NCBI RefSeq assembly: GCF_013377535.1
Contig: NZ_JABCJE010000014.1
Location: 1-64,000, forward strand
Length of the DNA stretch: 64,000 bases
Source: Donghicola mangrovi
GTDB taxonomy: Bacteria > Pseudomonadota > Alphaproteobacteria > Rhodobacterales > Rhodobacteraceae
Direction: 5' to 3'
Of this stretch, positions 1-64,000 are shown piece by piece; positions within the stretch are counted from its first letter, which is position 1; every line of letters starts with the position of its first letter. Below the pieces are notes generated by a model. The model searched no databases. It was not told where the DNA came from and saw only the letters and a list, made by a program, of their open reading frames with translations. A program made the translations under genes and the position numbers.

Positions 1-63
1 CGTGGATCGTGGATCGTGGATCGTGGATCGTGGATCGTGGATCGTGGATCGTGGATCGTGGAT
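1..63. repeat. 7-bp tandem repeat, nine copies
   Basis: The unit CGTGGAT is repeated nine times without a mismatch from the first base of the window, so the array may continue to the left. Read on the minus strand it gives a recurring Ser-Thr-Ile-His / Asp-Pro-Arg pattern. It lies exactly where an IS30-type transposase would encode its Arg-Ser-Thr-Ile helix-turn-helix motif. It probably arose by slippage inside a dead transposase gene. Confidence 0.95.
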
Positions 64-167
64 CATTTCAGCACGCGGGCCATTTCCCCATCAGGGATCT
101 TTGCAAGCCTCCAACGCTCGATGAGCACACGTTTTTAGATGCTAAGCTGATTGTAAACGGCTTCCAT
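1..167 (-). pseudogene. IS30-family transposase, N-terminal remnant
   Basis: Minus-strand reading from an ATG at 165-167 gives MEAVYNQLSI, a TAA stop (135-137), then KRVLIERWRLAKIPDGEMA, RVLK, a TGA and STIH. This follows the usual IS30 transposase start: a Tyr-x-Gln-Leu-Ser stretch, an Ile-Glu-Arg-Trp helix, then a Met-Ala-x-x-Leu ... Ser-Thr-Ile helix-turn-helix. Two in-frame stops and the 7-bp repeat array show that it is dead. The rest of the element would lie left of the window. The family call is by motif resemblance only. Confidence 0.5.
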
Positions 168-557
168 TGCAGCATCTCTCCATTAGATAACTCTCTGTTT
201 CGATAAAGAATTTGCACTTCGGATGTGAAGCCACCGCTACACGCCCGATCGGCCCATAGCCAAGATTATGTATTATTCGGGGGCTTTCCAGCGTTTTCGG
301 AGCGGTCTGCATCTGAAATTGCTTACGACGGCTATGTTGCCGATTGCTCGGCGGTAGGCACTTTGAATGTAAGCCGATCCATGAAGTGGTCCTTGGGGCC
401 GTCACATTGTGGAAAGACGTGGAATTCCAAATCAACGCGATCCGGCTCTGCAGTCATCGAGGACTGTTGGCCATTTCTCTTGGATACGCTTCTTCGACTG
501 TTGCAGGCGTTTGACGGGCCATGATTATTATTCATATACTTGAATGCGTTATCTACC
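168..557. other. Intergenic, no gene recognised
   Basis: About 390 bp upstream of the nap promoter. Short open frames exist on both strands, but none resembles a protein family, has a convincing ribosome-binding site or shows the GC-rich codon use of the nap genes. It is probably decayed mobile-element DNA linked to the IS30 remnant on its left. Confidence 0.5.
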
Positions 558-571
558 ATGATTCAGATCAA
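558..571 (+). promoter_or_regulatory. FNR-type box upstream of napF
   Basis: ATGAT-TCAG-ATCAA matches the FNR consensus TTGAT-N4-ATCAA at 9 of 10 fixed positions. It lies 58 nt before the napF ATG, typical of an activated anaerobic promoter. Its half-sites (TGAT/ATCA) differ from the TTRAC/GTCAA boxes in front of nir, nor, nos and hemN. That suggests oxygen (FNR) rather than, or in addition to, NO (Dnr) control of nitrate reduction. Confidence 0.7.
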
Positions 572-629
572 GGTCGGAATAAAATGTGGATTCTATCCAC
601 GCTGGAAAGCACCTGATTGGATTCACCTT

Positions 630-1130
630 ATGCGTTGCGGCGTTCACAGACGCGCTTTTCTGACGGGCCAGGTTACCCCCGAGTTACCGGCCATGACACC
701 GCCCGGCTCCGGCGGCGATTTCCTACGTCTGTGTGATGGCTGCGGCGCCTGCGCCGATGCCTGTTCTGCGGGGATCATCGTAAAGGGCAAGGTCCCCACA
801 GTCGATTTCGACCGTGGCGCCTGCACCTTTTGCGGTGAGTGCATCGCCGCCTGTCCCACAGATGCCCTCGAGCCCGAACGCCTCTCCGACTGGCCATGGC
901 GCGGCGTGATCATCGACAATTGCCTTTCGCTGAACGGCATCGCCTGCCGCGCATGCGAAGACGCCTGCGACCTGCGGGCCATCCGGTTTCGCCTGATGAC
1001 CGGTGGACGATCCGCCCCCGTGCTTGACCAAAGTCAATGCACCGGTTGCGGGGAATGCGCATTCACCTGTCCGGCTGAAGCGATCCGCTTCAAGCTGGTT
1101 GAAGCTTCGGAGAGGGAGACCCTGCAATGA
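630..1130 (+). CDS. napF: NapF, cytoplasmic ferredoxin-type protein of periplasmic nitrate reductase
   Basis: A 166-aa polyferredoxin thought to act in the cytoplasm on NapA before export (iron-sulfur or electron handling). Cysteine sets are visible at 35-38-41-45, 65-68-71-75, 98/106/109/113 (irregular) and 137-140-143-147. The start at 630 ([10 protein letters not shown]) is preferred because the longer frame from 540 would run through the FNR-type box at 558-571. It is first gene of the nap operon, and its stop overlaps the napD ATG (ATGA). An N-terminal His-Arg-Arg-Ala-Phe resembles the short Arg-Arg-Ala-Phe start of other NapF proteins and is not a cleavable signal. Confidence 0.92.
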
Positions 1131-1399
1131 ACATCTGTGGATGCCTTGTCCACCTTGCCCCGGCCTTCCGCGACAGCGCGCGGGATGCCATCGCGGGCCA
1201 TCCCGGCGTCGAGATCCATGCCGAGACGGAGGATGGCCGCTTCGTCGTCACTGTCGAGGACACCGACACCGCCCGCGCCTCCGAGACCATCATGGCGCTG
1301 CACCAGGTGCCGGGCGTCGTGTCACTTTCGTTGACTTATCACAGTTTCGAAGACCTTTCCGAACCCCAATCCGAACTCGAGCCGGAGTTGACCGCATGA
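1127..1399 (+). CDS. napD: NapD, NapA-specific Tat chaperone
   Basis: A 90-aa cytoplasmic protein of the NapD fold (ferredoxin-like beta-alpha-beta). The family binds the twin-arginine signal of NapA and holds back export until the molybdenum cofactor is inserted. The N-terminal [11 protein letters not shown] and the central hydrophobic Val-Val-Ser-Leu-Ser-Leu-x-Tyr-His stretch fit NapD. ATGA overlaps with napF and with napA indicate translational coupling, which matches stoichiometric folding of NapA. The C-terminal tail is acidic. Confidence 0.93.
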
Positions 1400-3888
1400 C
1401 CGTTTCCCAATCCCGCCGCGCCTTCCTCAAGGCCTCCGCCGCCGCATCGACCGCCGCCGCTGCCGGGCTGACCCTGCCCGTGGACGCGCAGGCCCAGCAG
1501 GCGGGCAATGCCGGCATCCGCTGGGACAAGGCGCCCTGCCGTTTCTGCGGCACCGGCTGTTCCGTGCTCGTCGGCACCAAGGAAGGCCGCGTCGTGGCCA
1601 CCCAGGGCGATCCCGACGCGCCGGTGAACCGCGGCCTCAACTGCATCAAGGGCTACTTCCTGTCGAAGATCATGTACGGCCAGGACCGGCTGACCACGCC
1701 ATTGCTGCGCAAGACCAACGGCGTCTATGACAAGAACGGCGAGTTCGAGCCGGTCAGCTGGGACGAAGCCTTCGACGTCATGGCGTCAAAGTGGAAGGAA
1801 ACCCTGAAGGAGAAGGGCCCGACCGCCGTCGGCATGTTCGGCTCGGGCCAGTGGACGGTGTGGGAAGGTTACGCCGCCGCCAAGCTGATGAAGGCGGGCT
1901 TCCGTACCAACAACATCGACCCGAACGCGCGGCATTGCATGGCCTCTGCCGTGGTGGGCTTCATCCGCGCCTTCGGGATCGACGAGCCGATGGGGTGTTA
2001 TGACGACTTCGAGCACGCGGATACCTTCGTGCTCTGGGGGTCGAACATGGCGGAGATGCACCCGATCCTGTGGTCGCGCCTGACCGACACCCGCCTGACC
2101 AAGCCCGGTGCCGAGGTGCATGTGCTCTCGACCTACGAACACCGCTCATTTGAACTGGCCGACAACGGCATGGTCTTCCGCCCGCAGTCCGACCTCGCGA
2201 TCCTGAACTACATCGCCAATTACATCATCCAGAACGACGCGGTGAACTGGGATTTCGTCAACGCGCATGTGAACTTCAAGAAGACCGATACGGACATCGG
2301 CTACGGTCTGCGTGACGAGCACGAGTTGCAGCAGGCCGCCGCCAACCCCGACAGCGGCAAGCTCTCGGACATGACCTTCGACGAATATGCCGCCTCGGTC
2401 GCCGAGTATACGGTGGAGCGCGCCTCGGAGATTTCCGGCGTGCCGGCGGCGCAGCTCGAACGGCTGGCGCAGCAATATGCCGATCCGGAGCGCAAGGTGA
2501 TGTCGCTCTGGACCATGGGCTTCAACCAGCACACACGCGGCTCCTGGGTCAACGGGCTGATGTACAACGTCCATCTGCTGGTCGGGAAGATCTCGGAACC
2601 GGGAAACTCGCCGTTTTCTCTGACCGGCCAGCCCTCGGCCTGCGGCACCGCGCGCGAGGTTGGCACCTTCGCCCACCGCCTGCCCGCCGACATGGTGGTC
2701 ACGAACCCCGAACACCGCGCCCATTGCGAGGAGGTCTGGGGCCTGCCCGAAGGCACCATCCCCGATAAGCCCGGCTTCCACGCCGTGTTGCAGAACCGGA
2801 TGCTGAAGGACGGCAAGCTCAACGCCTACTGGGTGCAGTGCAACAACAACATGCAGGCCGCGCCCAACATCAACGAGGAAGGCTTCCCCGGCTATCGCAA
2901 CCCTGCCAATTTTATCACGGTGTCGGACCCCTATCCGACCGTCACCGCCATGGCTGCCGATCTGATCCTGCCCACCGCCATGTGGGTGGAGAAGGAAGGC
3001 GCCTACGGCAACGCCGAGCGCCGCACGCAGTTCTGGCGGCAGCAGGTCAGCGCCCCGGGCGAGGCGCGCTCTGACCTGTGGCAGCTCATGGAATTCTCGA
3101 AACGCTTCACGGTCGAGGAAGCCTGGGGCGAGGAGCTGCTGGCGCTCAAGCCGGAACTGCGCGGCAAGACGCTCTACGAGGTGCTCTTCGAGAACGGCAA
3201 GGTGAACGCCTACCCGCTCACCGAGACCGCCGAAGGTTTCGAGAACCAGGAGGCGCAGCACTTCGGCTACTACGTGCAGAAGGGATTGTTCGAGGAATAT
3301 GCCGATTTCGGGCGCGGCCATGGCCACGACCTCGCGCCCTTCGACATGTACCACCAGGCGCGCGGCATGCGTTGGCCGGTGGTCGACGGAAAGGAAACGC
3401 TCTACCGCTTCCGCGAGGGCTATGACCCCTACGTCGAAGACGGCAAGGGCGTGCAGTTCTACGGCAAGCCCGATGGCCGCGCGAACATCATCTTTGCCCC
3501 CTTCGAGGACGCAGCCGAGGTGCCTGACGATGAGTTCGACCTCTGGCTCTGCACCGGCCGGGTGCTGGAGCACTGGCATTCCGGGTCGATGACCCGCCGC
3601 GTGCCGGAACTGCACAAGGCCTTCCCGTCTGCAGTGGTTTTCATGCATCCCGAGGATGCCAAATCGCGGGGCCTGCGGCGTGGGCAGGAGATCATGATCT
3701 CCACCCGTCGCGGCGAGATGTTGTCGCGTGTCGAGACGCGCGGCCGCAACAAGCCGCCCAAGGGCCTCGTCTTCGTGCCGTGGTTCGACGAGGGCCAGCT
3801 GATCAACAAGCTGACGCTCGACGCCACCTGCCCGCTGTCCAAGGAAACCGACTTCAAGAAATGCGCCTGCAAGGTTGAGCGCGCGTAA
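1396..3888 (+). CDS. napA: NapA, catalytic subunit of periplasmic nitrate reductase
   Basis: An 830-aa molybdopterin oxidoreductase reducing nitrate to nitrite in the periplasm with bis-MGD and one [4Fe-4S]. The Tat signal has SRRAFLK at residues 6-12. The cluster ligands are C48, C51, C55 and C83, and the Mo-ligating cysteine is C181 in NARHCMAS. Length is normal for the family. The start at 1396 overlaps the napD stop; a longer in-frame start inside napD would bury the Tat motif and is rejected. It receives electrons from NapB and NapC and needs MoeA (encoded downstream) for its cofactor. Confidence 0.98.
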
Positions 3889-3903
3889 CCAATTGAACGG
3901 ATA

Positions 3904-4725
3904 ATGAAAATGCCCAGCTCCTCCCCCATGTCGCCCGCCCGCCGGAGGTTCCTGACGGACACCGCCCGCATGGCTGGCGGCTGCGCGGTGGCGGGGCTGG
4001 GCCTCGCCTACATCACCAGCGATGCACGCGCCCTGCCCGCCGAGGCGCTGCGCCCACCGGGCGCCCTGCCCGAGGACGACTTCCTCTCGGCCTGCATCCG
4101 CTGCGGGCTGTGTGTGCGCGACTGTCCCTATGACACGCTGAAACTGGCCGAACTGGGCATGGATGGCCCCGCCACCGGCACGCCCTTCTTCACCGCGCGC
4201 GAGATCGCCTGCGAGATGTGCGAGGACATCCCCTGCGTCGCCGCCTGCCCGACCGGCGCTTTGGACAAGTCCCTGACCAATATCGACGATGCGAAGATGG
4301 GCACCGCCGTGCTGGTCGATCAGGAGAATTGCCTGAACTTCCTGGGGCTCAGGTGCGACGTATGCTACCGGGTCTGTCCGGTGATCGACGAGGCGATCAC
4401 GCTGGAGGTCCGCCACAACGACCGCTCCGGCCACCACGCCATTTTCGCGCCGACCGTGGCCGCCGACAGATGCACCGGCTGCGGCATCTGCGAGAAATCC
4501 TGCGTCCTGCCCGAGGCGGCGATCAAGGTCCTGCCGATCCGCCTCGCCCGAGCCACAAGCGCCGACCACTACCGCAAGGGCTGGGAGGAACAGGCAGAAA
4601 AGGGCGGCCCGGTGCTGGACGGCATCATCGACCTGCCCGACCGCCTGCCCGGACCGGGGACGGACAACCTCGCCGCGCCGGGTGGTTACGAACCCGCTTT
4701 CAAACTGCCGGGGGCGGGCCAATGA
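3904..4725 (+). CDS. napG: NapG, periplasmic ferredoxin-type quinol dehydrogenase subunit
   Basis: A 273-aa Tat-exported iron-sulfur protein with ARRRFLT at residues 12-18. It has four [4Fe-4S] cysteine sets: C64-67-70-74, C103-106-111-115, C143-151-154-158 and C190-193-196-200. The family partners NapH in a second quinol-to-NapC route. It lies 15 bp after napA, and its stop overlaps the napH ATG. Nearby in-frame ATGs (3910, 3928) are alternative starts, but all keep the Tat motif. Confidence 0.95.
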
Positions 4726-5621
4726 GCGCCAAGACGAAATCCCCCGTCGGGGTCGAGGCCATCGCCGCAAAGGGCTGGCTTGGCGCGCATAAATGGCTGA
4801 TCGCCCGACGCCTGTCGCAAACCGCGTTCCTGATGTTGTTCCTCGTCGGGCCGTGGTTCGGCTGGCGCGTCGTGGACGGCACCTTGGCCGGGTCCAGGAC
4901 CCTGAACATCCTGCCGCTGACCGACCCCTTCATCACTCTCCAAGGCAGCGTCGCCGGACACTGGCCGGAACTGACGGCGCTGATTGGCGCGCTGATCGTC
5001 CTCGCCGCCTATGCCCTGATCGGCGGGCGCATGTATTGCTCCTGGGTCTGCCCTATCAATCCCGTCACCGATGCCGCCCACTGGCTTCACGACCGGCTCA
5101 ACATGCCGAAAGGCTGGCAGCCCAAGCGCCATACCCGCCTTTGGCTGATGGCAACGGTGCTCGTCACCTCCGCCCTGACAGGCACCATTGCTTGGGAAGT
5201 GATCAACCCGATCGCCATGCTCCATCGCGGCCTCGTCTTCGGCATGGGCGCTGCATGGGGCGTCGTCATCGCGGTGTTCCTCTTCGACCTCTTCGTATCA
5301 CGGCGCGGATGGTGCGGGCACCTCTGCCCGGTCGGGGCCTTCTACGGTCTGCTCGGGCAGAAATCGCTGCTGCGCGTCTCCGCCCCCAACCGCGCCGCCT
5401 GCGACGACTGCATGGACTGCTTTGCCGTCTGCCCGGAGAACCACGTCATCACCCCGGCCCTGCGCGGCAAGGACGGTGATACCCCCCTGATCCTCGCCCC
5501 CGATTGCACTAATTGCGGGCGCTGCATTGACGTCTGTTCCGTCGATGTCTTCACCTTCACCCATCGCTTCGACGACCGCATGTCGGTCGCCACACCCGAC
5601 GCTGCCAACAAGGCTGCCTGA
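4722..5621 (+). CDS. napH: NapH, membrane quinol dehydrogenase subunit
   Basis: A 299-aa inner-membrane ferredoxin-type protein. About four hydrophobic helices are interrupted by two CX3CP signatures (CSWVCPINP and CGHLCPVGA), as in NapH, NosR and NirI. The C-terminal cytoplasmic part carries two ferredoxin cysteine sets ([11 protein letters not shown] and [11 protein letters not shown]). It works with NapG to pass quinol electrons towards NapC and NapB. The start at 4722 overlaps the napG stop; the much longer upstream frame is a napG shadow. Confidence 0.95.
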
Positions 5622-5639
5622 CCAAAACGGAGAGCAAAC

Positions 5640-6077
5640 ATGAAACTTCACGTCCTTGCGGTTGCCTCCGCCCTTGCCGCCACCCTGACCTTCGCGGGCT
5701 TCGTGGGTGCGCAGCAGTCGGGCGGCGTGACCTCGCTGCGTAATGCCGCCATCGACGAGACCAATGCCATCGAGGACACCTATCACCAGGACGAGGGTCG
5801 CGAGCCGCGCAACTACCGCCAGCAGCCGCCCATCGTGCCGCACTCGATCGACCAGTACCAGATAGACCTGCGCACCAACCAGTGCCTGAGCTGCCACGAC
5901 TGGACCGTCGCCGGGGATCGCGGCGCGCCGACCCTGTCGATGACCCATTACATGGACCGGCAGGGCAACCAGCTCGACACCGTCGCGGGCACCCGCTGGT
6001 TCTGCAACCAGTGCCACGTGCCGCAGGCCGATGCCCCCGCGCTGGTGGGCAACACTTTCAAGCCATCGTCGAACTGA
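5640..6077 (+). CDS. napB: NapB, dihaem cytochrome c electron-transfer subunit
   Basis: A 145-aa secreted small subunit of nitrate reductase. It has a Sec signal peptide (about residues 1-24, ending VGAQQ) and two haem-c sites, CLSCH (82-86) and CNQCH (122-126). Histidines at 68 (VPHS) and 103 (MTHY) are the likely distal ligands. A GGAG ribosome-binding site precedes the ATG. It forms a heterodimer with NapA and takes electrons from NapC, encoded next. Confidence 0.95.
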   Translation: MKLHVLAVASALAATLTFAGFVGAQQSGGVTSLRNAAIDETNAIEDTYHQDEGREPRNYRQQPPIVPHSIDQYQIDLRTNQCLSCHDWTVAGDRGAPTLSMTHYMDRQGNQLDTVAGTRWFCNQCHVPQADAPALVGNTFKPSSN

Positions 6078-6087
6078 GGGGGCCGAC

Positions 6088-6771
6088 ATGTCCGACACGA
6101 ACAAGCGCGGCCTCCTGCGCCGCCTCTGGGAGGGCTTCTGGAGCCCGGCCGCCGTCCTCTCCACCGGGTTCCTGCTGATCGCGGGCTTCATCGCCGGGAT
6201 CGTCTTCTGGGGCGGCTTCAACTGGTCGCTGGAACTGACCAACACCGAGGAATTCTGCACCTCCTGCCACACGATGGAGACCAACCTCGGTGAGTACCGC
6301 GAGACCATCCACTACAACAACCACTCCGGCGTGCGGGCGATCTGCTCCGACTGCCACGTCCCGCATGAATGGCAATACAAGATGAAGGCCAAGATCATGG
6401 CCGTGAAGGACGTCTACCACGAGCTGCGCGGGACGATCTCCACCCCCGAGAAATACGAGGAACGGCGGCTGGAGATGGCCTCTGCGGTCTGGACCAAGAT
6501 GAAGGCCAGCGACAGTCGTGAATGCCGCAACTGCCACGCCTTCGAGTACATGGATTTCACCATCCAGGAAACGCGCGCCGCGCAGAACCACCAGAAGGCC
6601 ATCGATACCGGCATGACCTGCATCGACTGCCACCAGGGCATCGCCCATGACCTCGCGCCCGGCTACCTCGAGGAATACAACCACGTGGTGCAGAAGCTGG
6701 CGGCGAAGGAGCATGATGCCGACATCGACGTGGCCGGGATCAAGGCGTTCCTCGGCACGAAAGCGGAGTGA
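6088..6771 (+). CDS. napC: NapC, tetrahaem membrane quinol dehydrogenase
   Basis: A 227-aa NapC/NirT-family cytochrome c. One N-terminal membrane anchor (about residues 22-45) is followed by four haem motifs: CTSCH, CSDCH, CRNCH and CIDCH. It oxidises ubiquinol and delivers electrons to NapB and NapA. The start at 6088 (MSDTNKRG), just after the napB stop, gives the usual short cytoplasmic tail; an upstream in-frame start inside napB is rejected. Confidence 0.96.
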   Translation: MSDTNKRGLLRRLWEGFWSPAAVLSTGFLLIAGFIAGIVFWGGFNWSLELTNTEEFCTSCHTMETNLGEYRETIHYNNHSGVRAICSDCHVPHEWQYKMKAKIMAVKDVYHELRGTISTPEKYEERRLEMASAVWTKMKASDSRECRNCHAFEYMDFTIQETRAAQNHQKAIDTGMTCIDCHQGIAHDLAPGYLEEYNHVVQKLAAKEHDADIDVAGIKAFLGTKAE

Positions 6772-6781
6772 GGACAGACCC

Positions 6782-7054
6782 ATGTTGAGCATTCTCGACC
6801 TTCTCGGCACCATCGGCGCGGCGGCGCTGGGGCTTCCCGGCATCCTCGGCGTGGCCCTCGGCATGACCACGCGCAACCCGCTGGTGGCGGGGCTGCTCGC
6901 CGCCATGGTCGGCGTGGTGTCACCGCTGGTACTGGGCGGATCACATTCGACCCATGTCGCCATCACGCCGCTGGAATACGGCGTGGCGCTGGTCATCGGC
7001 GCTCTGGCGGGACTCGTCGGCTGCGCCATCCGCCGCAAGGGCGCGACGGTCTGA
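6782..7054 (+). CDS. Small integral membrane protein ending the nap operon
   Basis: A 90-aa hydrophobic protein of unknown function starting MLSILDLLGTIG. Three likely membrane helices are visible (about residues 5-28, 32-52 and 62-84), with glycine-rich packing and a basic C-terminus (RRKGATV). It begins 10 bp after napC and is followed by a strong hairpin, so it is the last nap cistron. It has no cysteines or haem motif. I do not recognise the family; a role in Nap assembly or anchoring is only a guess from position. Confidence 0.75.
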   Translation: MLSILDLLGTIGAAALGLPGILGVALGMTTRNPLVAGLLAAMVGVVSPLVLGGSHSTHVAITPLEYGVALVIGALAGLVGCAIRRKGATV

Positions 7055-7066
7055 ACAACGGAAACA

Positions 7067-7097
7067 CACTGCGCCCGGCCTTGCGGCGGGCGCAGTG
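7067..7097. terminator. Bidirectional hairpin terminator between nap and the DUF2478 gene
   Basis: A perfect 11-bp inverted repeat (CACTGCGCCCG at 7067-7077, CGGGCGCAGTG at 7087-7097) with a 9-nt loop lies between the convergent ends of the nap operon and the minus-strand DUF2478 gene. There is no long T-run, so termination may be weak or Rho-assisted. It could serve both directions. Confidence 0.7.
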
Positions 7098-7113
7098 ATC
7101 CGGTCGCGGGAAC

Positions 7114-7623
7114 TCAGGCAGGCACGCGCTCCGTCAGCCAGCCGTGCAGCATTTTGTCGTCCGGCTCGAGCTGCGTGGCCATCCCTCCGGCCCAGGACAG
7201 GAAACCCTCGTGGTTCAGCCGGTTGACCGCCGTCAGCACCGGCACGCCGCGCTCCATCGCCAGCCCGAAGGCTTCACACAGCCCCCTTCCCTGGCATTCC
7301 TGCGCGCCGAACTTGTTCACGATCAGCGCATCGGCGCCCGTCTCCAGCGCCCGCATCACCCAGGCGGCGGCATCCTCCAGCGAGGCGGGATCAAGCCGGC
7401 ATCCGCGCGACCCCGTCCCGAGCTTCTGCGCGATGGCGATTTCCGGACCCTGCGGCAGCACGGCGAGGTCCATGTCGCAGGGATGATCCTTGCCTTTCGG
7501 AGCGCGGCTCTGGACGATGCCCGCCACGACGCGCCCCTCGGCGGTCAGCCGCGCCGCGAGGCCGCTCAGCAGCGGATCGGTGCTGCCGCGCTCCAGCGAC
7601 AGGATATATCCGAGACGGCTCAT
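7114..7623 (-). CDS. DUF2478 protein, molybdenum-cofactor associated NTPase-like
   Basis: A 169-aa protein starting MSRLGYILSLERGS. It matches my recollection of the DUF2478 family, which occurs beside molybdopterin or molybdate genes and is annotated as nucleoside-triphosphatase-like. Conserved-looking features are the IVNKFGAQE stretch and the C-terminal LSWAGGMATQLEPDD. It lies 1 bp downstream of moeA on the same strand, so the two are co-expressed. It probably serves NapA cofactor assembly. The start at 7623 is chosen because the longer frame lies inside moeA. Confidence 0.72.
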   Translation of the reverse strand: MSRLGYILSLERGSTDPLLSGLAARLTAEGRVVAGIVQSRAPKGKDHPCDMDLAVLPQGPEIAIAQKLGTGSRGCRLDPASLEDAAAWVMRALETGADALIVNKFGAQECQGRGLCEAFGLAMERGVPVLTAVNRLNHEGFLSWAGGMATQLEPDDKMLHGWLTERVPA

Positions 7624-7624
7624 G

Positions 7625-8911
7625 TCAGACTCCATCGGGAAAGGGCAGGAAATCAACGAGGTCCCCCTCGTCCAGAGCTTCGACCTCCGCGGGGATGAGC
7701 GCAAGCCCGTCCGCCGCAATGAGGGGCGTCATCCGCGCGGAGTGCACGGCATCGCCCAGAATGAGTTGGCTGCCAGAGCGGTCACGTCGTGCCGGGCGCG
7801 CCTCGAGCCTTCCCGGACGGTGGGTCACCGGCGCGGCCAGCGGCAGGCGTTGCAGGGGCGCCGGGGCCGCACCGGCCAGCCGATCGATCAATGGCAGGCC
7901 AAGCAGGGTAAAGGTGACGAAGGCCGCCATCGGGTTGCCCGGCAACCCCAGCCAGTGCGCCGTGCCGAAATGGCCCAGCGACACCGGCTTGCCCGGTTTC
8001 ACAGCGACACCCGGGATGGTGATCTCGCCGCCCAGATCGGCGATTGCCGCGCGCATGTGGTCTTCCCCGCCCACCGACAGCCCGCCGGTGGTGATCACGA
8101 GGTCGGCCCGCGCCGCCGCCTCTGCCAGCGCTGCGACATGGGCGGCGTGGGTGTCCTCGATGCAGACGTGCGACACGAGGTGTACATCCGGACGCAGCAT
8201 CAGGGCTGCCAGCAGCGGCCCGTTCACATCCGTGATTTCGCCCGGCGACAGCACTACCCCGGCCGGACGCAGCTCGTCTCCCGAGGTCACCACCGCGACC
8301 CGCAACCGCTTGCGGACCGGCACCGTCGCATGGCCGACCGAAACCGCCGCCGCCAGCGCGCGCGGTGTCATGCGCAGCCCCGCAGGCAACACCTCTGCGC
8401 CGGGCTCGACCTCCTCGCCCTTGCGGCGGACGTTTTCCCCCGGGGCGGGACGCCGGACGATGGTGATCCAGCCGGCCGCGTGGTGAACCTCCTCCTGCAT
8501 GATCACCGCATCCGTGCCCTCCGGGATCGGCGCGCCGGTAAAGATCCGCACCGCGCCGCCGTTCGACCGCGCACCACGGCCGCCCGCCGGAACACGCCCG
8601 GTCAGCCGCACCTGCCAAGGCCCTGTGCCCTTCAGCGCGTCGAGGCTGACCGCGTAGCCGTCCATCGCCGCGTTGTCGAAGGCGGGGACCGCCTGCACCG
8701 CGCAAAGCGGCTCTGACAGGACACGCCCGAGCGCCTGACCCACGGGCAGGCGTTCCATGCCGTAGGTCCGCACGGTCACGGCGGCCACGCGCGCCCGAGC
8801 CTCGTCCAGCGACAGGACCTTCGAGCCGCCGCATCCGCAGTCGCAGCGCCTGTTCATCTCGCCAGCCCTGTCATTGGTCTTTGCACCGGCGTTCCGGAAG
8901 TCGTCCTTCAT
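7625..8911 (-). CDS. moeA: MoeA, molybdopterin molybdenumtransferase
   Basis: A cytoplasmic enzyme inserting molybdate into adenylylated molybdopterin. It shows the MoeA core: PAFDNAAMDGYA, IFTGAPIP, then the MoaB/MogA-like domain with TSGDEL, TTGGLSVG and GLPGNPMA. The start at 8911 (MKDDF, 428 aa) is preferred because it puts the FNR/Dnr-type box (8975-8988) 63 nt upstream, as at nir and nor. ATG 8857 (MNRRCDCGCGG) is the alternative, and the 8983 start would fall inside the box. The N-terminal Cys-Asp-Cys-Gly-Cys stretch is unusual for MoeA. Confidence 0.9.
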   Translation of the reverse strand: MKDDFRNAGAKTNDRAGEMNRRCDCGCGGSKVLSLDEARARVAAVTVRTYGMERLPVGQALGRVLSEPLCAVQAVPAFDNAAMDGYAVSLDALKGTGPWQVRLTGRVPAGGRGARSNGGAVRIFTGAPIPEGTDAVIMQEEVHHAAGWITIVRRPAPGENVRRKGEEVEPGAEVLPAGLRMTPRALAAAVSVGHATVPVRKRLRVAVVTSGDELRPAGVVLSPGEITDVNGPLLAALMLRPDVHLVSHVCIEDTHAAHVAALAEAAARADLVITTGGLSVGGEDHMRAAIADLGGEITIPGVAVKPGKPVSLGHFGTAHWLGLPGNPMAAFVTFTLLGLPLIDRLAGAAPAPLQRLPLAAPVTHRPGRLEARPARRDRSGSQLILGDAVHSARMTPLIAADGLALIPAEVEALDEGDLVDFLPFPDGV

Positions 8912-8974
8912 GTCAGCCCCGTCCCGAAGATGTTTCCGTGATTCTGCTATTAATCCGGCTTTCACGGCGGCGAC

Positions 8975-8988
8975 TTGATTCATGACAA
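8975..8988. promoter_or_regulatory. FNR/Dnr-like box between moeA and dnr
   Basis: TTGAT-TCAT-GACAA, an imperfect palindrome in which one half-site is FNR-like (TTGAT) and the other Dnr-like (GACAA). It lies in the divergent interval, 63 nt from the moeA ATG at 8911 and about 100 nt from the regulator ATG at 9088. It is weaker than the nir, nor and hemN boxes. Autoregulation of the Dnr gene through this site is possible. Confidence 0.45.
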
Positions 8989-9087
8989 GGCATGGCAGCG
9001 TTAACTCTTTATCCGGTGCCCTGAGTGAACCATAAACAATGCGACCATCCCGGCGACGGGATGCACGACAATCTCCCGGGGGAAACC

Positions 9088-9786
9088 ATGCTACCCGAAG
9101 ACCGCCGCATCGCGTGTCAGTCTCTCTTGTTGTCCGGCCTGCCCGAGGACAGCCGCGAGCGCCTGCTCGACGGGGCGCATGTCACGGAGTTCGACCGGGG
9201 CGGGACGATCTTTCTTCAAGGTGAGCAGGCGCGGTCGATCTATATTGTCGTCGAGGGCTGGGTGAAGCTATACCGCATCGCACCCTCGGGGGCAGAGGCC
9301 GTGGTGGGGGTCTTCACCCGTGGTCGCAGCTTCGGCGAGGCGGTGGCCTTCCGTTCCGACCTCTACCCGGTTTCGGCGGAAGCCGTGACCCCCTGCCGAG
9401 TGATCCGCATCGAGGCCGCGCGCATGTTGCGTCAGATCGAGCATACTCCGGGCCTCGCCACGGCGATCCTGTCCGCGACCTTCACGCACCTGCATTCGCT
9501 GGTGGCGCAGGTTGAAGGGCTGAAGGCCCGCACCGGCGCGCAACGTGTGGCGGAATTCCTCTGTGAACTCGCCGATTGCGGCGAGGGCGGCTGCACCGTC
9601 ACCCTGCCCTATGACAAGGTCCTCATCGCCGGACGCCTGGGCATGAAGCCCGAGAGCCTCTCCCGCGCCTTCGCCAAGTTGAAACACCACGGCGTCACCA
9701 TCCGGCAGAACAACGCCACGATCGACGACCTGGCCGCCCTGCGCGACTATGCCGAGGACGACCCCGCCGCCGCCTGGACACGCTAA
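9088..9786 (+). CDS. dnr: Crp/Fnr-family denitrification regulator, Dnr type
   Basis: A 232-aa regulator. It has an N-terminal cyclic-nucleotide-binding-like beta barrel (FLQGEQARSIYIVVEGWVKL), a long dimer helix and a C-terminal helix-turn-helix (LIAGRLGMKPESLSRAF). It lacks the N-terminal cysteine cluster of FNR, which points to the Dnr/NnrR group that senses NO, probably through haem. It is the obvious candidate for the TTRAC-N4-GTCAA boxes in this window. ATG 9088 follows a GGGGGA ribosome-binding site; GTG 9025 and ATG 9061 are alternatives. Its stop overlaps the convergent nnrU stop. Confidence 0.88.
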   Translation: MLPEDRRIACQSLLLSGLPEDSRERLLDGAHVTEFDRGGTIFLQGEQARSIYIVVEGWVKLYRIAPSGAEAVVGVFTRGRSFGEAVAFRSDLYPVSAEAVTPCRVIRIEAARMLRQIEHTPGLATAILSATFTHLHSLVAQVEGLKARTGAQRVAEFLCELADCGEGGCTVTLPYDKVLIAGRLGMKPESLSRAFAKLKHHGVTIRQNNATIDDLAALRDYAEDDPAAAWTR

Positions 9787-10457
9787 GGAACGGGAACCAC
9801 CCCGATCACCGGCCCATGCAGCTGCCACAGCACCGCCCAGCCGACCAGTGCCCCCACGATCCGCGCCCAAGGCAGCGGACCAAAGCGCACATCCGGCAGC
9901 GCGCCAAACGGCACCAAGGAGGTGTGCCGCGTCAAGGCCTGCCACCCCGCCTCGCCCAGCACTTTCCGCCGCCGCCGCTCGACAATCGCCATCCCCGCCA
10001 GCGAGAACACGGCGAACACCCCGAACAGCACCACATGCGCGACATCGCCATTCGCCCACAGGTGCGCCCCCGACCACAGCAGCAGCGCCCACAACAACGG
10101 CTGCCGCGTCACCCCGGCAATCCCGGGCCGCTCCGGATCGAACCCCGCGCTTCGGCCCTCGAAGGCAAACGGGTTCACTGCCCCCACGCCCAGCACCGTC
10201 AGCAGCCCCGCCAAGGGCATGACGACATTCACCCCCCAACGCGCCGCCCGCGTCTGCTCCCACAACTCGACATAAGGTGCGCGACCCGCCGCCGCGATCA
10301 CCCACCAGAGCAACCCCAGCGACACAACGCTGAACACCACCATGTAGCCCCGCAGCCCCAGCCGCGCGACCAGCGCGTCTTTCACCCCAAGCATCGGCGG
10401 CAGCCGATGCGAGGCCAGGAACACCCCCATCGCCAAAGCGAATTCCAGCCAACCCAT
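9783..10457 (-). CDS. nnrU: NnrU-family membrane protein
   Basis: A 224-aa polytopic membrane protein of the NnrU family (about six helices), recognisable by the start MGWLEFALAMGVFLASHRLP and an isoprenylcysteine-methyltransferase-like central part with ITRQPLLW / GAHLWANGD-type sequence. NnrU is needed for, or linked to, nitrite and NO reduction in alphaproteobacteria; its biochemical role is unknown. It is the last gene of the nor operon, 3 bp after norF. It overlaps the end of the convergent dnr gene by 4 bp, leaving no room for a terminator between them. Confidence 0.9.
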   Translation of the reverse strand: MGWLEFALAMGVFLASHRLPPMLGVKDALVARLGLRGYMVVFSVVSLGLLWWVIAAAGRAPYVELWEQTRAARWGVNVVMPLAGLLTVLGVGAVNPFAFEGRSAGFDPERPGIAGVTRQPLLWALLLWSGAHLWANGDVAHVVLFGVFAVFSLAGMAIVERRRRKVLGEAGWQALTRHTSLVPFGALPDVRFGPLPWARIVGALVGWAVLWQLHGPVIGVVPVP

Positions 10458-10460
10458 GCG

Positions 10461-10700
10461 TTATCCCACCACGCTCAACCCGATCAGCGCCACCATGAAC
10501 GCGCCAAGCCCCAGCGAAAACCCCCGTCGCCATCCGGGCACGTGCTGCAAACCAAGGTAGACGTCCAGCACCACCCGCGCCTTCGCCCAGGCCAGCAGCA
10601 GCACCACGACGACGAACAGCCGCCCCTGCCCCATAGCCGCCATCCCCGTGCTCGCCAGCGACAGCGCCACCAGAACCAGCCATGCCTTCGTCACGCTCAT
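10461..10700 (-). CDS. norF: NorF, small membrane protein of the NO reductase operon
   Basis: A 79-aa protein with two to three membrane helices, related to subunit IV of haem-copper oxidases. It is predicted to help assembly or maximal activity of NorCB. The start at 10700 (MSVTKAWLVLVAL) overlaps the norE stop (ATGA). It contains the short conserved-looking stretch LLLAWAKARVVLDVYLGL typical of NorF. The longer frame upstream is antisense-quality noise within norE. Confidence 0.87.
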   Translation of the reverse strand: MSVTKAWLVLVALSLASTGMAAMGQGRLFVVVVLLLAWAKARVVLDVYLGLQHVPGWRRGFSLGLGAFMVALIGLSVVG

Positions 10701-11233
10701 AACAGGTACACCACCGGGAACAGCAGCACCCAGACGAGGTCCACCATGTGCCAGAACTGCGCCCCCGCCTCGGTCGTCGCAGGCGCGGGTCGCACGGCGA
10801 CGAAGCCCAAAATCACCACCCCGGCCACCACATGCGCCACGTGAAAGCCCGTCAGCAGGTAGTAGAACATCCAGAACGGATGGGTCTCGAAACTGATCCC
10901 CTCCGCCGCCTTCGCCGCATACTCCGCCCCCTTGATGAACAGGAACACCAGCCCCAGCACACTGGCCCCGATCAGTAGCCAACGCGCCCGGACAGCCTCT
11001 CGCGCCTCGACGGCCAAGGCCGCGAGCCAGCCGGAACTCACCAGCACCACGGTATTCACCGCCGCCCCCGCCGCGTTCAGATGAGACTGCGCCGCGTCAA
11101 ACCCCTCCGGATCGGTCAGCCAGGCCGCCCGCAGGGCGACAAGCCCCGCGCCGAACACCGCCAGCTCCGACAGGATCAGCACCCACATCATCACCTCGCC
11201 GGGCAACTGGCCAGAGGCTTGGGCGCGGCTCAT
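10697..11233 (-). CDS. norE: NorE, cytochrome oxidase subunit III-like protein
   Basis: A 178-aa membrane protein of the COX3 superfamily with five hydrophobic helices. The signature helix MMWVLILSELAVFGAG and the C-terminal HVAHVVAGVV ... FWHMVDLVWVLLFPVVYLL fit NorE. NorE is not part of the purified NorCB complex but supports NO reductase activity. The start MSRAQASG at 11233 overlaps the norD stop, and the end overlaps norF. Confidence 0.92.
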   Translation of the reverse strand: MSRAQASGQLPGEVMMWVLILSELAVFGAGLVALRAAWLTDPEGFDAAQSHLNAAGAAVNTVVLVSSGWLAALAVEAREAVRARWLLIGASVLGLVFLFIKGAEYAAKAAEGISFETHPFWMFYYLLTGFHVAHVVAGVVILGFVAVRPAPATTEAGAQFWHMVDLVWVLLFPVVYLL

Positions 11234-13167
11234 CCCGCCACCAACTGCCGGTAGATCTCCGGCAGCGCCTGCGTCAGCCGATCCGCATTCGGCACCAGCG
11301 CATAGCCGCCCTGCCCGAAGATCCTCGGGAACCAAGCCTTGGCCTGCCGATCCACCGTGATGCCGAACACCGCGTGCCCCGCGCGCCGCGCCTCCAACAC
11401 CGCCTTGCGGCTGTCCTCGATCCCGTGCCGCCCCTCGTAATGGTCAAGGTCATTGGGCTTGCCATCTGTGATGACCAGCAACAGCCGCCGCTTCTTGGCC
11501 TGCCGCGACAGGTCCGCCGAGACGTGCCGCATGGCCGCGCCAAGCCGCGTGTAGAACCCGGGTTTCAAGGCGGCAATCCGCGCCTCGACCGCCCGCGTCA
11601 TCGGCTCTCCGAACCCTTTGGCCTCCTGCACGTAGACGCGGCTCCGCTTCAGCGAGGAAAACGCGTGGATGGCAAAATCATCGCCGCAGGCTTCCAGTCC
11701 CCAGGCCATGGCCGCCAAGGCCTCGCGTTCGACGTCGATCACCGACCGCCCGTCATGGCCATGGCCCGGAATCGCCGCCTCGGTCGACCGCGACACGTCC
11801 AACAACAAGGACACGGCGAGGTTCCTCTGCTGCGGGCGCGACTGCATCCATACCCGGTCCGACCCCTGCCCGGTGGCGCGCAGCTCGACCGTGGCCCTGA
11901 CCGCGCGCTCCATGTCCAATTCATCCCCGTCCGGGTGGCCGGGGGTCCAGATGCGCCCCGGACGCAGCGCCTCGAACTGGCGTTTCACCGCCGTGATGCG
12001 CCGCTGCGCCTTCGGGTCATGCTGAAACGCCGCCTCCCCCTCGGGCAGGCGCGAGGCGAGAACGCGGGCATGACTGGGCAGGTAGGCACCCGTCCGCACG
12101 TCCCATTCCGGGTAGGTATGCTCAGAAGACAAAGCCTCCCGGTCCACGTCCTCCGGCGCAAGGTCGAGGTGCAGTTTCAGTTTCGTGGCAGGCGCTTTGG
12201 ACACCTGCCCCAACCCGATTTCGTCCTGGTCATCCGCCGCTTTCTTTGCGTCCTCGTTGTCGTCCTCCTCGATCCGGCGGTTGAGGTTGACGAACTCGGC
12301 AAAGCTGAGGATCGCCTCGAACTTGTGCAGGATGAAGCTGTCCTTGCGCTCCACCTGATCGGACTTCCGCCGTCGCGCCTTCCGCGCCGGGCCATCGTCG
12401 CTGACCTCCGCCTGCCCTTCCGTCTCGCGGCTCTCCACCGCCGACCCGTCCGACCGCGCCAGCGCGCGCACCTCGGGCCACAAGGGCACGGGCCGGAAAG
12501 GCCGATAGCGACGGGGCGCCTTCAGCGCCGCCACATCGCCCGTTTCCACGGCCTGCATCAGCTCCGACTCCACGCGCGGACCGCCCAACATCCAGAGGAT
12601 GACGTCTTCGACGTCCTGCTCAACGCCCGGCAAAACCGGCGTCCGACGAACCGCCAACAGCGCCGCGCACAAATCCCGATACAGCGCTCGAAAACCCGGC
12701 GCCTCCTCAAGGGCGCGTTCGACCATCTGCAACGCCCGGTGCAGCGCCAGCGCATCCGCCTGCACCGGATCATCCGGCATATCCCCGGCGCGGGCCTGCG
12801 ACGCCACCGCCGCCAGCCAGACATACAGCGCCGCGTTGGCCTCGCGCACCGGGAACACCGCGAGCGAGGCAGGCAGCCGCAGCGCCGCACCGTCAAACGA
12901 GGCCCTCGGCATCTCTTCGGCCCATGTCCCCAACATGCGTTTCAGCGACAGCCGATGGCGCGAGGTCTCCTCCGCCACCGGCTTCACCTCCACGGCGGGG
13001 TCGCCCCCAAGGCCGCGGAAAAGGATTGCCAGCCACCCGCCGACCTCGGAAAGGTCGACGCGGGCTCCGTCGTGGACGCGTGGCGCGTCCAGGCGGCTGG
13101 CATAGGCGTGCCACAGTTTCCCGACCGTCTCTTCGGGTTCCCATGGCTCGATCTCGATCCGTGTCAT
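11230..13167 (-). CDS. norD: NorD, von Willebrand A-domain NO reductase activation protein
   Basis: A 645-aa cytoplasmic protein with a C-terminal vWA domain. The MIDAS motif DVSRS lies at about residues 467-471, and TDGKPNDLDHYEGR follows. With the MoxR-type ATPase NorQ it is thought to insert metal (non-haem iron) into, or activate, NorB. A charged, acidic middle region (EEDDNEDAKKAADDQDE) is probably disordered. The start MTRIEIEPWEPEE at 13167 is 10 bp after norQ; an upstream ATG at 13200 is possible. Confidence 0.95.
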   Translation of the reverse strand: MTRIEIEPWEPEETVGKLWHAYASRLDAPRVHDGARVDLSEVGGWLAILFRGLGGDPAVEVKPVAEETSRHRLSLKRMLGTWAEEMPRASFDGAALRLPASLAVFPVREANAALYVWLAAVASQARAGDMPDDPVQADALALHRALQMVERALEEAPGFRALYRDLCAALLAVRRTPVLPGVEQDVEDVILWMLGGPRVESELMQAVETGDVAALKAPRRYRPFRPVPLWPEVRALARSDGSAVESRETEGQAEVSDDGPARKARRRKSDQVERKDSFILHKFEAILSFAEFVNLNRRIEEDDNEDAKKAADDQDEIGLGQVSKAPATKLKLHLDLAPEDVDREALSSEHTYPEWDVRTGAYLPSHARVLASRLPEGEAAFQHDPKAQRRITAVKRQFEALRPGRIWTPGHPDGDELDMERAVRATVELRATGQGSDRVWMQSRPQQRNLAVSLLLDVSRSTEAAIPGHGHDGRSVIDVEREALAAMAWGLEACGDDFAIHAFSSLKRSRVYVQEAKGFGEPMTRAVEARIAALKPGFYTRLGAAMRHVSADLSRQAKKRRLLLVITDGKPNDLDHYEGRHGIEDSRKAVLEARRAGHAVFGITVDRQAKAWFPRIFGQGGYALVPNADRLTQALPEIYRQLVAG

Positions 13168-13177
13168 CGCATGTGCC

Positions 13178-13993
13178 TCACCCGAAGATGGCGGTGACAA
13201 GATCGCGAAGCCCGTGTTTCACGTCCGCGTCATCCGTAAGCGGCTCTATCATCGCGGCGTTTATGGCGCGTTCGACCGGCATTCCCCCGGCAATGAGCGT
13301 CGCGGCATAGATCACGAGGCGGGTCGAAACCCCTTCCTCCAGGTCCTGCCCCTTCAACTCGCGCAGCTTGTTCGCAAGACGCACCAGCGGCTTGACGCGC
13401 TCCTCCGACAGGCCGGATTCGGCCACCACCACAGGAGTTTCATGTTCCGGCCGGGGGAAGTCGAACTCCACCGACAGGAACCGCTGCCGCGTGGACGGCT
13501 TCAATGTTTTCAGGATGTTCTGGTAGCCGGGGTTATACGACGCCACCAGCATGAAGCCCTTCGCGGCCTCCAGTTCCTCGCCGGTGCGGTCGATCGGCAG
13601 AATGCGCCGGTCGTCGGTCAGCGGGTGCAGGACGACGGTGACATCCTTGCGCGCCTCCACCACCTCGTCGAGGTAGCAGATCGCGCCTTCGCGCACCGCT
13701 CGCGTCAGCGGACCATCGACCCAGACCGTCTCTCCACCCTTGAGCAGGTAGCGCCCGATCAGGTCGGCGGCTGACAGGTCGTCATGGCAGGCGACTGTGT
13801 AGAGCGGCCGCCCCAACCTTGCGGCCATATGGGCGACGAAGCGGGTCTTGCCGCAGCCCGTCGGCCCCTTGAGCAGCAGCGGCAGGTCCTGCGCCGCTGC
13901 CGCCTCGAAAATCGAAACCTCATCCCCTTGCGGGAGATAGAAGGGGGCGTCTGTGGGGGCGCTTGCCGCCCCCACCTGTGTGATCGCGTTCAT
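13178..13993 (-). CDS. norQ: NorQ, MoxR-family AAA+ ATPase
   Basis: A 271-aa AAA+ protein. Walker A is GPTGCGKT (residues 43-50), Walker B is in AICYLDEV, and an Arg-finger region occurs in KPSTRQRF. The CbbQ/NorQ family pairs with vWA proteins (here NorD) to remodel target enzymes; the target here is NO reductase. The start at 13993 (MNAITQVG) lies 4 bp beyond the norB stop. An upstream ATG at 14017 overlapping norB is less likely. Confidence 0.95.
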
Positions 13994-13997
13994 CGCC

Positions 13998-15362
13998 TCA
14001 CTCCGCCGGTTCGGCATGGCCGGGCGTGATCACCTCACGCCGGGGCACCATGACCGCGTAGATGAAGAGCACCGCGCCCAGCACCACCGCTACGCCAGAC
14101 CCGAACCGCATCACGTAGAAGATCCACAGTTGGTCCTGAACGTCCATGTAGGCCTCGCCGTTCACCCGTTGCAGGTGCGTCTGCACGGTGCCCGCAAAGG
14201 TCAGTGTAAAGGTCATGAAGACCACGCCGCCGGACATCAGCCAGAAGCTCGCCATGTTCAGCACCTGGTTGAACACGTCCCGGCCCAGCAGGGACGGCAT
14301 CGCGTAAGTGATGATCGCGAGGTTCAGCGCCACGTAAGCGCCGTAGAAGGCAAGGTGCCCATGCGCGGCGGTGATCTGCGTGCCGTGGGTGTAGAAGTTC
14401 ACCCCGTGCAACGTGTGCAGGAAGCCCCAGACGCCCGCGCCGAAGAACGCCAGCGTGGCACAGCCCAGGCTCCACAGGAGCGCAGCCTTGTTCGGGTGAT
14501 CCCTGCGCCCCTTCCACACCATGACAAAGGCGAAGGCCATCATGGCAAAGAACGGCACCACCTCGAGCGACGAGAAGATCGAGCCGATCCACTGCCAGTA
14601 CCCCGGCGTGCCGATCCAGTAGTAATGGTGCCCGGTGCCGAGGATCCCCGAGAACAGGGCGAGGGCGGCAATCACGTAGAGCCACTTCTCCACGACCTCG
14701 CGGTCCACCCCCGTCAGCTTCAGCATCAGGAAGGCAAGGATCGAGGCCATCACCAGCTCCCAGGTCCCTTCAACCCAGAGGTGCACGACATACCACCAGT
14801 ACATCTTGTCCAGCGCCAGGTTCGCCGGGTTGACGAAGGCGAAGAGGAACAGCAGCGCGAGCCCCCAGAGGCCGAGCAGCAGGATGTTGGTGATCGCGGT
14901 CTTGCGCCCCTTCAGCACTGTCATCGAGATGTTGAAGAGAAAGATCAGCGCCGCGACCACGATGCCCGCCTTCACCCACTTGGGCTGTTCGAGGAACTCG
15001 CGCCCCTCCTTGCCCAGCAGCCAGTTGCCTTCGAAGAGGTTGAACGTGTAGGTCAGCACCACGCCCAGCGTGCCCAGCACGAAGATCGCCAGTTGCAGGT
15101 AAGCCAAGGTGGGCGAGTGGATCTCGCGTTCCGATTCCTCCGGCACGAGGTAGTAGGCCGCGCCGAAGAAGCCGAGCAGCAGCCAGACGATCAGGCTGTT
15201 GGAATGCAGCATCCGAAGGATGTTGAAGGGCAGGAGGCCGGACAGGAAATTCCCGTCGACATAGACCCAGCCCATGGTCAGGCCGACGATGACCTGCACC
15301 GCGAACAGCGCCATGGCCACGACAAAATAGGCCAGTGCGATCTTTTGCGTTTGATATTTCAT
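13998..15362 (-). CDS. norB: NorB, catalytic subunit of cytochrome c-dependent NO reductase
   Basis: A 454-aa haem-copper oxidase superfamily protein with twelve predicted helices. It reduces 2 NO to N2O at a haem b3 / FeB site. Visible landmarks are NILRMLHSN (haem b ligand helix), [16 protein letters not shown] (FeB histidine and the NorB-specific glutamate), [12 protein letters not shown] (two further FeB histidines), [13 protein letters not shown] and the C-terminal haem-ligand helix. It lies 12 bp after norC and is of standard length, with no quinol-oxidase N-terminal extension, so it is the cNor type. Confidence 0.97.
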
Positions 15363-15374
15363 GGCGAAACTCCC

Positions 15375-15827
15375 TCAGCCCGCATCGTTCGGCGGCCAGT
15401 CCTGCGCGCGGATGCTGTCCGTCCACAAAAGGAAGTCCGACAGCGCGCGGTATTCCTCGTCGGTCAGGTCGAAATGCGGCATCTGCCGCCGCCCCTCGAT
15501 CCCCGTGGGCATGGAGTCCATCCAGCCCTTGAGCATGTCGAAGGCCCCTTCGGGGTCATCCTGCACGCCCCAGCGGGTCATGACATTGGCCAGTTCCGGG
15601 GCAAAATAGGCACCCTCGCCCAGAATCGTGTGGCAGTTGATGCAACCGTTTTCCTCCCACAGCCGCTTGCCGTGCACGACGCTGTCAGACAGCGCAGCGA
15701 CATCGGTGGACGACGTTGTGATGTAACGGTGCGATTGGGCGGTGAGCCCGATGAAGATGAGAATGAAGAACAGTGAGCCGCCGTAGAAGATATTGCGGGC
15801 CATGCTCTTCGTCATGACTTCGCGCAT
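15375..15827 (-). CDS. norC: NorC, membrane-anchored cytochrome c subunit of NO reductase
   Basis: A 150-aa protein with one N-terminal membrane anchor (about residues 13-30) and a periplasmic class I haem-c domain with CINCH (62-66) and a downstream Met ligand in RRQMPHF. It passes electrons from cytochrome c550 or a cupredoxin to NorB. The start at 15827 (MREVMTKSMARN) has an AAGGA ribosome-binding site and puts the Dnr-type box (15890-15903) 62 nt upstream. It is first gene of norCBQDEF-nnrU. Confidence 0.95.
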   Translation of the reverse strand: MREVMTKSMARNIFYGGSLFFILIFIGLTAQSHRYITTSSTDVAALSDSVVHGKRLWEENGCINCHTILGEGAYFAPELANVMTRWGVQDDPEGAFDMLKGWMDSMPTGIEGRRQMPHFDLTDEEYRALSDFLLWTDSIRAQDWPPNDAG

Positions 15828-15889
15828 TGCGCCGATCCTTCCCTTTCCTTGCACTGGGTCCGTTGTGCCGGGGCGCGGGTGATTCATCC

Positions 15890-15903
15890 TTAACGAAAGT
15901 CAA
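15890..15903. promoter_or_regulatory. Dnr/NnrR-type box for the nor operon
   Basis: TTAAC-GAAA-GTCAA lies 62 nt upstream of the norC ATG (minus strand) and directly abuts the nirX stop at 15904. It matches the TTRAC-N4-GTCAA sites shared by the nir, nos and hemN promoters. It implies that nor has its own NO-responsive promoter despite lying downstream of nirI-nnrS-nirX on the same strand. Confidence 0.8.
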
Positions 15904-16725
15904 TCAGGCGACGGATTCGACGCGCGCTTCGGGGAATTGCATCAAGGCGCGGTCAATCTCGGCTTGGGTCATCAGGCAGAAGGCGGTGGACAGCGCATCG
16001 GCCAAAGCCGCCGAAGGGGCTGAGACGCTGACGGTGTCGTGCAACACGCTGCGCTCGGGGTGCAGGATATGCGGCCTGCCATCGGCCAGAAGGGTGGCCC
16101 AGGGCGAGGAGGTGGCCAGCGCGCGGTCCTGCAAGGCGAGGCGCTTGAGCACCGTTCCGTCAGCGGCGGCGATGCCCACCGGATGCGCACCGAGCGCCAT
16201 GATCTCGCCCGCGTCGATCAGCACGTCCGTCAGCCCTTCGGCCCTCACGATCTCCGCCAGCTGGTCCGCCGCATAGCCTTGCGCCACGCCATTGAAGGTC
16301 AGCGCCATGCCGGGCGGCAGACAAAAGTTGCCAACTGACAAGTCCGCAAGCTCCCAGCCCGTCACGATATTCTTCGAGTCGGCCCAGTATGACTGCACGC
16401 AAGGGCTGAATGCGCCGCCCGTTGCCTGATGCACCCGATCGGAGAGCGCCACGAGGTCGCGCAGCACCCTGCCGGGATTGACCAGAACGCCTGTCCGATT
16501 CAGCCGCACCAGGTCGGAGGCGCGATGCAGGGAAGCGGCCGCCTCGATGCGCGCCAGCGCGCGGGCGACCCTGCGCCAGACCCTGCGGGCGCGCGCGGCA
16601 TCCAGCCCTGTAAGGGTCACCGAAACTTCGGCCCCCATGGCCCTCGTCGTCCAGCGCAGCGGCGCGGCCCCGGCGGGCGTGGCCAAGGCGCAGGCAGAAA
16701 GCGCGAGGAAGCGGCGGCGGTTCAT
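15904..16725 (-). CDS. nirX: NirX, ApbE-type FMN transferase paired with NirI
   Basis: A 273-aa protein of the ApbE (flavin transferase) family with a Tat-like signal RRRFLALSACALATPAGA. It has the family pattern TFNGVAQGYAADQLAEI, VLIDAGEIMALG and a C-terminal SVSAPSAALADALSTA block. ApbE proteins attach FMN to a threonine of FMN-binding domains in the periplasm. The partner here is probably NirI, encoded upstream in the same operon. A second ApbE (nosX) serves NosR. It overlaps nnrS by 4 bp. Confidence 0.88.
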   Translation of the reverse strand: MNRRRFLALSACALATPAGAAPLRWTTRAMGAEVSVTLTGLDAARARRVWRRVARALARIEAAASLHRASDLVRLNRTGVLVNPGRVLRDLVALSDRVHQATGGAFSPCVQSYWADSKNIVTGWELADLSVGNFCLPPGMALTFNGVAQGYAADQLAEIVRAEGLTDVLIDAGEIMALGAHPVGIAAADGTVLKRLALQDRALATSSPWATLLADGRPHILHPERSVLHDTVSVSAPSAALADALSTAFCLMTQAEIDRALMQFPEARVESVA

Positions 16726-17909
16726 GCCTTTGCCGCGCTGACCTTCGCCCCCCAGAACACCGGCGTGAGCGCCAGCGTGTAGAGGAGGAATCCAAGCGTC
16801 CAGAGCGCCCCTGCGGCCAGCAGCGCCGGGAGATACAGTCCGGGCACCAGCGCACCAAGCATCCGCAAAAGCGCCGCCAGCGGCACGAGTCCATAGGCCA
16901 GCGCCACCGGCCTCGGCGCGACCAGCGCGCGGCCCGAATGGCCGAGAGCGGCGCGACTCATCACTGCCAGAGTCATGCCGCCGATCCCGCCAATGGCGAG
17001 GAGGTGCAGCGCGGCGATCTCCGGAACGATTTCTGGCTCGACGCCCAGACCCGACAACCCCCACAGAACCAGCCCCAGCGCGTTCAGCGCATAGGAGAGG
17101 TGCAGAACCCAGAGGATCGGCTGACCCAGCGTCCAGCCGCCGCGCCAGAGCGCCACCCGGAGCAGTGCGATCGCGCCAGCCAGCAGGGCAAGCCCGGCGG
17201 CGAGGCTGTCGAACCCGAAAAGCAAGGCCGGGGCGGCGAGCAGCGCGGGCGCGATGCTGACAGCGGCAAGGGGCATGGGATTGCGCGGCAGGCGGTCTTC
17301 GCGGCCTGTCCGGATCATGGCGTTGCGGGTGAAGGCAGGCGTCACCCGACCGCCGAGGATGACGATCAGCGCCGCCAACCCGAGCAGCCCGGCCCGCGCG
17401 CCGGTGAAGGCGGCCCCCGGCATCAGCCCGAGCCAGTCGAGATGCATGAAGAGGTCCGCGACCCAGATCAGCGCGATGGCGGCGAGGATCAGCATCTGCG
17501 GCGGCTTTGGGCGCTTGAGCAGCATTGCCAGCACCTTGCCCGCCACCACCGGCAACACCGTGAGGTCGATCAAGGCCACCAGCCCGAGCGGCAGCGCGCT
17601 CGAGACCCACATCGCCAGACGCCCCGCCAGCCACAGGCCCGACACCACGGCGAAAAATGCTGTGGAGGCGTCCCGCGCCTTGGTCCAGTTCGGTGCGGCG
17701 GTCAGTAGGAACCCCGCCAGCGCCGCCGAGCCGTAGCCGAAGATCAACTCGTGCGCGTGCCATTCGGAGGCAGCCATGGCGTAGGGTTCCGGTCTAAGGC
17801 CCGCCAGCCAGAGCTCCCAGAGGAGCATGGCAGCCACGGCCCAAGCCCCCGCGAGGAAGAAGAAAACGCGGTAACCCGCCGATATCAAACGCTTTCCGGG
17901 CTCGAACAT
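16722..17909 (-). CDS. nnrS: NnrS, haem/copper membrane protein of denitrifiers
   Basis: A 395-aa, highly hydrophobic protein with about twelve membrane helices. The N-terminal SEWHAHELIFGYGSAALAGF histidine motif and the internal GRVTPAFTRN are typical of the NnrS family. NnrS is a haem- and copper-containing protein that protects against nitrosative stress. The start at 17909 (MFEPGKRL) follows a GAGGAG ribosome-binding site; an ATG at 17924 overlapping the nirI stop is an alternative. It sits between nirI and nirX. Confidence 0.92.
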   Translation of the reverse strand: MFEPGKRLISAGYRVFFFLAGAWAVAAMLLWELWLAGLRPEPYAMAASEWHAHELIFGYGSAALAGFLLTAAPNWTKARDASTAFFAVVSGLWLAGRLAMWVSSALPLGLVALIDLTVLPVVAGKVLAMLLKRPKPPQMLILAAIALIWVADLFMHLDWLGLMPGAAFTGARAGLLGLAALIVILGGRVTPAFTRNAMIRTGREDRLPRNPMPLAAVSIAPALLAAPALLFGFDSLAAGLALLAGAIALLRVALWRGGWTLGQPILWVLHLSYALNALGLVLWGLSGLGVEPEIVPEIAALHLLAIGGIGGMTLAVMSRAALGHSGRALVAPRPVALAYGLVPLAALLRMLGALVPGLYLPALLAAGALWTLGFLLYTLALTPVFWGAKVSAAKA

Positions 17910-17920
17910 GGACACTCTCC

Positions 17921-19900
17921 TCATGCGGCGCGCGCCCGGCGTTTCAGCACCGGGCAGGTGGCGCAATCGTTCATGATGACCTGGCAGCGCAGGCACAGGA
18001 CACATTCGTTTGGGTTGATCCGGCCGACGCCGTCGATGGCGCCGACGGTGCATTTCGCCTGGCAGAGGCGGCATTCCCGGCCACATTGCGGGCGACGGTG
18101 CAGCCAGTCGAAGACCTTCAGCTTTGCGGGTATGCCGAGGCCGGCGCCGAGCGGGCAGAGGTAGCGGCAGAAGAAGCGCTCGATGAAAAGGCCCGCGCCG
18201 AGCAGGAGCAGGACGTAGAGGACAAACGGCCAGGCACGCAGGAAACGCAGCGTTATCGCGGTCTTGAACGGTTCGGCCTCGGCGAGCAGGACCGCGTCGG
18301 TCATGGAGTGGAACGACAGCGCGACGAGGACGACAAACAGCGTGTACTTGATGATCCAGAGCCGTTCATGCAGCGCTTGTGGGACTTCGACCTGTTGCAC
18401 GCCCAGACGGACGGCGGCATTGTTCAGCAGTTCCTGCAGCGCGCCGAAGGCGCAGAGCCAGCCGCAGTACACGCCCCTGCCCCAGAACAGCAGCCCCAGC
18501 GCCACGAAGCCCCAGAGCAGGAAGATCACGGGGTCGACGAGGAAGGTCTCCCAGCGGAAACCGTTCAGGAGGGCGTGCAGGAAGGCAATGACCTGCACCA
18601 CGCTGAGTTGCCCGCCGAGGCCCCAGCCGAGGATCACGAGCGTGCAGGCGAGATAGCCGAGGCGGAAGCTGCGCCAGAGTCTCGGGCGATGCGTCAGCGC
18701 TTCCTGCCCGAGGAAGGCCAGCGCAAGCACGGCCAGCATTGCGCCGGTGAAGAAGATGGCTGGGCGGTCCTCACGCCAGGCGCTGCGCCAGAGCGGTTCA
18801 GGTTCGGGCGGCGGGGCGCGGCGAAAGGCTTCGGGCAGGCTGTAGTTGACCGGGATGGTGAGGGTGACGCGGCCCGTGGCGGTGGGCCGTTCGGCCAGCA
18901 CCTCCACCTTGAGCGATTGCAGCGGATCGAAATCCGGCGGCAGGCGGAAGAGGCTGATTTCCCTGATCTCCGGCGCACCGTCGGCCCGTAATCGGTCGAC
19001 GCGGATGTAGCGGTCCTCCGTTGGTTGCCAGCGCGTATCGCCCTGCACCACGCTTACGCGATCAAAGACCCCTGTTTTGCGCCAGTCGGTGCCGCGATGC
19101 GATTGCGCACCGACGGAGGCGAGGAAGAGCACGGTCTCGCCCGCCGCCAGGGACCCGACGGCGGCGGTGAATCCCTGCTGGCCGAGCAGCGTCTGGCCCA
19201 CGCTCGGCGGGTCGATCAACCCGGTCCAGAGATGCAGGAAATCGCCGCTCCCAGGGGGCACCGGCACCTTGGCCCCTTCCAGAGCGTGCGCCGCTTCGGT
19301 CATGCTGACGCGGACCTCGGAGATCGCGCCCATGGCCACGAGCCCTGCCCAGTCGCTGCGGCTGTAGCTGAGCCGATCCACCCCGCCGCCCGTTTCGATC
19401 AGCCCGCGCGCGGCGGCCAGCGCGCGCGCCGTGCGCAGGATGCCGTCCCGGATCACGCCCGTCGACACGGTGGCGCGGCTGATGACCTCCGGCAATGCGT
19501 CGGGCGAATCGTCGGGCACCGGCGCGTGCAAGTCGTAACCCTCGAAGCCCGCGACATAACTTTGGATATCCGCCTCGGCGATGCCCAGCGTCAGCACCGG
19601 TTCGGAATGGCTGACGAGGCGGGCGCCCGCGATGGTCGCCTCGGGCGTCAGGGCCAGCAGCACGTCGAGCGGCCTCCCCGAGTAGCCCACCGTTTCCGCC
19701 ACCTCCCAGGTGGAGGCGACATGTCCCACGACCCGGCCGTCCTGCCGCACCAGCCAGCCGGGTACGCCCTCCCCGACGCGTTCCAGCGTCGCGGGGCCGG
19801 TCAGATCCAGCAGGGCAACCGCCTCGTCCGCAGTCAGGGCACACGCGGCGGATGCAAGGAGGCCGAGCCAGAGACCCAGCAGACGGGAAAGAAGGCGCAT
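17921..19900 (-). CDS. nirI: NirI, NosR-like membrane flavo-iron-sulfur protein
   Basis: A 659-aa membrane protein with a signal peptide, a periplasmic FMN-binding domain (about residues 60-180), six helices with CX3C[AP] motifs ([22 protein letters not shown]) and a C-terminal two-cluster ferredoxin domain. NirI is needed for nirS expression or nitrite reduction in Paracoccus. Two oddities stand out: the flavinylation motif reads ISRAT where NosR here reads ISGAT, and the first CX3CP reads CAFG. It is divergent from nirS, with one shared Dnr-type box between. Confidence 0.9.
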   Translation of the reverse strand: MRLLSRLLGLWLGLLASAACALTADEAVALLDLTGPATLERVGEGVPGWLVRQDGRVVGHVASTWEVAETVGYSGRPLDVLLALTPEATIAGARLVSHSEPVLTLGIAEADIQSYVAGFEGYDLHAPVPDDSPDALPEVISRATVSTGVIRDGILRTARALAAARGLIETGGGVDRLSYSRSDWAGLVAMGAISEVRVSMTEAAHALEGAKVPVPPGSGDFLHLWTGLIDPPSVGQTLLGQQGFTAAVGSLAAGETVLFLASVGAQSHRGTDWRKTGVFDRVSVVQGDTRWQPTEDRYIRVDRLRADGAPEIREISLFRLPPDFDPLQSLKVEVLAERPTATGRVTLTIPVNYSLPEAFRRAPPPEPEPLWRSAWREDRPAIFFTGAMLAVLALAFLGQEALTHRPRLWRSFRLGYLACTLVILGWGLGGQLSVVQVIAFLHALLNGFRWETFLVDPVIFLLWGFVALGLLFWGRGVYCGWLCAFGALQELLNNAAVRLGVQQVEVPQALHERLWIIKYTLFVVLVALSFHSMTDAVLLAEAEPFKTAITLRFLRAWPFVLYVLLLLGAGLFIERFFCRYLCPLGAGLGIPAKLKVFDWLHRRPQCGRECRLCQAKCTVGAIDGVGRINPNECVLCLRCQVIMNDCATCPVLKRRARAA

Positions 19901-19961
19901 TGCAAATGCCTGTTTTCATTCGCTTCACGGATCAAATTGCCCGGGATCGCGAAAGGTCACC

Positions 19962-21807
<1,846 letters not shown>

Positions 21808-21813
21808 CCCCAA

Positions 21814-21838
21814 GGGGGGCCGAGCACATCGGCCCCCC
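21814..21838 (+). terminator. Hairpin between nirS and nirE
   Basis: A perfect 10-bp stem (GGGGGGCCGA / TCGGCCCCCC, 5-nt loop) lies just after the nirS stop, without a clear T-tract. It likely attenuates transcription into nirE or stabilises the nirS transcript. Either would give far more NirS than haem d1 biosynthetic enzymes. Confidence 0.7.
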
Positions 21839-21868
21839 TCCCCGCACCTCCTGACAGGACACCGAGCC

Positions 21869-22639
21869 ATGAAAGACCTCTCCTGCGGCAAAGTCTCCCT
21901 CGTGGGCGCAGGCCCCGGCGACCCCGACCTGCTGACGGTCCGCGCCCTGCGCCTGCTGACCGAGGCCGACGTCGTGGTCTACGACCGCCTCGTCTCGCCC
22001 GAGATCATGGCCCTGATCCCGGCACGCGTGGACCGGATCGACGTGGGCAAGCTGCCGACATGCCACAAGGTTCCGCAGGAGCAGATCAACGACATCCTCG
22101 TGAAACTCGCCCGCCAGGGCCAGCGCGTCGTGCGCCTCAAGGGCGGCGATCCATTGATCTTCGGGAGGGGCAGCGAAGAGGCACTTGACCTCGCGGCCGC
22201 AGGCATCGACTACGATTACGTCCCCGGCATCACCTCGGCGCAGGGCGCGTCCTGCGCGACCAAGGTGCCGCTGACCCATCGCGGCCTTGCCACCGGCGTG
22301 CGCTACGTCACCGGCCACCGGGCCCGCGACGCGGCGCTGGACCTCGACTGGGAAAGTCTCGCAGATACCGACACCACCCTCGTCGTCTACATGGGCACGA
22401 TGAACATCGCCGAGATCTCGCACAACCTGATGGCCCACGGCATGCCGCCCGTGCTGCCCGTCATGGCCGTGGCCTCTGCCACCACCCCGCGCGAAAAGCG
22501 CCTGTTGTCAACACTTTGCACCCTCTCCGTCGACATGGCGGATGCAGGCATGAACGCCCCCGTGCTGTTCATCATCGGCCATGTCGTCACGCTCTACCCG
22601 GCGGAGGCCGCGTCCCTCGCGGAGGCCGCCTATGCCTGA
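21869..22639 (+). CDS. nirE: NirE, uroporphyrinogen-III C-methyltransferase
   Basis: A 256-aa SAM-dependent methyltransferase (CobA/SUMT family) making precorrin-2, the first committed step to haem d1. Motifs are VSLVGAGPGDPDLLTVRAL (SAM-binding glycine loop), YDRLVSPEI, RLKGGDPLIFGRG and GITSAQGA. It lacks the CysG oxidase domain. It is the first of the heme d1 genes, and its stop overlaps the nirC start. Confidence 0.95.
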   Translation: MKDLSCGKVSLVGAGPGDPDLLTVRALRLLTEADVVVYDRLVSPEIMALIPARVDRIDVGKLPTCHKVPQEQINDILVKLARQGQRVVRLKGGDPLIFGRGSEEALDLAAAGIDYDYVPGITSAQGASCATKVPLTHRGLATGVRYVTGHRARDAALDLDWESLADTDTTLVVYMGTMNIAEISHNLMAHGMPPVLPVMAVASATTPREKRLLSTLCTLSVDMADAGMNAPVLFIIGHVVTLYPAEAASLAEAAYA

Positions 22640-22952
22640 CGGTGTGATCCCCCTCGGCCTCGTGATCGTGCTGGCGCTCTGCGCCGGCGCGGTGCGGGCG
22701 GAGGTCGCGTCCGCGCGGGCCGCCGAGCTCGAACACATGGTGATCCAGGATTGCGGCTCCTGTCACGGGCTGACGCTCAAGGGCGGGCTCGGCGCGCCGC
22801 TGACCCGCGAGGCGCTCGACGGGGCCGATCCCGAAACCCTTCAGGCGATCATCCTCGACGGCGTGCCGGGCACCGCGATGCCGCCCTGGCGGCCGCTGCT
22901 GAGTGAACCCGAGGCGCGCTGGATCGCCGATTACCTGCTGGAGGTGAAGTGA
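22632..22952 (+). CDS. nirC: NirC, small periplasmic c-type cytochrome
   Basis: A 106-aa class I cytochrome c with a signal peptide (about residues 1-23) and CGSCH at 41-45; the probable Met ligand is in PGTAMPPWRP. NirC-type cytochromes donate electrons to NirS or take part in the last step of haem d1 formation with NirN. The start at 22632 overlaps the end of nirE, and the stop overlaps the nirF ATG. Confidence 0.9.
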   Translation: MPDGVIPLGLVIVLALCAGAVRAEVASARAAELEHMVIQDCGSCHGLTLKGGLGAPLTREALDGADPETLQAIILDGVPGTAMPPWRPLLSEPEARWIADYLLEVK

Positions 22953-24100
22953 TGAAATCGTATCTTTGGGCTGCGCTGCTGTCGCTCTCGCCCTTTGCCG
23001 CCCTGGCCGAGGATGCCTTTGCCACGGGAGACCTCGGGCTGGTCGTCGAACGCGCCACCGGGTCGCTGCTGTTGCTGGACCGCTCCGAGCATGCGGCCCT
23101 GGGGCGGATCGAGGGGTTGGGCGACCTGTCGCACGCGTCGATGACCTACTCGCCGGACGAGCGCTTCGCCTATGTCTTTGGCCGCGACGGCGGTTTGTCG
23201 AAGGTCGACATGCTGTCGCGGCAGGTGGTCGCCCGGACCATCCAGGCGGGGAATTCCATCGGCGGCGCGATCTCCGACGATGGCCGGCTCGTCGCCGTGT
23301 CGAACTACACCCCGGGCGGGGTGAAGGTCTTCGACGCCGAGACCTTGGCGCTGGTCGCCGACATCCCCGCCGAGGGCAAGACCATCGGCCTTGCCGACCT
23401 GCCCGGACGCCGCTTTGCCTGGGCGGTCTGGGACACGGGCCATGCCTTCGTCGGCGACTTCTCCGGCCCGGAACCCGTCATCACCGATCTTGGCAAAGTG
23501 GGCGAGAACCCCTTTGACGCGGTGGTCACCGATGACGCGCATACGTACCTGGTCGGCCTCTTCGGGGAAAAGGGCGTCAGTGCCATCGACCTTTGGGACG
23601 ACACGCCCAAGCCCCGGAAATTCCTCGAAAACTACGGCAAGACCGAGGACGACATGCCGGTCTACAAGATGCCCCACCTGCAAGGCTGGGCCTTTGCGCA
23701 GGGACAATTCGTCCTGCCTGCCGTGGGCCAGCATGAACTGCTATGGGTGGACCGCGACACGCTGGTCGAGACAGGCCGCACCCCGGTGCATGGCCAACCC
23801 GTCTTCATCATCGCGCAGCCTGCCTCGCCGTATGTCTGGGTGAACTTCGCCACGCCGCTCAATGACGTGGTGCAGGTGGTGGACAGCCGCACCCACGAGG
23901 TGGTGAAAACCCTGAACCCGGGCAAGGCGATCCTGCACATGGAATTCGCCCCACGCGGGGCCGAGGCGTGGATTTCGTCCCGCGATGACAACGCCATCCT
24001 TGTCTACGACACCCACACCTTTGCCCAGAAAGCCCGGATCGAGGCGCAGTCCCCGTCCGGCATCTTCTTCACCGCGCGCGCGCATCAACCGGGGCTGTAA
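22952..24100 (+). CDS. nirF: NirF, haem d1 biosynthesis protein
   Basis: A 382-aa periplasmic eight-bladed propeller protein related to the d1 domain of NirS. It has a signal peptide (MKSYLWAALLSLSPFAALAE) rather than a lipobox. The family converts 12,18-didecarboxysiroheme towards dihydro-haem d1 by removing propionates. The ATG at 22952 overlaps the nirC stop; the GTG one codon upstream is unlikely. Confidence 0.93.
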   Translation: MKSYLWAALLSLSPFAALAEDAFATGDLGLVVERATGSLLLLDRSEHAALGRIEGLGDLSHASMTYSPDERFAYVFGRDGGLSKVDMLSRQVVARTIQAGNSIGGAISDDGRLVAVSNYTPGGVKVFDAETLALVADIPAEGKTIGLADLPGRRFAWAVWDTGHAFVGDFSGPEPVITDLGKVGENPFDAVVTDDAHTYLVGLFGEKGVSAIDLWDDTPKPRKFLENYGKTEDDMPVYKMPHLQGWAFAQGQFVLPAVGQHELLWVDRDTLVETGRTPVHGQPVFIIAQPASPYVWVNFATPLNDVVQVVDSRTHEVVKTLNPGKAILHMEFAPRGAEAWISSRDDNAILVYDTHTFAQKARIEAQSPSGIFFTARAHQPGL

Positions 24101-24103
24101 ACC

Positions 24104-25090
24104 ATGCTGGACCGTTTCGACACGCTCGACCAACGTCTGCTGGACGATTTCCAGCGGGATTTTCCCTTGACCCCGCGCCCCTTTGCGGTACTGGCCGAAA
24201 ACCTCGGGACCGACGAGGACACCGTGCTGGCGCATTTGAGCGCGATGCAAGCGGACGGGCGGATTGCCCGCGTCGGTGCCACGGTACGGCCCAACACGGC
24301 GGGGGCCTCGACCCTTGCCGCCATGGCGATCCCCGAGGAGCGGATCGAACAGGTGGCGGCGCAGGTCAGCCGCCGGCCCGCGGTCAACCACTCCTATCTT
24401 CGCGAGCATGACTGGAACCTCTGGTTCGTTGCTGCCGCGCCCTCGAGCGACGCGCTGGCAGAAGACCTCGCGCGGATCGAAGCCGATACCGGTTTGCCGG
24501 TGCTGGACTTGCGGCTGGTGCGGCCCTTCAACATCGACCTCGGCTTTCCGCTTGCTGGTGAGCGGCGCTGTATGACCACGCGGGCGGAAGTGGACCAAGG
24601 CGCGCTGCGCGAGAGTGACCGGCCCCTCTTGCACCTGCTGAGCCAAGGCCTGCCGCTTGACCCACGCCCCTATGCGCAGGTCGCCGCGATCCTTGGCTGG
24701 TCCGAAGGCTGCGTGCTGACCCGGATCGACGCGCTGCTGGCGGCGGGCATCCTGACGCGGCTTGGCGTGATCGTGCGGCACCGCGCCGTGGGCTGGACAT
24801 CGAATGCCATGGTGGTCTGGGAGGTGCCCGAGGATCGCATGGTCGCGGCGGGCACGGCGCTGGCGCAGGTGCCGGGCGTGACCCTGTGTTACCAGCGCCG
24901 CACCGTCGCCGGGCTCTGGCCCTACGGCCTGTATTCCATGATCCACGCAAGGTCGCGCGGCGAGGCGCTCGAGGTGCTGGCCCGTGCCGCCGCCCTGCCG
25001 GAACTGGCCGGTGTCGACCACCTGCCGCTGTTCTCGCTGCGCTGCTTCAAGCAGACGGGCGCGCGGCTGGCAGAGGAGAAAGCCGCATGA
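24104..25090 (+). CDS. nirDL: NirDL, fused siroheme decarboxylase subunits
   Basis: A 328-aa protein made of two tandem Lrp/AsnC-like siroheme decarboxylase units. The NirD-like half is at residues 1-155 with PLTPRPFAVLAENLG and VNHSYLREHDWNLWFV. The NirL-like half is at 160-328 with PLDPRPYAQVAAILG and CYQRRTVAGLWPYGLYSM. It decarboxylates siroheme to 12,18-didecarboxysiroheme together with NirG and NirH. The YLREHDWNLW and YQRRTVAGLWPYGL segments carry the family's histidine or arginine substrate-binding region. The fusion occurs in several other denitrifiers. Confidence 0.93.
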   Translation: MLDRFDTLDQRLLDDFQRDFPLTPRPFAVLAENLGTDEDTVLAHLSAMQADGRIARVGATVRPNTAGASTLAAMAIPEERIEQVAAQVSRRPAVNHSYLREHDWNLWFVAAAPSSDALAEDLARIEADTGLPVLDLRLVRPFNIDLGFPLAGERRCMTTRAEVDQGALRESDRPLLHLLSQGLPLDPRPYAQVAAILGWSEGCVLTRIDALLAAGILTRLGVIVRHRAVGWTSNAMVVWEVPEDRMVAAGTALAQVPGVTLCYQRRTVAGLWPYGLYSMIHARSRGEALEVLARAAALPELAGVDHLPLFSLRCFKQTGARLAEEKAA

Positions 25091-25566
25091 TGATGCGCCG
25101 CCAACCGCTGGCCGCCGGGGTGCTCGGCCCCACAGACCGCGCCGTTCTGAACCGCCTTCAGGACGGGTTCCCGCTGGACGATCAACCCTTTGCCACGGTC
25201 GGAGCGGAGCTGGGCCTGACCGAACAGGAGGTCATCGACACGGTGATGCGCCTGCGCGACCTCGGCGCGATCACGCGTTTCGGTCCGTTCCTCGATGCGG
25301 CGGCCATGGGCGGAGCCTTCTGCCTTTGTGCGATGGCGGTGCCGGAGGAGCGTTTCGAGGAGGTCGTGACTTTGGTCAATGCGCATGACGCCGTGGCACA
25401 TAATTATCAACGCGATCACGCGCTCAACATGTGGTTCGTCCTCGCCTGCGACAGGCCGGAACGGATCACCGCCGAAGCCGACGCGATCGAGGCGGAGACG
25501 GGGCTGGCCGTTCTGCGCTTTCCGAAACTGCGGGAGTTCTTCATCGGCTTCCGCGTGACCGCCTGA
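25087..25566 (+). CDS. nirG: NirG, siroheme decarboxylase subunit
   Basis: A 159-aa Lrp/AsnC-like protein with the winged-helix start LQDGFPLDDQPFATVGAELG and the catalytic-region pattern VAHNYQRDHALNMWFVLAC. It acts with NirD, NirL and NirH on siroheme. The start overlaps the nirDL stop (ATGATG, so 25087 or 25090). Confidence 0.9.
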   Translation: MMMRRQPLAAGVLGPTDRAVLNRLQDGFPLDDQPFATVGAELGLTEQEVIDTVMRLRDLGAITRFGPFLDAAAMGGAFCLCAMAVPEERFEEVVTLVNAHDAVAHNYQRDHALNMWFVLACDRPERITAEADAIEAETGLAVLRFPKLREFFIGFRVTA

Positions 25567-25577
25567 GAGAGGGACAG

Positions 25578-26060
25578 ATGCTGGACGCCATCGACCGCAA
25601 GATCCTCAAGGCCACGCAGGGCGGGCTGCCGCTGGTGCCGCAGCCCTATGCCGAGGTGGCCAAATGGCTGGGCCTCGCGCCGGAGGAGGTGACACGCCGC
25701 CTGTCTGCGATGCAGGAGACGGGCGTGATCCGGCGCATCGCCGTGGCCCCCAATCACTACGCGCTCGGAATGGTGGCCAACGGAATGAGCGTCTGGGACG
25801 TGGCGGATGACACTGCCGAAACCTTGGGCGAACAGGTGGGCGCGCTGCCCTTTGTCACTCATAGTTATCTGCGCCCGCGCGCCCTGCCGCAGTGGCCCTA
25901 CAACCTGTTTGCCATGATTCACGGTTCTGACCGGGCCGAGGTGGAGGCGCATCGGGCTGATATTCGCGCGATCCTGGGCGATGCGCTTCGTAGCGACGAC
26001 AACCTCTATTCCACGCGTATCCTGAAGAAGACTGGAATGCGCCTGCAGGGAGACGGCTGA
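25578..26060 (+). CDS. nirH: NirH, siroheme decarboxylase subunit
   Basis: A 160-aa Lrp/AsnC-like protein: [23 protein letters not shown] at the winged helix and [24 protein letters not shown] in the ligand domain. It completes the NirDLGH set. It is preceded by a GAGGGACAG ribosome-binding site after nirG and ends 1 bp before nirJ. Confidence 0.92.
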
Positions 26061-26061
26061 G

Positions 26062-27291
26062 ATGTTCCGCCTGACACAATACATGAACGAACTGGTCGCG
26101 CCTTCGCCGGTCAAGACGCGGCGCGGCAGCGGCTCCGGCACTGGACAGGTCAAACCGGTGGTGATCTGGAACCTGACCCGCCGCTGCAACCTGCGTTGCC
26201 GGCATTGCTATACCGTCTCGGCGGATGTGCCCTTTCCGGGGGAGTTGAACGACGGGCAGACCATGCGGGTGCTGGACGACCTCCAAGCCTTCGGCATCCC
26301 GGCGCTGATCCTGTCGGGAGGCGAGCCGATGTCGCGGCCGAACTTCTTCGAGATCGCCGAGCGGGCGGCCGAGTTGAAATTCCGCCATCTGGCGCTGTCG
26401 ACAAATGGCACGAAGATCACCGCCGAGAATGCCGACCGGATCGCGGAAATCGGCTTTGACTACGTCGGGATTTCTCTCGACGGTATCGGTGCGGTGAACG
26501 ATGCGTTTCGGGGTCTGAGCGGTGCCTTCGACGCGGCGCTGACCGGGGTGCGGGAATGCCGCAAGCGCGGGATCAAGGTCGGCCTGCGCTTTACCCTGAC
26601 CGAGCAGAACGCGCATATGCTGGACGACATGCTCGACCTCTGCGACGGCGAGGGGGTGGACAAGTTCTACCTCTCGCATCTGGTCTATGCCGGGCGTGGC
26701 GACAAGAACCGCGGCGATGATACCGGGCGCAGCCATACCCGGCGGGCCATGGACCAGCTCATTGAGCGGGCTTGGGTCGCCGTGGCGGAGGACCAGCCGC
26801 TGGAGATCGTCACTGGCAACAACGACGCCGACGCGGTCTATTTCCTGAACTGGGCGCGGCGGCATTTCTCGCAGGAGAAGGTGGCGCATGTGGAGGATCA
26901 CCTGCGCGCCTGGGGCGGAAATTCCAGCGGACTGGGTGTAGCGAACATTGCGCCCATGGGCACGGTACATCCGGATACCTACTGGTCTGACTACACCATA
27001 GGAAACGTTAAACTGACTCCCTTTTCGCGACTCTGGACCGGGGACGACCCGATGCTCGCGACCCTGCGCCAGAGGCCGCGCCCGCTGAAGGGCCGCTGCG
27101 GCGACTGTGCGTTCAAGGAGGTCTGTGGTGGCAACACCCGCATCCGGGCGTTGCAGATCACCGGCGACCCCTGGGCTGAAGACCCGGCCTGCTATCTCTC
27201 CAACGCCGAGATCGGCCTCGCAGAAGCTGACCGGCTTGAAGTTACCCCTTTCAGAGGCAAGACCCGTGACCCCGCGCACCAGTTTTTCTAA
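26062..27291 (+). CDS. nirJ: NirJ, radical SAM enzyme of haem d1 synthesis
   Basis: A 409-aa radical-SAM/SPASM protein. The CX3CX2C cluster is CNLRCRHC (C42, C46, C49), followed by the [11 protein letters not shown]-binding motif. The C-terminal cysteine-rich SPASM-like region is [12 protein letters not shown] plus a later Cys. It removes propionate side chains of didecarboxysiroheme on the way to d1. It overlaps the nirN start by 26 bp. Confidence 0.95.
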
Positions 27292-28825
27292 CCTCGTCAG
27301 CGCCTTGTCTCTGGTCGTCGCGACGGGCGCGCAAGCGCAGGACGGGGGCGCGATCTACGCCGACCTCTGCGCCTCCTGCCATGGCGAGGCGCGTCTGGGG
27401 GCCATCGGCCCGGCGCTGATCCCCGAGGCGCTGGCCCGCCTGCGCGGTGCCTCACTGGAGCAGGTCATCGCCCATGGCCGCGCCGCAACGCAGATGCCCG
27501 CCTTTGCCGGGACGCTCGGCCCGACAGAGATCGCCGCCGTGGCGGAGTATGTCTCGCAGCCGCTTGCGGAGATCCCCGACTGGACTGCCGAAGACATTGC
27601 CGAAAGCTACACGCCGAACCCGGACTACAGGCCATCGGATAAGCCGGTGTTTGACGCCGATCCCATGAACATTACGCTGGTGGTGGAGACCGGCGACCAT
27701 CACGTCAGCGTGCTGGACGGTGACACTTTCGAGGTCCTCGACCGTTTCCCGACCCCCTTTGCCGTGCATGGTGGGCCGAAGTTCTCGCCCGATGGGCATT
27801 TCGTTACCATCATGTCCCGTGATGGCTGGGTGCAGAAATACGACATCTGGTCCCTGCAGGAGGTCGCCCGGACCCGCGCCGCGATCAATGCCCGTAATAT
27901 CGCCCTGTCTCCGGATGGCCAGTGGGTCGCCGTCGCGAACTATTTGCCGCACACGCTGACCATCCTTGATGCGGACCTGAGACCGGTGCAGGTGCGACGG
28001 ATCGTTGCGGCGGACGGTTCCGAGAGCCGCGTTTCCGCCGTCTACCAGGCGCCACAACGCAATTCCTTCATCCTCGCGCTGAAGGACGCGCCGGAGATCT
28101 GGGAGATCGCGCTGTCAGAGGTGGCAGGGCCGTTCCATGACAGTTTCGTGCATAGCTATGAGAAGGGTATGGAGGAGTCGCTTGCCGCCGAGAAGGGCCT
28201 CTTCGCGCGGCGTCGGATCAAGGTGGAGGAGCCGCTCGACGATTTCTTCTTCGATCCCGGGTATCGCAACCTGGTCGGTGCCAGCCGCGACGGGGAACGC
28301 GGCGTGGTGGTGAACCTCGAGGTGGGGCGGCAGATCGCGGAACTGCCCTTGCCGGGCATGCCGCATCTGGGTTCCGGCATCAGCTGGATCAGCGAAGGAC
28401 GCCGCGTCATGGCCACGCCGCACCTGAAGGAAGGCCGCCTGACCGTGATCGACACCGACGACTGGTCGGTGGTGAAGACGGTGGACACGCTCGGCCCCGG
28501 CTTCTTCCTGCGCAGCCACGAGAATTCGCCTTACGTCTGGGCGGACGTGTTCTTTGGCCCGAACAAGGACAAGATGCACATCCTCGACAAGGACAGGCTG
28601 GAGATCGTGAAGACGCTTGACCCCGCGCCGGGCAAGACCGTGGCGCATATCGAGTTCACGAAGGATGGCAGCCACGCGCTGGTGTCGCTCTGGGAAGATG
28701 ACGGCGCGGTGATCGTCTACGACGCGATGACGCTGAAGGAGGTCAGACGCCTGCCGATGCGCAAGCCCTCGGGGAAGTACAATGTCTGGAACAAGATCAC
28801 CTTTTCCGATGGCACGAGCCACTGA
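27266..28825 (+). CDS. nirN: NirN, cytochrome c / d1-binding haem d1 maturation protein
   Basis: A 519-aa NirS paralogue that oxidises dihydro-haem d1 to haem d1. A signal peptide (to about residue 25, GAQAQ) is followed by haem-c motif CASCH (35-39) and a d1-type propeller. The GTG start at 27266 follows an AGAGG ribosome-binding site and gives a clean signal peptide. The longer frame from 27107 lies inside nirJ and is rejected. Confidence 0.92.
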
Positions 28826-29522
28826 GCAGGCGGCGCTGATCGTCGCGCATGGCAGTCCCTCCGACCCGGACGGGCAGGAGGCTGCGCTTGCGGCACTTGC
28901 CGCCAAGGTTGGACGCCACCTGCCTGGCTGGCGCATCGGCTCGGCAACGCTGGCGGCCGAGGGATGTTTCGAACGCGCCTGCGCAGGGCTGGGACACCCG
29001 CTGATCTTGCCGTTCTTCATGGCCCGGGGCTGGTTCACGCAACACGCCCTGCCGCGTCGCGCCGGTGCCTTGCGCCAGCTTGCCCCCTTCGGGATGGACC
29101 CGGCCCTTCCGGCCATGCTCCTGCGACGGCTTTCCAGCCAGACGTCCCTGCTGCTCGCCGCGCATGGCAGCGCACGGTCGACCGGGTCTGCGGAAGCCAC
29201 GGCGCTGTTTGCAGAGCGCCTGCGGACCCACCCCGGCTGTCCGCCCCTGCGGGTGGGATTTCTCGAGGAGGCGCCGCATGTCGCGGAGGTGGCGCGGCAT
29301 ATGCCCGAAGGGTCCGCCTGCCTGCCGCTCTTCGCGCTCGCCTCCGGGCATGTCAGCATCGACCTGCCTCAAGCCCTGCACCAAGCTGGCTTCACGGGCC
29401 GTGTTCTGCAGCCAGCCATCGCCTGGCCCGAGACTCCGGGCCTGATCGCGGCCCAGATCGAGTCGCACCGCTCCGCTGCCCGGGGGGCCGGGTCGATACC
29501 GAAGCTGGAGGGGACCCCATGA
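28809..29522 (+). CDS. CbiX-like sirohydrochlorin chelatase family protein
   Basis: A 237-aa protein with two chelatase-fold halves: ALIVAHGSPSDPDGQ (residues 8-22) and SLLLAAHGSARSTG in the middle, plus a C-terminal PLFALASGHVSIDLP. This is the CbiX/SirB pattern for inserting cobalt or iron into sirohydrochlorin. At the end of the nir operon it may supply siroheme for NirDLGH. The start ATG at 28809 lies within the 3' end of nirN. Substrate and metal are inferred from context. Confidence 0.75.
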   Translation: MARATEQAALIVAHGSPSDPDGQEAALAALAAKVGRHLPGWRIGSATLAAEGCFERACAGLGHPLILPFFMARGWFTQHALPRRAGALRQLAPFGMDPALPAMLLRRLSSQTSLLLAAHGSARSTGSAEATALFAERLRTHPGCPPLRVGFLEEAPHVAEVARHMPEGSACLPLFALASGHVSIDLPQALHQAGFTGRVLQPAIAWPETPGLIAAQIESHRSAARGAGSIPKLEGTP

Positions 29523-29734
29523 CGTGTTCCCGGCTGGCGCTGGCGCTATACCCGTTCGTCGCCGCCGCGGTGGCCATCAACCTCTTCATGGCCGGTCTTC
29601 TGAGCCAGTCTGTCGGCCTGCCCGCCTTGCCACCCCTCGCCGCCCTTCTCGCCGCGATCCCGCTGGGGGTTCCCGCCACCGCGCTGGCGGTCCGCTGGGT
29701 CCGGCAACTGCTTGCAGAAGCCGGGGAGCCGTGA
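29519..29734 (+). CDS. Small two-helix membrane protein ending the nir operon
   Basis: A 71-aa hydrophobic protein (MTCSRLALALYPFVAAAVAI start) with two predicted membrane helices (about residues 7-29 and 37-59) and a basic-acidic C-terminus (RQLLAEAGEP). The ATG overlaps the stop of the CbiX-like gene, so it is translationally coupled and belongs to the nir transcript. I do not recognise the family. It ends 7 bp from the convergent peroxidase gene. Confidence 0.75.
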   Translation: MTCSRLALALYPFVAAAVAINLFMAGLLSQSVGLPALPPLAALLAAIPLGVPATALAVRWVRQLLAEAGEP

Positions 29735-29741
29735 GCCTGTC

Positions 29742-30878
29742 TCAGTCGTCCTGCGGCTCGTAACGGCTGTCGGTCAGGGTCTCGAGAAAGGCCACCAGCG
29801 CGTCGATCCGCTGGTCATCGAGCGCGGGACCATGCGTCAGCTCCGTGACGGCCAGCGTCTGCGGCACCTGCGGCACCCCGAACGGCTCCCCGGTTTCGGG
29901 GTTCGTCCAGCGCTTTGGATCGCGTGAGTTGTAACGGTTGTAGAACAGGATCACCGTGCGCAGGTCGGCAAAGACCCCGTTGTGCATGTAGGGCCCGGTC
30001 ACGGCGACGTTGCGCAGCGTCGGCGTGCGGAACTTGCCCGCCTGCTCCGGATCGTCGATCGTCGCCGCAAGCCCCATGTCCTGCGTCCCCGTCGCCACCC
30101 CGTTGCGCGCCCGCAGCTCCGTGTTCTCGGGCACGCCGATGTTGTGGTAGCGGTGATCGGTAAAGGTCTCGCGCGGGTCCATGGCGCTTTGCGACAGCTG
30201 GTGGCACTGGTTGCAATTGGTGAACTGCTCCGAGAAGAACAGCAGCCGCCCAAGCTCCTCCTCGCGGGTCAACTCGGCCTCGCCGCGCAGGAAACGGTCG
30301 TACTTGCTGTCAAAGGGACTGATCTCCGGACGCGCCTCGTAGGCGGCCAGCGCCTGCGTCAGGGCGTCATAACCCATCTCGGGGTCTTGCAGGATGCCCA
30401 TCCCGAACAGCCGCGGAAAGGCTTCGGCATAGACCGGGTCCTCGGCCAGCCGCGCAACGGCACTGGCCTTGTCGGGCATTCCCATCTCGATGGGGTTCAG
30501 GATCGGCCCGCCCGCCTGCTCTGCCAGCGAAGATACCCGCCCATCTTGGAACAGGCCCCCCAGCCATTCGCCATCGGCACGCCGCGCGAGCGGCGGCACC
30601 AACCCGGCATAGGGAATGCCCGGCGCGTTGCGATCCCCCAGCGTGTCCGCGCCATCCCCCGGCGAGCCCGCGCCGCGCGGATCGCTGAAGCCACGGGCGG
30701 GATCGTGGCAGGTGGCGCAGGACTGGCTGCGGTTCCGCGACAGGTTCACGTCAAAGAACAGCCGCTCGCCAAGCGCGGCACGCTCCGCGTCCCGGTCCAG
30801 CGGTTGCGCGACGGTCGCAGGACAGGTGAAAGCCGCGAACAGAACGGCAAGACCCAGGCAGGCTGGCAGGGGGTTCAT
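29742..30878 (-). CDS. Dihaem cytochrome c peroxidase / MauG family protein
   Basis: A 378-aa secreted protein (signal peptide to about residue 24, ATVAQ) with two haem-c motifs: CATCH (54-58) and CNQCH near residue 220. The pattern RTPTLRNVAVTGPYMHNGVFADLRTVI is typical of bacterial dihaem peroxidases. It would reduce H2O2 with electrons from cytochrome c in the periplasm. The start at 30878 (MNPLPACLG) gives the signal peptide. A perfect Dnr-type box lies 76 nt upstream, shared with divergent hemN, so it seems co-regulated with denitrification. Confidence 0.9.
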   Translation of the reverse strand: MNPLPACLGLAVLFAAFTCPATVAQPLDRDAERAALGERLFFDVNLSRNRSQSCATCHDPARGFSDPRGAGSPGDGADTLGDRNAPGIPYAGLVPPLARRADGEWLGGLFQDGRVSSLAEQAGGPILNPIEMGMPDKASAVARLAEDPVYAEAFPRLFGMGILQDPEMGYDALTQALAAYEARPEISPFDSKYDRFLRGEAELTREEELGRLLFFSEQFTNCNQCHQLSQSAMDPRETFTDHRYHNIGVPENTELRARNGVATGTQDMGLAATIDDPEQAGKFRTPTLRNVAVTGPYMHNGVFADLRTVILFYNRYNSRDPKRWTNPETGEPFGVPQVPQTLAVTELTHGPALDDQRIDALVAFLETLTDSRYEPQDD

Positions 30879-30954
30879 GGCGGGATCTTTCGGGCGAACT
30901 CTCAGGGCGGGCTGCAATCCTGATGCCTTTTGTCGGACTTTACCGTCTCGCACT

Positions 30955-30968
30955 TTGACATCTGTCAA
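30955..30968. promoter_or_regulatory. Perfect Dnr/NnrR-type palindrome between peroxidase gene and hemN
   Basis: TTGAC-ATCT-GTCAA is a fully symmetric site, the best box in the window. It lies 34 nt before the hemN ATG (plus) and 76 nt before the peroxidase ATG (minus). Confidence 0.85.
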
Positions 30969-31002
30969 GTCGCGCCCCTGCGAAAAAGCGCATATCCCTC
31001 GC

Positions 31003-32355
31003 ATGAAACAGATCGACCGCCTCGAGTCCCTCGGCCTCTACGACGCCCGGGTGCCCCGCTACACCTCCTATCCCACCGCGCCGGTGTTCTCGCCTGCGGT
31101 CGGGGCCACGCAGCAGGCGCAGGCGCTCGCCGAACTCGATCCGGCGGACCCAGTGTCGGTCTATTTCCACATTCCCTTTTGCGAACGGCTCTGCTGGTTC
31201 TGCGCCTGCCGCACCCAAGGCACCCAGACCCTCGCCCCGGTCGAGGCCTATATCGCCACGCTCGAACGCGAGTTGACGCTGCTGGCCGATGTCCTGCCCA
31301 AGGGGTTGCGCATGGGCCGGATGCACTGGGGTGGAGGCACGCCGACGATCCTGCCGCCCGCGTTGATCCACCGCCTCGCCCGCGCCGTGAAGGCGGTCAT
31401 TCCCCCCGTCGAGGGCTACGAATTCTCGGTCGAGATCGACCCGATGATGGTGGACGCGGAGAAGATCGCCGCCTTGGCGACCGAAGGCATGACCCGCGCA
31501 AGCATCGGCATCCAGGACTTCGATCCCCTCGTGCAGCAGGCCATCGGCCGCCCGCAACCGTTTGAAGACACACGCAAATGCGTCGACATGCTGCGCGCCG
31601 CCGGGATCGGCTCGCTGAACGCAGACCTTGTCTACGGCTTACCCCACCAAGACGCCGCGCGGCTTGACGATACCGTGTCCAAAGTGCTCGACCTCGCGCC
31701 CGACCGCATCGCGCTGTTCGGCTACGCCCATGTGCCGTGGATGGCCAAGCGCCAGAAGCTGATCGACCAATCCGTCTTGCCCGGGGACAAGGACCGCCAC
31801 GCGCTGGCGGCGCAGGCGGGTGCGCGGTTCCGCGCGGCGGGCTTTGACGCCATCGGCATCGACCATTTCGCGCGACCCGCCGACGGGCTGGCCGAAGCCG
31901 CCCACACCGGCCATCTGCGCCGCAACTTCCAGGGCTATGTCGACGACACATGCCCGACGCGGATCGGCCTCGGGGCCTCGTCGATCTCGCGCCTGCCCAC
32001 CGGCTACATCCAGAACGCCAGCGCCACCCCCGCCTACGTGCAGCGCATCGAAGCCGGGGAACTGGCCGGGGGGCGCGGCCATGTCATGAGCGACGACGAC
32101 CTCCTGCGCGCCGCCGCCATCGAGCGCATCATGTGCGATTTCGCGCTGGACCTCGCGGCGCTTGCGCCCTTCGGTCCTGCCGCGCAGGCGCTGCTCCCGG
32201 TGATGGCCGAGGTGGCGCAACGCTACGGCGACCTCGTGACACTCGACGGCACGCGCCTTGCGATCCACCCCGAGGGCCGCGCCCTGACGCGGATCATCGC
32301 CAGCGCCTTTGACGCCTACACCGACACCGGCGCGCGCTACAGCCAGGCGTCCTGA
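31003..32355 (+). CDS. hemN: HemN, oxygen-independent coproporphyrinogen III oxidase
   Basis: A 450-aa radical SAM enzyme with the HemN-type ligand set C60-x3-C64-x2-C67-x-C69 in FCERLCWFCAC and the GGGTPT motif. It decarboxylates coproporphyrinogen III to protoporphyrinogen IX without O2, supplying haem for the many cytochromes encoded here under anoxia. The upstream portion of the long open frame lies within the divergent peroxidase gene. The start at 31003 is 34 nt after the perfect Dnr-type box. Confidence 0.95.
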   Translation: MKQIDRLESLGLYDARVPRYTSYPTAPVFSPAVGATQQAQALAELDPADPVSVYFHIPFCERLCWFCACRTQGTQTLAPVEAYIATLERELTLLADVLPKGLRMGRMHWGGGTPTILPPALIHRLARAVKAVIPPVEGYEFSVEIDPMMVDAEKIAALATEGMTRASIGIQDFDPLVQQAIGRPQPFEDTRKCVDMLRAAGIGSLNADLVYGLPHQDAARLDDTVSKVLDLAPDRIALFGYAHVPWMAKRQKLIDQSVLPGDKDRHALAAQAGARFRAAGFDAIGIDHFARPADGLAEAAHTGHLRRNFQGYVDDTCPTRIGLGASSISRLPTGYIQNASATPAYVQRIEAGELAGGRGHVMSDDDLLRAAAIERIMCDFALDLAALAPFGPAAQALLPVMAEVAQRYGDLVTLDGTRLAIHPEGRALTRIIASAFDAYTDTGARYSQAS

Positions 32356-32362
32356 GGGAACC

Positions 32363-32387
32363 CGGCCCCCGGCATCACCCGGGGCCG
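32363..32387. terminator. Hairpin between hemN and the c550 gene
   Basis: CGGCCCC(C)GG ... CCGGGGCCG forms a nine-pair stem with a single-base bulge and a short loop. It lies between the convergent stops of hemN and the cytochrome c550 gene and could terminate both. Confidence 0.6.
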
Positions 32388-32394
32388 CAGCCCG

Positions 32395-32805
32395 TCAGTC
32401 GGTCAACGTCGCCAGCCACGCCGCCATGTCTTCCGCACCCTTCTTGTGCTTGTAGCTCATGGTCGTCTTCGCCTTCGGATTGCCGGTCTTCTCCTTCAGC
32501 CAGCCCTTCGGGTCGGTGATGTAGGCGGCCAGCGAAGCCTCGTCCCAGACCGAGCCATCGGCCCCCGCGGCCACGAGGTCATTCCCGTACTTGAAGCCCT
32601 CTGCGGTGCCGATCGTGCGCCCGATCACGCCATAGAGGTTCGGCCCGGTCTTGCCGCCCTTCACGACCTCCGTACCGTCAGCGGCCACGATGGAATGGCA
32701 GGCCTTGCACTTCTTGAAATCGGCCTCGCCCGCAGCCGGATCGGCGGCCTGCGCCGCCCCGGCCAACGCCAGAGCCGCAGCCAGCGTCATGGTGAATAGT
32801 CTCAT
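32395..32805 (-). CDS. cycA: Cytochrome c550 (class I, cytochrome c2 family)
   Basis: A 136-aa periplasmic cytochrome: signal peptide to about residue 20 (AAQA), CKACH at 33-37, the GGKTGPNLYGVIGR loop and the Met ligand in KAKTTMSYK. It closely resembles Paracoccus c550, an electron donor to NirS, NorC, NosZ and peroxidase. A GAAGGAG ribosome-binding site precedes the ATG, and the gene lies 11 bp after nosX on the same strand. It is thus the last gene of the nos operon and not a separate housekeeping locus. Confidence 0.9.
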   Translation of the reverse strand: MRLFTMTLAAALALAGAAQAADPAAGEADFKKCKACHSIVAADGTEVVKGGKTGPNLYGVIGRTIGTAEGFKYGNDLVAAGADGSVWDEASLAAYITDPKGWLKEKTGNPKAKTTMSYKHKKGAEDMAAWLATLTD

Positions 32806-32816
32806 GTGGAACTCCT

Positions 32817-33704
32817 TCAGGTTTCGGTTGGGTCGTTCAGTATCGCTTCGAGCCGCGCACCCTCGACGCGGGCGAGACAGGCGCGGACCTCGGCCTCCCC
32901 GGTGACAAGGCACAGCCCCGTGGACAGCGCATCCGCCATCGCGGCGCTGGTGGCGCTGATGCTGACCTGCCTGTCCGGCACCGGCGCGCCCGTGGGGTGC
33001 AGGATGTGTCCCTGCCGCCCCGCCGCATCCAGCACGGTACCAAGCGTGGCCGAGGTCGCCAGCGCCCGGTCGCGCAACATCAATCTCCGCTCCGTACGTG
33101 CAATCCGCACGGGCCAGCCGGGTTGTGCCTGCGGCTTGCCACGCGCGGAGATCTCGCCGGTATCCACCAGCACATCCGCCACGCCCTCGGCCCGCAACAG
33201 CGCCGCGATGCGGTCCGCGACATAGCCCTGTGCGATGCCGTTGAGGGTCAGCGCCTGCCCCCTCTCAAGCCGCACCTCGGAGGTGTCGAACCGCACCCGG
33301 TCGAACCCGATCCCGTCACGCGCCGCGTTCACGTCGCCGCCCTCGGCCAGCGCCAGCCACAGCGGCTGCACCGTCGGATCGAACAGGCCGCCCGTGACGT
33401 CATGCGCCCGCCGCGCCACGGCAAGGCAATCGAGCAGTTCAAAGGAGGGCGCAACCAGCCGACCGTCGCGGTTCAGCCGGGTCAGTTCCGAGTCGCCATA
33501 AAGGCTGAAGATCCGCTCCAGCCGGGAGATCTCTGCCACGGCATGACGGGTCAGCCGATCCGCCTCCGGATGGACCATGCGGATCTGCGCCCGCGCGCCA
33601 AGTGCCGTGCCCTGCCAGCGCAAGGCCTGCGCAGACAGTTCGCTTGCCAGCCCCCCAGCACAGGCCGCCAGCAGGAAACGACGTCGTGTCAATCCCATGC
33701 TCAT
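32817..33704 (-). CDS. nosX: NosX, ApbE-type FMN transferase for NosR
   Basis: A 295-aa ApbE-family protein with a Tat signal (TRRRFLLAACAGGLASELSA). Family blocks are LTLNGIAQGYVADRIAALL, VLVDTGEISARG and SISATSAAMADALSTGLCL. It attaches FMN to the Thr of the SGAT motif in NosR in the periplasm. Start codons at 33704 and 33698 are both possible; the former overlaps the nosL stop. It is a paralogue of nirX in the same cluster. Confidence 0.92.
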   Translation of the reverse strand: MSMGLTRRRFLLAACAGGLASELSAQALRWQGTALGARAQIRMVHPEADRLTRHAVAEISRLERIFSLYGDSELTRLNRDGRLVAPSFELLDCLAVARRAHDVTGGLFDPTVQPLWLALAEGGDVNAARDGIGFDRVRFDTSEVRLERGQALTLNGIAQGYVADRIAALLRAEGVADVLVDTGEISARGKPQAQPGWPVRIARTERRLMLRDRALATSATLGTVLDAAGRQGHILHPTGAPVPDRQVSISATSAAMADALSTGLCLVTGEAEVRACLARVEGARLEAILNDPTET

Positions 33705-34225
33705 CCCTCCCCACCCGAAAGACGGCGCATCCGCTGCGCCATGTCGGCGTCATCAGCTGGCAGGGGCGCACCCTCCCCCAGCGCCTTGATATCATCCAGC
33801 ACCGCGACCCTGCCGCCATGTGCCAGGGCAAATCCCTCTGCCGCCGCGCGCGTGGCAAAGGGAACCATTTCGGGCGCGCCCATGCCGCCCGTCGCATCGG
33901 ACCCGGTGACGTAGAACGCCTGTCGCGCGTCGATCCATGACCCCGGCGCGGCCCATGTGGCCCCGGTCATGTCCTGCACGTAGGTGACCGTCACGGCATG
34001 GCTCTGCTCCGGCATCGCGAGGTAGGCCAGCGTGTCGCTCACCTGACTGAAGAACAGCGGCGCGAGGGCGCCGTCGAGGTGGACCTGCCCCTTCGGGCCT
34101 TCGTGTTCCAGCAGCAGCATCTGGCAGTAATGCCCGGCGCTTTCCTCGGTCAGGGCGACGGGCAGCGGCAGGGGCGCCTCCTCCTTGCAGGCGGACAACA
34201 GCAGAATCAGGCAAAGGCGTTTCAA
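33701..34225 (-). CDS. nosL: NosL, copper-delivery lipoprotein for NosZ
   Basis: A 174-aa outer-membrane or periplasmic lipoprotein delivering Cu(I) to the CuZ site of N2O reductase. A TTG start at 34225, overlapping the nosY stop (TTGA), gives MKRLCLILLLSAC, a short lipoprotein signal with the lipidated Cys at 13. The Cu-binding C-x-M motif is C34-Q-M36, followed by HEGPKGQVHLDG. No ATG fits; starts further upstream would lie deep in nosY and lose the signal. Confidence 0.9.
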   Translation of the reverse strand: MKRLCLILLLSACKEEAPLPLPVALTEESAGHYCQMLLLEHEGPKGQVHLDGALAPLFFSQVSDTLAYLAMPEQSHAVTVTYVQDMTGATWAAPGSWIDARQAFYVTGSDATGGMGAPEMVPFATRAAAEGFALAHGGRVAVLDDIKALGEGAPLPADDADMAQRMRRLSGGEG

Positions 34226-35046
34226 GGCTGAACCCTTTCGAACGACAGCCGCGCCAGAAGGGCGGCGACAACAGGCCACAGAAGGAGCGCGGCAAGCGGC
34301 TTCCACACCGCGATGCTCGACGCCGCGCCGGACAGGCCCGAGGCCGCATCCACCGACTGCGACGCGGCGAGGTTGAAAAGGCGGAAGGCATCGGCAGGGT
34401 TCAGCACCAGTGCATAGGGGAACACGCGGGTCGTGAAGGCGCCGCCGTCATCCGCCACCACGGCGGCCAGCAGCCCGAGGTCATAGAGCACGATCACCGC
34501 CAGCCAGAGCCCGATCGCCATGGCCGCCGCCCCCGAGGCCCTCCGCGCGAGGCAGGACAGCGCGTGTCCCAGCGACAGAAACGCCATGCCCAGCAAGAGC
34601 GAGGTCCAGAACAGCCGTCCCAGCGCACCAAGTCCCTGCACGGCCTCCCTCCCGCCCATGGCGAAGCCCATGAGTGCCGCCGCCCCGCAGCCCGCGAGGA
34701 TCGCCAGCGCCAACACCACGGTCTGCGCCACGAGTTTCCCCGCCAGCAGGCTGCCCCGCGACAGCGGATATGCCAGCGTCAGCGCCAGCGTGCCGCGCTC
34801 CGCCTCTCCGGCCACGGCGTCGAAGGACACCAGCAGCGCGATCAGAGGCACGAGGTAGACGGCCAGCGACACGAGGCTCGCCACGATCACCGAGAGCGGA
34901 TCGGCGGCCACCCCGGTGGCCCCCGTCCCCGCCGCCGACAGCACCAGCGAGAACAGCACCATCATCGCTGCGCCCATGGCCACCCAGCGGTTGCGCAGCG
35001 CGATGCGGAATTCGATCTCCGCCGTAGACAGGATCCGGTTCAGCAT
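34222..35046 (-). CDS. nosY: NosY, ABC transporter permease for NosZ maturation
   Basis: A 274-aa membrane protein with six predicted helices. It forms the NosDFY complex with the NosF ATPase and the periplasmic NosD. The N-terminal AEIEFRIALRNRWV and GEAERGTLALTLAYPLSRGSLLAGK loop are typical of NosY. The ATG at 35046 overlaps the nosF stop. Confidence 0.93.
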   Translation of the reverse strand: MLNRILSTAEIEFRIALRNRWVAMGAAMMVLFSLVLSAAGTGATGVAADPLSVIVASLVSLAVYLVPLIALLVSFDAVAGEAERGTLALTLAYPLSRGSLLAGKLVAQTVVLALAILAGCGAAALMGFAMGGREAVQGLGALGRLFWTSLLLGMAFLSLGHALSCLARRASGAAAMAIGLWLAVIVLYDLGLLAAVVADDGGAFTTRVFPYALVLNPADAFRLFNLAASQSVDAASGLSGAASSIAVWKPLAALLLWPVVAALLARLSFERVQP

Positions 35047-35936
35047 CACGCCGCCCCCCTCTGGCTGATCCGCGCGTACAGGTCGTCCAGACCCGGCGCG
35101 TGGATGTCGAAATCAACGATCAAGTCGCGCGCCTGCGCGATCCGGCTCAGCGCGTCCAGCTTGTCCCTGAGTGCGCAGGGAAAGCGCAGGACGCCCTCGC
35201 CGCTGGCCTCGGGGAACAGCGCGCGCACCGTTCCATCGACGTCACGGCGCGGCGTGATCCGCACCTCCAGCGGCAGCTGCGCCTCGGCGCGCAGCTGTGC
35301 AAGCGTGCCCTCGGCCACCAGCCGCCCCTTGGACAGCACCAGAAGCCGGTCGGTGCGCGCCTCCAGCTCAGACAGCGCGTGCGAGGACATGAGCACCGCA
35401 GTCCCCTGCCCGGCCAACTCGTCCAGCAGCGCGTAGAAATCGCGCCGCGAAATGGGGTCGAGCCCCGATGTCGGCTCGTCCAGGATCATCAGGCGCGGCG
35501 CGCCGATCAGGGCCTGTGCAAGGCCAACCCTCTGCCGCATCCCCTTGGAATAGCTGCCGAACCGGCGGTCCGCCGCATCCGCCAGCCCGACCTTTTCCAA
35601 CAGCGCGTCTGCCTGATGCGCCGGTTGCCCGCGCAGCCGCAGGCAATGGCGCAGCATCTCGCGCCCGGTCAGCGCGGGGTGAAAGGCCGCGTTCTCCGGC
35701 AGGTAGGCCGTGACCGCCCGCGCCACCGCGCTGCCGGGGGCATGCCCCGCCACGTCGACCGAGCCGCCGTCGGGCATGAGCAGGCCGAGGACGGTCTTCA
35801 TCAGCGTGGATTTCCCCGCGCCATTGTGGCCCAACAACGCGACGCGCTCGCCCGCCGCAACGCGGAAGGACACGTCGTCCAGCGCCGCCCGACCGTCATA
35901 GCGCTTAGTGAGATTGCAAAGCATCAGGATCGTCAT
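35046..35936 (-). CDS. nosF: NosF, ABC transporter ATPase for NosZ maturation
   Basis: A 296-aa ABC ATPase: Walker A GHNGAGKST (36-44), signature YSKGMRQR, Walker B LMILDEPTSGLDP, and a switch His in SSHALSE. The start at 35936 (MTILMLCNLTKRYDG) follows a GGGAGG ribosome-binding site and overlaps the end of nosD by 32 bp. It powers NosDFY, which with NosL assembles the copper-sulfide CuZ centre. Confidence 0.95.
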   Translation of the reverse strand: MTILMLCNLTKRYDGRAALDDVSFRVAAGERVALLGHNGAGKSTLMKTVLGLLMPDGGSVDVAGHAPGSAVARAVTAYLPENAAFHPALTGREMLRHCLRLRGQPAHQADALLEKVGLADAADRRFGSYSKGMRQRVGLAQALIGAPRLMILDEPTSGLDPISRRDFYALLDELAGQGTAVLMSSHALSELEARTDRLLVLSKGRLVAEGTLAQLRAEAQLPLEVRITPRRDVDGTVRALFPEASGEGVLRFPCALRDKLDALSRIAQARDLIVDFDIHAPGLDDLYARISQRGAA

Positions 35937-37221
35937 CCTCGCCTCCCTTCGTCCAGAGCGGCACTGCCTGGGCATAAAGTTGAAACGGTTCCGGCAGGCT
36001 GCGGGAGGGGGCGGTCACCAGCGGGTGACTGTCCACCACGCCGCCGGTGCGCGCCGCCGGGAATTGCGCCTGGCTCCAGCGCACCAATTGCACCGCAGGC
36101 GCGCCCATCAGCAATTTCGCCGCCGGTTGCGACCACAGGATATGGTCCATCAAGTCATTCGGCCTGTAGGCGGAATCCGCCCGCGCATCGCCATCGAGGT
36201 CAAAGGCCGCGTGATCCGACCAGTAATTCCCCCGCCCTTCAAAGGACCATTCCACGTCCTTCGTACCGACGTATTTCACCTGCGTGCGGTTTCCGACAAA
36301 GGCATTGCCGGTGATCGTGTTCCTCTCGGACCCGGCGGTGAAATGCACACCGATTTCGCAGCCGTCAAAGACATTCTCGGCCAGCAGGTTCCGGTGGGAA
36401 TTGTAGACAAAGGCGCATTTCTCGGTCCCCCCCGTCACGAGGTTCCCGAAGATGTCCGACTGGTTCGTGAAATTCAGCATCACCCCATGGTCGCGGTCAT
36501 TGACCGAGATATTGTCCCGCGCCACGATCCTGTCGGAATACATCATGGCAAAGCCAAGGTGATTGCCGATGGAGACATTCCCCGACACTTCGGAATCATT
36601 TGTATACATGTAATGCACAGCGAAACGCAGGTCGCGGAACAGGTTGTCCCGGTAGACATTCTTCTTTGAAGAGTTCGAGAAAATCCCGTCGCGCCCATAA
36701 CGCACGGTATTGCCCTCGACCACCGAGCCCGGCGCGTTCCAGACATAGATGCCGTTGCCGCGGTCGTTCATCCGCGCCAGCCGCAAGCCTTCGATCTGGT
36801 TGCCCTTCACCAGCGCATCCCGCGCGCCATGCACTTCCACACCGACAAGGTTGCCGGTCAGGGTATTGTCCAGCACGCGCGCGCCACGCGCCCGTTTCGT
36901 CAGCTTCACCCCGGCGTCGATTGCGTCATGTGAACGGCCGGAATTCGTGACGCCCACGCCTCGGACTGTCACCCCCGCCGCATCGACGGTGATGACCGAC
37001 CCCAGCCCGTGACCGTCCACCACGGCACCGGTTTCACCCTCCAGCGTGAGCGGAACGTTCAGCACCACCGGGCCGTCGTGACGGCCCGGGGCAAGGATCA
37101 GGACGTCCCCCTCCTGCGCCTCGGCCACCGCGCGTACCAGCGCACCGGGCGTCGCGGGAACCGACACACGCTCTGCCCAGACAGGCGCGGCCAGCAGGCA
37201 AAAGAGAAGGACAAAGCGCAT
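35905..37221 (-). CDS. nosD: NosD, periplasmic beta-helix copper maturation protein
   Basis: A 438-aa protein with a signal peptide ([16 protein letters not shown]) and a right-handed parallel beta-helix of repeated GNxxxxN-type turns (about residues 60-330). It docks NosL and apo-NosZ to NosFY. The ATG at 37221 overlaps the nosZ stop. Confidence 0.95.
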   Translation of the reverse strand: MRFVLLFCLLAAPVWAERVSVPATPGALVRAVAEAQEGDVLILAPGRHDGPVVLNVPLTLEGETGAVVDGHGLGSVITVDAAGVTVRGVGVTNSGRSHDAIDAGVKLTKRARGARVLDNTLTGNLVGVEVHGARDALVKGNQIEGLRLARMNDRGNGIYVWNAPGSVVEGNTVRYGRDGIFSNSSKKNVYRDNLFRDLRFAVHYMYTNDSEVSGNVSIGNHLGFAMMYSDRIVARDNISVNDRDHGVMLNFTNQSDIFGNLVTGGTEKCAFVYNSHRNLLAENVFDGCEIGVHFTAGSERNTITGNAFVGNRTQVKYVGTKDVEWSFEGRGNYWSDHAAFDLDGDARADSAYRPNDLMDHILWSQPAAKLLMGAPAVQLVRWSQAQFPAARTGGVVDSHPLVTAPSRSLPEPFQLYAQAVPLWTKGGEDDDPDALQSH

Positions 37222-39140
37222 CAGATCGCTCTCGGCTCGACGAACATGCGGCCGCGCATCTCCATGTGCAGCGCGTGGCAGAACCACTGGCAATAGTACC
37301 AGTAGACCCCCGGTTTCGCCGCCGTGAAGGTGACGGAGGCCGTTGCCTGCGGCGCGACCTCCATCGCCACGCCGTGATTGTTCAGCGTGAAACCATGGGT
37401 CAGGTCGTCGATGTCATCGAGGTTGGTGATGATGACCGTGACCTCGTCATCCTGTTGCACTGTAAAGGATTCCAAGCTGAAGGCCGGGGCCATGGAGGAC
37501 ATGTAGACGCGCACCTTGTTGCCGTCGCGGATCACCGCGTCATGCACGTCGTCGATGTCGACGCCGTCGGCCTCGGCCTGCGCCCGCGTGTCGGCCCACA
37601 TCGGGTCGTTGCGGTTCCACACCGAGAGCGGGTTCACCACCGAGCGATGCACCACGATGCTGTCATGCGGCTCGGCAAAGGTCGGGCCGTCATGCATCAG
37701 GGTCAGCGTCTCGCCGTCGATGGCAAAGAGTTGCTCATTCTCGGGCTTCAGGGGGCCGACGTTAAGGAAGCGGTCCTTCGAGAACTTGTTCATCGAGATG
37801 TAGAACTTGCCATCCGCGTCCAGCGTCTCGCCCATCGAGGTCGAGTTGTGGCCCGGCTGGTACTGCACGTCGTGCTTGGTGATGATTGGGTCGACATCGG
37901 CGCCGCCATAGGCCTGCACCGCCTTCTCGATGTTCCACATCACCACCTGGCTGTCGAGGAACAGCGTGGTCAGCGCGTTGCCCTTGCCGTCAAAGCAGGT
38001 GTGGAGCGGGCCGAGGCCCAGTTCCGGCTCCGCCACGACCGCCGAGCGCGGGTCGATGTCGCTGTCGAACAGCGCATCCAGCTTGCGCACGTCGATCACC
38101 GACACGGTCGGAGACAGCTTGCCGTTGATGCAGAGGTGGACCTTGTCGGGCGCCATGTTCACGCCGTGCGGCGAGTTGGGGATCGGTATATAACGTGTAT
38201 ACTTCTTGTTCTGGCCCTTGCGGCCGTCGATCACCTTCACCCCGTTCAACTCGATGAAGTCGCGAGCAGCAATCCCCGCCTCGATTTCCTTGAGGTTGAA
38301 GACGACGACATGGTCCATGTCGTTCTCCATCATCTCGGCCAGGTTCATGCCCATTTCCGAGTTGTAGGAGGTCGAGAACGCGTATTTCCCATCGTAATCG
38401 CAATCGGTATTGTCGAGGTTGCCCGACACCATGACCTGCCATGCAATCGTCATGTCATCGGCATTGATCGCGGTGTAGAAGTTCACATACTGCGACGGAT
38501 CGTCCAGCACCTTGCCATCGTTGACCATCGGCACCTCGTCTTCGCCATTGGCGAACACGTAATTGGTGCGCGGCCATTTCTGCGGGCGCAGACCGTGGAT
38601 GGCCTTGGCATTGGGAATGTCGATGATCCGGTCGGCCTTCATCACGTCGCAACGCACCCGCGCCACCCGCGTATTGGCCTTGTCGTTCATGAACAGGAAG
38701 CGCCCGTCGTACTTGCCCTCGGTAAAGGACATGTGGACGTGGTGCAAATCGCCGTTGTCGTGGACCTTCTTGCCCTGCGCTGCGAGGTATTCCTTCGTCT
38801 GGGGCATCATGTCCTGCGTCAGGATCTTCAGCGACTCGTTGGTCGAGCCCCAGCCGGTGGCCGAGCAGCGGTTGAACACCGGCACGCGCATCAGTTCGCG
38901 CATGGACGGGATGCCGAGGATGCGCATCTCGCCGGTCTGGCCCGAGGACCAGAAGCCGTAATACTCGTCCAGCTCGCCCGGTGCGGGCGTGGCGTGGGCT
39001 TGCGCCTTGGCCTCGGAGGCCGCCAGTGTCAGCGCGGCGGTGCCGCCCATCAGGCCCACTCGGCCCCCCGCGCTGCCCAGCAACGCCGCACCGGTGGCGG
39101 TGGCCCCCATGAAGCCACGACGGCTCAAACCTTCAGACAT
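37221..39140 (-). CDS. nosZ: NosZ, nitrous oxide reductase (clade I)
   Basis: A 639-aa periplasmic copper enzyme reducing N2O to N2. The Tat signal [10 protein letters not shown] at the N-terminus marks clade I. The propeller supplies CuZ histidines (for example DLHHVHMSF and VHRSV). The C-terminal cupredoxin domain has the CuA motif [12 protein letters not shown] (C617, C621, H625, M628). The ATG at 39140 has an AAGGAGAG ribosome-binding site. Confidence 0.98.
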
Positions 39141-41298
39141 GTCCACTCTCCTTCTTCAACGTATTGGGATGGTTGACCGCCCTCGCAGGCAGGTCGGGTT
39201 GAGACACCGCCGCGCGCCGCTTCAGCTGGCGGATGACGACGGGACATTTCTGCTCGGATTGGTACAGAACCTGGCAGTGCAGGCAGTTCAGGCACTCGTT
39301 CGGGTTGATCTCGCCCGTCGGGTGGATGGCCTGCACCATGCATTCGTTGCTACAGGTCTGGCAGGGGCTGCCACAGTCCTTGTAGCGCTTCAGCCAGTCG
39401 AACATCCGCAGCCGCGCCGGGATCGCCAGCGCCGCGCCCAAGGGGCACAGGTAGCGGCAGTAGAACCGTTCCACGAAAAGTCCGGCGATCAGCAGCGCCG
39501 CGGCATAGGCGACGAAAGGCCAGGCGCGCATAAACTTGAGGATGATCGCCGTCTTGAAGGGTTCAGCCTCGGCCAGGTGTTCCGCTTGTTCGATCGACCA
39601 CAGCGAGACGCCGAAGAGCCCGAGGAAGATCATGTATTTCACCGCCCAGAGCCGTTCGTGCAGCCCCCAGGGCAGTGTCACCTGTGGCACGCCGAGGCGG
39701 CGCGCGGCGTGGTTGGTCAGCTCCTGCAAGGCACCGAACGGGCAGAGCCAGCCGCAATAGGCCCCCCGGCCCCAGAACAGCAGCGCCGCCGCGACGGAGA
39801 ACCACAGGATGAAGGTCAGCGGGTCCAGCAGGAACGCCTGCCAGCTGAACCCCGTGGTCAGCGCCCCGAACAGCGCCATCAGGTTGACGATGCTGAGCTG
39901 CGCATTGGTGACCCAGCCAAGGAACACCAGCGTCAGCGTCAAAAATCCGTAACGGAACCACTTAGTCCGCGCGGCCGAGCGCGTCAGCCAACCCTGAAAG
40001 AAGAACGCCAGCGTCAGAACCGCCAGCATGGCGGCAACCACGGCGATCTCAGGCCGCTTGTCCTGCCAGATCTTCTGCCAAAGTGCGCTTTGCGCGTCCG
40101 CCTCGCTGACCTCCGGCGCGGCTGCGACCGTCACGGGATTCATGAAACCCGGCGGCAGTTGGTAGCCAAGGTCGAAACTCAGAAAGACCTTCTCGATCGC
40201 CGCGACCTCGCGCTGCACCAGCAGTTGCAGGCGGAAGGGTTTCGTCGGGTCAAAGCCGCTGTCGGCGGGGATGCGGAACAGGTCGCGCTCGGTGAACTCG
40301 GGCGCGTCCTCCAATGCGACAGGCCCCATGCGGCGGTGATCGCGGTCATGAAAGCGCACCGAGACGTCGTCCTGCACCAGCACGATCCGGTCGAATATCC
40401 CGCCGCGCACGTAGCCCGAGCCCTTGAAGGAATAGAGCCCCCGCCCCAGCACCGCGATGGCGTGATCGCCCTCGCCCAGCCAGTCGCGCAGGTTTGCATC
40501 TTCGACGCCCAGCAGCGCCTGCCCGATGGCAGGAACCGACACCGGCGCGACATACATGTCGATGAAGGACGTTTCGGGCGGCTCCTTCAGCGCGCGTTTC
40601 GCCGCGCGGGGGTCGTCCATTCCTGCAAAGGCCGCGTTGACCTGCCCCACGTCCAGCGACAGCCGCCGGACGGTGCCGTCGCCTTCCATCGCCATCCAGC
40701 CGTCAGGGGCAGCCACCCCGTCGGCCAGCACGAACTGCGGCCCGCTGTCAACCTCGGGCGCCAGCCCGCCCAGCCCCAGCGCCCGCGCGACCTTCAAAGC
40801 GCTGCGCAGGATCGAATCGTCGATCACCATGACCGTGACGGTCGCGCCCGAAATGATCTCCAGGTCATGCGCCGCGCCCTGCGCCGCCTCGACCAGCGAG
40901 AGGCCACGATAGACCGCCATCATCTCGGTGATCTTCTTCTCGGGGATGCCGATCAGGACGATGGGTTCGGAATGCTTGACCAGCTGAACGCCCAGCACGG
41001 TGGCATCGGGGCCAAGCGCCACCAGCGTGTGAATCGGCTTGCCGGAATAGCCGGTGGTGCTGACGAAATCGGAGGTCAGGAAGATCTGCCCCACCACTTC
41101 GCCCTGCCTCAGCACCGGGGCCACGGGAATGTCGGGCCGGATCGCCCCGAAACCATCCGCACCGGGCACAAGTGTCTCGGGTGCGGCCTTGGGCAGGAAT
41201 TGCGCCAGCAGCGGCGCATCTTGCGCGAGGGCCGCCATCGGCAGCAACAGCGCAAGGGTGAGGGCATTCAGCAATCGGGCAAGGGTGCGAAGCAGCAT
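39133..41298 (-). CDS. nosR: NosR, membrane flavo-iron-sulfur protein for N2O reduction
   Basis: A 721-aa protein: signal peptide, periplasmic FMN-binding domain with the flavinylation motif [15 protein letters not shown], membrane helices with [11 protein letters not shown] and [11 protein letters not shown], and a C-terminal ferredoxin domain ([12 protein letters not shown] and CLNCLHC). It passes electrons towards NosZ and is needed for nos transcription. Its FMN is attached by NosX. It overlaps nosZ by 8 bp. Confidence 0.97.
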
Positions 41299-41301
41299 GT
41301 G

Positions 41302-41679
41302 TCAGGCCCTCCGGGCCACTGGAGGGTCACGCGCAGACTGGATCTCGCGTTGATGGGACGGAGGCAGGTGCAGCGCCATCGGGCGGACCCGGCGCGCGTG
41401 CGCGAAGGGAACCCGGTCCTGCACCTGTCCGGGCAGGGAGACATCCGCCACGCCCAGGCAAGCCCCGCAATGCGCGCAGGTCCGGCCCTGCGGGTCGACG
41501 GCATTGCCATCGCGGTCCAGCGTCAGCGTTTCCGCACCGCTTTTGCCACAGATGACGAGCGTCACCTGCCCCGCCGCCGCGATCTCGTGCGCGGTCCGCA
41601 GGTAGCCGCCAACCCCCGCCCCAAGCATGAGGCTCAGGACGAGGACCAGGGACAACAGGAGGGACGAACAACGTGTCAT
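41302..41679 (-). CDS. nosC: NosC-like small protein, first gene of the nos operon
   Basis: A 125-aa protein with one N-terminal hydrophobic segment (about residues 6-25) and the motif CAHCGACL (CXXCXXC). The position before nosR and this motif match NosC of the Paracoccus nosCRZDFYLX operon, whose function is unknown. The pattern of a Cys-containing stretch, LDRDGNAV and a CxxC also resembles DUF2946-type copper-related proteins. The start at 41679 is only 34 nt from the Dnr-type box. Confidence 0.7.
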   Translation of the reverse strand: MTRCSSLLLSLVLVLSLMLGAGVGGYLRTAHEIAAAGQVTLVICGKSGAETLTLDRDGNAVDPQGRTCAHCGACLGVADVSLPGQVQDRVPFAHARRVRPMALHLPPSHQREIQSARDPPVARRA

Positions 41680-41713
41680 GCGATTTGGTTAATCGCGGGC
41701 GACTCGCGCAGCC

Positions 41714-41727
41714 TTGACGAAAGTCAT
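41714..41727. promoter_or_regulatory. Dnr/NnrR-type box for the nos operon
   Basis: TTGAC-GAAA-GTCAT (9 of 10 fixed positions) lies 34 nt upstream of the nosC ATG on the minus strand. The terminal repeat of an IS5-type element begins only 7 bp beyond it, so upstream promoter DNA has been replaced. Confidence 0.75.
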
Positions 41728-41734
41728 GCGGACC

Positions 41735-42595
41735 GGCTCTGTTGGATAAATCAGCTGGCGAGCGCAATCCCCCTTTCCCCGGGCACACCTATCCTGCGGC
41801 CACGGTCATCGGGATGCCGAGTGCCGTGAAGCGGTTGAGGACCGCCACCCGGATCCGGACCTCCGCCACCTGGCGGTCGAATTCCCGGGACATCAGCCGC
41901 TGGCCGAGCAGCTTCACGCAGTTCATTTTCGTCTCGACCCTGCTGCGCCGGTGGTACCCGCTCCAGTTCCGCCAGAGTGCCCGGCCCAAGTGCTTCGATG
42001 CTCGCAGGTTCTCGTTGCGTGCGCGAGTTCCTGCCGTGTCCGGCTTCCAAGGCCGGGCATTTCGACGGGGTGGAATGATCGCTGCTGCTCCACGGGCCGC
42101 AATGGCATCGTGGCAGGCGCGTGTGTCGTAGGCACCGTCAGCCGTGACAGTGGCGATGTCCTCGTTCGCCGAGATCTGGGCGAGAAGGTTCGGCAGCATC
42201 GGGGCGTCGCCGACATTGCTTGAGGTGACCTCGACCGCCCAGATCTCCAGCGTTTCCTCATCAATTCCAAGGTGGATCTTGCGCCATACGCGCCGCTTGG
42301 AGCCGCCATGCTTGCGCGCGTGCCACTCGCCTTCACCTTCCACCTTGATGCCGGTGCTATCGACGAGCAGGTGAATCGCCCCTTGGAGCCGCGATATGGG
42401 ATAGTCACGTCCAAGGTCTTCTGCCGCCGGGACAGGGTGCTGAAGTCCGGCACGGCCCATCCGAGTCCGGACAGCTCCAGTAGGCTCGCCACGAATCCAG
42501 TCGTTTGCCGGAGTGGCAGGCCGAGCAACACCTTGATGGTAAGACAGGCCTGGATCGTCGCGTCGCTGTATGCCTGCGATAGTGTCCGAGGTGTT
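41735..42595 (-). mobile_element. Truncated IS5-family (IS427-type) element
   Basis: The right end begins with GGCTCTGTTGGATAAATC, an IS5/IS427-type terminal repeat. The left (transposase 5') end is missing: at about 42596 the sequence changes abruptly to the terminal repeat of an IS256-family element. No second IS5 end is seen on the other side of the IS256 copy, so a deletion or recombination followed the insertion. Confidence 0.8.
41789..42595 (-). pseudogene. IS5-family transposase, frameshifted and 5'-truncated
   Basis: The N-terminal part reads ...YSDATIQACLTIKVLLG...VPDFSTLSRRQKTLDVTIPYR in one frame. The DDE part continues in another frame (IHLLVDSTGIKVEGEGEW ... DGAYDTRACHDAI ... 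RSRVETKMNCVK). The switch is at an AAGGGGCG run near 42,395, where one G seems to be missing. About 60 N-terminal residues are lost at the IS256 junction. Some IS5 elements use programmed frameshifting, but the truncation makes this copy inactive either way. Confidence 0.8.
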
Positions 42596-43936
42596 GGTGT
42601 AATTTCGACGCCGCCGACGGTGTGACCCCGGGTGGCCATCGAGGTGTAGGATTGAGGTGGAGTTTCGACGCTTCAACCTGAACCATACGGAGACCCCGAT
42701 GACCAAGACCAACATGGACCTGTCCGAGCTCATGGCCAAGCATGACTAGGGCGATTTACTGCGCAGCATCGCCGAGGCGGTACTGCAACTGATCATGGAG
42801 GCCGACGTGGATGGCCTGATCGGTGCCGGGCGGCACGAACGCAGCGGCGAACGGACCACATGGAGGAACGGCTACCGCGATCGCGCGCTCGACACCCGCC
42901 TGGGCACGCTGAACCTGCGCGTGCCGAAGCTGCGGCAGGGCAGCTATTTCCCCGGCTTCCTCGAGGCCAGGAAGACCTCGGAACAGGCGCTGGTGGCTGT
43001 CATCCAGGAGGCATGGATCGGCGGCGTCTCCACCCGCCGCGTCGATGAACTGGTGCAGGCCATGGGCCTGTCTGGCATCTCGAAGAGCACCGTGTCGAAG
43101 CTTTGCAAGGACATAGACGAGCGGGTCGGCGAGTTCCTGAACCGCCCTCTGACCGGCGAATGGCCCTACGTTTGGCTCGACGCGACCTACCTCAAGGTTC
43201 GCCAAGGCGGTCGCATCGTGCCGGTCGCGGCCATAATCGCTGTCGCCGCCAACACCGAGGGCCGGAGGGAGATCATCGGCCTTGGCATTGGACCCTCCGA
43301 GGCCGAGACGTTCTGGACCGAGTTTCTGCGGTCCCTGAAGGCCCGGGGCCTCGGTGGTGTGCGGCTGGTCATCAGCGACGCGCACACAGGGCTCAGGGCG
43401 GCAATCTCGCGGGTGTTCGAGGCAACGTGGCAGCGGTGCCGCGTTCATTGGATGCGGAACGCCCTGGCGCATGTTTCCCGCGGCCAGCATACCGTCGTGG
43501 CCGCCGCGATCCGGCAGGCTTTCGACCAACCTGATCGCACCCACGCTGGCGAGATCTGGCACAAGGTCGCGGAGCAATTGCGCCCCCGCTGGTCCAAGCT
43601 CGCTGACCTCATGGACGCCAGCGAGCACGATGTCCTGGCCTATATGTCCTTTCCCCGGCAGCACCGGACGAAGCTGCACTCGACTAACCCCATCGAGCGG
43701 TTGAACAAAGAGGTGAAGCGCCGCGCCGATGTCGTGGGTATTTTCCCCAACGAAGCGTCCATTACGCGCCTGATCGGCGCCGTCCTCTTCGAACAGAACG
43801 ACGAATGGCAGACCGCCAGCCGCTACATGATGGTCGAAGCCTTCGCCCAGATCGACAAGGAGGAGATCGACCCCATTCTCAGCATTACCACGAAAGCCGC
43901 CTGATCATGCCCTCAGGCCACCCGGGAAATTACACC
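42596..43936 (+). mobile_element. IS256-family insertion sequence
   Basis: The ends share GGTGTAATTT followed by CCCGGGTGGCC in inverted orientation. The left copy carries an extra ~20 bp between these two blocks (42607-42626). The element contains one transposase reading frame. No matching target duplication is visible at 42588-42595 and 43937-43944. It separates an IS5 remnant from a protease remnant. Confidence 0.75.
42699..43904 (+). pseudogene. IS256-family transposase with amber codon 17
   Basis: From the ATG at 42699 the frame reads MTKTNMDLSELMAKHD, then TAG (42747-42749), then GDLLRSIAEAVLQLIMEADVDG and a full mutator-type transposase. Close relatives typically have Gln here (CAG to TAG). 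Restart at ATG 42795 would give 369 aa keeping the DDE core (VWLDATYLK, LVISDAHTGLRAA, TNPIERLNKEVKRR). The element may be inactive, or rescued by internal initiation. Confidence 0.85.
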
Positions 43937-44418
43937 TCATTGACGGACGCTATCTGCGGGTGGCACTCAGCAGCTTTATCGCTCCAAACCCGTCCGAAGC
44001 CTCGCGCGGCGTTCGGTACCGCTACGCGTCCCACAACTTACGTTTCCAACTCAATCGCGCTGGCGAGAACGAAGCCCAATTCTTGGCTCGGATCAGCAAG
44101 GCAGCCGAACAACCCGATGGTCCTGCAAGCGACGAGGATGATCTTTGGGACTTCGGTAGCAATCGGCGCCATGTTGGCTCCCTCCATATAGATCAGTTGA
44201 CGTGTAAGGCTTCAGATCTAGCGCGGCGCAACTTGCTGGCTGTTCACCCTGTCACCGGATGGTGGAAGTCGAAAAAGCTTCTGTACGAAGGTTTGCCATC
44301 TGTGCGCTATGCGCTGATTGTCGAGATCGATGCAGGCGAGCTCGAAGCGGAGCTTTATGCGGAGGTTCAGGCTGCAGTTGAAGCACTCATTGCAGCCCAA
44401 GCGGTGATTGCGGTCTAG
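43937..44418 (+). pseudogene. C-terminal remnant of a subtilisin-like (S8) protease
   Basis: The frame is open straight from the IS256 end and reads HLIDGRYLRVALSSFIAPNPSE at the junction. It continues with YRYASHNLRFQL, HVGSLHIDQL, DLARRNLLAVHPVTGWWK and VRYALIVEI. This matches the C-terminal domain I associate with bacterial S8 peptidases of the kind found beside AAA+ ATPases. The catalytic domain is lost to the insertion. The first possible internal start is GTG 43960. Confidence 0.6.
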
Positions 44419-44523
44419 GCCGCGCAGTTGTTCGGGTTGCTTTGAGATAACGCGTTACTGTTCGCCGCAGGACGAAAATGGAAAACGGTAGGGGCGGCTT
44501 CATCCCCCCGTGGTGAGGTAACT

Positions 44524-45096
44524 ATGAAATACTGGAACACTGGGGATGTCGTCGTCGACAGCATTCTTCAGAAACTGGAAGGATTTGGAACTTGGCGCTC
44601 AGACAGCTATGCAGAGAGCACGCATCAGTTGCTGTCCGGTGTCATTCATATTCAAGAGATGCTTCCTGGACTTGTTGCAAGGCACTTTCGATTTCCGAAC
44701 CTATTTGTCGGCAATGCCCACTTTTCTGGGTCCCAAGGTTATAGGCGCGAATTGATTGAAGAAATCACGAGCGCCATCGACAAGGGGCTGGTCGCAGCTG
44801 CGGCAGATCCTATGCTTGGCCGAGATAGCAATCCTGACTTTTCTGATCGGCCAAGAAGCAGAGGTGAGGAGATCCTCGATGCGCTGACAGCCTTTGAGAA
44901 AGACCGTGACCAAGCCGCGCTGAGTCGACTAAAGATGGCCGTCAGTCCAACCGGATTGCAAACGCGTGTGAACACAATTGAAATGCTGATGAATAGGAAG
45001 CGGTCGTACGGTAACCAGTCCCCTGAGGTCGCTTTGCTTTCCGAACTTGGCCGACTGGAGTTCGAGGCACGTGGTTATCATGGGCAGAAGGCATAG
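44524..45096 (+). CDS. Protein of unknown function
   Basis: A 190-aa soluble protein starting MKYWNTGDVVVDSILQ, preceded by a GTGAGGTA stretch. It has no signal, membrane helix or recognised motif; the C-terminal half is charged and helical (EILDALTAFEKDRDQAALSRL). GC content and codon use are visibly lower than in the denitrification genes, which suggests separate origin. It lies just downstream of the protease remnant and may have belonged to the same lost locus. Confidence 0.6.
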   Translation: MKYWNTGDVVVDSILQKLEGFGTWRSDSYAESTHQLLSGVIHIQEMLPGLVARHFRFPNLFVGNAHFSGSQGYRRELIEEITSAIDKGLVAAAADPMLGRDSNPDFSDRPRSRGEEILDALTAFEKDRDQAALSRLKMAVSPTGLQTRVNTIEMLMNRKRSYGNQSPEVALLSELGRLEFEARGYHGQKA

Positions 45097-45448
45097 CTAC
45101 CACTTCTTTCTCATTGAGTCGGGTAACAGGCAATTGTCGTAGATATCAAAATGCCTGCTCTAGCTATGATCCACGCATCAACTTTCGCTCTCTGGAACCC
45201 ACCTCGACTGTTCACCCAAATCCATTCGCGGCCATCGCAATTCGCCCTTTATCTGATTTGCATGACATGCTGGTCGCAGCTTGCGTTCCGTTCTCAAAGG
45301 TTGTCGCTGATCATTTTCCCCTGACCCTGCGGGTCATTCCTCGCGAGGCAAAAAAACCGGCGCCTGCCCCTCTCCGCTGCGCTTCGCCTCCCGGGCCTTG
45401 GCCAGCTGCAAGGTGACCATCATTGCAACGCAAATTAGGCGAAGAGCA
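45097..45448. other. Intergenic, no gene recognised
   Basis: About 350 bp between the unknown gene and the DUF736 gene. Short frames on both strands carry no recognised motif. A minus-strand frame (45334-45636) overlaps the DUF736 gene and looks like a shadow, although its C-terminal stretch LQLAKAREAKRSGEGQAPVF reads protein-like. Confidence 0.4.
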
Positions 45449-45868
45449 ATGACCTCGAACTGCATCATATTCACCTGCACCGGCATCGAAACCGCCAAGG
45501 GCGTCGGCTCCGTCTCGACTCTGATCTTCGATCTCGACAGCAAGGTCGAACCCGTCGCGAGCGCGAACTCGATGGCCCCCACGCACCGTGTCCTCGGCCG
45601 CTCACTGCGCGGCAAGCTGGTCGAATGTGGCTGCATCTGGAATAAGCAGAATACGGAGACCGGCGCCGACTACTACACGCTGACGATCCGCGACCACGGC
45701 TTCAACACCAACCTCGGTAAGGCCGCGAACCAGGACGAGCTGCCCCTGCAGGCCGCTGTCCCTTTGGGGGCCGAAAGACGCCGGGTGAACCAACGGCTGG
45801 CAGCGGTTCTCCTCTGCCAGCCCGTTTACAGCTGTAAATTTCGAAGCCAGCGCTGTTTGCGCATATAG
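45449..45868 (+). CDS. DUF736-family plasmid protein
   Basis: A 139-aa protein resembling DUF736, a small family common on alphaproteobacterial plasmids. Typical features are IETAKGVGSVSTLIFDLDSK, an APTHRVLGRS core and TGADYYTLTIRDHGFN near the end. The last ~35 residues (RRRVNQRLAAVLLCQP ...) do not look like the family and run over a parS-like palindrome, so the 3' end may be frameshifted or replaced. No strong ribosome-binding site is visible. Function unknown. Confidence 0.55.
   Translation: MTSNCIIFTCTGIETAKGVGSVSTLIFDLDSKVEPVASANSMAPTHRVLGRSLRGKLVECGCIWNKQNTETGADYYTLTIRDHGFNTNLGKAANQDELPLQAAVPLGAERRRVNQRLAAVLLCQPVYSCKFRSQRCLRI
45824..45839. promoter_or_regulatory. parS-like centromere site 1, upstream of repA
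   Basis: GTTTACAGCTGTAAAT matches the repABC parS consensus GTTNNCNGCNGNNAAC at all fixed bases but the last. It lies 148 bp before the repA ATG and is the likely RepB binding site. Confidence 0.7.
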
Positions 45869-45987
45869 TCTCTTCCCACCTCAATAGGCACTATATAGAG
45901 GAAAAATCTTGACTTAGCGCTGTGAATCACCGCTCTTATCCTCAAGTGGCGCGAAAAAGGCCATATTTTCGAATTTGAGGCAACTAG

Positions 45988-47172
45988 ATGATTCCTGTGA
46001 CACCACTGGCAAACGAGAAGCCTTCAGCACTCGCGACAGATATTTCCGAGCGGTTGAATGCTGCTATCCGGGAGCATCTTCTTTCAGCTTTCGCCCCAGA
46101 TAGCACAAAAGCGCTACGGTCTTTTTCCGCACCTGAGGCTGCAGAACTCCTCGGGGTCTCCGGTCAGTTCATGCGAAAGCTGCACTCAGAGGGAACCATC
46201 CCAGAGCCCGAAGATGTTCGTGGAGGGCGGCGCTTCTACACGGCGCAAGAGATATGGGATGCACGCGAGATTCTAGAGAAGTCGTCACGCAAGAAAGGGC
46301 GCTATCTGCCTCGACGGTCAGGTGAAGAGAAACTGCAAGTTTGGCAGTTGATGAACTTCAAGGGCGGGTCGAGCAAGAGCACCACGAGCATCCATCTTTC
46401 GCATTATTTTGCGCTTCGCGGCTACCGAGTGTTGGTCGTTGATCTGGATCCCCAGGGGTCTCTCACATCCATGTGCGGCATCAGCCCGGAAATCGAGTTT
46501 GATGGGCTGACTGTCTATGACGCGATCCGTTACGACGATCCAGTAAGCATGGCCGATGTCGTGGTTCCCACCTACTTCCCCGGGCTTTCGATCGCGCCGT
46601 CGCGCCTCATGCTGTCGGAATTCGAGACTGAATCTGCCGTCCATTCGAACCCCGACCAGCCGTTCTTTACACGCATCCGAAGCGCATTGTCCCAGGTCGA
46701 AGGTGATTTCGACCTCGTCCTGATGGACAGCCCACCACAGCTGGGCTTTTTGACCATTGCTGGAATGGCCGCGGCAAGTTCGCTGATCGTCCCGTTGACG
46801 CCTTCGATGTTGGATGTTTCGTCGACCGCACAGTTCCTCGAACTCGCCGGTGCCTACATGGGGGTGATCGAGGACGCTGGCGCGACTCTACAGTATGATC
46901 ACTTCAAGTTCCTGATCACGCGGGACGAGCCAACGGATGTGCCCTCACAACAGCTGACCTCATTTATGCGTGCGCTTTTCCAAGATCGCGTTATGTCGGC
47001 GACCGCTCTCAAGAGCACAGCCATCAGTGATGCGACCATGCTCAAACAATCCATCTATGAAGTCGTGCGCTCCGAGATGACACGCGCGACCTACGATCGC
47101 GCAAAAGGTTCGATGGATGCCGTCGGCCACGAAGTGGAATTCATGATCCACCAATCATGGGGGCGTAAGTAA
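45988..47172 (+). CDS. repA: RepA, plasmid partition ATPase (ParA family)
   Basis: A 394-aa ParA-type Walker ATPase of a repABC replicon. An N-terminal helix-turn-helix (SAPEAAELLGVSGQFMRKLH, about residues 47-66) is used for autorepression. The deviant Walker A is KGGSSKST (125-132), followed by VLVVDLDPQGSLTSM and the LMDSPPQLGFLT Walker B region. It segregates the plasmid with RepB and parS and represses the operon. It overlaps repB by 1 bp. Confidence 0.93.
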   Translation: MIPVTPLANEKPSALATDISERLNAAIREHLLSAFAPDSTKALRSFSAPEAAELLGVSGQFMRKLHSEGTIPEPEDVRGGRRFYTAQEIWDAREILEKSSRKKGRYLPRRSGEEKLQVWQLMNFKGGSSKSTTSIHLSHYFALRGYRVLVVDLDPQGSLTSMCGISPEIEFDGLTVYDAIRYDDPVSMADVVVPTYFPGLSIAPSRLMLSEFETESAVHSNPDQPFFTRIRSALSQVEGDFDLVLMDSPPQLGFLTIAGMAAASSLIVPLTPSMLDVSSTAQFLELAGAYMGVIEDAGATLQYDHFKFLITRDEPTDVPSQQLTSFMRALFQDRVMSATALKSTAISDATMLKQSIYEVVRSEMTRATYDRAKGSMDAVGHEVEFMIHQSWGRK

Positions 47173-48143
47173 TGGCAAGGAAATCACTTCGAGATATGTC
47201 GGGGATCGCGAACACTATCGCGCGTTCCAGCAGCACTTCGACTGAGAAGCCTCCCAAGACAAGTGCACCAGCATTAGGAGCTCTTCAGGGGTCACTGGCG
47301 TCTATCCGTGAGATTGATCCCGGTCTGATCGATGATTGGGGGCCGAAGGATCGATTGGATGAGTTTACAGCTGTAAACGCCGAGGATGACGATGAGGGTT
47401 TTGAGGCGCTAAAGAATAGCATCCGCGAAGGCGGTCAGCAGGTCCCAATCCTCGTTCGGCGCTCCAAGGCTGCCGACGGGCGCTTTGAAGCGATCTATGG
47501 CCGCCGCCGTCTGAAAGCGTGCCGAGAGCTAGGCATCAAGGTGCGTGCAAACGTTCAGGATGTCGATGACGCCACGGCGTTGTTGGCTAAAGGGCTGGAA
47601 AATGCAGCACGTCGAAACCTCTCGTTCTACGAGAAGGCGCGTTTTGCCGAGGCTATTCAAGCAGCGGGTCACGAAAGCGCGACAGTGCGCCAGGTTCTGA
47701 ATCTTTCCGCCTCAGGGCATTCACACCTGACGAAGGTGACGCAGAATGTCCCGTCCAGAGTTGGCGACCTGATAGGTGCAGCACCCAAATCCGGCAGGCC
47801 GAGGTGGACAGACCTTGCCGAGCTATTCCTCGAACGGAAGCTCTCCGAGAAAGTCGCACTCGACCTGCTGGCCAAGATCAGCGCCTCATTGACGTCTGAT
47901 GAGCGGTTGGAAGCGCTGATCAAGCAAGCAAGCAAGCGCGGAACGAAAGCGTCCAGCGGTCCTCGTGAGATTACGCCGATGGACGGTGTCGTCATCAAAG
48001 CAGGCCGAGGGAGCGTATCTCTTTCGGTGAAGAAGTCCGGCACAAGTGCCGAGTTCGCAAACTGGCTTGAGAGCAATCTCGCGGACATCATCAAGAGATC
48101 CTACGCCGAATTTACAGATGTAAACTCGGAGGATGACAAGTGA
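47172..48143 (+). CDS. repB: RepB, ParB-family centromere-binding protein
   Basis: A 323-aa ParB-type protein. Its ParB/Srx domain contains REGGQQVPILVRR and AIYGRRRLKACRELG, followed by an EKARFAEAIQAAGHESATVRQ helix-turn-helix region. It binds parS sites, two of which (one perfect, one degenerate) lie inside its own coding sequence. It is translationally coupled to repA. Confidence 0.92.
   Translation: MARKSLRDMSGIANTIARSSSTSTEKPPKTSAPALGALQGSLASIREIDPGLIDDWGPKDRLDEFTAVNAEDDDEGFEALKNSIREGGQQVPILVRRSKAADGRFEAIYGRRRLKACRELGIKVRANVQDVDDATALLAKGLENAARRNLSFYEKARFAEAIQAAGHESATVRQVLNLSASGHSHLTKVTQNVPSRVGDLIGAAPKSGRPRWTDLAELFLERKLSEKVALDLLAKISASLTSDERLEALIKQASKRGTKASSGPREITPMDGVVIKAGRGSVSLSVKKSGTSAEFANWLESNLADIIKRSYAEFTDVNSEDDK
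47363..47378. promoter_or_regulatory. parS-like centromere site 2, inside repB
   Basis: GTTTACAGCTGTAAAC is a perfect 16-bp palindrome matching every fixed base of the repABC parS consensus. It lies in the 5' part of repB. Confidence 0.82.
48110..48125. promoter_or_regulatory. Degenerate parS-like site 3, 3' end of repB
   Basis: ATTTACAGATGTAAAC keeps the arms of the parS palindrome but differs in the first base and the central GC. It lies just before the repB stop and is possibly a weaker RepB site. Confidence 0.5.
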
Positions 48144-48174
48144 GGACGAGCAGAAAGGAGGAAAGGTAAACAAA

Positions 48175-48235
48175 GAAAACCCCCGAAACCGAAGCTTCGA
48201 GGGCTGCTGCGCAGAGCGCAGTTCTTAGATTAGAC
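48175..48235 (-). ncRNA. Counter-transcribed RNA of the repABC replicon (predicted)
   Basis: The minus strand between repB and repC has a TTGTGT -35 (48265-48270), a 17-bp spacer and a TAGATT -10 (48242-48247). The transcript would end at a hairpin (48180-48203: CCCTCGAA / TTTCGGGGG) followed by TTTTC. The predicted size of about 60 nt is that of known repABC antisense RNAs, which repress repC and set incompatibility. Confidence 0.6.
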
Positions 48236-48318
48236 ACCTAGAATCTAGCAGCCACCGAATCGCCACACAAGAGAAAACGCTTCTGAGCGAACGGGATTTC
48301 TTTGTCTGCTGACAAAAC

Positions 48319-49677
48319 ATGGAAAAATTCAGTGATGCTCCGTCTGGAGCGACTGAGGCAGGTATGCCTCAGCACGAGAGAAATATGCCCATCGCATGGC
48401 AACCCTCAGGCTGGCGTAGAGCCTCCGCGGGCCTCGCTGCCGCAGAGCAGCTTGCCCATGCCGGTGAACAGATGGCTGTACCCAAAACGCGGGCCTTCGT
48501 GGCCGTCAAGCGGGTGGGGGCCTACATCGGCCTCAAGGCCGGAGACATGATGCTCCTCGATACGCTTGGGGCCTTTACGCAGGCCCAGGACTGGGAGGAG
48601 GGGCAGCGCCCGATCGTCTGGGCATCGAATGCCTATCTGATGGAGCAGACGGGGTTTTCGCTCTCTGCACTCAAGCGCCACGCACGGCGACTGGCCGAGA
48701 TCGGCGTGATTTCCTTCCAAGACAGCCCGAACGGCAAGCGATGGGGCCGTAGGGACGCCGAAGGGCGCATTGTCGAGGCCTACGGCTTCGATTTGTCGCC
48801 GCTGTCGGCGCGTGTCGAGGAGTTCGAGGAGCTCCATGCCGATTTGCAGGTCGAGCGCGAGCTATGTCAGCGCCTGAAGCGTCAGATCACCGTGGCACGC
48901 CGTATGATCCGCGCTCGGATCGAGGCGGCCGTCAGCAGTGCGCTGCGCGGCCCCTGGACGCAATTCACGGGTCTCTTCGAGGAGCTTCTGGAACGGCTTC
49001 CGCGCCGTCACGAAGCCTCAGAGCAGCTTGCACGACTCTTGACTTGGTTCAAGGAGCTTCAGGAGCGCGTCGAGGCTGCCTATCTCAAGGCAACAGAGGT
49101 TGTTCAATCTGTGGAAAACACGCCGGAAACCAAGGAGCAAGTTACCAAGGAGACTCAAAAAATGAACCCCAGGAAGGTCATTTCTGACCCTCATATACTA
49201 ATTACAAACCAACTTAATCCTGTAACTCGTAATTCCTCAGAAAATGAGGAAGTCGCGGCCGTGGTACCCAATTCTCAACCCGAGGACCAAGTTGATAGGG
49301 AGTTGGAAGAATGGGTTGCCGATGTGCGCAAGAAGCGCGCTGCGCTGGATCTGCCCACCGTGATGCAGGCCTGCCCTGAATTCGCATCCTGGGCGCGCAA
49401 TATGGGCGGGTTCCTGAAGGATTGGGGCGATCTGCATCGTGTTGCGGGTCAACTCAGGCCGATGATCGGGGTGTCCGACCATGCCTGGAACGTCGCGCAG
49501 GACCGTTTGGGCAAACAGGTGGCGACAGCAGCGCTAGCGCTTGTCTTCGAGAAGCATTGCGCGGGCGAGGTTGCGTCGCCGGGCGGCTATCTGCGCGGCA
49601 TGGTAGAAAAGGCCGGGGCAGGGGAGCTGCATCTCGAGCGCAGCTTCTATGGCAGGCTCAGCGGGCAGGCGGCGTGA
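48319..49677 (+). CDS. repC: RepC, repABC-type replication initiator
   Basis: A 452-aa replication initiator. The N-terminal winged-helix DNA-binding part (YLMEQTGFSLSALKRHARRLAEIGVISFQDSPNGKRW region) and the C-terminal domain with SPGGYLRGMVEKAGAGELHLERS are typical of RepC. An AT-rich linker (about 49130-49260) interrupts an otherwise GC-rich gene, as in repC genes that contain oriV. ATGs at 48364 and 48385 (MPIAWQPSGWRR) are alternative starts; 48319 lacks an obvious ribosome-binding site. Confidence 0.9.
   Translation: MEKFSDAPSGATEAGMPQHERNMPIAWQPSGWRRASAGLAAAEQLAHAGEQMAVPKTRAFVAVKRVGAYIGLKAGDMMLLDTLGAFTQAQDWEEGQRPIVWASNAYLMEQTGFSLSALKRHARRLAEIGVISFQDSPNGKRWGRRDAEGRIVEAYGFDLSPLSARVEEFEELHADLQVERELCQRLKRQITVARRMIRARIEAAVSSALRGPWTQFTGLFEELLERLPRRHEASEQLARLLTWFKELQERVEAAYLKATEVVQSVENTPETKEQVTKETQKMNPRKVISDPHILITNQLNPVTRNSSENEEVAAVVPNSQPEDQVDRELEEWVADVRKKRAALDLPTVMQACPEFASWARNMGGFLKDWGDLHRVAGQLRPMIGVSDHAWNVAQDRLGKQVATAALALVFEKHCAGEVASPGGYLRGMVEKAGAGELHLERSFYGRLSGQAA
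49130..49260. other. Candidate oriV inside repC
   Basis: An AT-rich stretch within repC with a short dyad GGTCA-TTTC-TGACC at 49176-49189. In characterised repABC plasmids the origin lies in an AT-rich part of repC. Inferred by analogy; no DnaA box is claimed. Confidence 0.45.
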
Positions 49678-49688
49678 TGGGGCAGGGG

Positions 49689-50804
49689 TCAGAGACCGGC
49701 AGCTTTGGTCAGGTTCACCCGGAACCGATCGCGCCGGCGCTGGTAGCGGCGGGTCATCTCGGCTGAGGCATGACCAAGTTGTTTCTGAACATAGCGTTCA
49801 TCGACCTCAGCGGAACTGGCCAGGCCGGCACGCAGCGAGTGGCCAGAGAACAGCGCCAGACGTTCCTTTTCGGGCAGTTCGGAGCGGATGCCGGCGTCTA
49901 GGACTGTGCGCTTGATCAGCCGGGCCACATGCTTGTCGTTGAGCCGTGTATCGAGGGCGCGCTTGCCATCGCGCGAGGTCCCTACAAAGACGGGGCCGAA
50001 ACTGATCTTTGCAAAGTGCAGCCATTGCTCGAGAGCATGCACTGGGCAGGTCTGATCCTTAGAGCCGCGGCCGATCTCGACCTCGCGCCAACCTGTCTTC
50101 GCATTGAGGGTCAGGAGGGCGCCTTTCTTCATGATCTCAATCCATCCGCCGGAATCTGGCGTGTCATCTTTATGTACATCGAGGCTCACGATTTCCGAGC
50201 GGCGGAGGCCTCCTGCGTAGCCGAGCAACAGGATCGCACGATCTCGTAGCCCGCGCAGGTCATGCGGCAGCGTGGAAACCATCGCGAGGATGTCCTTGGC
50301 CAAAATGGCTTCCTTCTGCACTGGCGGACGGCCATGCTTACGCTTGATCCCTGACAGTACTGTTGCGATATGCCGGTTCGTGCGATCAAGTGCGAAACCC
50401 CGTTGCGCATAGTTCCAGGCGAGACCGGAGAGGCGGCGATCGATGGTTGTGACGGATAGGGATCGGGACGCCGACTGCGAAGGGGAGGGGCCCGACCCCG
50501 ACGCCAGGTCCGCGAGATAGAGCCCGATTATTTCTGGCGATGGGGGCAGGGGGGCCGTCCCTTTCAGCCGGCACCAGCGCGCGAAGTGCGCCCAATCCTT
50601 GGCATAGGCCTTCAGCGTGTTGTCAGAGGCAGCTGCGAGCGCATAGTCGCGTGCAGTGTCGATCAAGCGATCGAGCGTCCCGGAGCCAGCGACATGAGAG
50701 GGAATGGTGATGCCATCGCTTTCCACTTCGGCTCTCTCGTTTTTGTGAGCTTCTTTCAGCTCCTCAGTGGGCGCTGGCGTCGATTTCTCGGTCTCTGAGG
50801 GCAT
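49689..50804 (-). CDS. Tyrosine recombinase / site-specific integrase
   Basis: A 371-aa integrase-family protein. It has a SAM-like N-terminal domain (DNTLKAYAKDWAHFARWC) and a catalytic domain with Arg in YAGGLRRSEIVSL, His-x-x-Arg in SGHSLRAGL, a further His in LGHASAEMTRRY and the Tyr nucleophile there. It ends 11 bp from the convergent repC. ATG 50804 is used; GTG 50813 and TTG 50825 are in frame. It is divergent from tniA, so the ~150-bp gap holds both promoters. Confidence 0.88.
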   Translation of the reverse strand: MPSETEKSTPAPTEELKEAHKNERAEVESDGITIPSHVAGSGTLDRLIDTARDYALAAASDNTLKAYAKDWAHFARWCRLKGTAPLPPSPEIIGLYLADLASGSGPSPSQSASRSLSVTTIDRRLSGLAWNYAQRGFALDRTNRHIATVLSGIKRKHGRPPVQKEAILAKDILAMVSTLPHDLRGLRDRAILLLGYAGGLRRSEIVSLDVHKDDTPDSGGWIEIMKKGALLTLNAKTGWREVEIGRGSKDQTCPVHALEQWLHFAKISFGPVFVGTSRDGKRALDTRLNDKHVARLIKRTVLDAGIRSELPEKERLALFSGHSLRAGLASSAEVDERYVQKQLGHASAEMTRRYQRRRDRFRVNLTKAAGL

Positions 50805-50844
50805 TTTTTCCACTGAATCCGGCAATCAAATTGATGTCGTTCTT

Positions 50845-50931
50845 GTTCCATGAGTGGACACTAACGTATTGATATCATTACGTTCATGTTCTTGTTTCAT
50901 TCCCGGATTATAGTTTCATTATCGGACATAA
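50845..50931. repeat. Left repeat cluster upstream of tniA
   Basis: Three related ~19-bp units: GTTCCATGAGTGGACACTAA (50845-50864), GTTTCATTCCCGGATTATA (50894-50912) and, directly following, GTTTCATTATCGGACATAA (50913-50931). An inverted relative lies after tniQ. They are probably TniA-binding sites at a transposon end, or operators for the divergent int/tniA promoters. Confidence 0.6.
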
Positions 50932-50955
50932 GACACTTATTTTCCGGGTTTGGCC

Positions 50956-52602
50956 ATGGTGGATCGAGCAGACATCAACGCCGTCGACGATGCTGCGTGG
51001 GAACAGGCGGTTGCGCGGGAAGCTGTGATCCGTCGCCTTGCAAGCAAGGCGCCACCGAACCGTGCCGAATTCCTAAAGGCCTGCCGCGATCTTGGTCTCA
51101 AGCGCTCTCGCCTGTACGAATTGATCTCAGCGTACAAGGCGCGCCCGGTCGCCAGTTCGTTGCTGGCGGCTCAGGTTGGGACACCGACGGGCAGCCGCCG
51201 GCTGCCTGACGAGATCGAAGCGGTGATTTCGGGGGCGATCGAGGAGTTCTACAAGTCCCTCCAGAAGCCGAGCATCAACGCCCTGCAAAAGGAGGTGCGC
51301 AGGCGGTGCAGTCAGAGGGGTTTGCGTCCCCCGTGCTGGACCACGCTGCGGGACCGTGTGGCGGCGATAGATCCGGCGGAACTCATGGCGGCGCGTGAGG
51401 GCGCTAAGGCCTCTCGCCAGCGCCATCACCCGGTGTCAGGCAGCTATCATGTCGAACGGGCCTATGAGGTGGTTCAGATCGACCACACGTTGATGGATGT
51501 CATCGTCGTGGACCGGGTTCATCGGAAGCCTTTGCAACGGCCCTGGCTGACCCTTGCTATCGACGTCGCCAGCCGCATGGTGGCAGGGTTCTATCTGACG
51601 CTGGAGCCGCCATCAGCCTTGTCGGTTGCACTGGCCATTCAGCACTTAGTGCAGCCCAAATTCGACTGGCTGGAGAGCTTGGGGATCGACGCAGACTGGC
51701 CCGCCGAGGGATTGCCGGAGACCATTCACGTCGACAATGCCAAGGAGTTCCGCTCAAAAGCGATGAAGCGGGGCGCCGAGGAGCACGGGATTTCGTTGCA
51801 GTATCGGCCGATAGGGGCGCCACATTACGGCGGTCACATCGAGCGGCTGATCGGCACGATGATGGGGGCGGTCCACCTGCTGCCGGGATCGACCTTCAGC
51901 AGCATCAAGGACCGCGGCGACTATGATTCCGTGGGCAAGTCGGCGATGACGCTCGACGAGCTGGAGCACTGGTTGGCGCTGGAAATCACCCGTTATCATG
52001 CCGAACGGCACCGCTCGCTCGGCATTCCGCCAGTCGCGGCCTGGAACGAGGCCTATAGGTGGCGTGAGGCACCATTGCGCCGGCCTTACGATCCCGAGGG
52101 GTTCCGGATCGACTTCCTGCCGAGCACGGAACGCATGGTACGCCGCGATGGCATCCATCTCTTCGGCCTGCGGTATTGGGACGATGTCCTGAGCCTCTGG
52201 GCTGGTAGGCAGGACCGGCAATTGCGCGTTTCCTACGATCCTCGCGACCTCTCCATGGTCTTTGTCCGGAGCCCTCAGGGTCAGCGCTATGCTGTGCGGT
52301 TTGCGGACCTTCGCCATCCGTCGATCACCCTTGCGGAGCATCGTCGTGCGCAGGCGATCTTGCGCGAGCGTGGGCGCGCGCTCGAGGACGAAGACCTCAT
52401 ATTCGCGGTGATCGAGGAGCAGCGCGCCCTGGTTGATGCTGCCAGCATCAGGACACGGGAAGCCAGGCGGTTTTCCGAGCGACGGAACCGAGCGCTTGAT
52501 GGGGTAGGAGCCTACGAGACTGAGGATGCCGACCCCGAGCCTAAGGAAAGCGAGAATGTGCTCCGGGACCACCCGGGGTTCGAAGTTGAGGAATGGTCGT
52601 GA
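50956..52602 (+). CDS. tniA: TniA, Mu/Tn7 TnsB-type DDE transposase
   Basis: A 548-aa transposase with an N-terminal winged-helix region, an rve-type catalytic core with D176 (QIDHT), D260 (IHVDNAKEF) and E296 (GGHIERLIG), and a Mu C-terminal beta-barrel domain (YDPRDLSMVFVRSPQG). It is related to Tn5053/Tn402 TniA and Tn7 TnsB. ATG 50956 is preferred to TTG 50950. It overlaps tniB by 10 bp. Confidence 0.92.
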   Translation: MVDRADINAVDDAAWEQAVAREAVIRRLASKAPPNRAEFLKACRDLGLKRSRLYELISAYKARPVASSLLAAQVGTPTGSRRLPDEIEAVISGAIEEFYKSLQKPSINALQKEVRRRCSQRGLRPPCWTTLRDRVAAIDPAELMAAREGAKASRQRHHPVSGSYHVERAYEVVQIDHTLMDVIVVDRVHRKPLQRPWLTLAIDVASRMVAGFYLTLEPPSALSVALAIQHLVQPKFDWLESLGIDADWPAEGLPETIHVDNAKEFRSKAMKRGAEEHGISLQYRPIGAPHYGGHIERLIGTMMGAVHLLPGSTFSSIKDRGDYDSVGKSAMTLDELEHWLALEITRYHAERHRSLGIPPVAAWNEAYRWREAPLRRPYDPEGFRIDFLPSTERMVRRDGIHLFGLRYWDDVLSLWAGRQDRQLRVSYDPRDLSMVFVRSPQGQRYAVRFADLRHPSITLAEHRRAQAILRERGRALEDEDLIFAVIEEQRALVDAASIRTREARRFSERRNRALDGVGAYETEDADPEPKESENVLRDHPGFEVEEWS

Positions 52603-53531
52603 CTGAGGACAGCGCATTTGCACATGTCGATCAGGCCTACCGCCGGTTCGCGGCGCTGCCTGATGATGAGCGCATCGCCTGGATCCGCGCTGACCGCTGG
52701 ATCGGTTTCGATCAGTCAGGGGCCGCTCTGGCACGTCTGGAGAACCTGCTGACCTATCCACCGCGTGACCGGATGCCATGCCTGCTGATCTACGGTGACA
52801 CCGGCATGGGTAAAACCAAGATCGTCCGCAAGTTTGAACGTGACCACCCGCCGAAGTTCAGCCAGATCACCGGCGTTGACCACCGCCCGGTAGTTGTCGC
52901 GCGGGTGCCATCCGAACCCATCGAGCGCGATCTTTACCGCGAACTTCTGGCCAGCATGGGCGCACCGGCGATGACAGGCGGCACGCTCGCCCGTGAGAAG
53001 GATATCTGCCGGTCGCTGCTGCGAACCGTGGGGGCGAAGATGATCATTCTTGACGAGGTGAACGGCATGCTGGCCGGCACCTTCCGGCAACAGCGGATTT
53101 TTCTCAATGCGATCCGGTTTCTGGCCAATGACCTTCGAATTCCACTGGTGTGTGCCGGCACGGATCTGGCACGGCAGGCACTGCTGACCGATGCACAACT
53201 GGCCGAGCGCTTCGAGGCGTTCCATCTCAAGCCCTGGCAGAACGATGTCGCCTTCGCGGGACTCCTGAAAAGCTTCGAACGCATCCTGCCCTTGCGCGAG
53301 CCCTCCGATCTGATCAGCGGAGAGGCCCGAGGGCGGATTCACAAGCTGACCTCCGGCGTGACGGCGCGCATCTTCCGCCTGATCGAGACGGCGGCGGAAG
53401 ATGCGGTCCGGTCGGGCAAGGAGCGCCTCGACGCGGAAAGTTTCGGCGACAATCTGGTGCTGCCGCTGGTTTCGATGACCCAGACTGCTCGGCGGCGGGG
53501 CAAGCCCGTGCAACAACGGGTCGGGGCATGA
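52593..53531 (+). CDS. tniB: TniB, AAA+ transposition ATPase
   Basis: A 312-aa AAA+ protein: Walker A GDTGMGKT (68-75), Walker B MIILDEVNGM, sensor region LVCAGTDLARQ. It is the TnsC/MuB-like target-selection regulator of TniA. Start and stop overlap tniA and tniQ, giving strict translational coupling. Confidence 0.93.
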   Translation: MVVTEDSAFAHVDQAYRRFAALPDDERIAWIRADRWIGFDQSGAALARLENLLTYPPRDRMPCLLIYGDTGMGKTKIVRKFERDHPPKFSQITGVDHRPVVVARVPSEPIERDLYRELLASMGAPAMTGGTLAREKDICRSLLRTVGAKMIILDEVNGMLAGTFRQQRIFLNAIRFLANDLRIPLVCAGTDLARQALLTDAQLAERFEAFHLKPWQNDVAFAGLLKSFERILPLREPSDLISGEARGRIHKLTSGVTARIFRLIETAAEDAVRSGKERLDAESFGDNLVLPLVSMTQTARRRGKPVQQRVGA

Positions 53532-54586
53532 TGGTTTCGGCCCGACTGCCCGTCGCGCCGCGTCCGTTCCGGGACGAACTGCTCTCGTCCTGGATGGCGC
53601 GGGTTGCCGCGCGCTACGGGGCGGAGCCCCTTGAGCTGATGGTGTACCTGGCGGGGCAGGGGGGGAGGGACGCAGGCGCGCGGCAGGTTGACGATGTGGC
53701 GCCGGATATGGGGCTGCTCATGCTTTGGGCGAAGGCCTGCAGGATCGATCCGGAACGGCTTCGTCGCAGGTCGCTGGCGTCCCGATATCCTGCTCAGCCG
53801 CGGGATTGGTGTCTGACCGAGACAGTGCTGGTCTGCCTTGCCTGCTTCGATGCGGATGTTGCTGCCGGTCGCGATGCCTATCTGCGAGGGCATTGGCGAT
53901 TGACGGAGCAGGTGGTTTGCCCGGTACACCGGACCATGCTCCTGGATCGCTGCCCCACTTGTCGCGGTCACCTGAGGCTTTCCCTTCGCATGTTGAATGG
54001 CCTGCTGCGTCCCTTCTGCCGCAAGTGCGACGCCGTTCTGACTGGTGGGGGAGGGGAGGCAGAGGACCCTTTTAAGTTGGATTTCGCCGCAGGTGTCCTC
54101 GATCTCCAACGCCAGATCAGCGAAATCGTCAGAGGGGACACTGGCCATCTCGATCGACTCGAGTATGCAATTCGCACTCTGTGGGCGCCGCTCGACCGCG
54201 ACGGGGCGGCCCGGCCCGTCCTCGCGCTCTGGTACGACGAACCGGGTTGGAATTGTCCCTACGAGGCTCGTGCGGCCGTCGGTCGGTCCGCACCTCTTCA
54301 GCACCTATCAGTGCGCTGGCGGGCTCTGACGCTGGTGATACTGCATGATCTCTTTGGAGCAGATCTGGTGCCCGGTGCGGTCCTGCCGGAGGCCGCCCTT
54401 GTCCTATTCCGGCGCGCCGCCCCATTGCCGTGGCTCACCGATGGGCGGGATCTACGGAACGGCAAAGGAAAGCGCGCGATTGACGCTGGATCAGCGCGAG
54501 TCCACAGATTGAGCAAGAGGCCAGTCCACCGGTTAAATGGAAATTTCCTCGACGAGAGAGGCGATTTCGGCCGAATCCACCCATGA
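53528..54586 (+). CDS. tniQ: TniQ, zinc-finger target-selection protein
   Basis: A 352-aa TniQ/TnsD-type protein. Zinc-binding pairs are C103/C106 (CLAC), C131-x2-H134 (CPVH), C142-x2-C145 (CPTC) and C164-x2-C167 (CRKC), followed by a helical C-terminal region. It directs the TniA-TniB transpososome to its target. The start at 53528 overlaps the tniB stop. Confidence 0.88.
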   Translation: MMVSARLPVAPRPFRDELLSSWMARVAARYGAEPLELMVYLAGQGGRDAGARQVDDVAPDMGLLMLWAKACRIDPERLRRRSLASRYPAQPRDWCLTETVLVCLACFDADVAAGRDAYLRGHWRLTEQVVCPVHRTMLLDRCPTCRGHLRLSLRMLNGLLRPFCRKCDAVLTGGGGEAEDPFKLDFAAGVLDLQRQISEIVRGDTGHLDRLEYAIRTLWAPLDRDGAARPVLALWYDEPGWNCPYEARAAVGRSAPLQHLSVRWRALTLVILHDLFGADLVPGAVLPEAALVLFRRAAPLPWLTDGRDLRNGKGKRAIDAGSARVHRLSKRPVHRLNGNFLDERGDFGRIHP

Positions 54587-54627
54587 AACTAAAACGACAG
54601 ACCATGTTTCTCTGTCACGTCTTTTCG

Positions 54628-54657
54628 TGTCCGATAATGTAAACTTATTGGACATAA
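54628..54657. repeat. Right repeat pair downstream of tniQ
   Basis: An inverted relative of the left repeats (54628-54644; reads GTTTACATTATCGGACA on the minus strand) is followed at once by a direct TTATTGGACATAA (54645-54657), 12 of 13 identical to TTATCGGACATAA of the left cluster. The arrangement fits the right end of a tniABQ element. Confidence 0.55.
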
Positions 54658-54713
54658 ATGAGTTTGACAAGCTGGGGCGCTTATTGTGCATATTTCTGGA
54701 TTTAAGCGCCGCC

Positions 54714-55616
54714 ATGGGTTACGATATACCTATGCCTTACCACCGCTCTGATCTTCTCAGTGACCCAGATTTACTCCCCAGACTACCGATCTGGGCAACC
54801 GTTGAACGTGCGGAAAACATTGAAGATGCGGCATTTCTTTCCGGCGCAGCATTGAGTCACTTACAGGGTGTGCTGGAACGCAAGGACGTTCCACAGGCTC
54901 TCTTGCGGGATCGATTGGCGCTGCGCGCGGCGGAGGCCTGCATGGTCTTTTCTGGACGTCCGGAGCGGGCAGGGGATTTGCGCGATGCGGTGCATCTCAT
55001 GCGTCCCGGCGATCTGCCAGGACCCGCAGGCGAAACCTACCTTGCCTGGCGCCGCGCGGTGGAGCGGCCGGTATCGGTCAAAGCCTTAGGGCGGGCATTG
55101 CCAGCAATAGATGCAGACCAGATTGCCCCGTGGCTCGATGCAGGGCAGGGTGCAGCGATGACACGGGCTGCGATGGTGCTGGAGGCCGTGCTAGCGGACG
55201 CGCCGCGGGCCGAGGGGCCAGCGCTGATCCTTGCCGATGGGGCCCTGTCGCAGGCCCTTGGCTGGGAGTGCCTCTTGCCCTTGCTCGCTGCCGGCCTGAA
55301 ACGCGCCGATCTGAAGAAGCAAGGTGAGGACCTGCGCCTAGCCTGTCATCGCGCGGTCGTAGCGTCGACCATTGAGGCCGTCCGGCTGGCTAAGGAGGTC
55401 ACGCGACGGGCCGCGCACCTAAAATCCGTTGCCCCGAAACTCCGAGCCAAAGCAGCCGCCGAGGCGGTCGAGATGTTTCTGACCCGCGATGCGGTCGCCC
55501 CCGCGGTCTTGCCGATGCCGGATCGCGCGGCGCGGCGGCTCTGTGACCGGTTGGTCGATCTTGGAGCTATTCGCGAACTGACCGGCCGTGAAACCTTCCG
55601 GCTCTATGGGGTGTAG
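54714..55616 (+). CDS. DUF1403-type protein of the tni module
   Basis: A 300-aa protein resembling the DUF1403 family: LPRLPIWATVERAENIEDAAFLSGAALSHL near the start, an alanine- and arginine-rich helical middle, and a C-terminal winged-helix-like end (RAARRLCDRLVDLGAIRELTG). Function unknown. The start at 54714 (or ATG 54732, MPYHRSD) is chosen because the frame further upstream runs through the right repeat pair. It ends 2 bp before the scpB-like gene. Confidence 0.7.
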   Translation: MGYDIPMPYHRSDLLSDPDLLPRLPIWATVERAENIEDAAFLSGAALSHLQGVLERKDVPQALLRDRLALRAAEACMVFSGRPERAGDLRDAVHLMRPGDLPGPAGETYLAWRRAVERPVSVKALGRALPAIDADQIAPWLDAGQGAAMTRAAMVLEAVLADAPRAEGPALILADGALSQALGWECLLPLLAAGLKRADLKKQGEDLRLACHRAVVASTIEAVRLAKEVTRRAAHLKSVAPKLRAKAAAEAVEMFLTRDAVAPAVLPMPDRAARRLCDRLVDLGAIRELTGRETFRLYGV

Positions 55617-55618
55617 GC

Positions 55619-56212
55619 GTGGCGAAAAACAAACCTGAGGAGTCGTTGGATCGCGAGCTTTCGGAATTGCCACCTGACCTGCGCTGGCGGGAATGGATGC
55701 GCCGGATCGAAGCCGTTCTCTTCGCTACTGCCTCGCCTGTGCCGCGTGAGGATCTGTCCCGCGTCGTGGGGCAGGGGGCCTCTGTTGATTTGTTGATCGA
55801 CGACCTGACTGCGGATCTGGAGGGGCGGGCTTTTGAAGTTGCGCAGGTCGCCGGTGGCTGGATGTTTCGGACGCGGCCGGTTTATGCGCCTGCCATTCGC
55901 GCTGCGGCGGATGTTGGCGAGCAGGCTTTGGATCTCAGCGAGTTCGACGTGGCGGTTCTCGGTGCGATCGCCTACCACCAGCCAATCACGCGCGACGCAC
56001 TGAAGGATATCTTCGGCAAGGAAATCAGCCGCGACCTGATCGGGCGGTTACACGAACATGGTCTGATCGGGACGGGGCCACGGTCCCCGCGTCGCGGTGC
56101 GCCATACACTTATGTGACGACAGAGAAGTTCCTCGCAGTGTTCGATTTAGAGACATTGCATGATTTGCCCGATCGGGAGCAGCTTGAGGATGCGGGATTG
56201 GCGGAAGGTTGA
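55619..56212 (+). CDS. scpB: ScpB-like segregation/condensation protein
   Basis: A 197-aa protein with two winged-helix domains: WMRRIEAVLFATASPVPREDLSRVVG and FDVAVLGAIAYHQPITRDALKDIFG, then RRGAPYTYVTTEKFLAVFDL. This is the pattern of ScpB, the SMC-ScpA-ScpB kleisin partner. The GTG start at 55619 is coupled to the DUF1403 gene. No scpA or smc is nearby, so it is probably an accessory of the mobile module rather than the housekeeping ScpB. Confidence 0.8.
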   Translation: MAKNKPEESLDRELSELPPDLRWREWMRRIEAVLFATASPVPREDLSRVVGQGASVDLLIDDLTADLEGRAFEVAQVAGGWMFRTRPVYAPAIRAAADVGEQALDLSEFDVAVLGAIAYHQPITRDALKDIFGKEISRDLIGRLHEHGLIGTGPRSPRRGAPYTYVTTEKFLAVFDLETLHDLPDREQLEDAGLAEG

Positions 56213-56260
56213 TGCGCGTGGGTCGTGCCATAGGCCCTATCACTCATTTCCTCGCTATGG

Positions 56261-56291
56261 ATGAGTTATAGAAAGGCATCCTATAACTCAT
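56261..56291. repeat. Perfect AT-rich inverted repeat
   Basis: ATGAGTTATAG (56261-56271) and CTATAACTCAT (56281-56291) form a perfect 11-bp palindrome with a 9-nt spacer. It lies between scpB and the convergent AbiEii gene. There is no T-run. It could be a terminator, a protein-binding site or a recombinase core site marking the border of the tni/int module. Confidence 0.7.
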
Positions 56292-56366
56292 GAGAAGCTA
56301 GTGGCAGAGGATGGGGAGGACCGATGCGCCAAGCCGAGTTTTGTGCCAGCCGACAGGTTGTGGTGA

Positions 56367-57377
56367 TCAGCATTCGTTGATTTCGGCTTCTAGCTCTGCG
56401 ATTGCGCTCATCAAATCATCGAAAGTCGGCACTTCGCCGATGATCATTTCCCGCATTCCTGCGTAATCTCGGCGGAGGGCTGACTTGAGCTTCTCGTTTG
56501 GAAATAGGCGCAGTGATCCCTGCTTTGCGTCCTCATATCTTGCCCAAGCCGCCTTGAAGAACACCGACTTGTGGTGGCCGACCTCGTTTAGGAGGTCGAT
56601 GTTGGCTAGCGCGCGCGTCTTTGCATCATGCCTGATCAGCTGAGCCATGTCGTAGTAGTGACGGGACATTCGGTCTGCGAGCGGCTTCTTCGCATCCTGA
56701 TGGAACAGCATGTGGAGGATCGTCGCTTTCTCCCAGAAGGTTCGTTCGATCCCGAGAGTTTGGACTTCGACGGCGTTCACCCCAGGGAGGCTCGGAAAGG
56801 CTTGTTGGATGTATGTCTCAATTGAACGTTGTTCAGCTGGGAGCTGTGCCCCACGCGCGCCAAACTCGAACCGAATGAACGGCTGGATGTAGCCAGTGTC
56901 TTTGCCACCTAAAGACGGGTAGGCGAATAACACGGTCTGAGGGTCGCTTTCGTCGATCTGAAGTGAGAAAGACTGGTCCAGGTGCGCAGAGAAGGTGGTG
57001 TTGATTTCGTCGAGCAGGGGGCCGGCGACGGTGGCTTCGGCGGTATCTTGAAGATCTTGCAGCAGACATTTGCGTTTGCCGCTTGAGAGGTCAGGGTTTT
57101 CTGGATCGCGATCTCCCTCAAACCCGAGTTGGGTGCGGTCGAGCGACAGATCGACGTCCTCGGAAAACCGGTGGATCACATTATAGGCTTTCGAAAGCGA
57201 CGTGCCTCCTTTGAAGATCAGGTGGTCGCCAAATGAAGGCAAGGCGAAAAGATGCTGGAGCGACCAGCATACCCAAAAATCCTTCTCGACAATCGTCTTA
57301 CCAAAGCCAAGTTCTGCTGCGGCTTGTACAAAGGTTTCGTCTCGATGCTCAGGTATATCGTTCGCGAACTGATCCAT
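56367..57377 (-). CDS. AbiEii-type nucleotidyltransferase toxin
   Basis: A 336-aa protein of the AbiEii/AbiGii family, a pol-beta-type nucleotidyltransferase. Motifs are IVEKDFW (residues 30-36), FKGGTSLSKAY (55-65) and the catalytic SEDVDLSLD (72-80). The family toxin modifies RNA or tRNA and mediates abortive infection or plasmid stabilisation. It lies 2 bp downstream of its antitoxin gene. Confidence 0.92.
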   Translation of the reverse strand: MDQFANDIPEHRDETFVQAAAELGFGKTIVEKDFWVCWSLQHLFALPSFGDHLIFKGGTSLSKAYNVIHRFSEDVDLSLDRTQLGFEGDRDPENPDLSSGKRKCLLQDLQDTAEATVAGPLLDEINTTFSAHLDQSFSLQIDESDPQTVLFAYPSLGGKDTGYIQPFIRFEFGARGAQLPAEQRSIETYIQQAFPSLPGVNAVEVQTLGIERTFWEKATILHMLFHQDAKKPLADRMSRHYYDMAQLIRHDAKTRALANIDLLNEVGHHKSVFFKAAWARYEDAKQGSLRLFPNEKLKSALRRDYAGMREMIIGEVPTFDDLMSAIAELEAEINEC

Positions 57378-57379
57378 GC

Positions 57380-57976
57380 TCAGGTGTGCGCCACAATCTG
57401 CTGGACGACCGGATGCATCCAGGCCGGGACGTGTTTACTTTGCTTTGCGAGTTGTGCTCGATCCTTGGCGTCCAGCGTCCGCGCGATTTTCCCGATCACT
57501 TGATCGTCCATGCGATCCTTGCCGAGATAGCGCAGCGCTTGAAAGACAGTGCCTGTCTTCGACCCAGCTCCAACCAATGTCTTCGGAGAAGCTTTACGGA
57601 ACTGGATCACCTGTCGCCCGACTTTCTTCGTTCGAGTCGGTCCGTCGGTCATGTAGGTCGGGGTAGAGGGTACTTGAGTGGACAGACCCAGCTGGTTTGC
57701 TGCCATGGCGGGGGAGGGTTGCAGAACCTGATTGTCCTTCCGCGCGACAGCGCGCGCAATGTCATCGGTAGATGGCGCCAGAAGCCCAAACCGCGGGCTT
57801 TGCCTCGGGTAGTCATAGAGCCCCCGTGTCAGCCGCCGGATCACACCTTGATCGGTCAGGCGCGACAAAGCCTGATCTACGCTTGCTCGCGATCCGATAT
57901 CGAGGAAGTCTGACGGCGCGAAGATCGCGCCCCGTCCTTTTCCGAGAATACGTTGCTTGACTTTTGACGTGATCAT
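57380..57976 (-). CDS. AbiEi-type antitoxin and repressor (DUF6088)
   Basis: A 198-aa protein with an N-terminal winged helix (APSDFLDIGSRASVDQALSRL, LTRGLYDYPRQSPRFG) typical of AbiEi/DUF6088 antitoxins. It neutralises AbiEii and represses its own promoter through inverted repeats, one of which is visible 15 bp upstream. First gene of the pair. Confidence 0.88.
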   Translation of the reverse strand: MITSKVKQRILGKGRGAIFAPSDFLDIGSRASVDQALSRLTDQGVIRRLTRGLYDYPRQSPRFGLLAPSTDDIARAVARKDNQVLQPSPAMAANQLGLSTQVPSTPTYMTDGPTRTKKVGRQVIQFRKASPKTLVGAGSKTGTVFQALRYLGKDRMDDQVIGKIARTLDAKDRAQLAKQSKHVPAWMHPVVQQIVAHT

Positions 57977-57990
57977 GGCTCAACTCCATG

Positions 57991-58016
57991 TCAGAAAATA
58001 GGATATGTTTTTCTGA
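57991..58016. promoter_or_regulatory. Palindromic operator upstream of the AbiE pair
   Basis: TCAGAAAA (57991-57998) and TTTTCTGA (58009-58016) with a 10-bp spacer lie 14 bp before the antitoxin ATG. Placement fits autorepression by the AbiEi winged helix. Confidence 0.6.
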
Positions 58017-58140
58017 ACGTCAAGTGCTGCGGCTCTGGTAAAAATCCGGCACAATGGGCGGAGAGCGGTCGTTCGCTGCGCGGTTCACGAACGTCCGGGA
58101 CGCGGACGAACCTGAAGTTCGGCGTCGAGCTGAAGTAGAC

Positions 58141-59367
58141 TGGACTTGCATCACTTCCGTTCCGGTTTTCTGCGAGCAATGCTCGCCATAAAGGAGACCG
58201 GATATGGCACCCAAACATGGTGAAGACTTTAAGCGCGAGGCGGTTCGGATCGCGATGCACAGCGGCCTGACACGTCGACAGGTAGCCTCAGATCTTGGGG
58301 TCGGGTTTTCGACCTTGGGCAAGTGGATGCGTGATTATTCGACGGACCCGGCGGCCGCCGAGGACGCGGAGCTGCGCCGCGAGAATGAGCGCTTGCGCAA
58401 AGAGAACCGTATTTTACGGGAGGAGAGGGAGGTATTAAAAAAGGCCGAGATCTTCTTCGCAAGCCAAAAGCAATGAGATTTCAATTCATTGCGGAGTATC
58501 GCGGAGATCTTTCACGCGCCCGTCTGTGCCGCATGATGCAGGTTTCGGACCGTGGGTTACGTGCGTGGCGAAGCAGACCGTCGTCACGGCATCAGCGTCG
58601 CGACATGATCCTCTTGGCGCATATCCGCGAACAGCACCGGCTTAGCTTGGGCAGCTATGGCCGTCCGCGCATGACGCAGGAATTGAAAGAGCTAAGTATT
58701 CAGGTCGGCCAGCGCCGCGTCGCCCGGATCATGCGCGATAACGGTATCCAGGTTTTACGCAGCCGCAATTTTGAACGCACCACCGACAGCGATCACAGCT
58801 TCAACATTGCCCCGAACCGCCTGAACCAGGATTTCACTGCGACGGCGCCAAATCAGAAGTGGGCTGGGGACATAACTTACATCTGGACGCGTGAAGGTTG
58901 GTCCTATCTCTCTGTCATCATTGATCTATATTCGCGGCGTGTGATTGGTTGGGCGATCAGCAACCGCATGAAGCAGGATCTGGCCCTGCGTGCTTTGGAC
59001 ATGGCCATCGCCCTGCGGCGCCCCCAACCTGACTGCATTCACCATACCGATCGCGGAGCCCAATACTGCGCTCACGAGTACCAGAAGCGCCTGCGTCGTC
59101 ACAAGCTGATGCCTTCCATGAGTGGCAAGGGAAATTGCTTTGATAACTCGGCTGTTGAGAGCTTCTTCAAATCCCTCAAGGCCGAGTTGATCTGGCGAAA
59201 CACATGGCAGACGCGCCGAGATGTCGAAGTCGCGGTGTTCGAATACATCAACGGCTTCTACAACCCGCGCAGGCGCCATTCAGCACTGGATGGAAAATCA
59301 CCCGTAGCATTCGAAAAATCGGCGCATAACATGAGCAACACACCGGAACAGAAACGGTGCAAGTCCA
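58141..59367 (+). mobile_element. IS3-family insertion sequence
   Basis: 1227 bp bounded by 26-bp imperfect inverted repeats, 22 of 26 identical, both beginning TGGACTTGCA and ending GTTCCGGT. It contains orfA and orfB with an A6G slip site. No clear 3-4 bp target duplication is visible. The right end lies 5 bp from the stop codon of the patatin gene. Confidence 0.88.
58204..58476 (+). CDS. IS3-family transposase OrfA
   Basis: A 90-aa helix-turn-helix protein (FKREAVRIAMHSGLTRRQVA, LGVGFSTLGKWM) followed by a leucine-zipper-like coiled coil (LRRENERLRKENRILREER). An A6G slippery run at 58437-58443 in the 3' part would allow -1 frameshifting into orfB to make the OrfAB transposase. Its stop overlaps the orfB ATG. 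Confidence 0.92.
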   Translation: MAPKHGEDFKREAVRIAMHSGLTRRQVASDLGVGFSTLGKWMRDYSTDPAAAEDAELRRENERLRKENRILREEREVLKKAEIFFASQKQ

Positions 59368-59426
59368 CAAGGTCACTTCATGTAAGTGACCAAGGTGGCT
59401 TCACAAACCTCAGCGCCATGGCGTGA
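58473..59426 (+). CDS. IS3-family transposase OrfB
   Basis: A 317-aa DDE integrase-core protein: D in KWAGDITYIWT, D in IHHTDRGAQYC, E in CFDNSAVESFFKSLK. The reading frame does not stop inside the IS; it runs through the right terminal repeat (ending 59367) and takes about 20 codons from flanking DNA, overlapping the 3' end of the convergent patatin gene. This suggests that the natural stop depends on the insertion site. Confidence 0.92.
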   Translation: MRFQFIAEYRGDLSRARLCRMMQVSDRGLRAWRSRPSSRHQRRDMILLAHIREQHRLSLGSYGRPRMTQELKELSIQVGQRRVARIMRDNGIQVLRSRNFERTTDSDHSFNIAPNRLNQDFTATAPNQKWAGDITYIWTREGWSYLSVIIDLYSRRVIGWAISNRMKQDLALRALDMAIALRRPQPDCIHHTDRGAQYCAHEYQKRLRRHKLMPSMSGKGNCFDNSAVESFFKSLKAELIWRNTWQTRRDVEVAVFEYINGFYNPRRRHSALDGKSPVAFEKSAHNMSNTPEQKRCKSTRSLHVSDQGGFTNLSAMA

Positions 59427-60488
59427 AAGAAGGTCGAAGTCGTCTTCCGATATTCGGGTCAAGTTGGTCGGGTAGTTCAACGAGACGGCGCCCTGCTCGT
59501 CGGTGAGCCGTTCCGCGAGTGCCGTGGAATCCATCTCGAACTGCCGCATGGACACGCCCATTCGTAGTAGAACGCCCTTCACTTCTCCACGCAAAATCGA
59601 TCCCATCAGCATGCGGGAACGCAGTGCCCGTATCTGATCGCTTGCAATGTCGAAGAGCCGCGGCGAGTTGAGCCTGCCCTGAAGCATCCCGGTGATCGAA
59701 AAAGGCCGCGGCGCAGTCAAAGGGCCCGAGGCATCGCTGCAGATGAGGAAGTCACATCCCTGAAGGCCGTCAGCGGGCTTGTAGATAGCCTCCAGACCCA
59801 TGTTCTCGTATGCACCACCATCCCAGAGCCGAACGCGCTGCATCGGGCGTGAAATCTTCTCCTTTGGTGTTTTGGTCGCTCGATCCGTCTTCCACCAGCC
59901 ATGTTCCGGTAACTCGAGCCGCAGGATGCCAATCGCGTATGGCACCGCTGCCGACGCCGCAATGGCCGTTGCGATCGGGACGTCCGGGCTGAAGTGACGC
60001 CCGAACTGCCAGTCCCCCATCAACCTCTTCGAGAACCGCCAGTTCTTGCCGGTCTCGAAGCAGGTCGTGTTGATATGCCATTCCGGTGTGTCAGGCAGAT
60101 CCTTCACGGATCCTCTGACACCCCAGCGAGCGGCGAGAAGCTTCGGAAGGATTTCGGCTCTTCGAAAAAGGATTCGAATGTTCTCGCGAAGGATCCCGCG
60201 CCAACCCAGGGCGGTGAGGCTGAACAGGTCGCCGGCCGTAAGCCTCTTGCGAAGTTCGGGATAGATCTCGTCCAGGAACTGTCTGGAGGTCGGCCATTTG
60301 AGATCAGCGTGGGAGAAGATCGCGCCCACGATCAAGCTCCCTCCGGACACGGTCGAAATCTGCGTGACTTCCTCGAGGCGGCCCAACATTGCAAGATGCC
60401 GGAGTACGCCCAGGTGAAACACCGCGGCACGGACACCGCCGCCCGAAAGAGCGAGGCCCAGCCGCAGCCTGTCTTTGACGCTATCCAT
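59373..60488 (-). CDS. Patatin-like phospholipase, likely effector of the E2-E1-JAB operon
   Basis: A 371-aa patatin/cPLA2-fold hydrolase: oxyanion loop SGGGVR (residues 15-20), nucleophile Ser48 in STVSGGS, catalytic Asp223 in WDGGAYENMG. It has no signal peptide. By analogy with CBASS CapV phospholipases it may degrade the inner membrane when triggered. The start at 60488 overlaps the end of the fusion gene by 8 bp. The stop lies 5 bp from an IS3-family element, so the original C-terminus may have been altered. Confidence 0.85.
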   Translation of the reverse strand: MDSVKDRLRLGLALSGGGVRAAVFHLGVLRHLAMLGRLEEVTQISTVSGGSLIVGAIFSHADLKWPTSRQFLDEIYPELRKRLTAGDLFSLTALGWRGILRENIRILFRRAEILPKLLAARWGVRGSVKDLPDTPEWHINTTCFETGKNWRFSKRLMGDWQFGRHFSPDVPIATAIAASAAVPYAIGILRLELPEHGWWKTDRATKTPKEKISRPMQRVRLWDGGAYENMGLEAIYKPADGLQGCDFLICSDASGPLTAPRPFSITGMLQGRLNSPRLFDIASDQIRALRSRMLMGSILRGEVKGVLLRMGVSMRQFEMDSTALAERLTDEQGAVSLNYPTNLTRISEDDFDLLSRHGAEVCEATLVTYMK

Positions 60489-62721
60489 TTGCCGACCTCC
60501 TCGTTCCGGCCAAGAGCACCGACATGTCGTCTTCCGCAACGATCAATGACACGGCAGGTAGGCCGTCGAGTTCCATGGCGTCCCTTAGTTGCCTGATCTG
60601 TTCGAGATCGGTGCCGCTTGGACGTGAGGAACGGCCGGCCGGATGCGAATGCCATTCGCCGATGTACCGAATCTGGTTACCTGTCCGGGCGGCAGCAGCC
60701 TCGATGTCCTTGCGCAGCCGGGAGATGCCGCGAGTAAACGACGACGAAGTGCCGACGCTGTCGCTGGGCGGAGGAAGTGCTCCGACGACGTCGACGCGAC
60801 GGCGTTCGAAATCGAACATTCCCATCAGCGATCCACCGGTTTCCGATGGCAGCGCCGCCGAACGGCGTTGGCGGACTTCAAGCTTCAAAGAGGCTGGCAG
60901 GACGACCGACCAACCCTCGGCCTTCGTCGTCGACATGGTGCCGGAAACCGTAGTGCTCCTTACGCCATCCTCATTCACGGTCCAGATCTTGAGCGCCGCA
61001 TTCGTCGTCCTGACACCGGATGCGATCCCTGCAGCGATCAGGCCCGAAAACATCTGGATCGACGCCATCGGGATCCTGTTAGTAAGCGCTCTGCACGCCC
61101 CGGTATACTGCATCCGGTCGACGGCACCGAGGTGGCCCTCGAGAGCGGGGTTCTGCAACACCTCGCGGAGATACAGGGTCTCGAGATCCCGGAGTGTCAA
61201 GGAGCGCGCCTCGTCCTCGATCATGAGCACCGCGGACTTACCATCGGGCGTGAAGAACGCGCAGAGACGCCGGGCAGCGCTCGGCAGGTCGGACGCCCAC
61301 CGGGAAACGGGAACAGTGGCAGAGGCGTCGAGGATGAATTCGGCGTCGCCGATCTGCTGATCCAATACCGCCTTGTCGATTGGGGTCAGGACGTTGTCGA
61401 CGACAGGACGCGCATCAACGTCGTCCCTGATCCCCATGAGCCTGTTAGCGAGCCCGATGGCCTTGCTTCTACCGACGAACTGGTTGTTGAGCGTGTGCCT
61501 CGCCACGTTGTGGGGAAGTAGAGTGTCGTCGTCTACGATCGTCCATTTGAAGAGCCCCTGTCGGGCGAGTATTTCCGAGATCGCCGAACCGGCGGATCCG
61601 GCGCCGATCATGAGCACTCGACGGTCGTCGGCATGGGGCTCGCCAGAGAGAAGGGCCGCACCGGCTGCATCGAACTCCTTGTGAACGAAGGACATAGATA
61701 CCGGAAAGTCGCGCACCGCATCCATCGATACGCGCGCGCCGAAATTAGGGAGGAAGTTGATCCCCTTCGCCTCGCCGGAGACGTTGCGCAAGAGGAAGCC
61801 CATCTTCTCGCCGATCTCTCCGGGGCTGTATGCCGTCACGAACGCTACCGTCTCGGTCGTTCCGACATCACTGGTGGTCGGATCGATCTGGGGCATCGTC
61901 ACCAGAAAACAGGTGATACGCTTGCCGTCTCCTATTTCCTTCTTGCCATTCACCCAGTCCTTGATGGACTGCTGGAGCAGAATCGGAAAATCGACCCCAG
62001 CATCGACCAGAAAGTCCGACAACTGTCCGAGATCTCGGGGCGCCCTCTTTATCCGCTTCATCTGCTGTGGCTCGATCGCGCAATGGAAGGCCATCAAGCG
62101 GATATCGTCGCCTCTGGCACCCGACGGCCTTGATCCCCCAATGAAGATGCACTGGGCTTCTTGGTCGACGGCCCAGATGAACAGGCTCGAGCCTAGCCTA
62201 GCCGCCTCCCAGAAATCGTTCTTCAAGATAATCTGGCTGAAACTGTCCGGAAGGAAAAGAGGGTCGAGGGGCTGACCAGCGCCGTGAAGCTCGCCTTGGC
62301 ATGCCTTCTCGAACCAGCCGCTCAGACGACCCATGAGTTCGGCGGCGGTGTAGAAGCTCCGAGTGTCCTGCCATGGCCGGTCGTCGATGCAGATGCAGGC
62401 GGGGAATCCTTCCGGCATCAGGTTCTGATGCGGAGTGTCGGGAAAATCCGGGCGGGCTACGAGGACCGCAAACGCCATTGAGCCGGTCCGCGCGAAACAC
62501 AGGGTCAATGATTCCACAGGCAGTATGTCATAGACGGGACGCTGCGGCCGCTCGACCACCAGGTCGAATGAAAGAAGATCGAACTCTTCGAACCGTCGGC
62601 ACTCTCCGAGGGTAGTGTAGCTGTCGCCCGGCCCCACGACATAGTCATGAAGCGCCTTCGCAAGAGGATTGGCGAATTCTTGGACGTCGACGACGTTCGA
62701 TCCTTCAGGCTGCCAGTACAT
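60481..62721 (-). CDS. E2-E1-JAB triple fusion: ubiquitin-like conjugation and deconjugation enzyme
   Basis: A 746-aa cytoplasmic protein. Residues ~1-160 are E2-like, with ACICIDDRPW resembling the E2 active site; Cys111 is the candidate catalytic residue. Residues 160-360 are of unclear fold. Residues ~365-600 form a ThiF/E1 adenylation domain with GAGSAGSA (373-380), VDDDTLLPHNVARHT and Cys543 in TGACRAL as possible catalytic Cys. Residues ~610-746 form a JAB/JAMM peptidase with Glu627, H691-S-H693-P and S702-x2-D705. It combines in one chain what CBASS Cap2 and Cap3 do. ATG 62721 lies 4 bp after the MBL stop. Confidence 0.85.
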   Translation of the reverse strand: MYWQPEGSNVVDVQEFANPLAKALHDYVVGPGDSYTTLGECRRFEEFDLLSFDLVVERPQRPVYDILPVESLTLCFARTGSMAFAVLVARPDFPDTPHQNLMPEGFPACICIDDRPWQDTRSFYTAAELMGRLSGWFEKACQGELHGAGQPLDPLFLPDSFSQIILKNDFWEAARLGSSLFIWAVDQEAQCIFIGGSRPSGARGDDIRLMAFHCAIEPQQMKRIKRAPRDLGQLSDFLVDAGVDFPILLQQSIKDWVNGKKEIGDGKRITCFLVTMPQIDPTTSDVGTTETVAFVTAYSPGEIGEKMGFLLRNVSGEAKGINFLPNFGARVSMDAVRDFPVSMSFVHKEFDAAGAALLSGEPHADDRRVLMIGAGSAGSAISEILARQGLFKWTIVDDDTLLPHNVARHTLNNQFVGRSKAIGLANRLMGIRDDVDARPVVDNVLTPIDKAVLDQQIGDAEFILDASATVPVSRWASDLPSAARRLCAFFTPDGKSAVLMIEDEARSLTLRDLETLYLREVLQNPALEGHLGAVDRMQYTGACRALTNRIPMASIQMFSGLIAAGIASGVRTTNAALKIWTVNEDGVRSTTVSGTMSTTKAEGWSVVLPASLKLEVRQRRSAALPSETGGSLMGMFDFERRRVDVVGALPPPSDSVGTSSSFTRGISRLRKDIEAAAARTGNQIRYIGEWHSHPAGRSSRPSGTDLEQIRQLRDAMELDGLPAVSLIVAEDDMSVLLAGTRRSANG

Positions 62722-62725
62722 TCCG

Positions 62726-63865
62726 TCAGCCGTTCCTGCCGGCCCGCGTAGGTGTCGACGCGGCGACGCTTGTAGCGGTCGCCGCCGCCGCGAGCATGAC
62801 AGCGACACCTTGGGCGGTAATCTTCAGATGGATAGGCTTCGGCCGGGCTTCAGTGGGGGTCTCCATCGTGACCAAAAACTTGCCGTTGGAATCCTTGATG
62901 ATCTTTTGGTAGTAGGCCGCGGCCTGACGATGCGGAGGCTGCACGTCCTTATCGGCGTCCGTACCCTTCACCGGGATCGGCTTGCTGGGGGACACGATGA
63001 TTTCGTTCTCGCGAGCGAGCTCTTCGAATAGCCACCTCACGTCGTCGACAGGCTCCGTCATGTCCTCGCCCTTCTCAGGCGACAGCGACAGGTAGGAGCA
63101 GTGGTGGAACAGCTTCAGGACGTCCCAGTGCAGGCGGTCCTCGTTTTCGTGTTCGCGGCTCGTCCGGACGATCTGAGAGAGGCTTTCGTGATCGATGTCC
63201 GCACCGAGCAAGACATAGGACTCTTTCATGCCTTCGCGCAGCGTCATCTGCACGACGATCGATCCCTGATTTCGGTCGACCAGGCCAGCATCGGTGCGCC
63301 AGGCGAAAGGACTGTGTACGAAGAACTCGACAGACTCCGAACCCGACTTGTTAAAACCAGGAACCAGCTCGCCCGCATTGACGATGCAGTGCATCCGGGA
63401 CTCAAGCGTAAGACCGTTGTCCGCAAGGTAGGATTTGAGGGCATCCGGACGAGAGAAAACCTTGATGCCCTTCCCTTCCTTCAGACGGTGCCGGGCTTCC
63501 TGCCGGATCACGCGGGCATCGTCGTCGAGAGCGACCTCCGTCAGGACGCCGGCGGGCACCCAGAGTTCGTCGATCTTCATGCGGTCGCCGCCTTGATAAG
63601 CGGCCGCATGTTCGAACCAGAAGAACTCGCTGGAACGGAAGATGTGGTCCTTGTCGAGATGAGTGAAGGCAACCACCCGGAAAGATTCCTGACCGGCCTC
63701 GTCCATGGCATCCCGGATTGCTGTCGGGAGGTCGATCCGCTTATCGAAGGGGTCTTTCTCGTTGCGCATGTGCGCGTAGTCCATCAGGATGACCTGATTG
63801 TTCGCAAGCTGAATAAAGGTCGTGTCAGCATTCCCGGTCGGGAAGAACTTCATGTGTGCCGTCAT
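62726..63865 (-). CDS. ComEC-like metallo-beta-lactamase-fold hydrolase
   Basis: A 379-aa protein, first gene of the operon. The MBL metal motif is THLDKDH (H69, D71, D73, H74), followed by LLGADID (Asp223) and LKLFHHCSYLS (H254, H255), the pattern of the ComEC/Rec2 MBL group, whose members act on DNA or small molecules. The C-terminal ~30 residues are Ala/Thr-rich and end in Gly (TRAGRNG). The start at 63865 (MTAHMKFF) has a GAGG upstream. No signal peptide. Activity is inferred. Confidence 0.82.
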   Translation of the reverse strand: MTAHMKFFPTGNADTTFIQLANNQVILMDYAHMRNEKDPFDKRIDLPTAIRDAMDEAGQESFRVVAFTHLDKDHIFRSSEFFWFEHAAAYQGGDRMKIDELWVPAGVLTEVALDDDARVIRQEARHRLKEGKGIKVFSRPDALKSYLADNGLTLESRMHCIVNAGELVPGFNKSGSESVEFFVHSPFAWRTDAGLVDRNQGSIVVQMTLREGMKESYVLLGADIDHESLSQIVRTSREHENEDRLHWDVLKLFHHCSYLSLSPEKGEDMTEPVDDVRWLFEELARENEIIVSPSKPIPVKGTDADKDVQPPHRQAAAYYQKIIKDSNGKFLVTMETPTEARPKPIHLKITAQGVAVMLAAAATATSVAASTPTRAGRNG

Positions 63866-64000
63866 CTGTAGGGGTCCTCGTCGCCGCACCGCATTGGTTA
63901 GAATTTTGCATTTCAACCAGAAGATGGGGGAGACATGAGCCGACTGCAAGAGAGTACGTTCACTTTTGTTCCGTTTTCTACTTGAGAACTCACCACCCAG
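63866..64000. other. Upstream region of the MBL/E2-E1-JAB/patatin operon
   Basis: Holds the operon promoter region and, on the plus strand, a strong GGGGGAG ribosome-binding site followed by an ATG at 63935 and only 16 codons (MSRLQESTFTFVPFST) before TGA. This may be the start of a broken gene or a chance frame. The window ends here. Confidence 0.4.

Follow-up and report, generated by a model that had tools for sequence, protein, structure and literature searches.

A Tni transposon that lacks a resolvase appears to home beside att, the putative recombination site of a plasmid backbone cassette, int-att-DUF1403-scpB, and its cointegrates are probably resolved at att by the plasmid-encoded Int. 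The locus lies in the 64,000-nucleotide stretch of Donghicola mangrovi DNA analysed here (the window), where it adjoins the plasmid replication and partition operon repABC (45988–49677, +), identified by Pfam and consisting of repA (45988–47172, +; AAA_31/ParA), repB (47172–48143, +; ParB_N, RepB) and repC (48319–49677, +; RP-C, RP-C_C). Next to it, on the minus strand, the tyrosine recombinase gene int (49689–50825; Phage_integrase, 4.5e-16) begins either with TTG 50825 or, as annotated in the relative L005, with the in-frame ATG that opens MPSETEK. Three genes follow on the + strand with overlapping tniA/tniB and tniB/tniQ reading frames: tniA, for a DDE-type transposase (50950–52602; Mu-transpos_C, 3.2e-16), tniB, for an AAA+ ATPase (52593–53531; TniB, 1.9e-66), and tniQ, for a short TniQ (53528–54586; TniQ, 2e-15). 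TniA contains the motifs IDHT, DNAKEF and GGHIE, which we take to fill the DDE role. The Tni element itself runs from 50835 to 54599 (+; 3,765 bp, ends TGTCGTT...AACGACA) and is separated by 27 bp (54600–54626, no strand) from the 29-bp att core (54627–54655, +), built of 11-bp arms and a 7-bp spacer. Between att and DUF1403, a second conserved dyad (54674–54713, no strand) is possibly an operator or accessory site. The DUF1403 gene (54732–55616, +; DUF1403, 3.4e-92), for which an in-frame ATG at 54714 is a possible alternative start, adjoins the plasmid scpB (55619–56212, +; SMC_ScpB, 5.2e-35). The first-pass annotation had described the divergent int, the coupled tniABQ and the DUF1403-scpB pair, and ORFs and Pfam agree with it in genes, strands and order; it overlooked repABC, the dyad at 54627–54655 and the Tni ends at 50835 and 54599, and placed its own end at 56291, 79 bp beyond the scpB stop.

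Judged by its genes and ends, tniABQ is a Tn5053-like element of 3,765 bp without a resolvase. The tniA, tniB and tniQ genes occur together with no tnsA, they are the only genes recognised between the borders, no resolvase gene (tniR) was recognised there, and the five antisense ORFs of the element yield no further Pfam family. Its ends carry TGTC, as do those of Tn5053/Tn402. In 7 plasmids there is a match to the element over its entire length. The 5-bp flanks in the window differ, ATTGA on the left and GACCA on the right, as they do in 12 further elements of the 17 of the window type with a left end; the other four (L055, L145, L146 and L147) have matching flanks, as does one of three second-type elements (L082), with the remaining two mismatched. 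Among the 394 genomes searched for a flank donor, the window's 43-base right junction occurs only in its own genome.

The genes on either side, int and DUF1403-scpB, form by their conserved arrangement a backbone cassette of alphaproteobacterial plasmids, here beside repABC. The scpB gene directly follows DUF1403 in 80/80 genome loci, and Int is upstream of DUF1403 in 72 of them. The cassette is also present on the Ti plasmid pTiBo542 and on a plasmid of Dinoroseobacter shibae DFL 12 (NC_009957). Relatives of DUF1403 occur in 643 plasmid records, a set with many near-copies. The Int homologues retain GHSLR (112/112) and LGH..AE.TR.Y (109/112), presumably the catalytic motifs of tyrosine recombinases.

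The att core lies between int and DUF1403 in 88 of 92 loci (L001, L003 and L004 having been omitted beforehand), with no further att at the same score elsewhere in those 92; it was not found in L053, L059, L064 and L073, of which L053 and L073 begin near DUF1403. Its inner 23 bp (54630–54652) resemble attA/attD of Rhizobium etli: the left 8-bp arm, TCCGATAA, is identical, and the right arm is TTATTGGA in the window versus TTATCGGA in R. etli, a difference of one base. The R. etli IntA is described, in passages of PMC4928290, as a tyrosine recombinase with a 23-bp att just upstream that cointegrates and excises plasmids, and the att tested with it has the arms TCCGATAA/TTATCGGA around a 7-bp centre. 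We located these arms, with a 7-bp centre, on R. etli p42a and p42d, which places a related att on the R. etli symbiotic plasmid. The window resembles this system in having an int with near-identical att arms and a 7-bp centre upstream, but its Int shares only 28% identity with IntA (324 aligned columns), so that the tested activity of IntA carries over to it by analogy only. Unlike the window, p42a shows no annotated DUF1403 or scpB gene next to intA within the 12 kb that were examined.

As read from the sequences, att is a site of exchange between natural loci. Identity breakpoints between loci cluster at att: among 21 strong locus pairs (at least 95% identity on one side and LLR of at least 25), which have loci in common, the breakpoint intervals of 12 overlap the 29-bp core, out of about 2.9 kb, and those of nine lie outside it. 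Five disjoint pairs among the core-overlapping breakpoints join loci of different genera.

The position of the Tni element relative to att is nearly constant. Of 24 right ends, 20 are exactly 27 bp away from att and the other four 28, 30, 31 or 51 bp; the intervening sequence varies between loci, and its length is mostly constant. For 15 of 17 elements the left junction can be placed 21–24 bp from att in matching empty sites, for 10 of them at exactly 22 bp, some placements (L147, L075, L044) resting on weak alignments; L014 and L153 have no usable empty-site match. A spacing of 22 bp in the empty site plus a 5-bp duplication gives the 27 bp at the right end. Dropped from the counts were L001 and L141 (the window again), L148, L149 and L152 (lacking att up to 450 bp from DUF1403), L021 (a remnant without a right end) and L153 (a tandem with a right end of the other Tni type).

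Three strains each carry two plasmids with identical or near-identical Tni elements. Each pair shares a stretch reaching from the Tni left end to att, which starts one base before the left end in one pair, is broken by an indel inside the element in the third, and ends 27, 30 or 31 bases on from where the 29-bp att begins; over the next 80 bp, ungapped identity is 51–69%. Only one copy of each pair has the 5-bp target duplication. This combination of a shared stretch from left end to att with a single duplicated copy per pair fits cointegrates resolved by the plasmid Int at the att beside the element. The primary copy retains its own right flank, where simple resolution predicts that of the target, so that a bystander sister copy must be assumed. 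The earlier idea of Int standing in for a resolvase is borne out in part: the three pairs agree with resolution by Int at att, but Int is encoded outside the element. The cassette, the Tni borders, the spacing and the flank swap can all be read off the aligned loci.

In the mechanism that we consider likely, Int would recombine plasmids at the 29-bp att, by fusion and resolution, in analogy to R. etli IntA, and the tniABQ element would home 27 bp to the int side of att with a 5-bp target duplication. Since the element has neither TnsA nor TniR, its transposition is presumably replicative. Donor and target plasmid would each have an att beside the element, so the plasmid Int could resolve the cointegrate there, after which the target would keep its own left flank but have the right 27 bp of the donor. 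We infer the replicative step, the role of Int as the resolving enzyme, and what targeting reads, either att or att-bound Int. A plasmid fusion in Pseudosulfitobacter (87 kb + 110 kb = 197 kb), the single natural fusion looked at, was considered as proof of Int action and rejected, because its junction lies further right than att and the genes are unshuffled. Each int has kept its DUF1403 and scpB, and the plasmids are joined past scpB, within or next to a second Tni in reverse orientation; this case counts against the explanation by Int at att.

The first-pass annotation had proposed that all six genes make up a single composite transposable unit, with Int as resolvase and ScpB as cargo. The six-gene order does recur in several plasmids and also in Hyphomicrobiales, there partly with extra genes interposed and with TniQ detected by tblastn, but full tniABQ directly precedes DUF1403 in just 13/80 loci (Int in view in 10 of these), and the cassette without Tni is the commoner state among the loci examined. 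Borders that leave out DUF1403 and scpB had been named beforehand as refuting this proposal, and those at 50835 and 54599 do leave them out, along with int; transposon ends and any target duplications enclose tniABQ only. Tni presence is scattered over the trees, requiring 22 changes for Int and 21 for DUF1403 with Tni in 25 of the 112 rows, and Tni sits beside att even where scpB, or both int and scpB, were not found. With borders around tniABQ only and int-DUF1403-scpB mostly free of Tni, the claim of one unit fails, and we regard it as very improbable. We give equally little credence to the idea that the 29-bp dyad serves DUF1403 or int only as an operator, with breakpoints piling up there by chance or assembly error: the dyad is palindromic and intergenic between divergent genes, as an operator could be, but its arms resemble experimentally used att sites, and the strong breakpoints concentrate on it across genera.

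Homologous recombination between plasmids that already bear Tni, instead of Int at att, could also yield mismatched flanks, and the strains with two like elements would provide for it. It is unlikely, given that all three shared stretches run from the Tni left end to a point in att or at most 2 bases past it, and that loci without Tni likewise show exchange at att. The nature of the target signal is more evenly balanced. TniQ may read att DNA itself, like TnsD at glmS, with Int absent from targeting and acting, if at all, on the cointegrate, a reading to which we assign slightly less than an even chance. A DNA-reading TniQ would yield fixed spacing, and on the L161 plasmid Tni lies 31 bp from att with no Int match within the 9.9 kb examined. 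Against this, an Int encoded on another plasmid can act in trans, and the Tn5053 family, according to passages of PMC7765201, uses the resolvase of the target site and rarely transposes without one. More tentatively, and with some doubt, we propose that att-bound Int is a target selector in trans seen by TniQ/TniB, a step that Faure et al. 2023 proposed as preceding TnsF domestication. Both targeting and resolution would then be ceded to the plasmid recombinase, with DUF1403, as a motif-less Fic-fold DNA-binder, and ScpB tying att to the host SMC.

The Tn5053/Tn402 res-site hunters, as described in parts of PMC7765201 and PMC11406308, home beside a resolution site and use the resident recombinase. 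The window's element is like them in having tniABQ without tnsA, a 5-bp duplication and apparent homing beside a recombination site; unlike them, it has no recognised tniR, res or cargo gene, it targets the att of a tyrosine recombinase and not the res of a serine resolvase, and its spacing is mostly fixed at 27 bp. For TnsF/Tsy of Tn6022, the authors of PMC10293859 propose an in-trans tyrosine recombinase as early target selector. Both systems tie a tyrosine recombinase to target choice of a Tn7-like element, but the window's Int retains catalytic motifs and comes from a plasmid gene rather than one of the transposon, and the target is the recombinase's own att, not comM. Among the literature matches listed (open-licence papers), none describes an IntA-type att with a Tni element next to it.

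For DUF1403, modelling gives a Fic fold that lacks the Fic motif and is followed by a C-terminal winged helix. The AlphaFold2 model used has a mean pLDDT of 74 and a pTM of 0.74, the five models varying widely (mean pLDDT 74 to 44), and its top 7 Foldseek matches are all Fic proteins (best Z 18.8), with likeness to winged-helix Fic proteins (SoFic, 3zcn/3eqx) over 264–267 residues. Unlike in Fic enzymes, the motif HPFx(D/E)GNGR is present in 0/112 DUF1403 proteins. Profile comparison with three neighbouring Fic proteins gave no match, so the Fic link comes solely from the model. PDB sequence relatives were not convincing (best E 0.41), no viral relative was found among 24 candidate stretches, and the open-licence literature searched does not mention DUF1403. 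We also considered DUF1403 as a diverged ScpA (kleisin) and dropped this, as its profile does not match seven ScpA and its model matches Fic. Kleisins are missing from the structure matches, which is not proof against a kleisin. The modelled winged helix hints that DUF1403 probably binds DNA near att.

The plasmid ScpB belongs to the same family (SMC_ScpB) as the chromosomal ScpB of the SMC complex, with E 4.7e-22 to the solved structure 1t6s and 35% identity to the host's other ScpB over 170 residues. Unlike chromosomal scpB, it has no scpA in cis, as the first-pass annotation had noted; the genome's only ScpA match is on contig C23, beside the second ScpB. DUF1403 and ScpB might conceivably assist recombination or link the plasmid to the host SMC. 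The plasmid ScpB might also bind host ScpA or SMC or, as the first-pass annotation suggested, hijack chromosome or plasmid segregation.

If this account is true, the element is a natural minimal transposon (3.8 kb, three recognised genes) with near base-pair homing to a plasmid recombination site, and it would open to experiment the question of how Tn7-like elements enlist tyrosine recombinases to select targets. It would also offer a way for roseobacter-group plasmids to exchange halves at one 29-bp site, and it draws attention to DUF1403-scpB as a widespread, unstudied gene pair of the plasmid backbone.

The window holds all six genes listed by the first-pass annotation: int, encoding a tyrosine recombinase (49689–50825, minus strand), divergent from tniA–tniB–tniQ (50950–54586), then DUF1403 (54732–55616) and scpB (55619–56212), with repABC (45988–49677) ahead of int. 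GC content drops near 44 kb, just before repABC, from approximately 0.60–0.70 (1–44000) to 0.55–0.64 (44001–64000). The genome comprises 4.3 Mb in 63 contigs, with the host scpA and a second scpB both on contig C23, away from the window on C6; the plasmid ScpB shares 35% identity with this other ScpB over 170 residues and, by its sequence, is a true ScpB. An AbiEi/AbiEii type IV toxin–antitoxin pair adjoins scpB (56367–57976, minus strand), and Salipiger and Afipia plasmids likewise have an AbiEii-type gene with a partner near the int–DUF1403–scpB cassette. Further on, an IS3-type transposase gene (58473–59426) adjoins a group (59373–63949, minus strand) formed by a patatin-like gene, recognized by eye, a fused E1–E2/JAB gene with PADLOC hits and one more ORF with weak PADLOC hits; this group resembles a portion of a CBASS system.

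Scanning species genomes with a DUF1403 alignment gave 499 relatives, and in the 80 best loci, which were retained, scpB follows DUF1403 without exception. Of these 80, 72 have a divergent Int upstream and 63 have RepA or RepC inside the locus, many contigs being short. Complete tniABQ stands immediately 5′ of DUF1403 in 13 of the 80 (Int in view in 10 of the 13), and short remnants of this transposon, Tni, in two more (L021, L093). Complete plasmids occur in both states, Tni-free (Pseudosulfitobacter pSMR1-6, Afipia pHCG3B, Agrobacterium pAtCFBP5499b, Methylobacterium pMaq22A_2p and pTiBo542) and Tni-bearing (Salipiger, Nitrobacter, Cereibacter, Methylocystis and Sulfitobacter). By tblastn, relatives are found on 643 plasmid records for DUF1403 (limit 1e-5), 737 for Int (limit 1e-30) and 762 for ScpB (limit 1e-5, chromosomal-type ScpB counted in); among sampled genomes, DUF1403 matches in 61 of 295 from the host's family (56 above the cut-off) and in 4 of 385 from its class (3 above). 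Together, these counts and the two plasmid states place int, DUF1403 and scpB in the plasmid backbone. A single composite mobile unit of all six genes, as first proposed, is not supported: the Tni borders, TGTCGTT...AACGACA at 50835 and 54599, enclose tniABQ and leave out int, DUF1403 and scpB. At some loci (L007, L008, L151), VapBC or CcdAB toxin–antitoxin genes lie between int and tniA. At one locus (L160, G586:C10), Tni lies together with DUF1403 and scpB on a contig of 3.1 Mb, which suggests a chromosomal or integrated copy.

Between int and DUF1403 we identified att, a 29-bp dyad with 11-bp arms and a 7-bp spacer (54627–54655), present in 88 of 92 scored loci, in most of them 76 bp 5′ of the DUF1403 start, and with no second copy at the same score elsewhere in those loci. 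The att pattern (two or fewer mismatches) matches in 52 of 295 family genomes and a control pattern in 1. Seven places away from DUF1403 or otherwise unusual were taken out: att with Int and without DUF1403 (L156), att with no recognized cassette gene (L154, L157), att beside a broken Int (L155), att with roughly 2.4 kb between Int and DUF1403 (L158), and two where a stricter pattern finds no att (L159, L160). The inner 23 bp resemble Rhizobium etli attA/attD, with an identical left arm and a right arm one base off. In R. etli, IntA is described as integrating and excising plasmids (PMC4928290), and the two sites were located in p42a and p42d. IntA is 28% identical to the window Int (324 columns), and the first 12 kb of p42a has no annotated DUF1403 or scpB; an adjoining DUF1403–scpB is therefore unnecessary for IntA recombination. 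Between att and DUF1403 there is a second dyad (54674–54713). Modelled by AlphaFold2 from 66 sequences (pLDDT 74, pTM 0.74), DUF1403 resembles Fic proteins over 264–267 residues, a match that takes in the C-terminal winged helix (Z 18.8); the first non-Fic structures match at Z 8 through the winged helix alone, and the Fic motif is found in none of 112 DUF1403 sequences. DUF1403 may be a DNA-binding, catalytically inactive protein that acts near att with ScpB.

A single change-point in identity was fitted over approximately 2.9 kb in 1,225 pairs of 50 non-redundant Tni-free loci. Among the 21 strong pairs (identity of 95% or more to one side, LLR of at least 25), the support interval overlaps the 29-bp core in 12 and the breakpoint lies away from it in 9; these pairs have loci in common, so that 12 of 21 is not an event count. 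The pairs with a core breakpoint include five that are disjoint: L028–L089 (99.9% identity left, 71.8% right), L070–L072 (77.7% left, 100% right), L019–L090, L040–L062 and L029–L033. L070/L079 shows 100% left and 77.4% right, and L062/L072 is a further core breakpoint. Breakpoints at the core indicate that the left half (rep, int) and the right half (DUF1403, scpB) reassort at att.

Tni itself is positioned relative to att. Queried with the exact 3,765-bp element, in which no genes besides tniABQ are recognized, seven plasmids match from base 1 to 3765 at 85.8–92.7% identity. For 20 of 24 window-type right ends the distance to att is exactly 27 bp (18 of 20 in one set, and 2 of 4 added ends counted by hand on the sequences); for the other four it is 28 bp (in a nested remnant), 30, 31 and 51 bp, and the 27-bp stretch varies widely in sequence between loci. 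When the left flanks of 17 elements were mapped onto 83 Tni-free sites, with some alignments weak, 15 could be placed, at 22 bp from att in 10, 21 bp in 1, 23 bp in 3 (the window among them) and 24 bp in 1. Since 22 bp plus a 5-bp duplication makes 27 bp, the same spot was hit in different plasmids. A second Tni type (ends TGTCGG; five copies with TniA 45–47% identical to that of the window) occupies the same interval, 42–55 bp from att at eight loci and 33 bp in the tandem L153, with a TGTCGG-type end at 114 in L010; L051, L010 and L153 carry tandem copies. Tni is found in 25 of 112 rows, a distribution that requires 22 changes on the tree of Int and 21 on that of DUF1403; it was therefore gained or lost many times. 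Separately, a second divergent tni cluster, reversed, lies 0.4–1.1 kb 3′ of scpB at recurring distances in 20 loci (L025, L028, L029, L032, L033, L042, L045, L046, L060, L078, L081, L085, L086, L089, L091, L094–L098); this region is perhaps another fixed target. Among these loci (L095–L098; NZ_CP087085, NZ_CP087047, NZ_CP086812), a Pseudosulfitobacter plasmid of 197,672 bp differs by no more than 2 bp from the combined length of two plasmids, 87,104 and 110,566 bp long, found in other strains; its junction falls past scpB, close to the reversed Tni rather than at att.

Three strains carry identical or near-identical Tni on two plasmids: Salipiger profundus (L006/L145), Pseudohalocynthiibacter aestuariivivens (L144/L147) and Sulfitobacter SK012 (L014/L146). 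The common stretch begins with the left end of Tni (a single base earlier in the first pair) and stops 27, 30 and 31 bases past the att start, inside att or at most 2 bases beyond; it is unbroken in the first two pairs (3,820 and 3,830 bp) and interrupted in the third by an indel inside the element. Beyond it, the next 80 bp show 51–69% ungapped identity, and the DUF1403 proteins within pairs are 43–45% identical. In every pair, a perfect 5-bp duplication (ACCCA, TCGTC, CTGAC) flanks one copy; in the other copy the left 5 bp differ. Across 17 window-type elements with a recognized left end, the flanking 5 bp match in 4 and mismatch in 13, two of the latter being the tandems L051 and L153. The flanks of the window Tni, ATTGA/GACCA, are of the swapped kind; among 394 genomes the 43-base right junction occurs in the window's own genome only, and its donor was not found.

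Cointegrates are the expected products of elements that have tniABQ but lack TnsA, and no resolvase is recognized in the window Tni. Tn7-like elements without TnsA are described as usually accompanied by a separate resolvase (PMC11406308). Here, donor and target plasmids would each carry att beside the element, and recombination between the att sites would split the cointegrate, so that the target keeps its own left flank but acquires the 27 bp of the donor, a prediction that matches the flanks seen. A weakness of this reading is that the donor should in turn receive the 27 bp of the target, yet the primary copy is unaltered in all three pairs, and the reading has to assume a bystander sister copy. 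The resolvase role first suggested for Int finds support in changed form, in that the flank swaps fit resolution at att, but from outside the Tni element. The targeting machinery may read either att DNA or Int bound on att. Tn5053-family elements are reported to use the resolvase of the target site (PMC7765201), and Faure et al. suggested that a tyrosine recombinase acting in trans was an early selector of targets (PMC10293859). Tni is a resolvase-less, att-homing relative of the res-site hunters.
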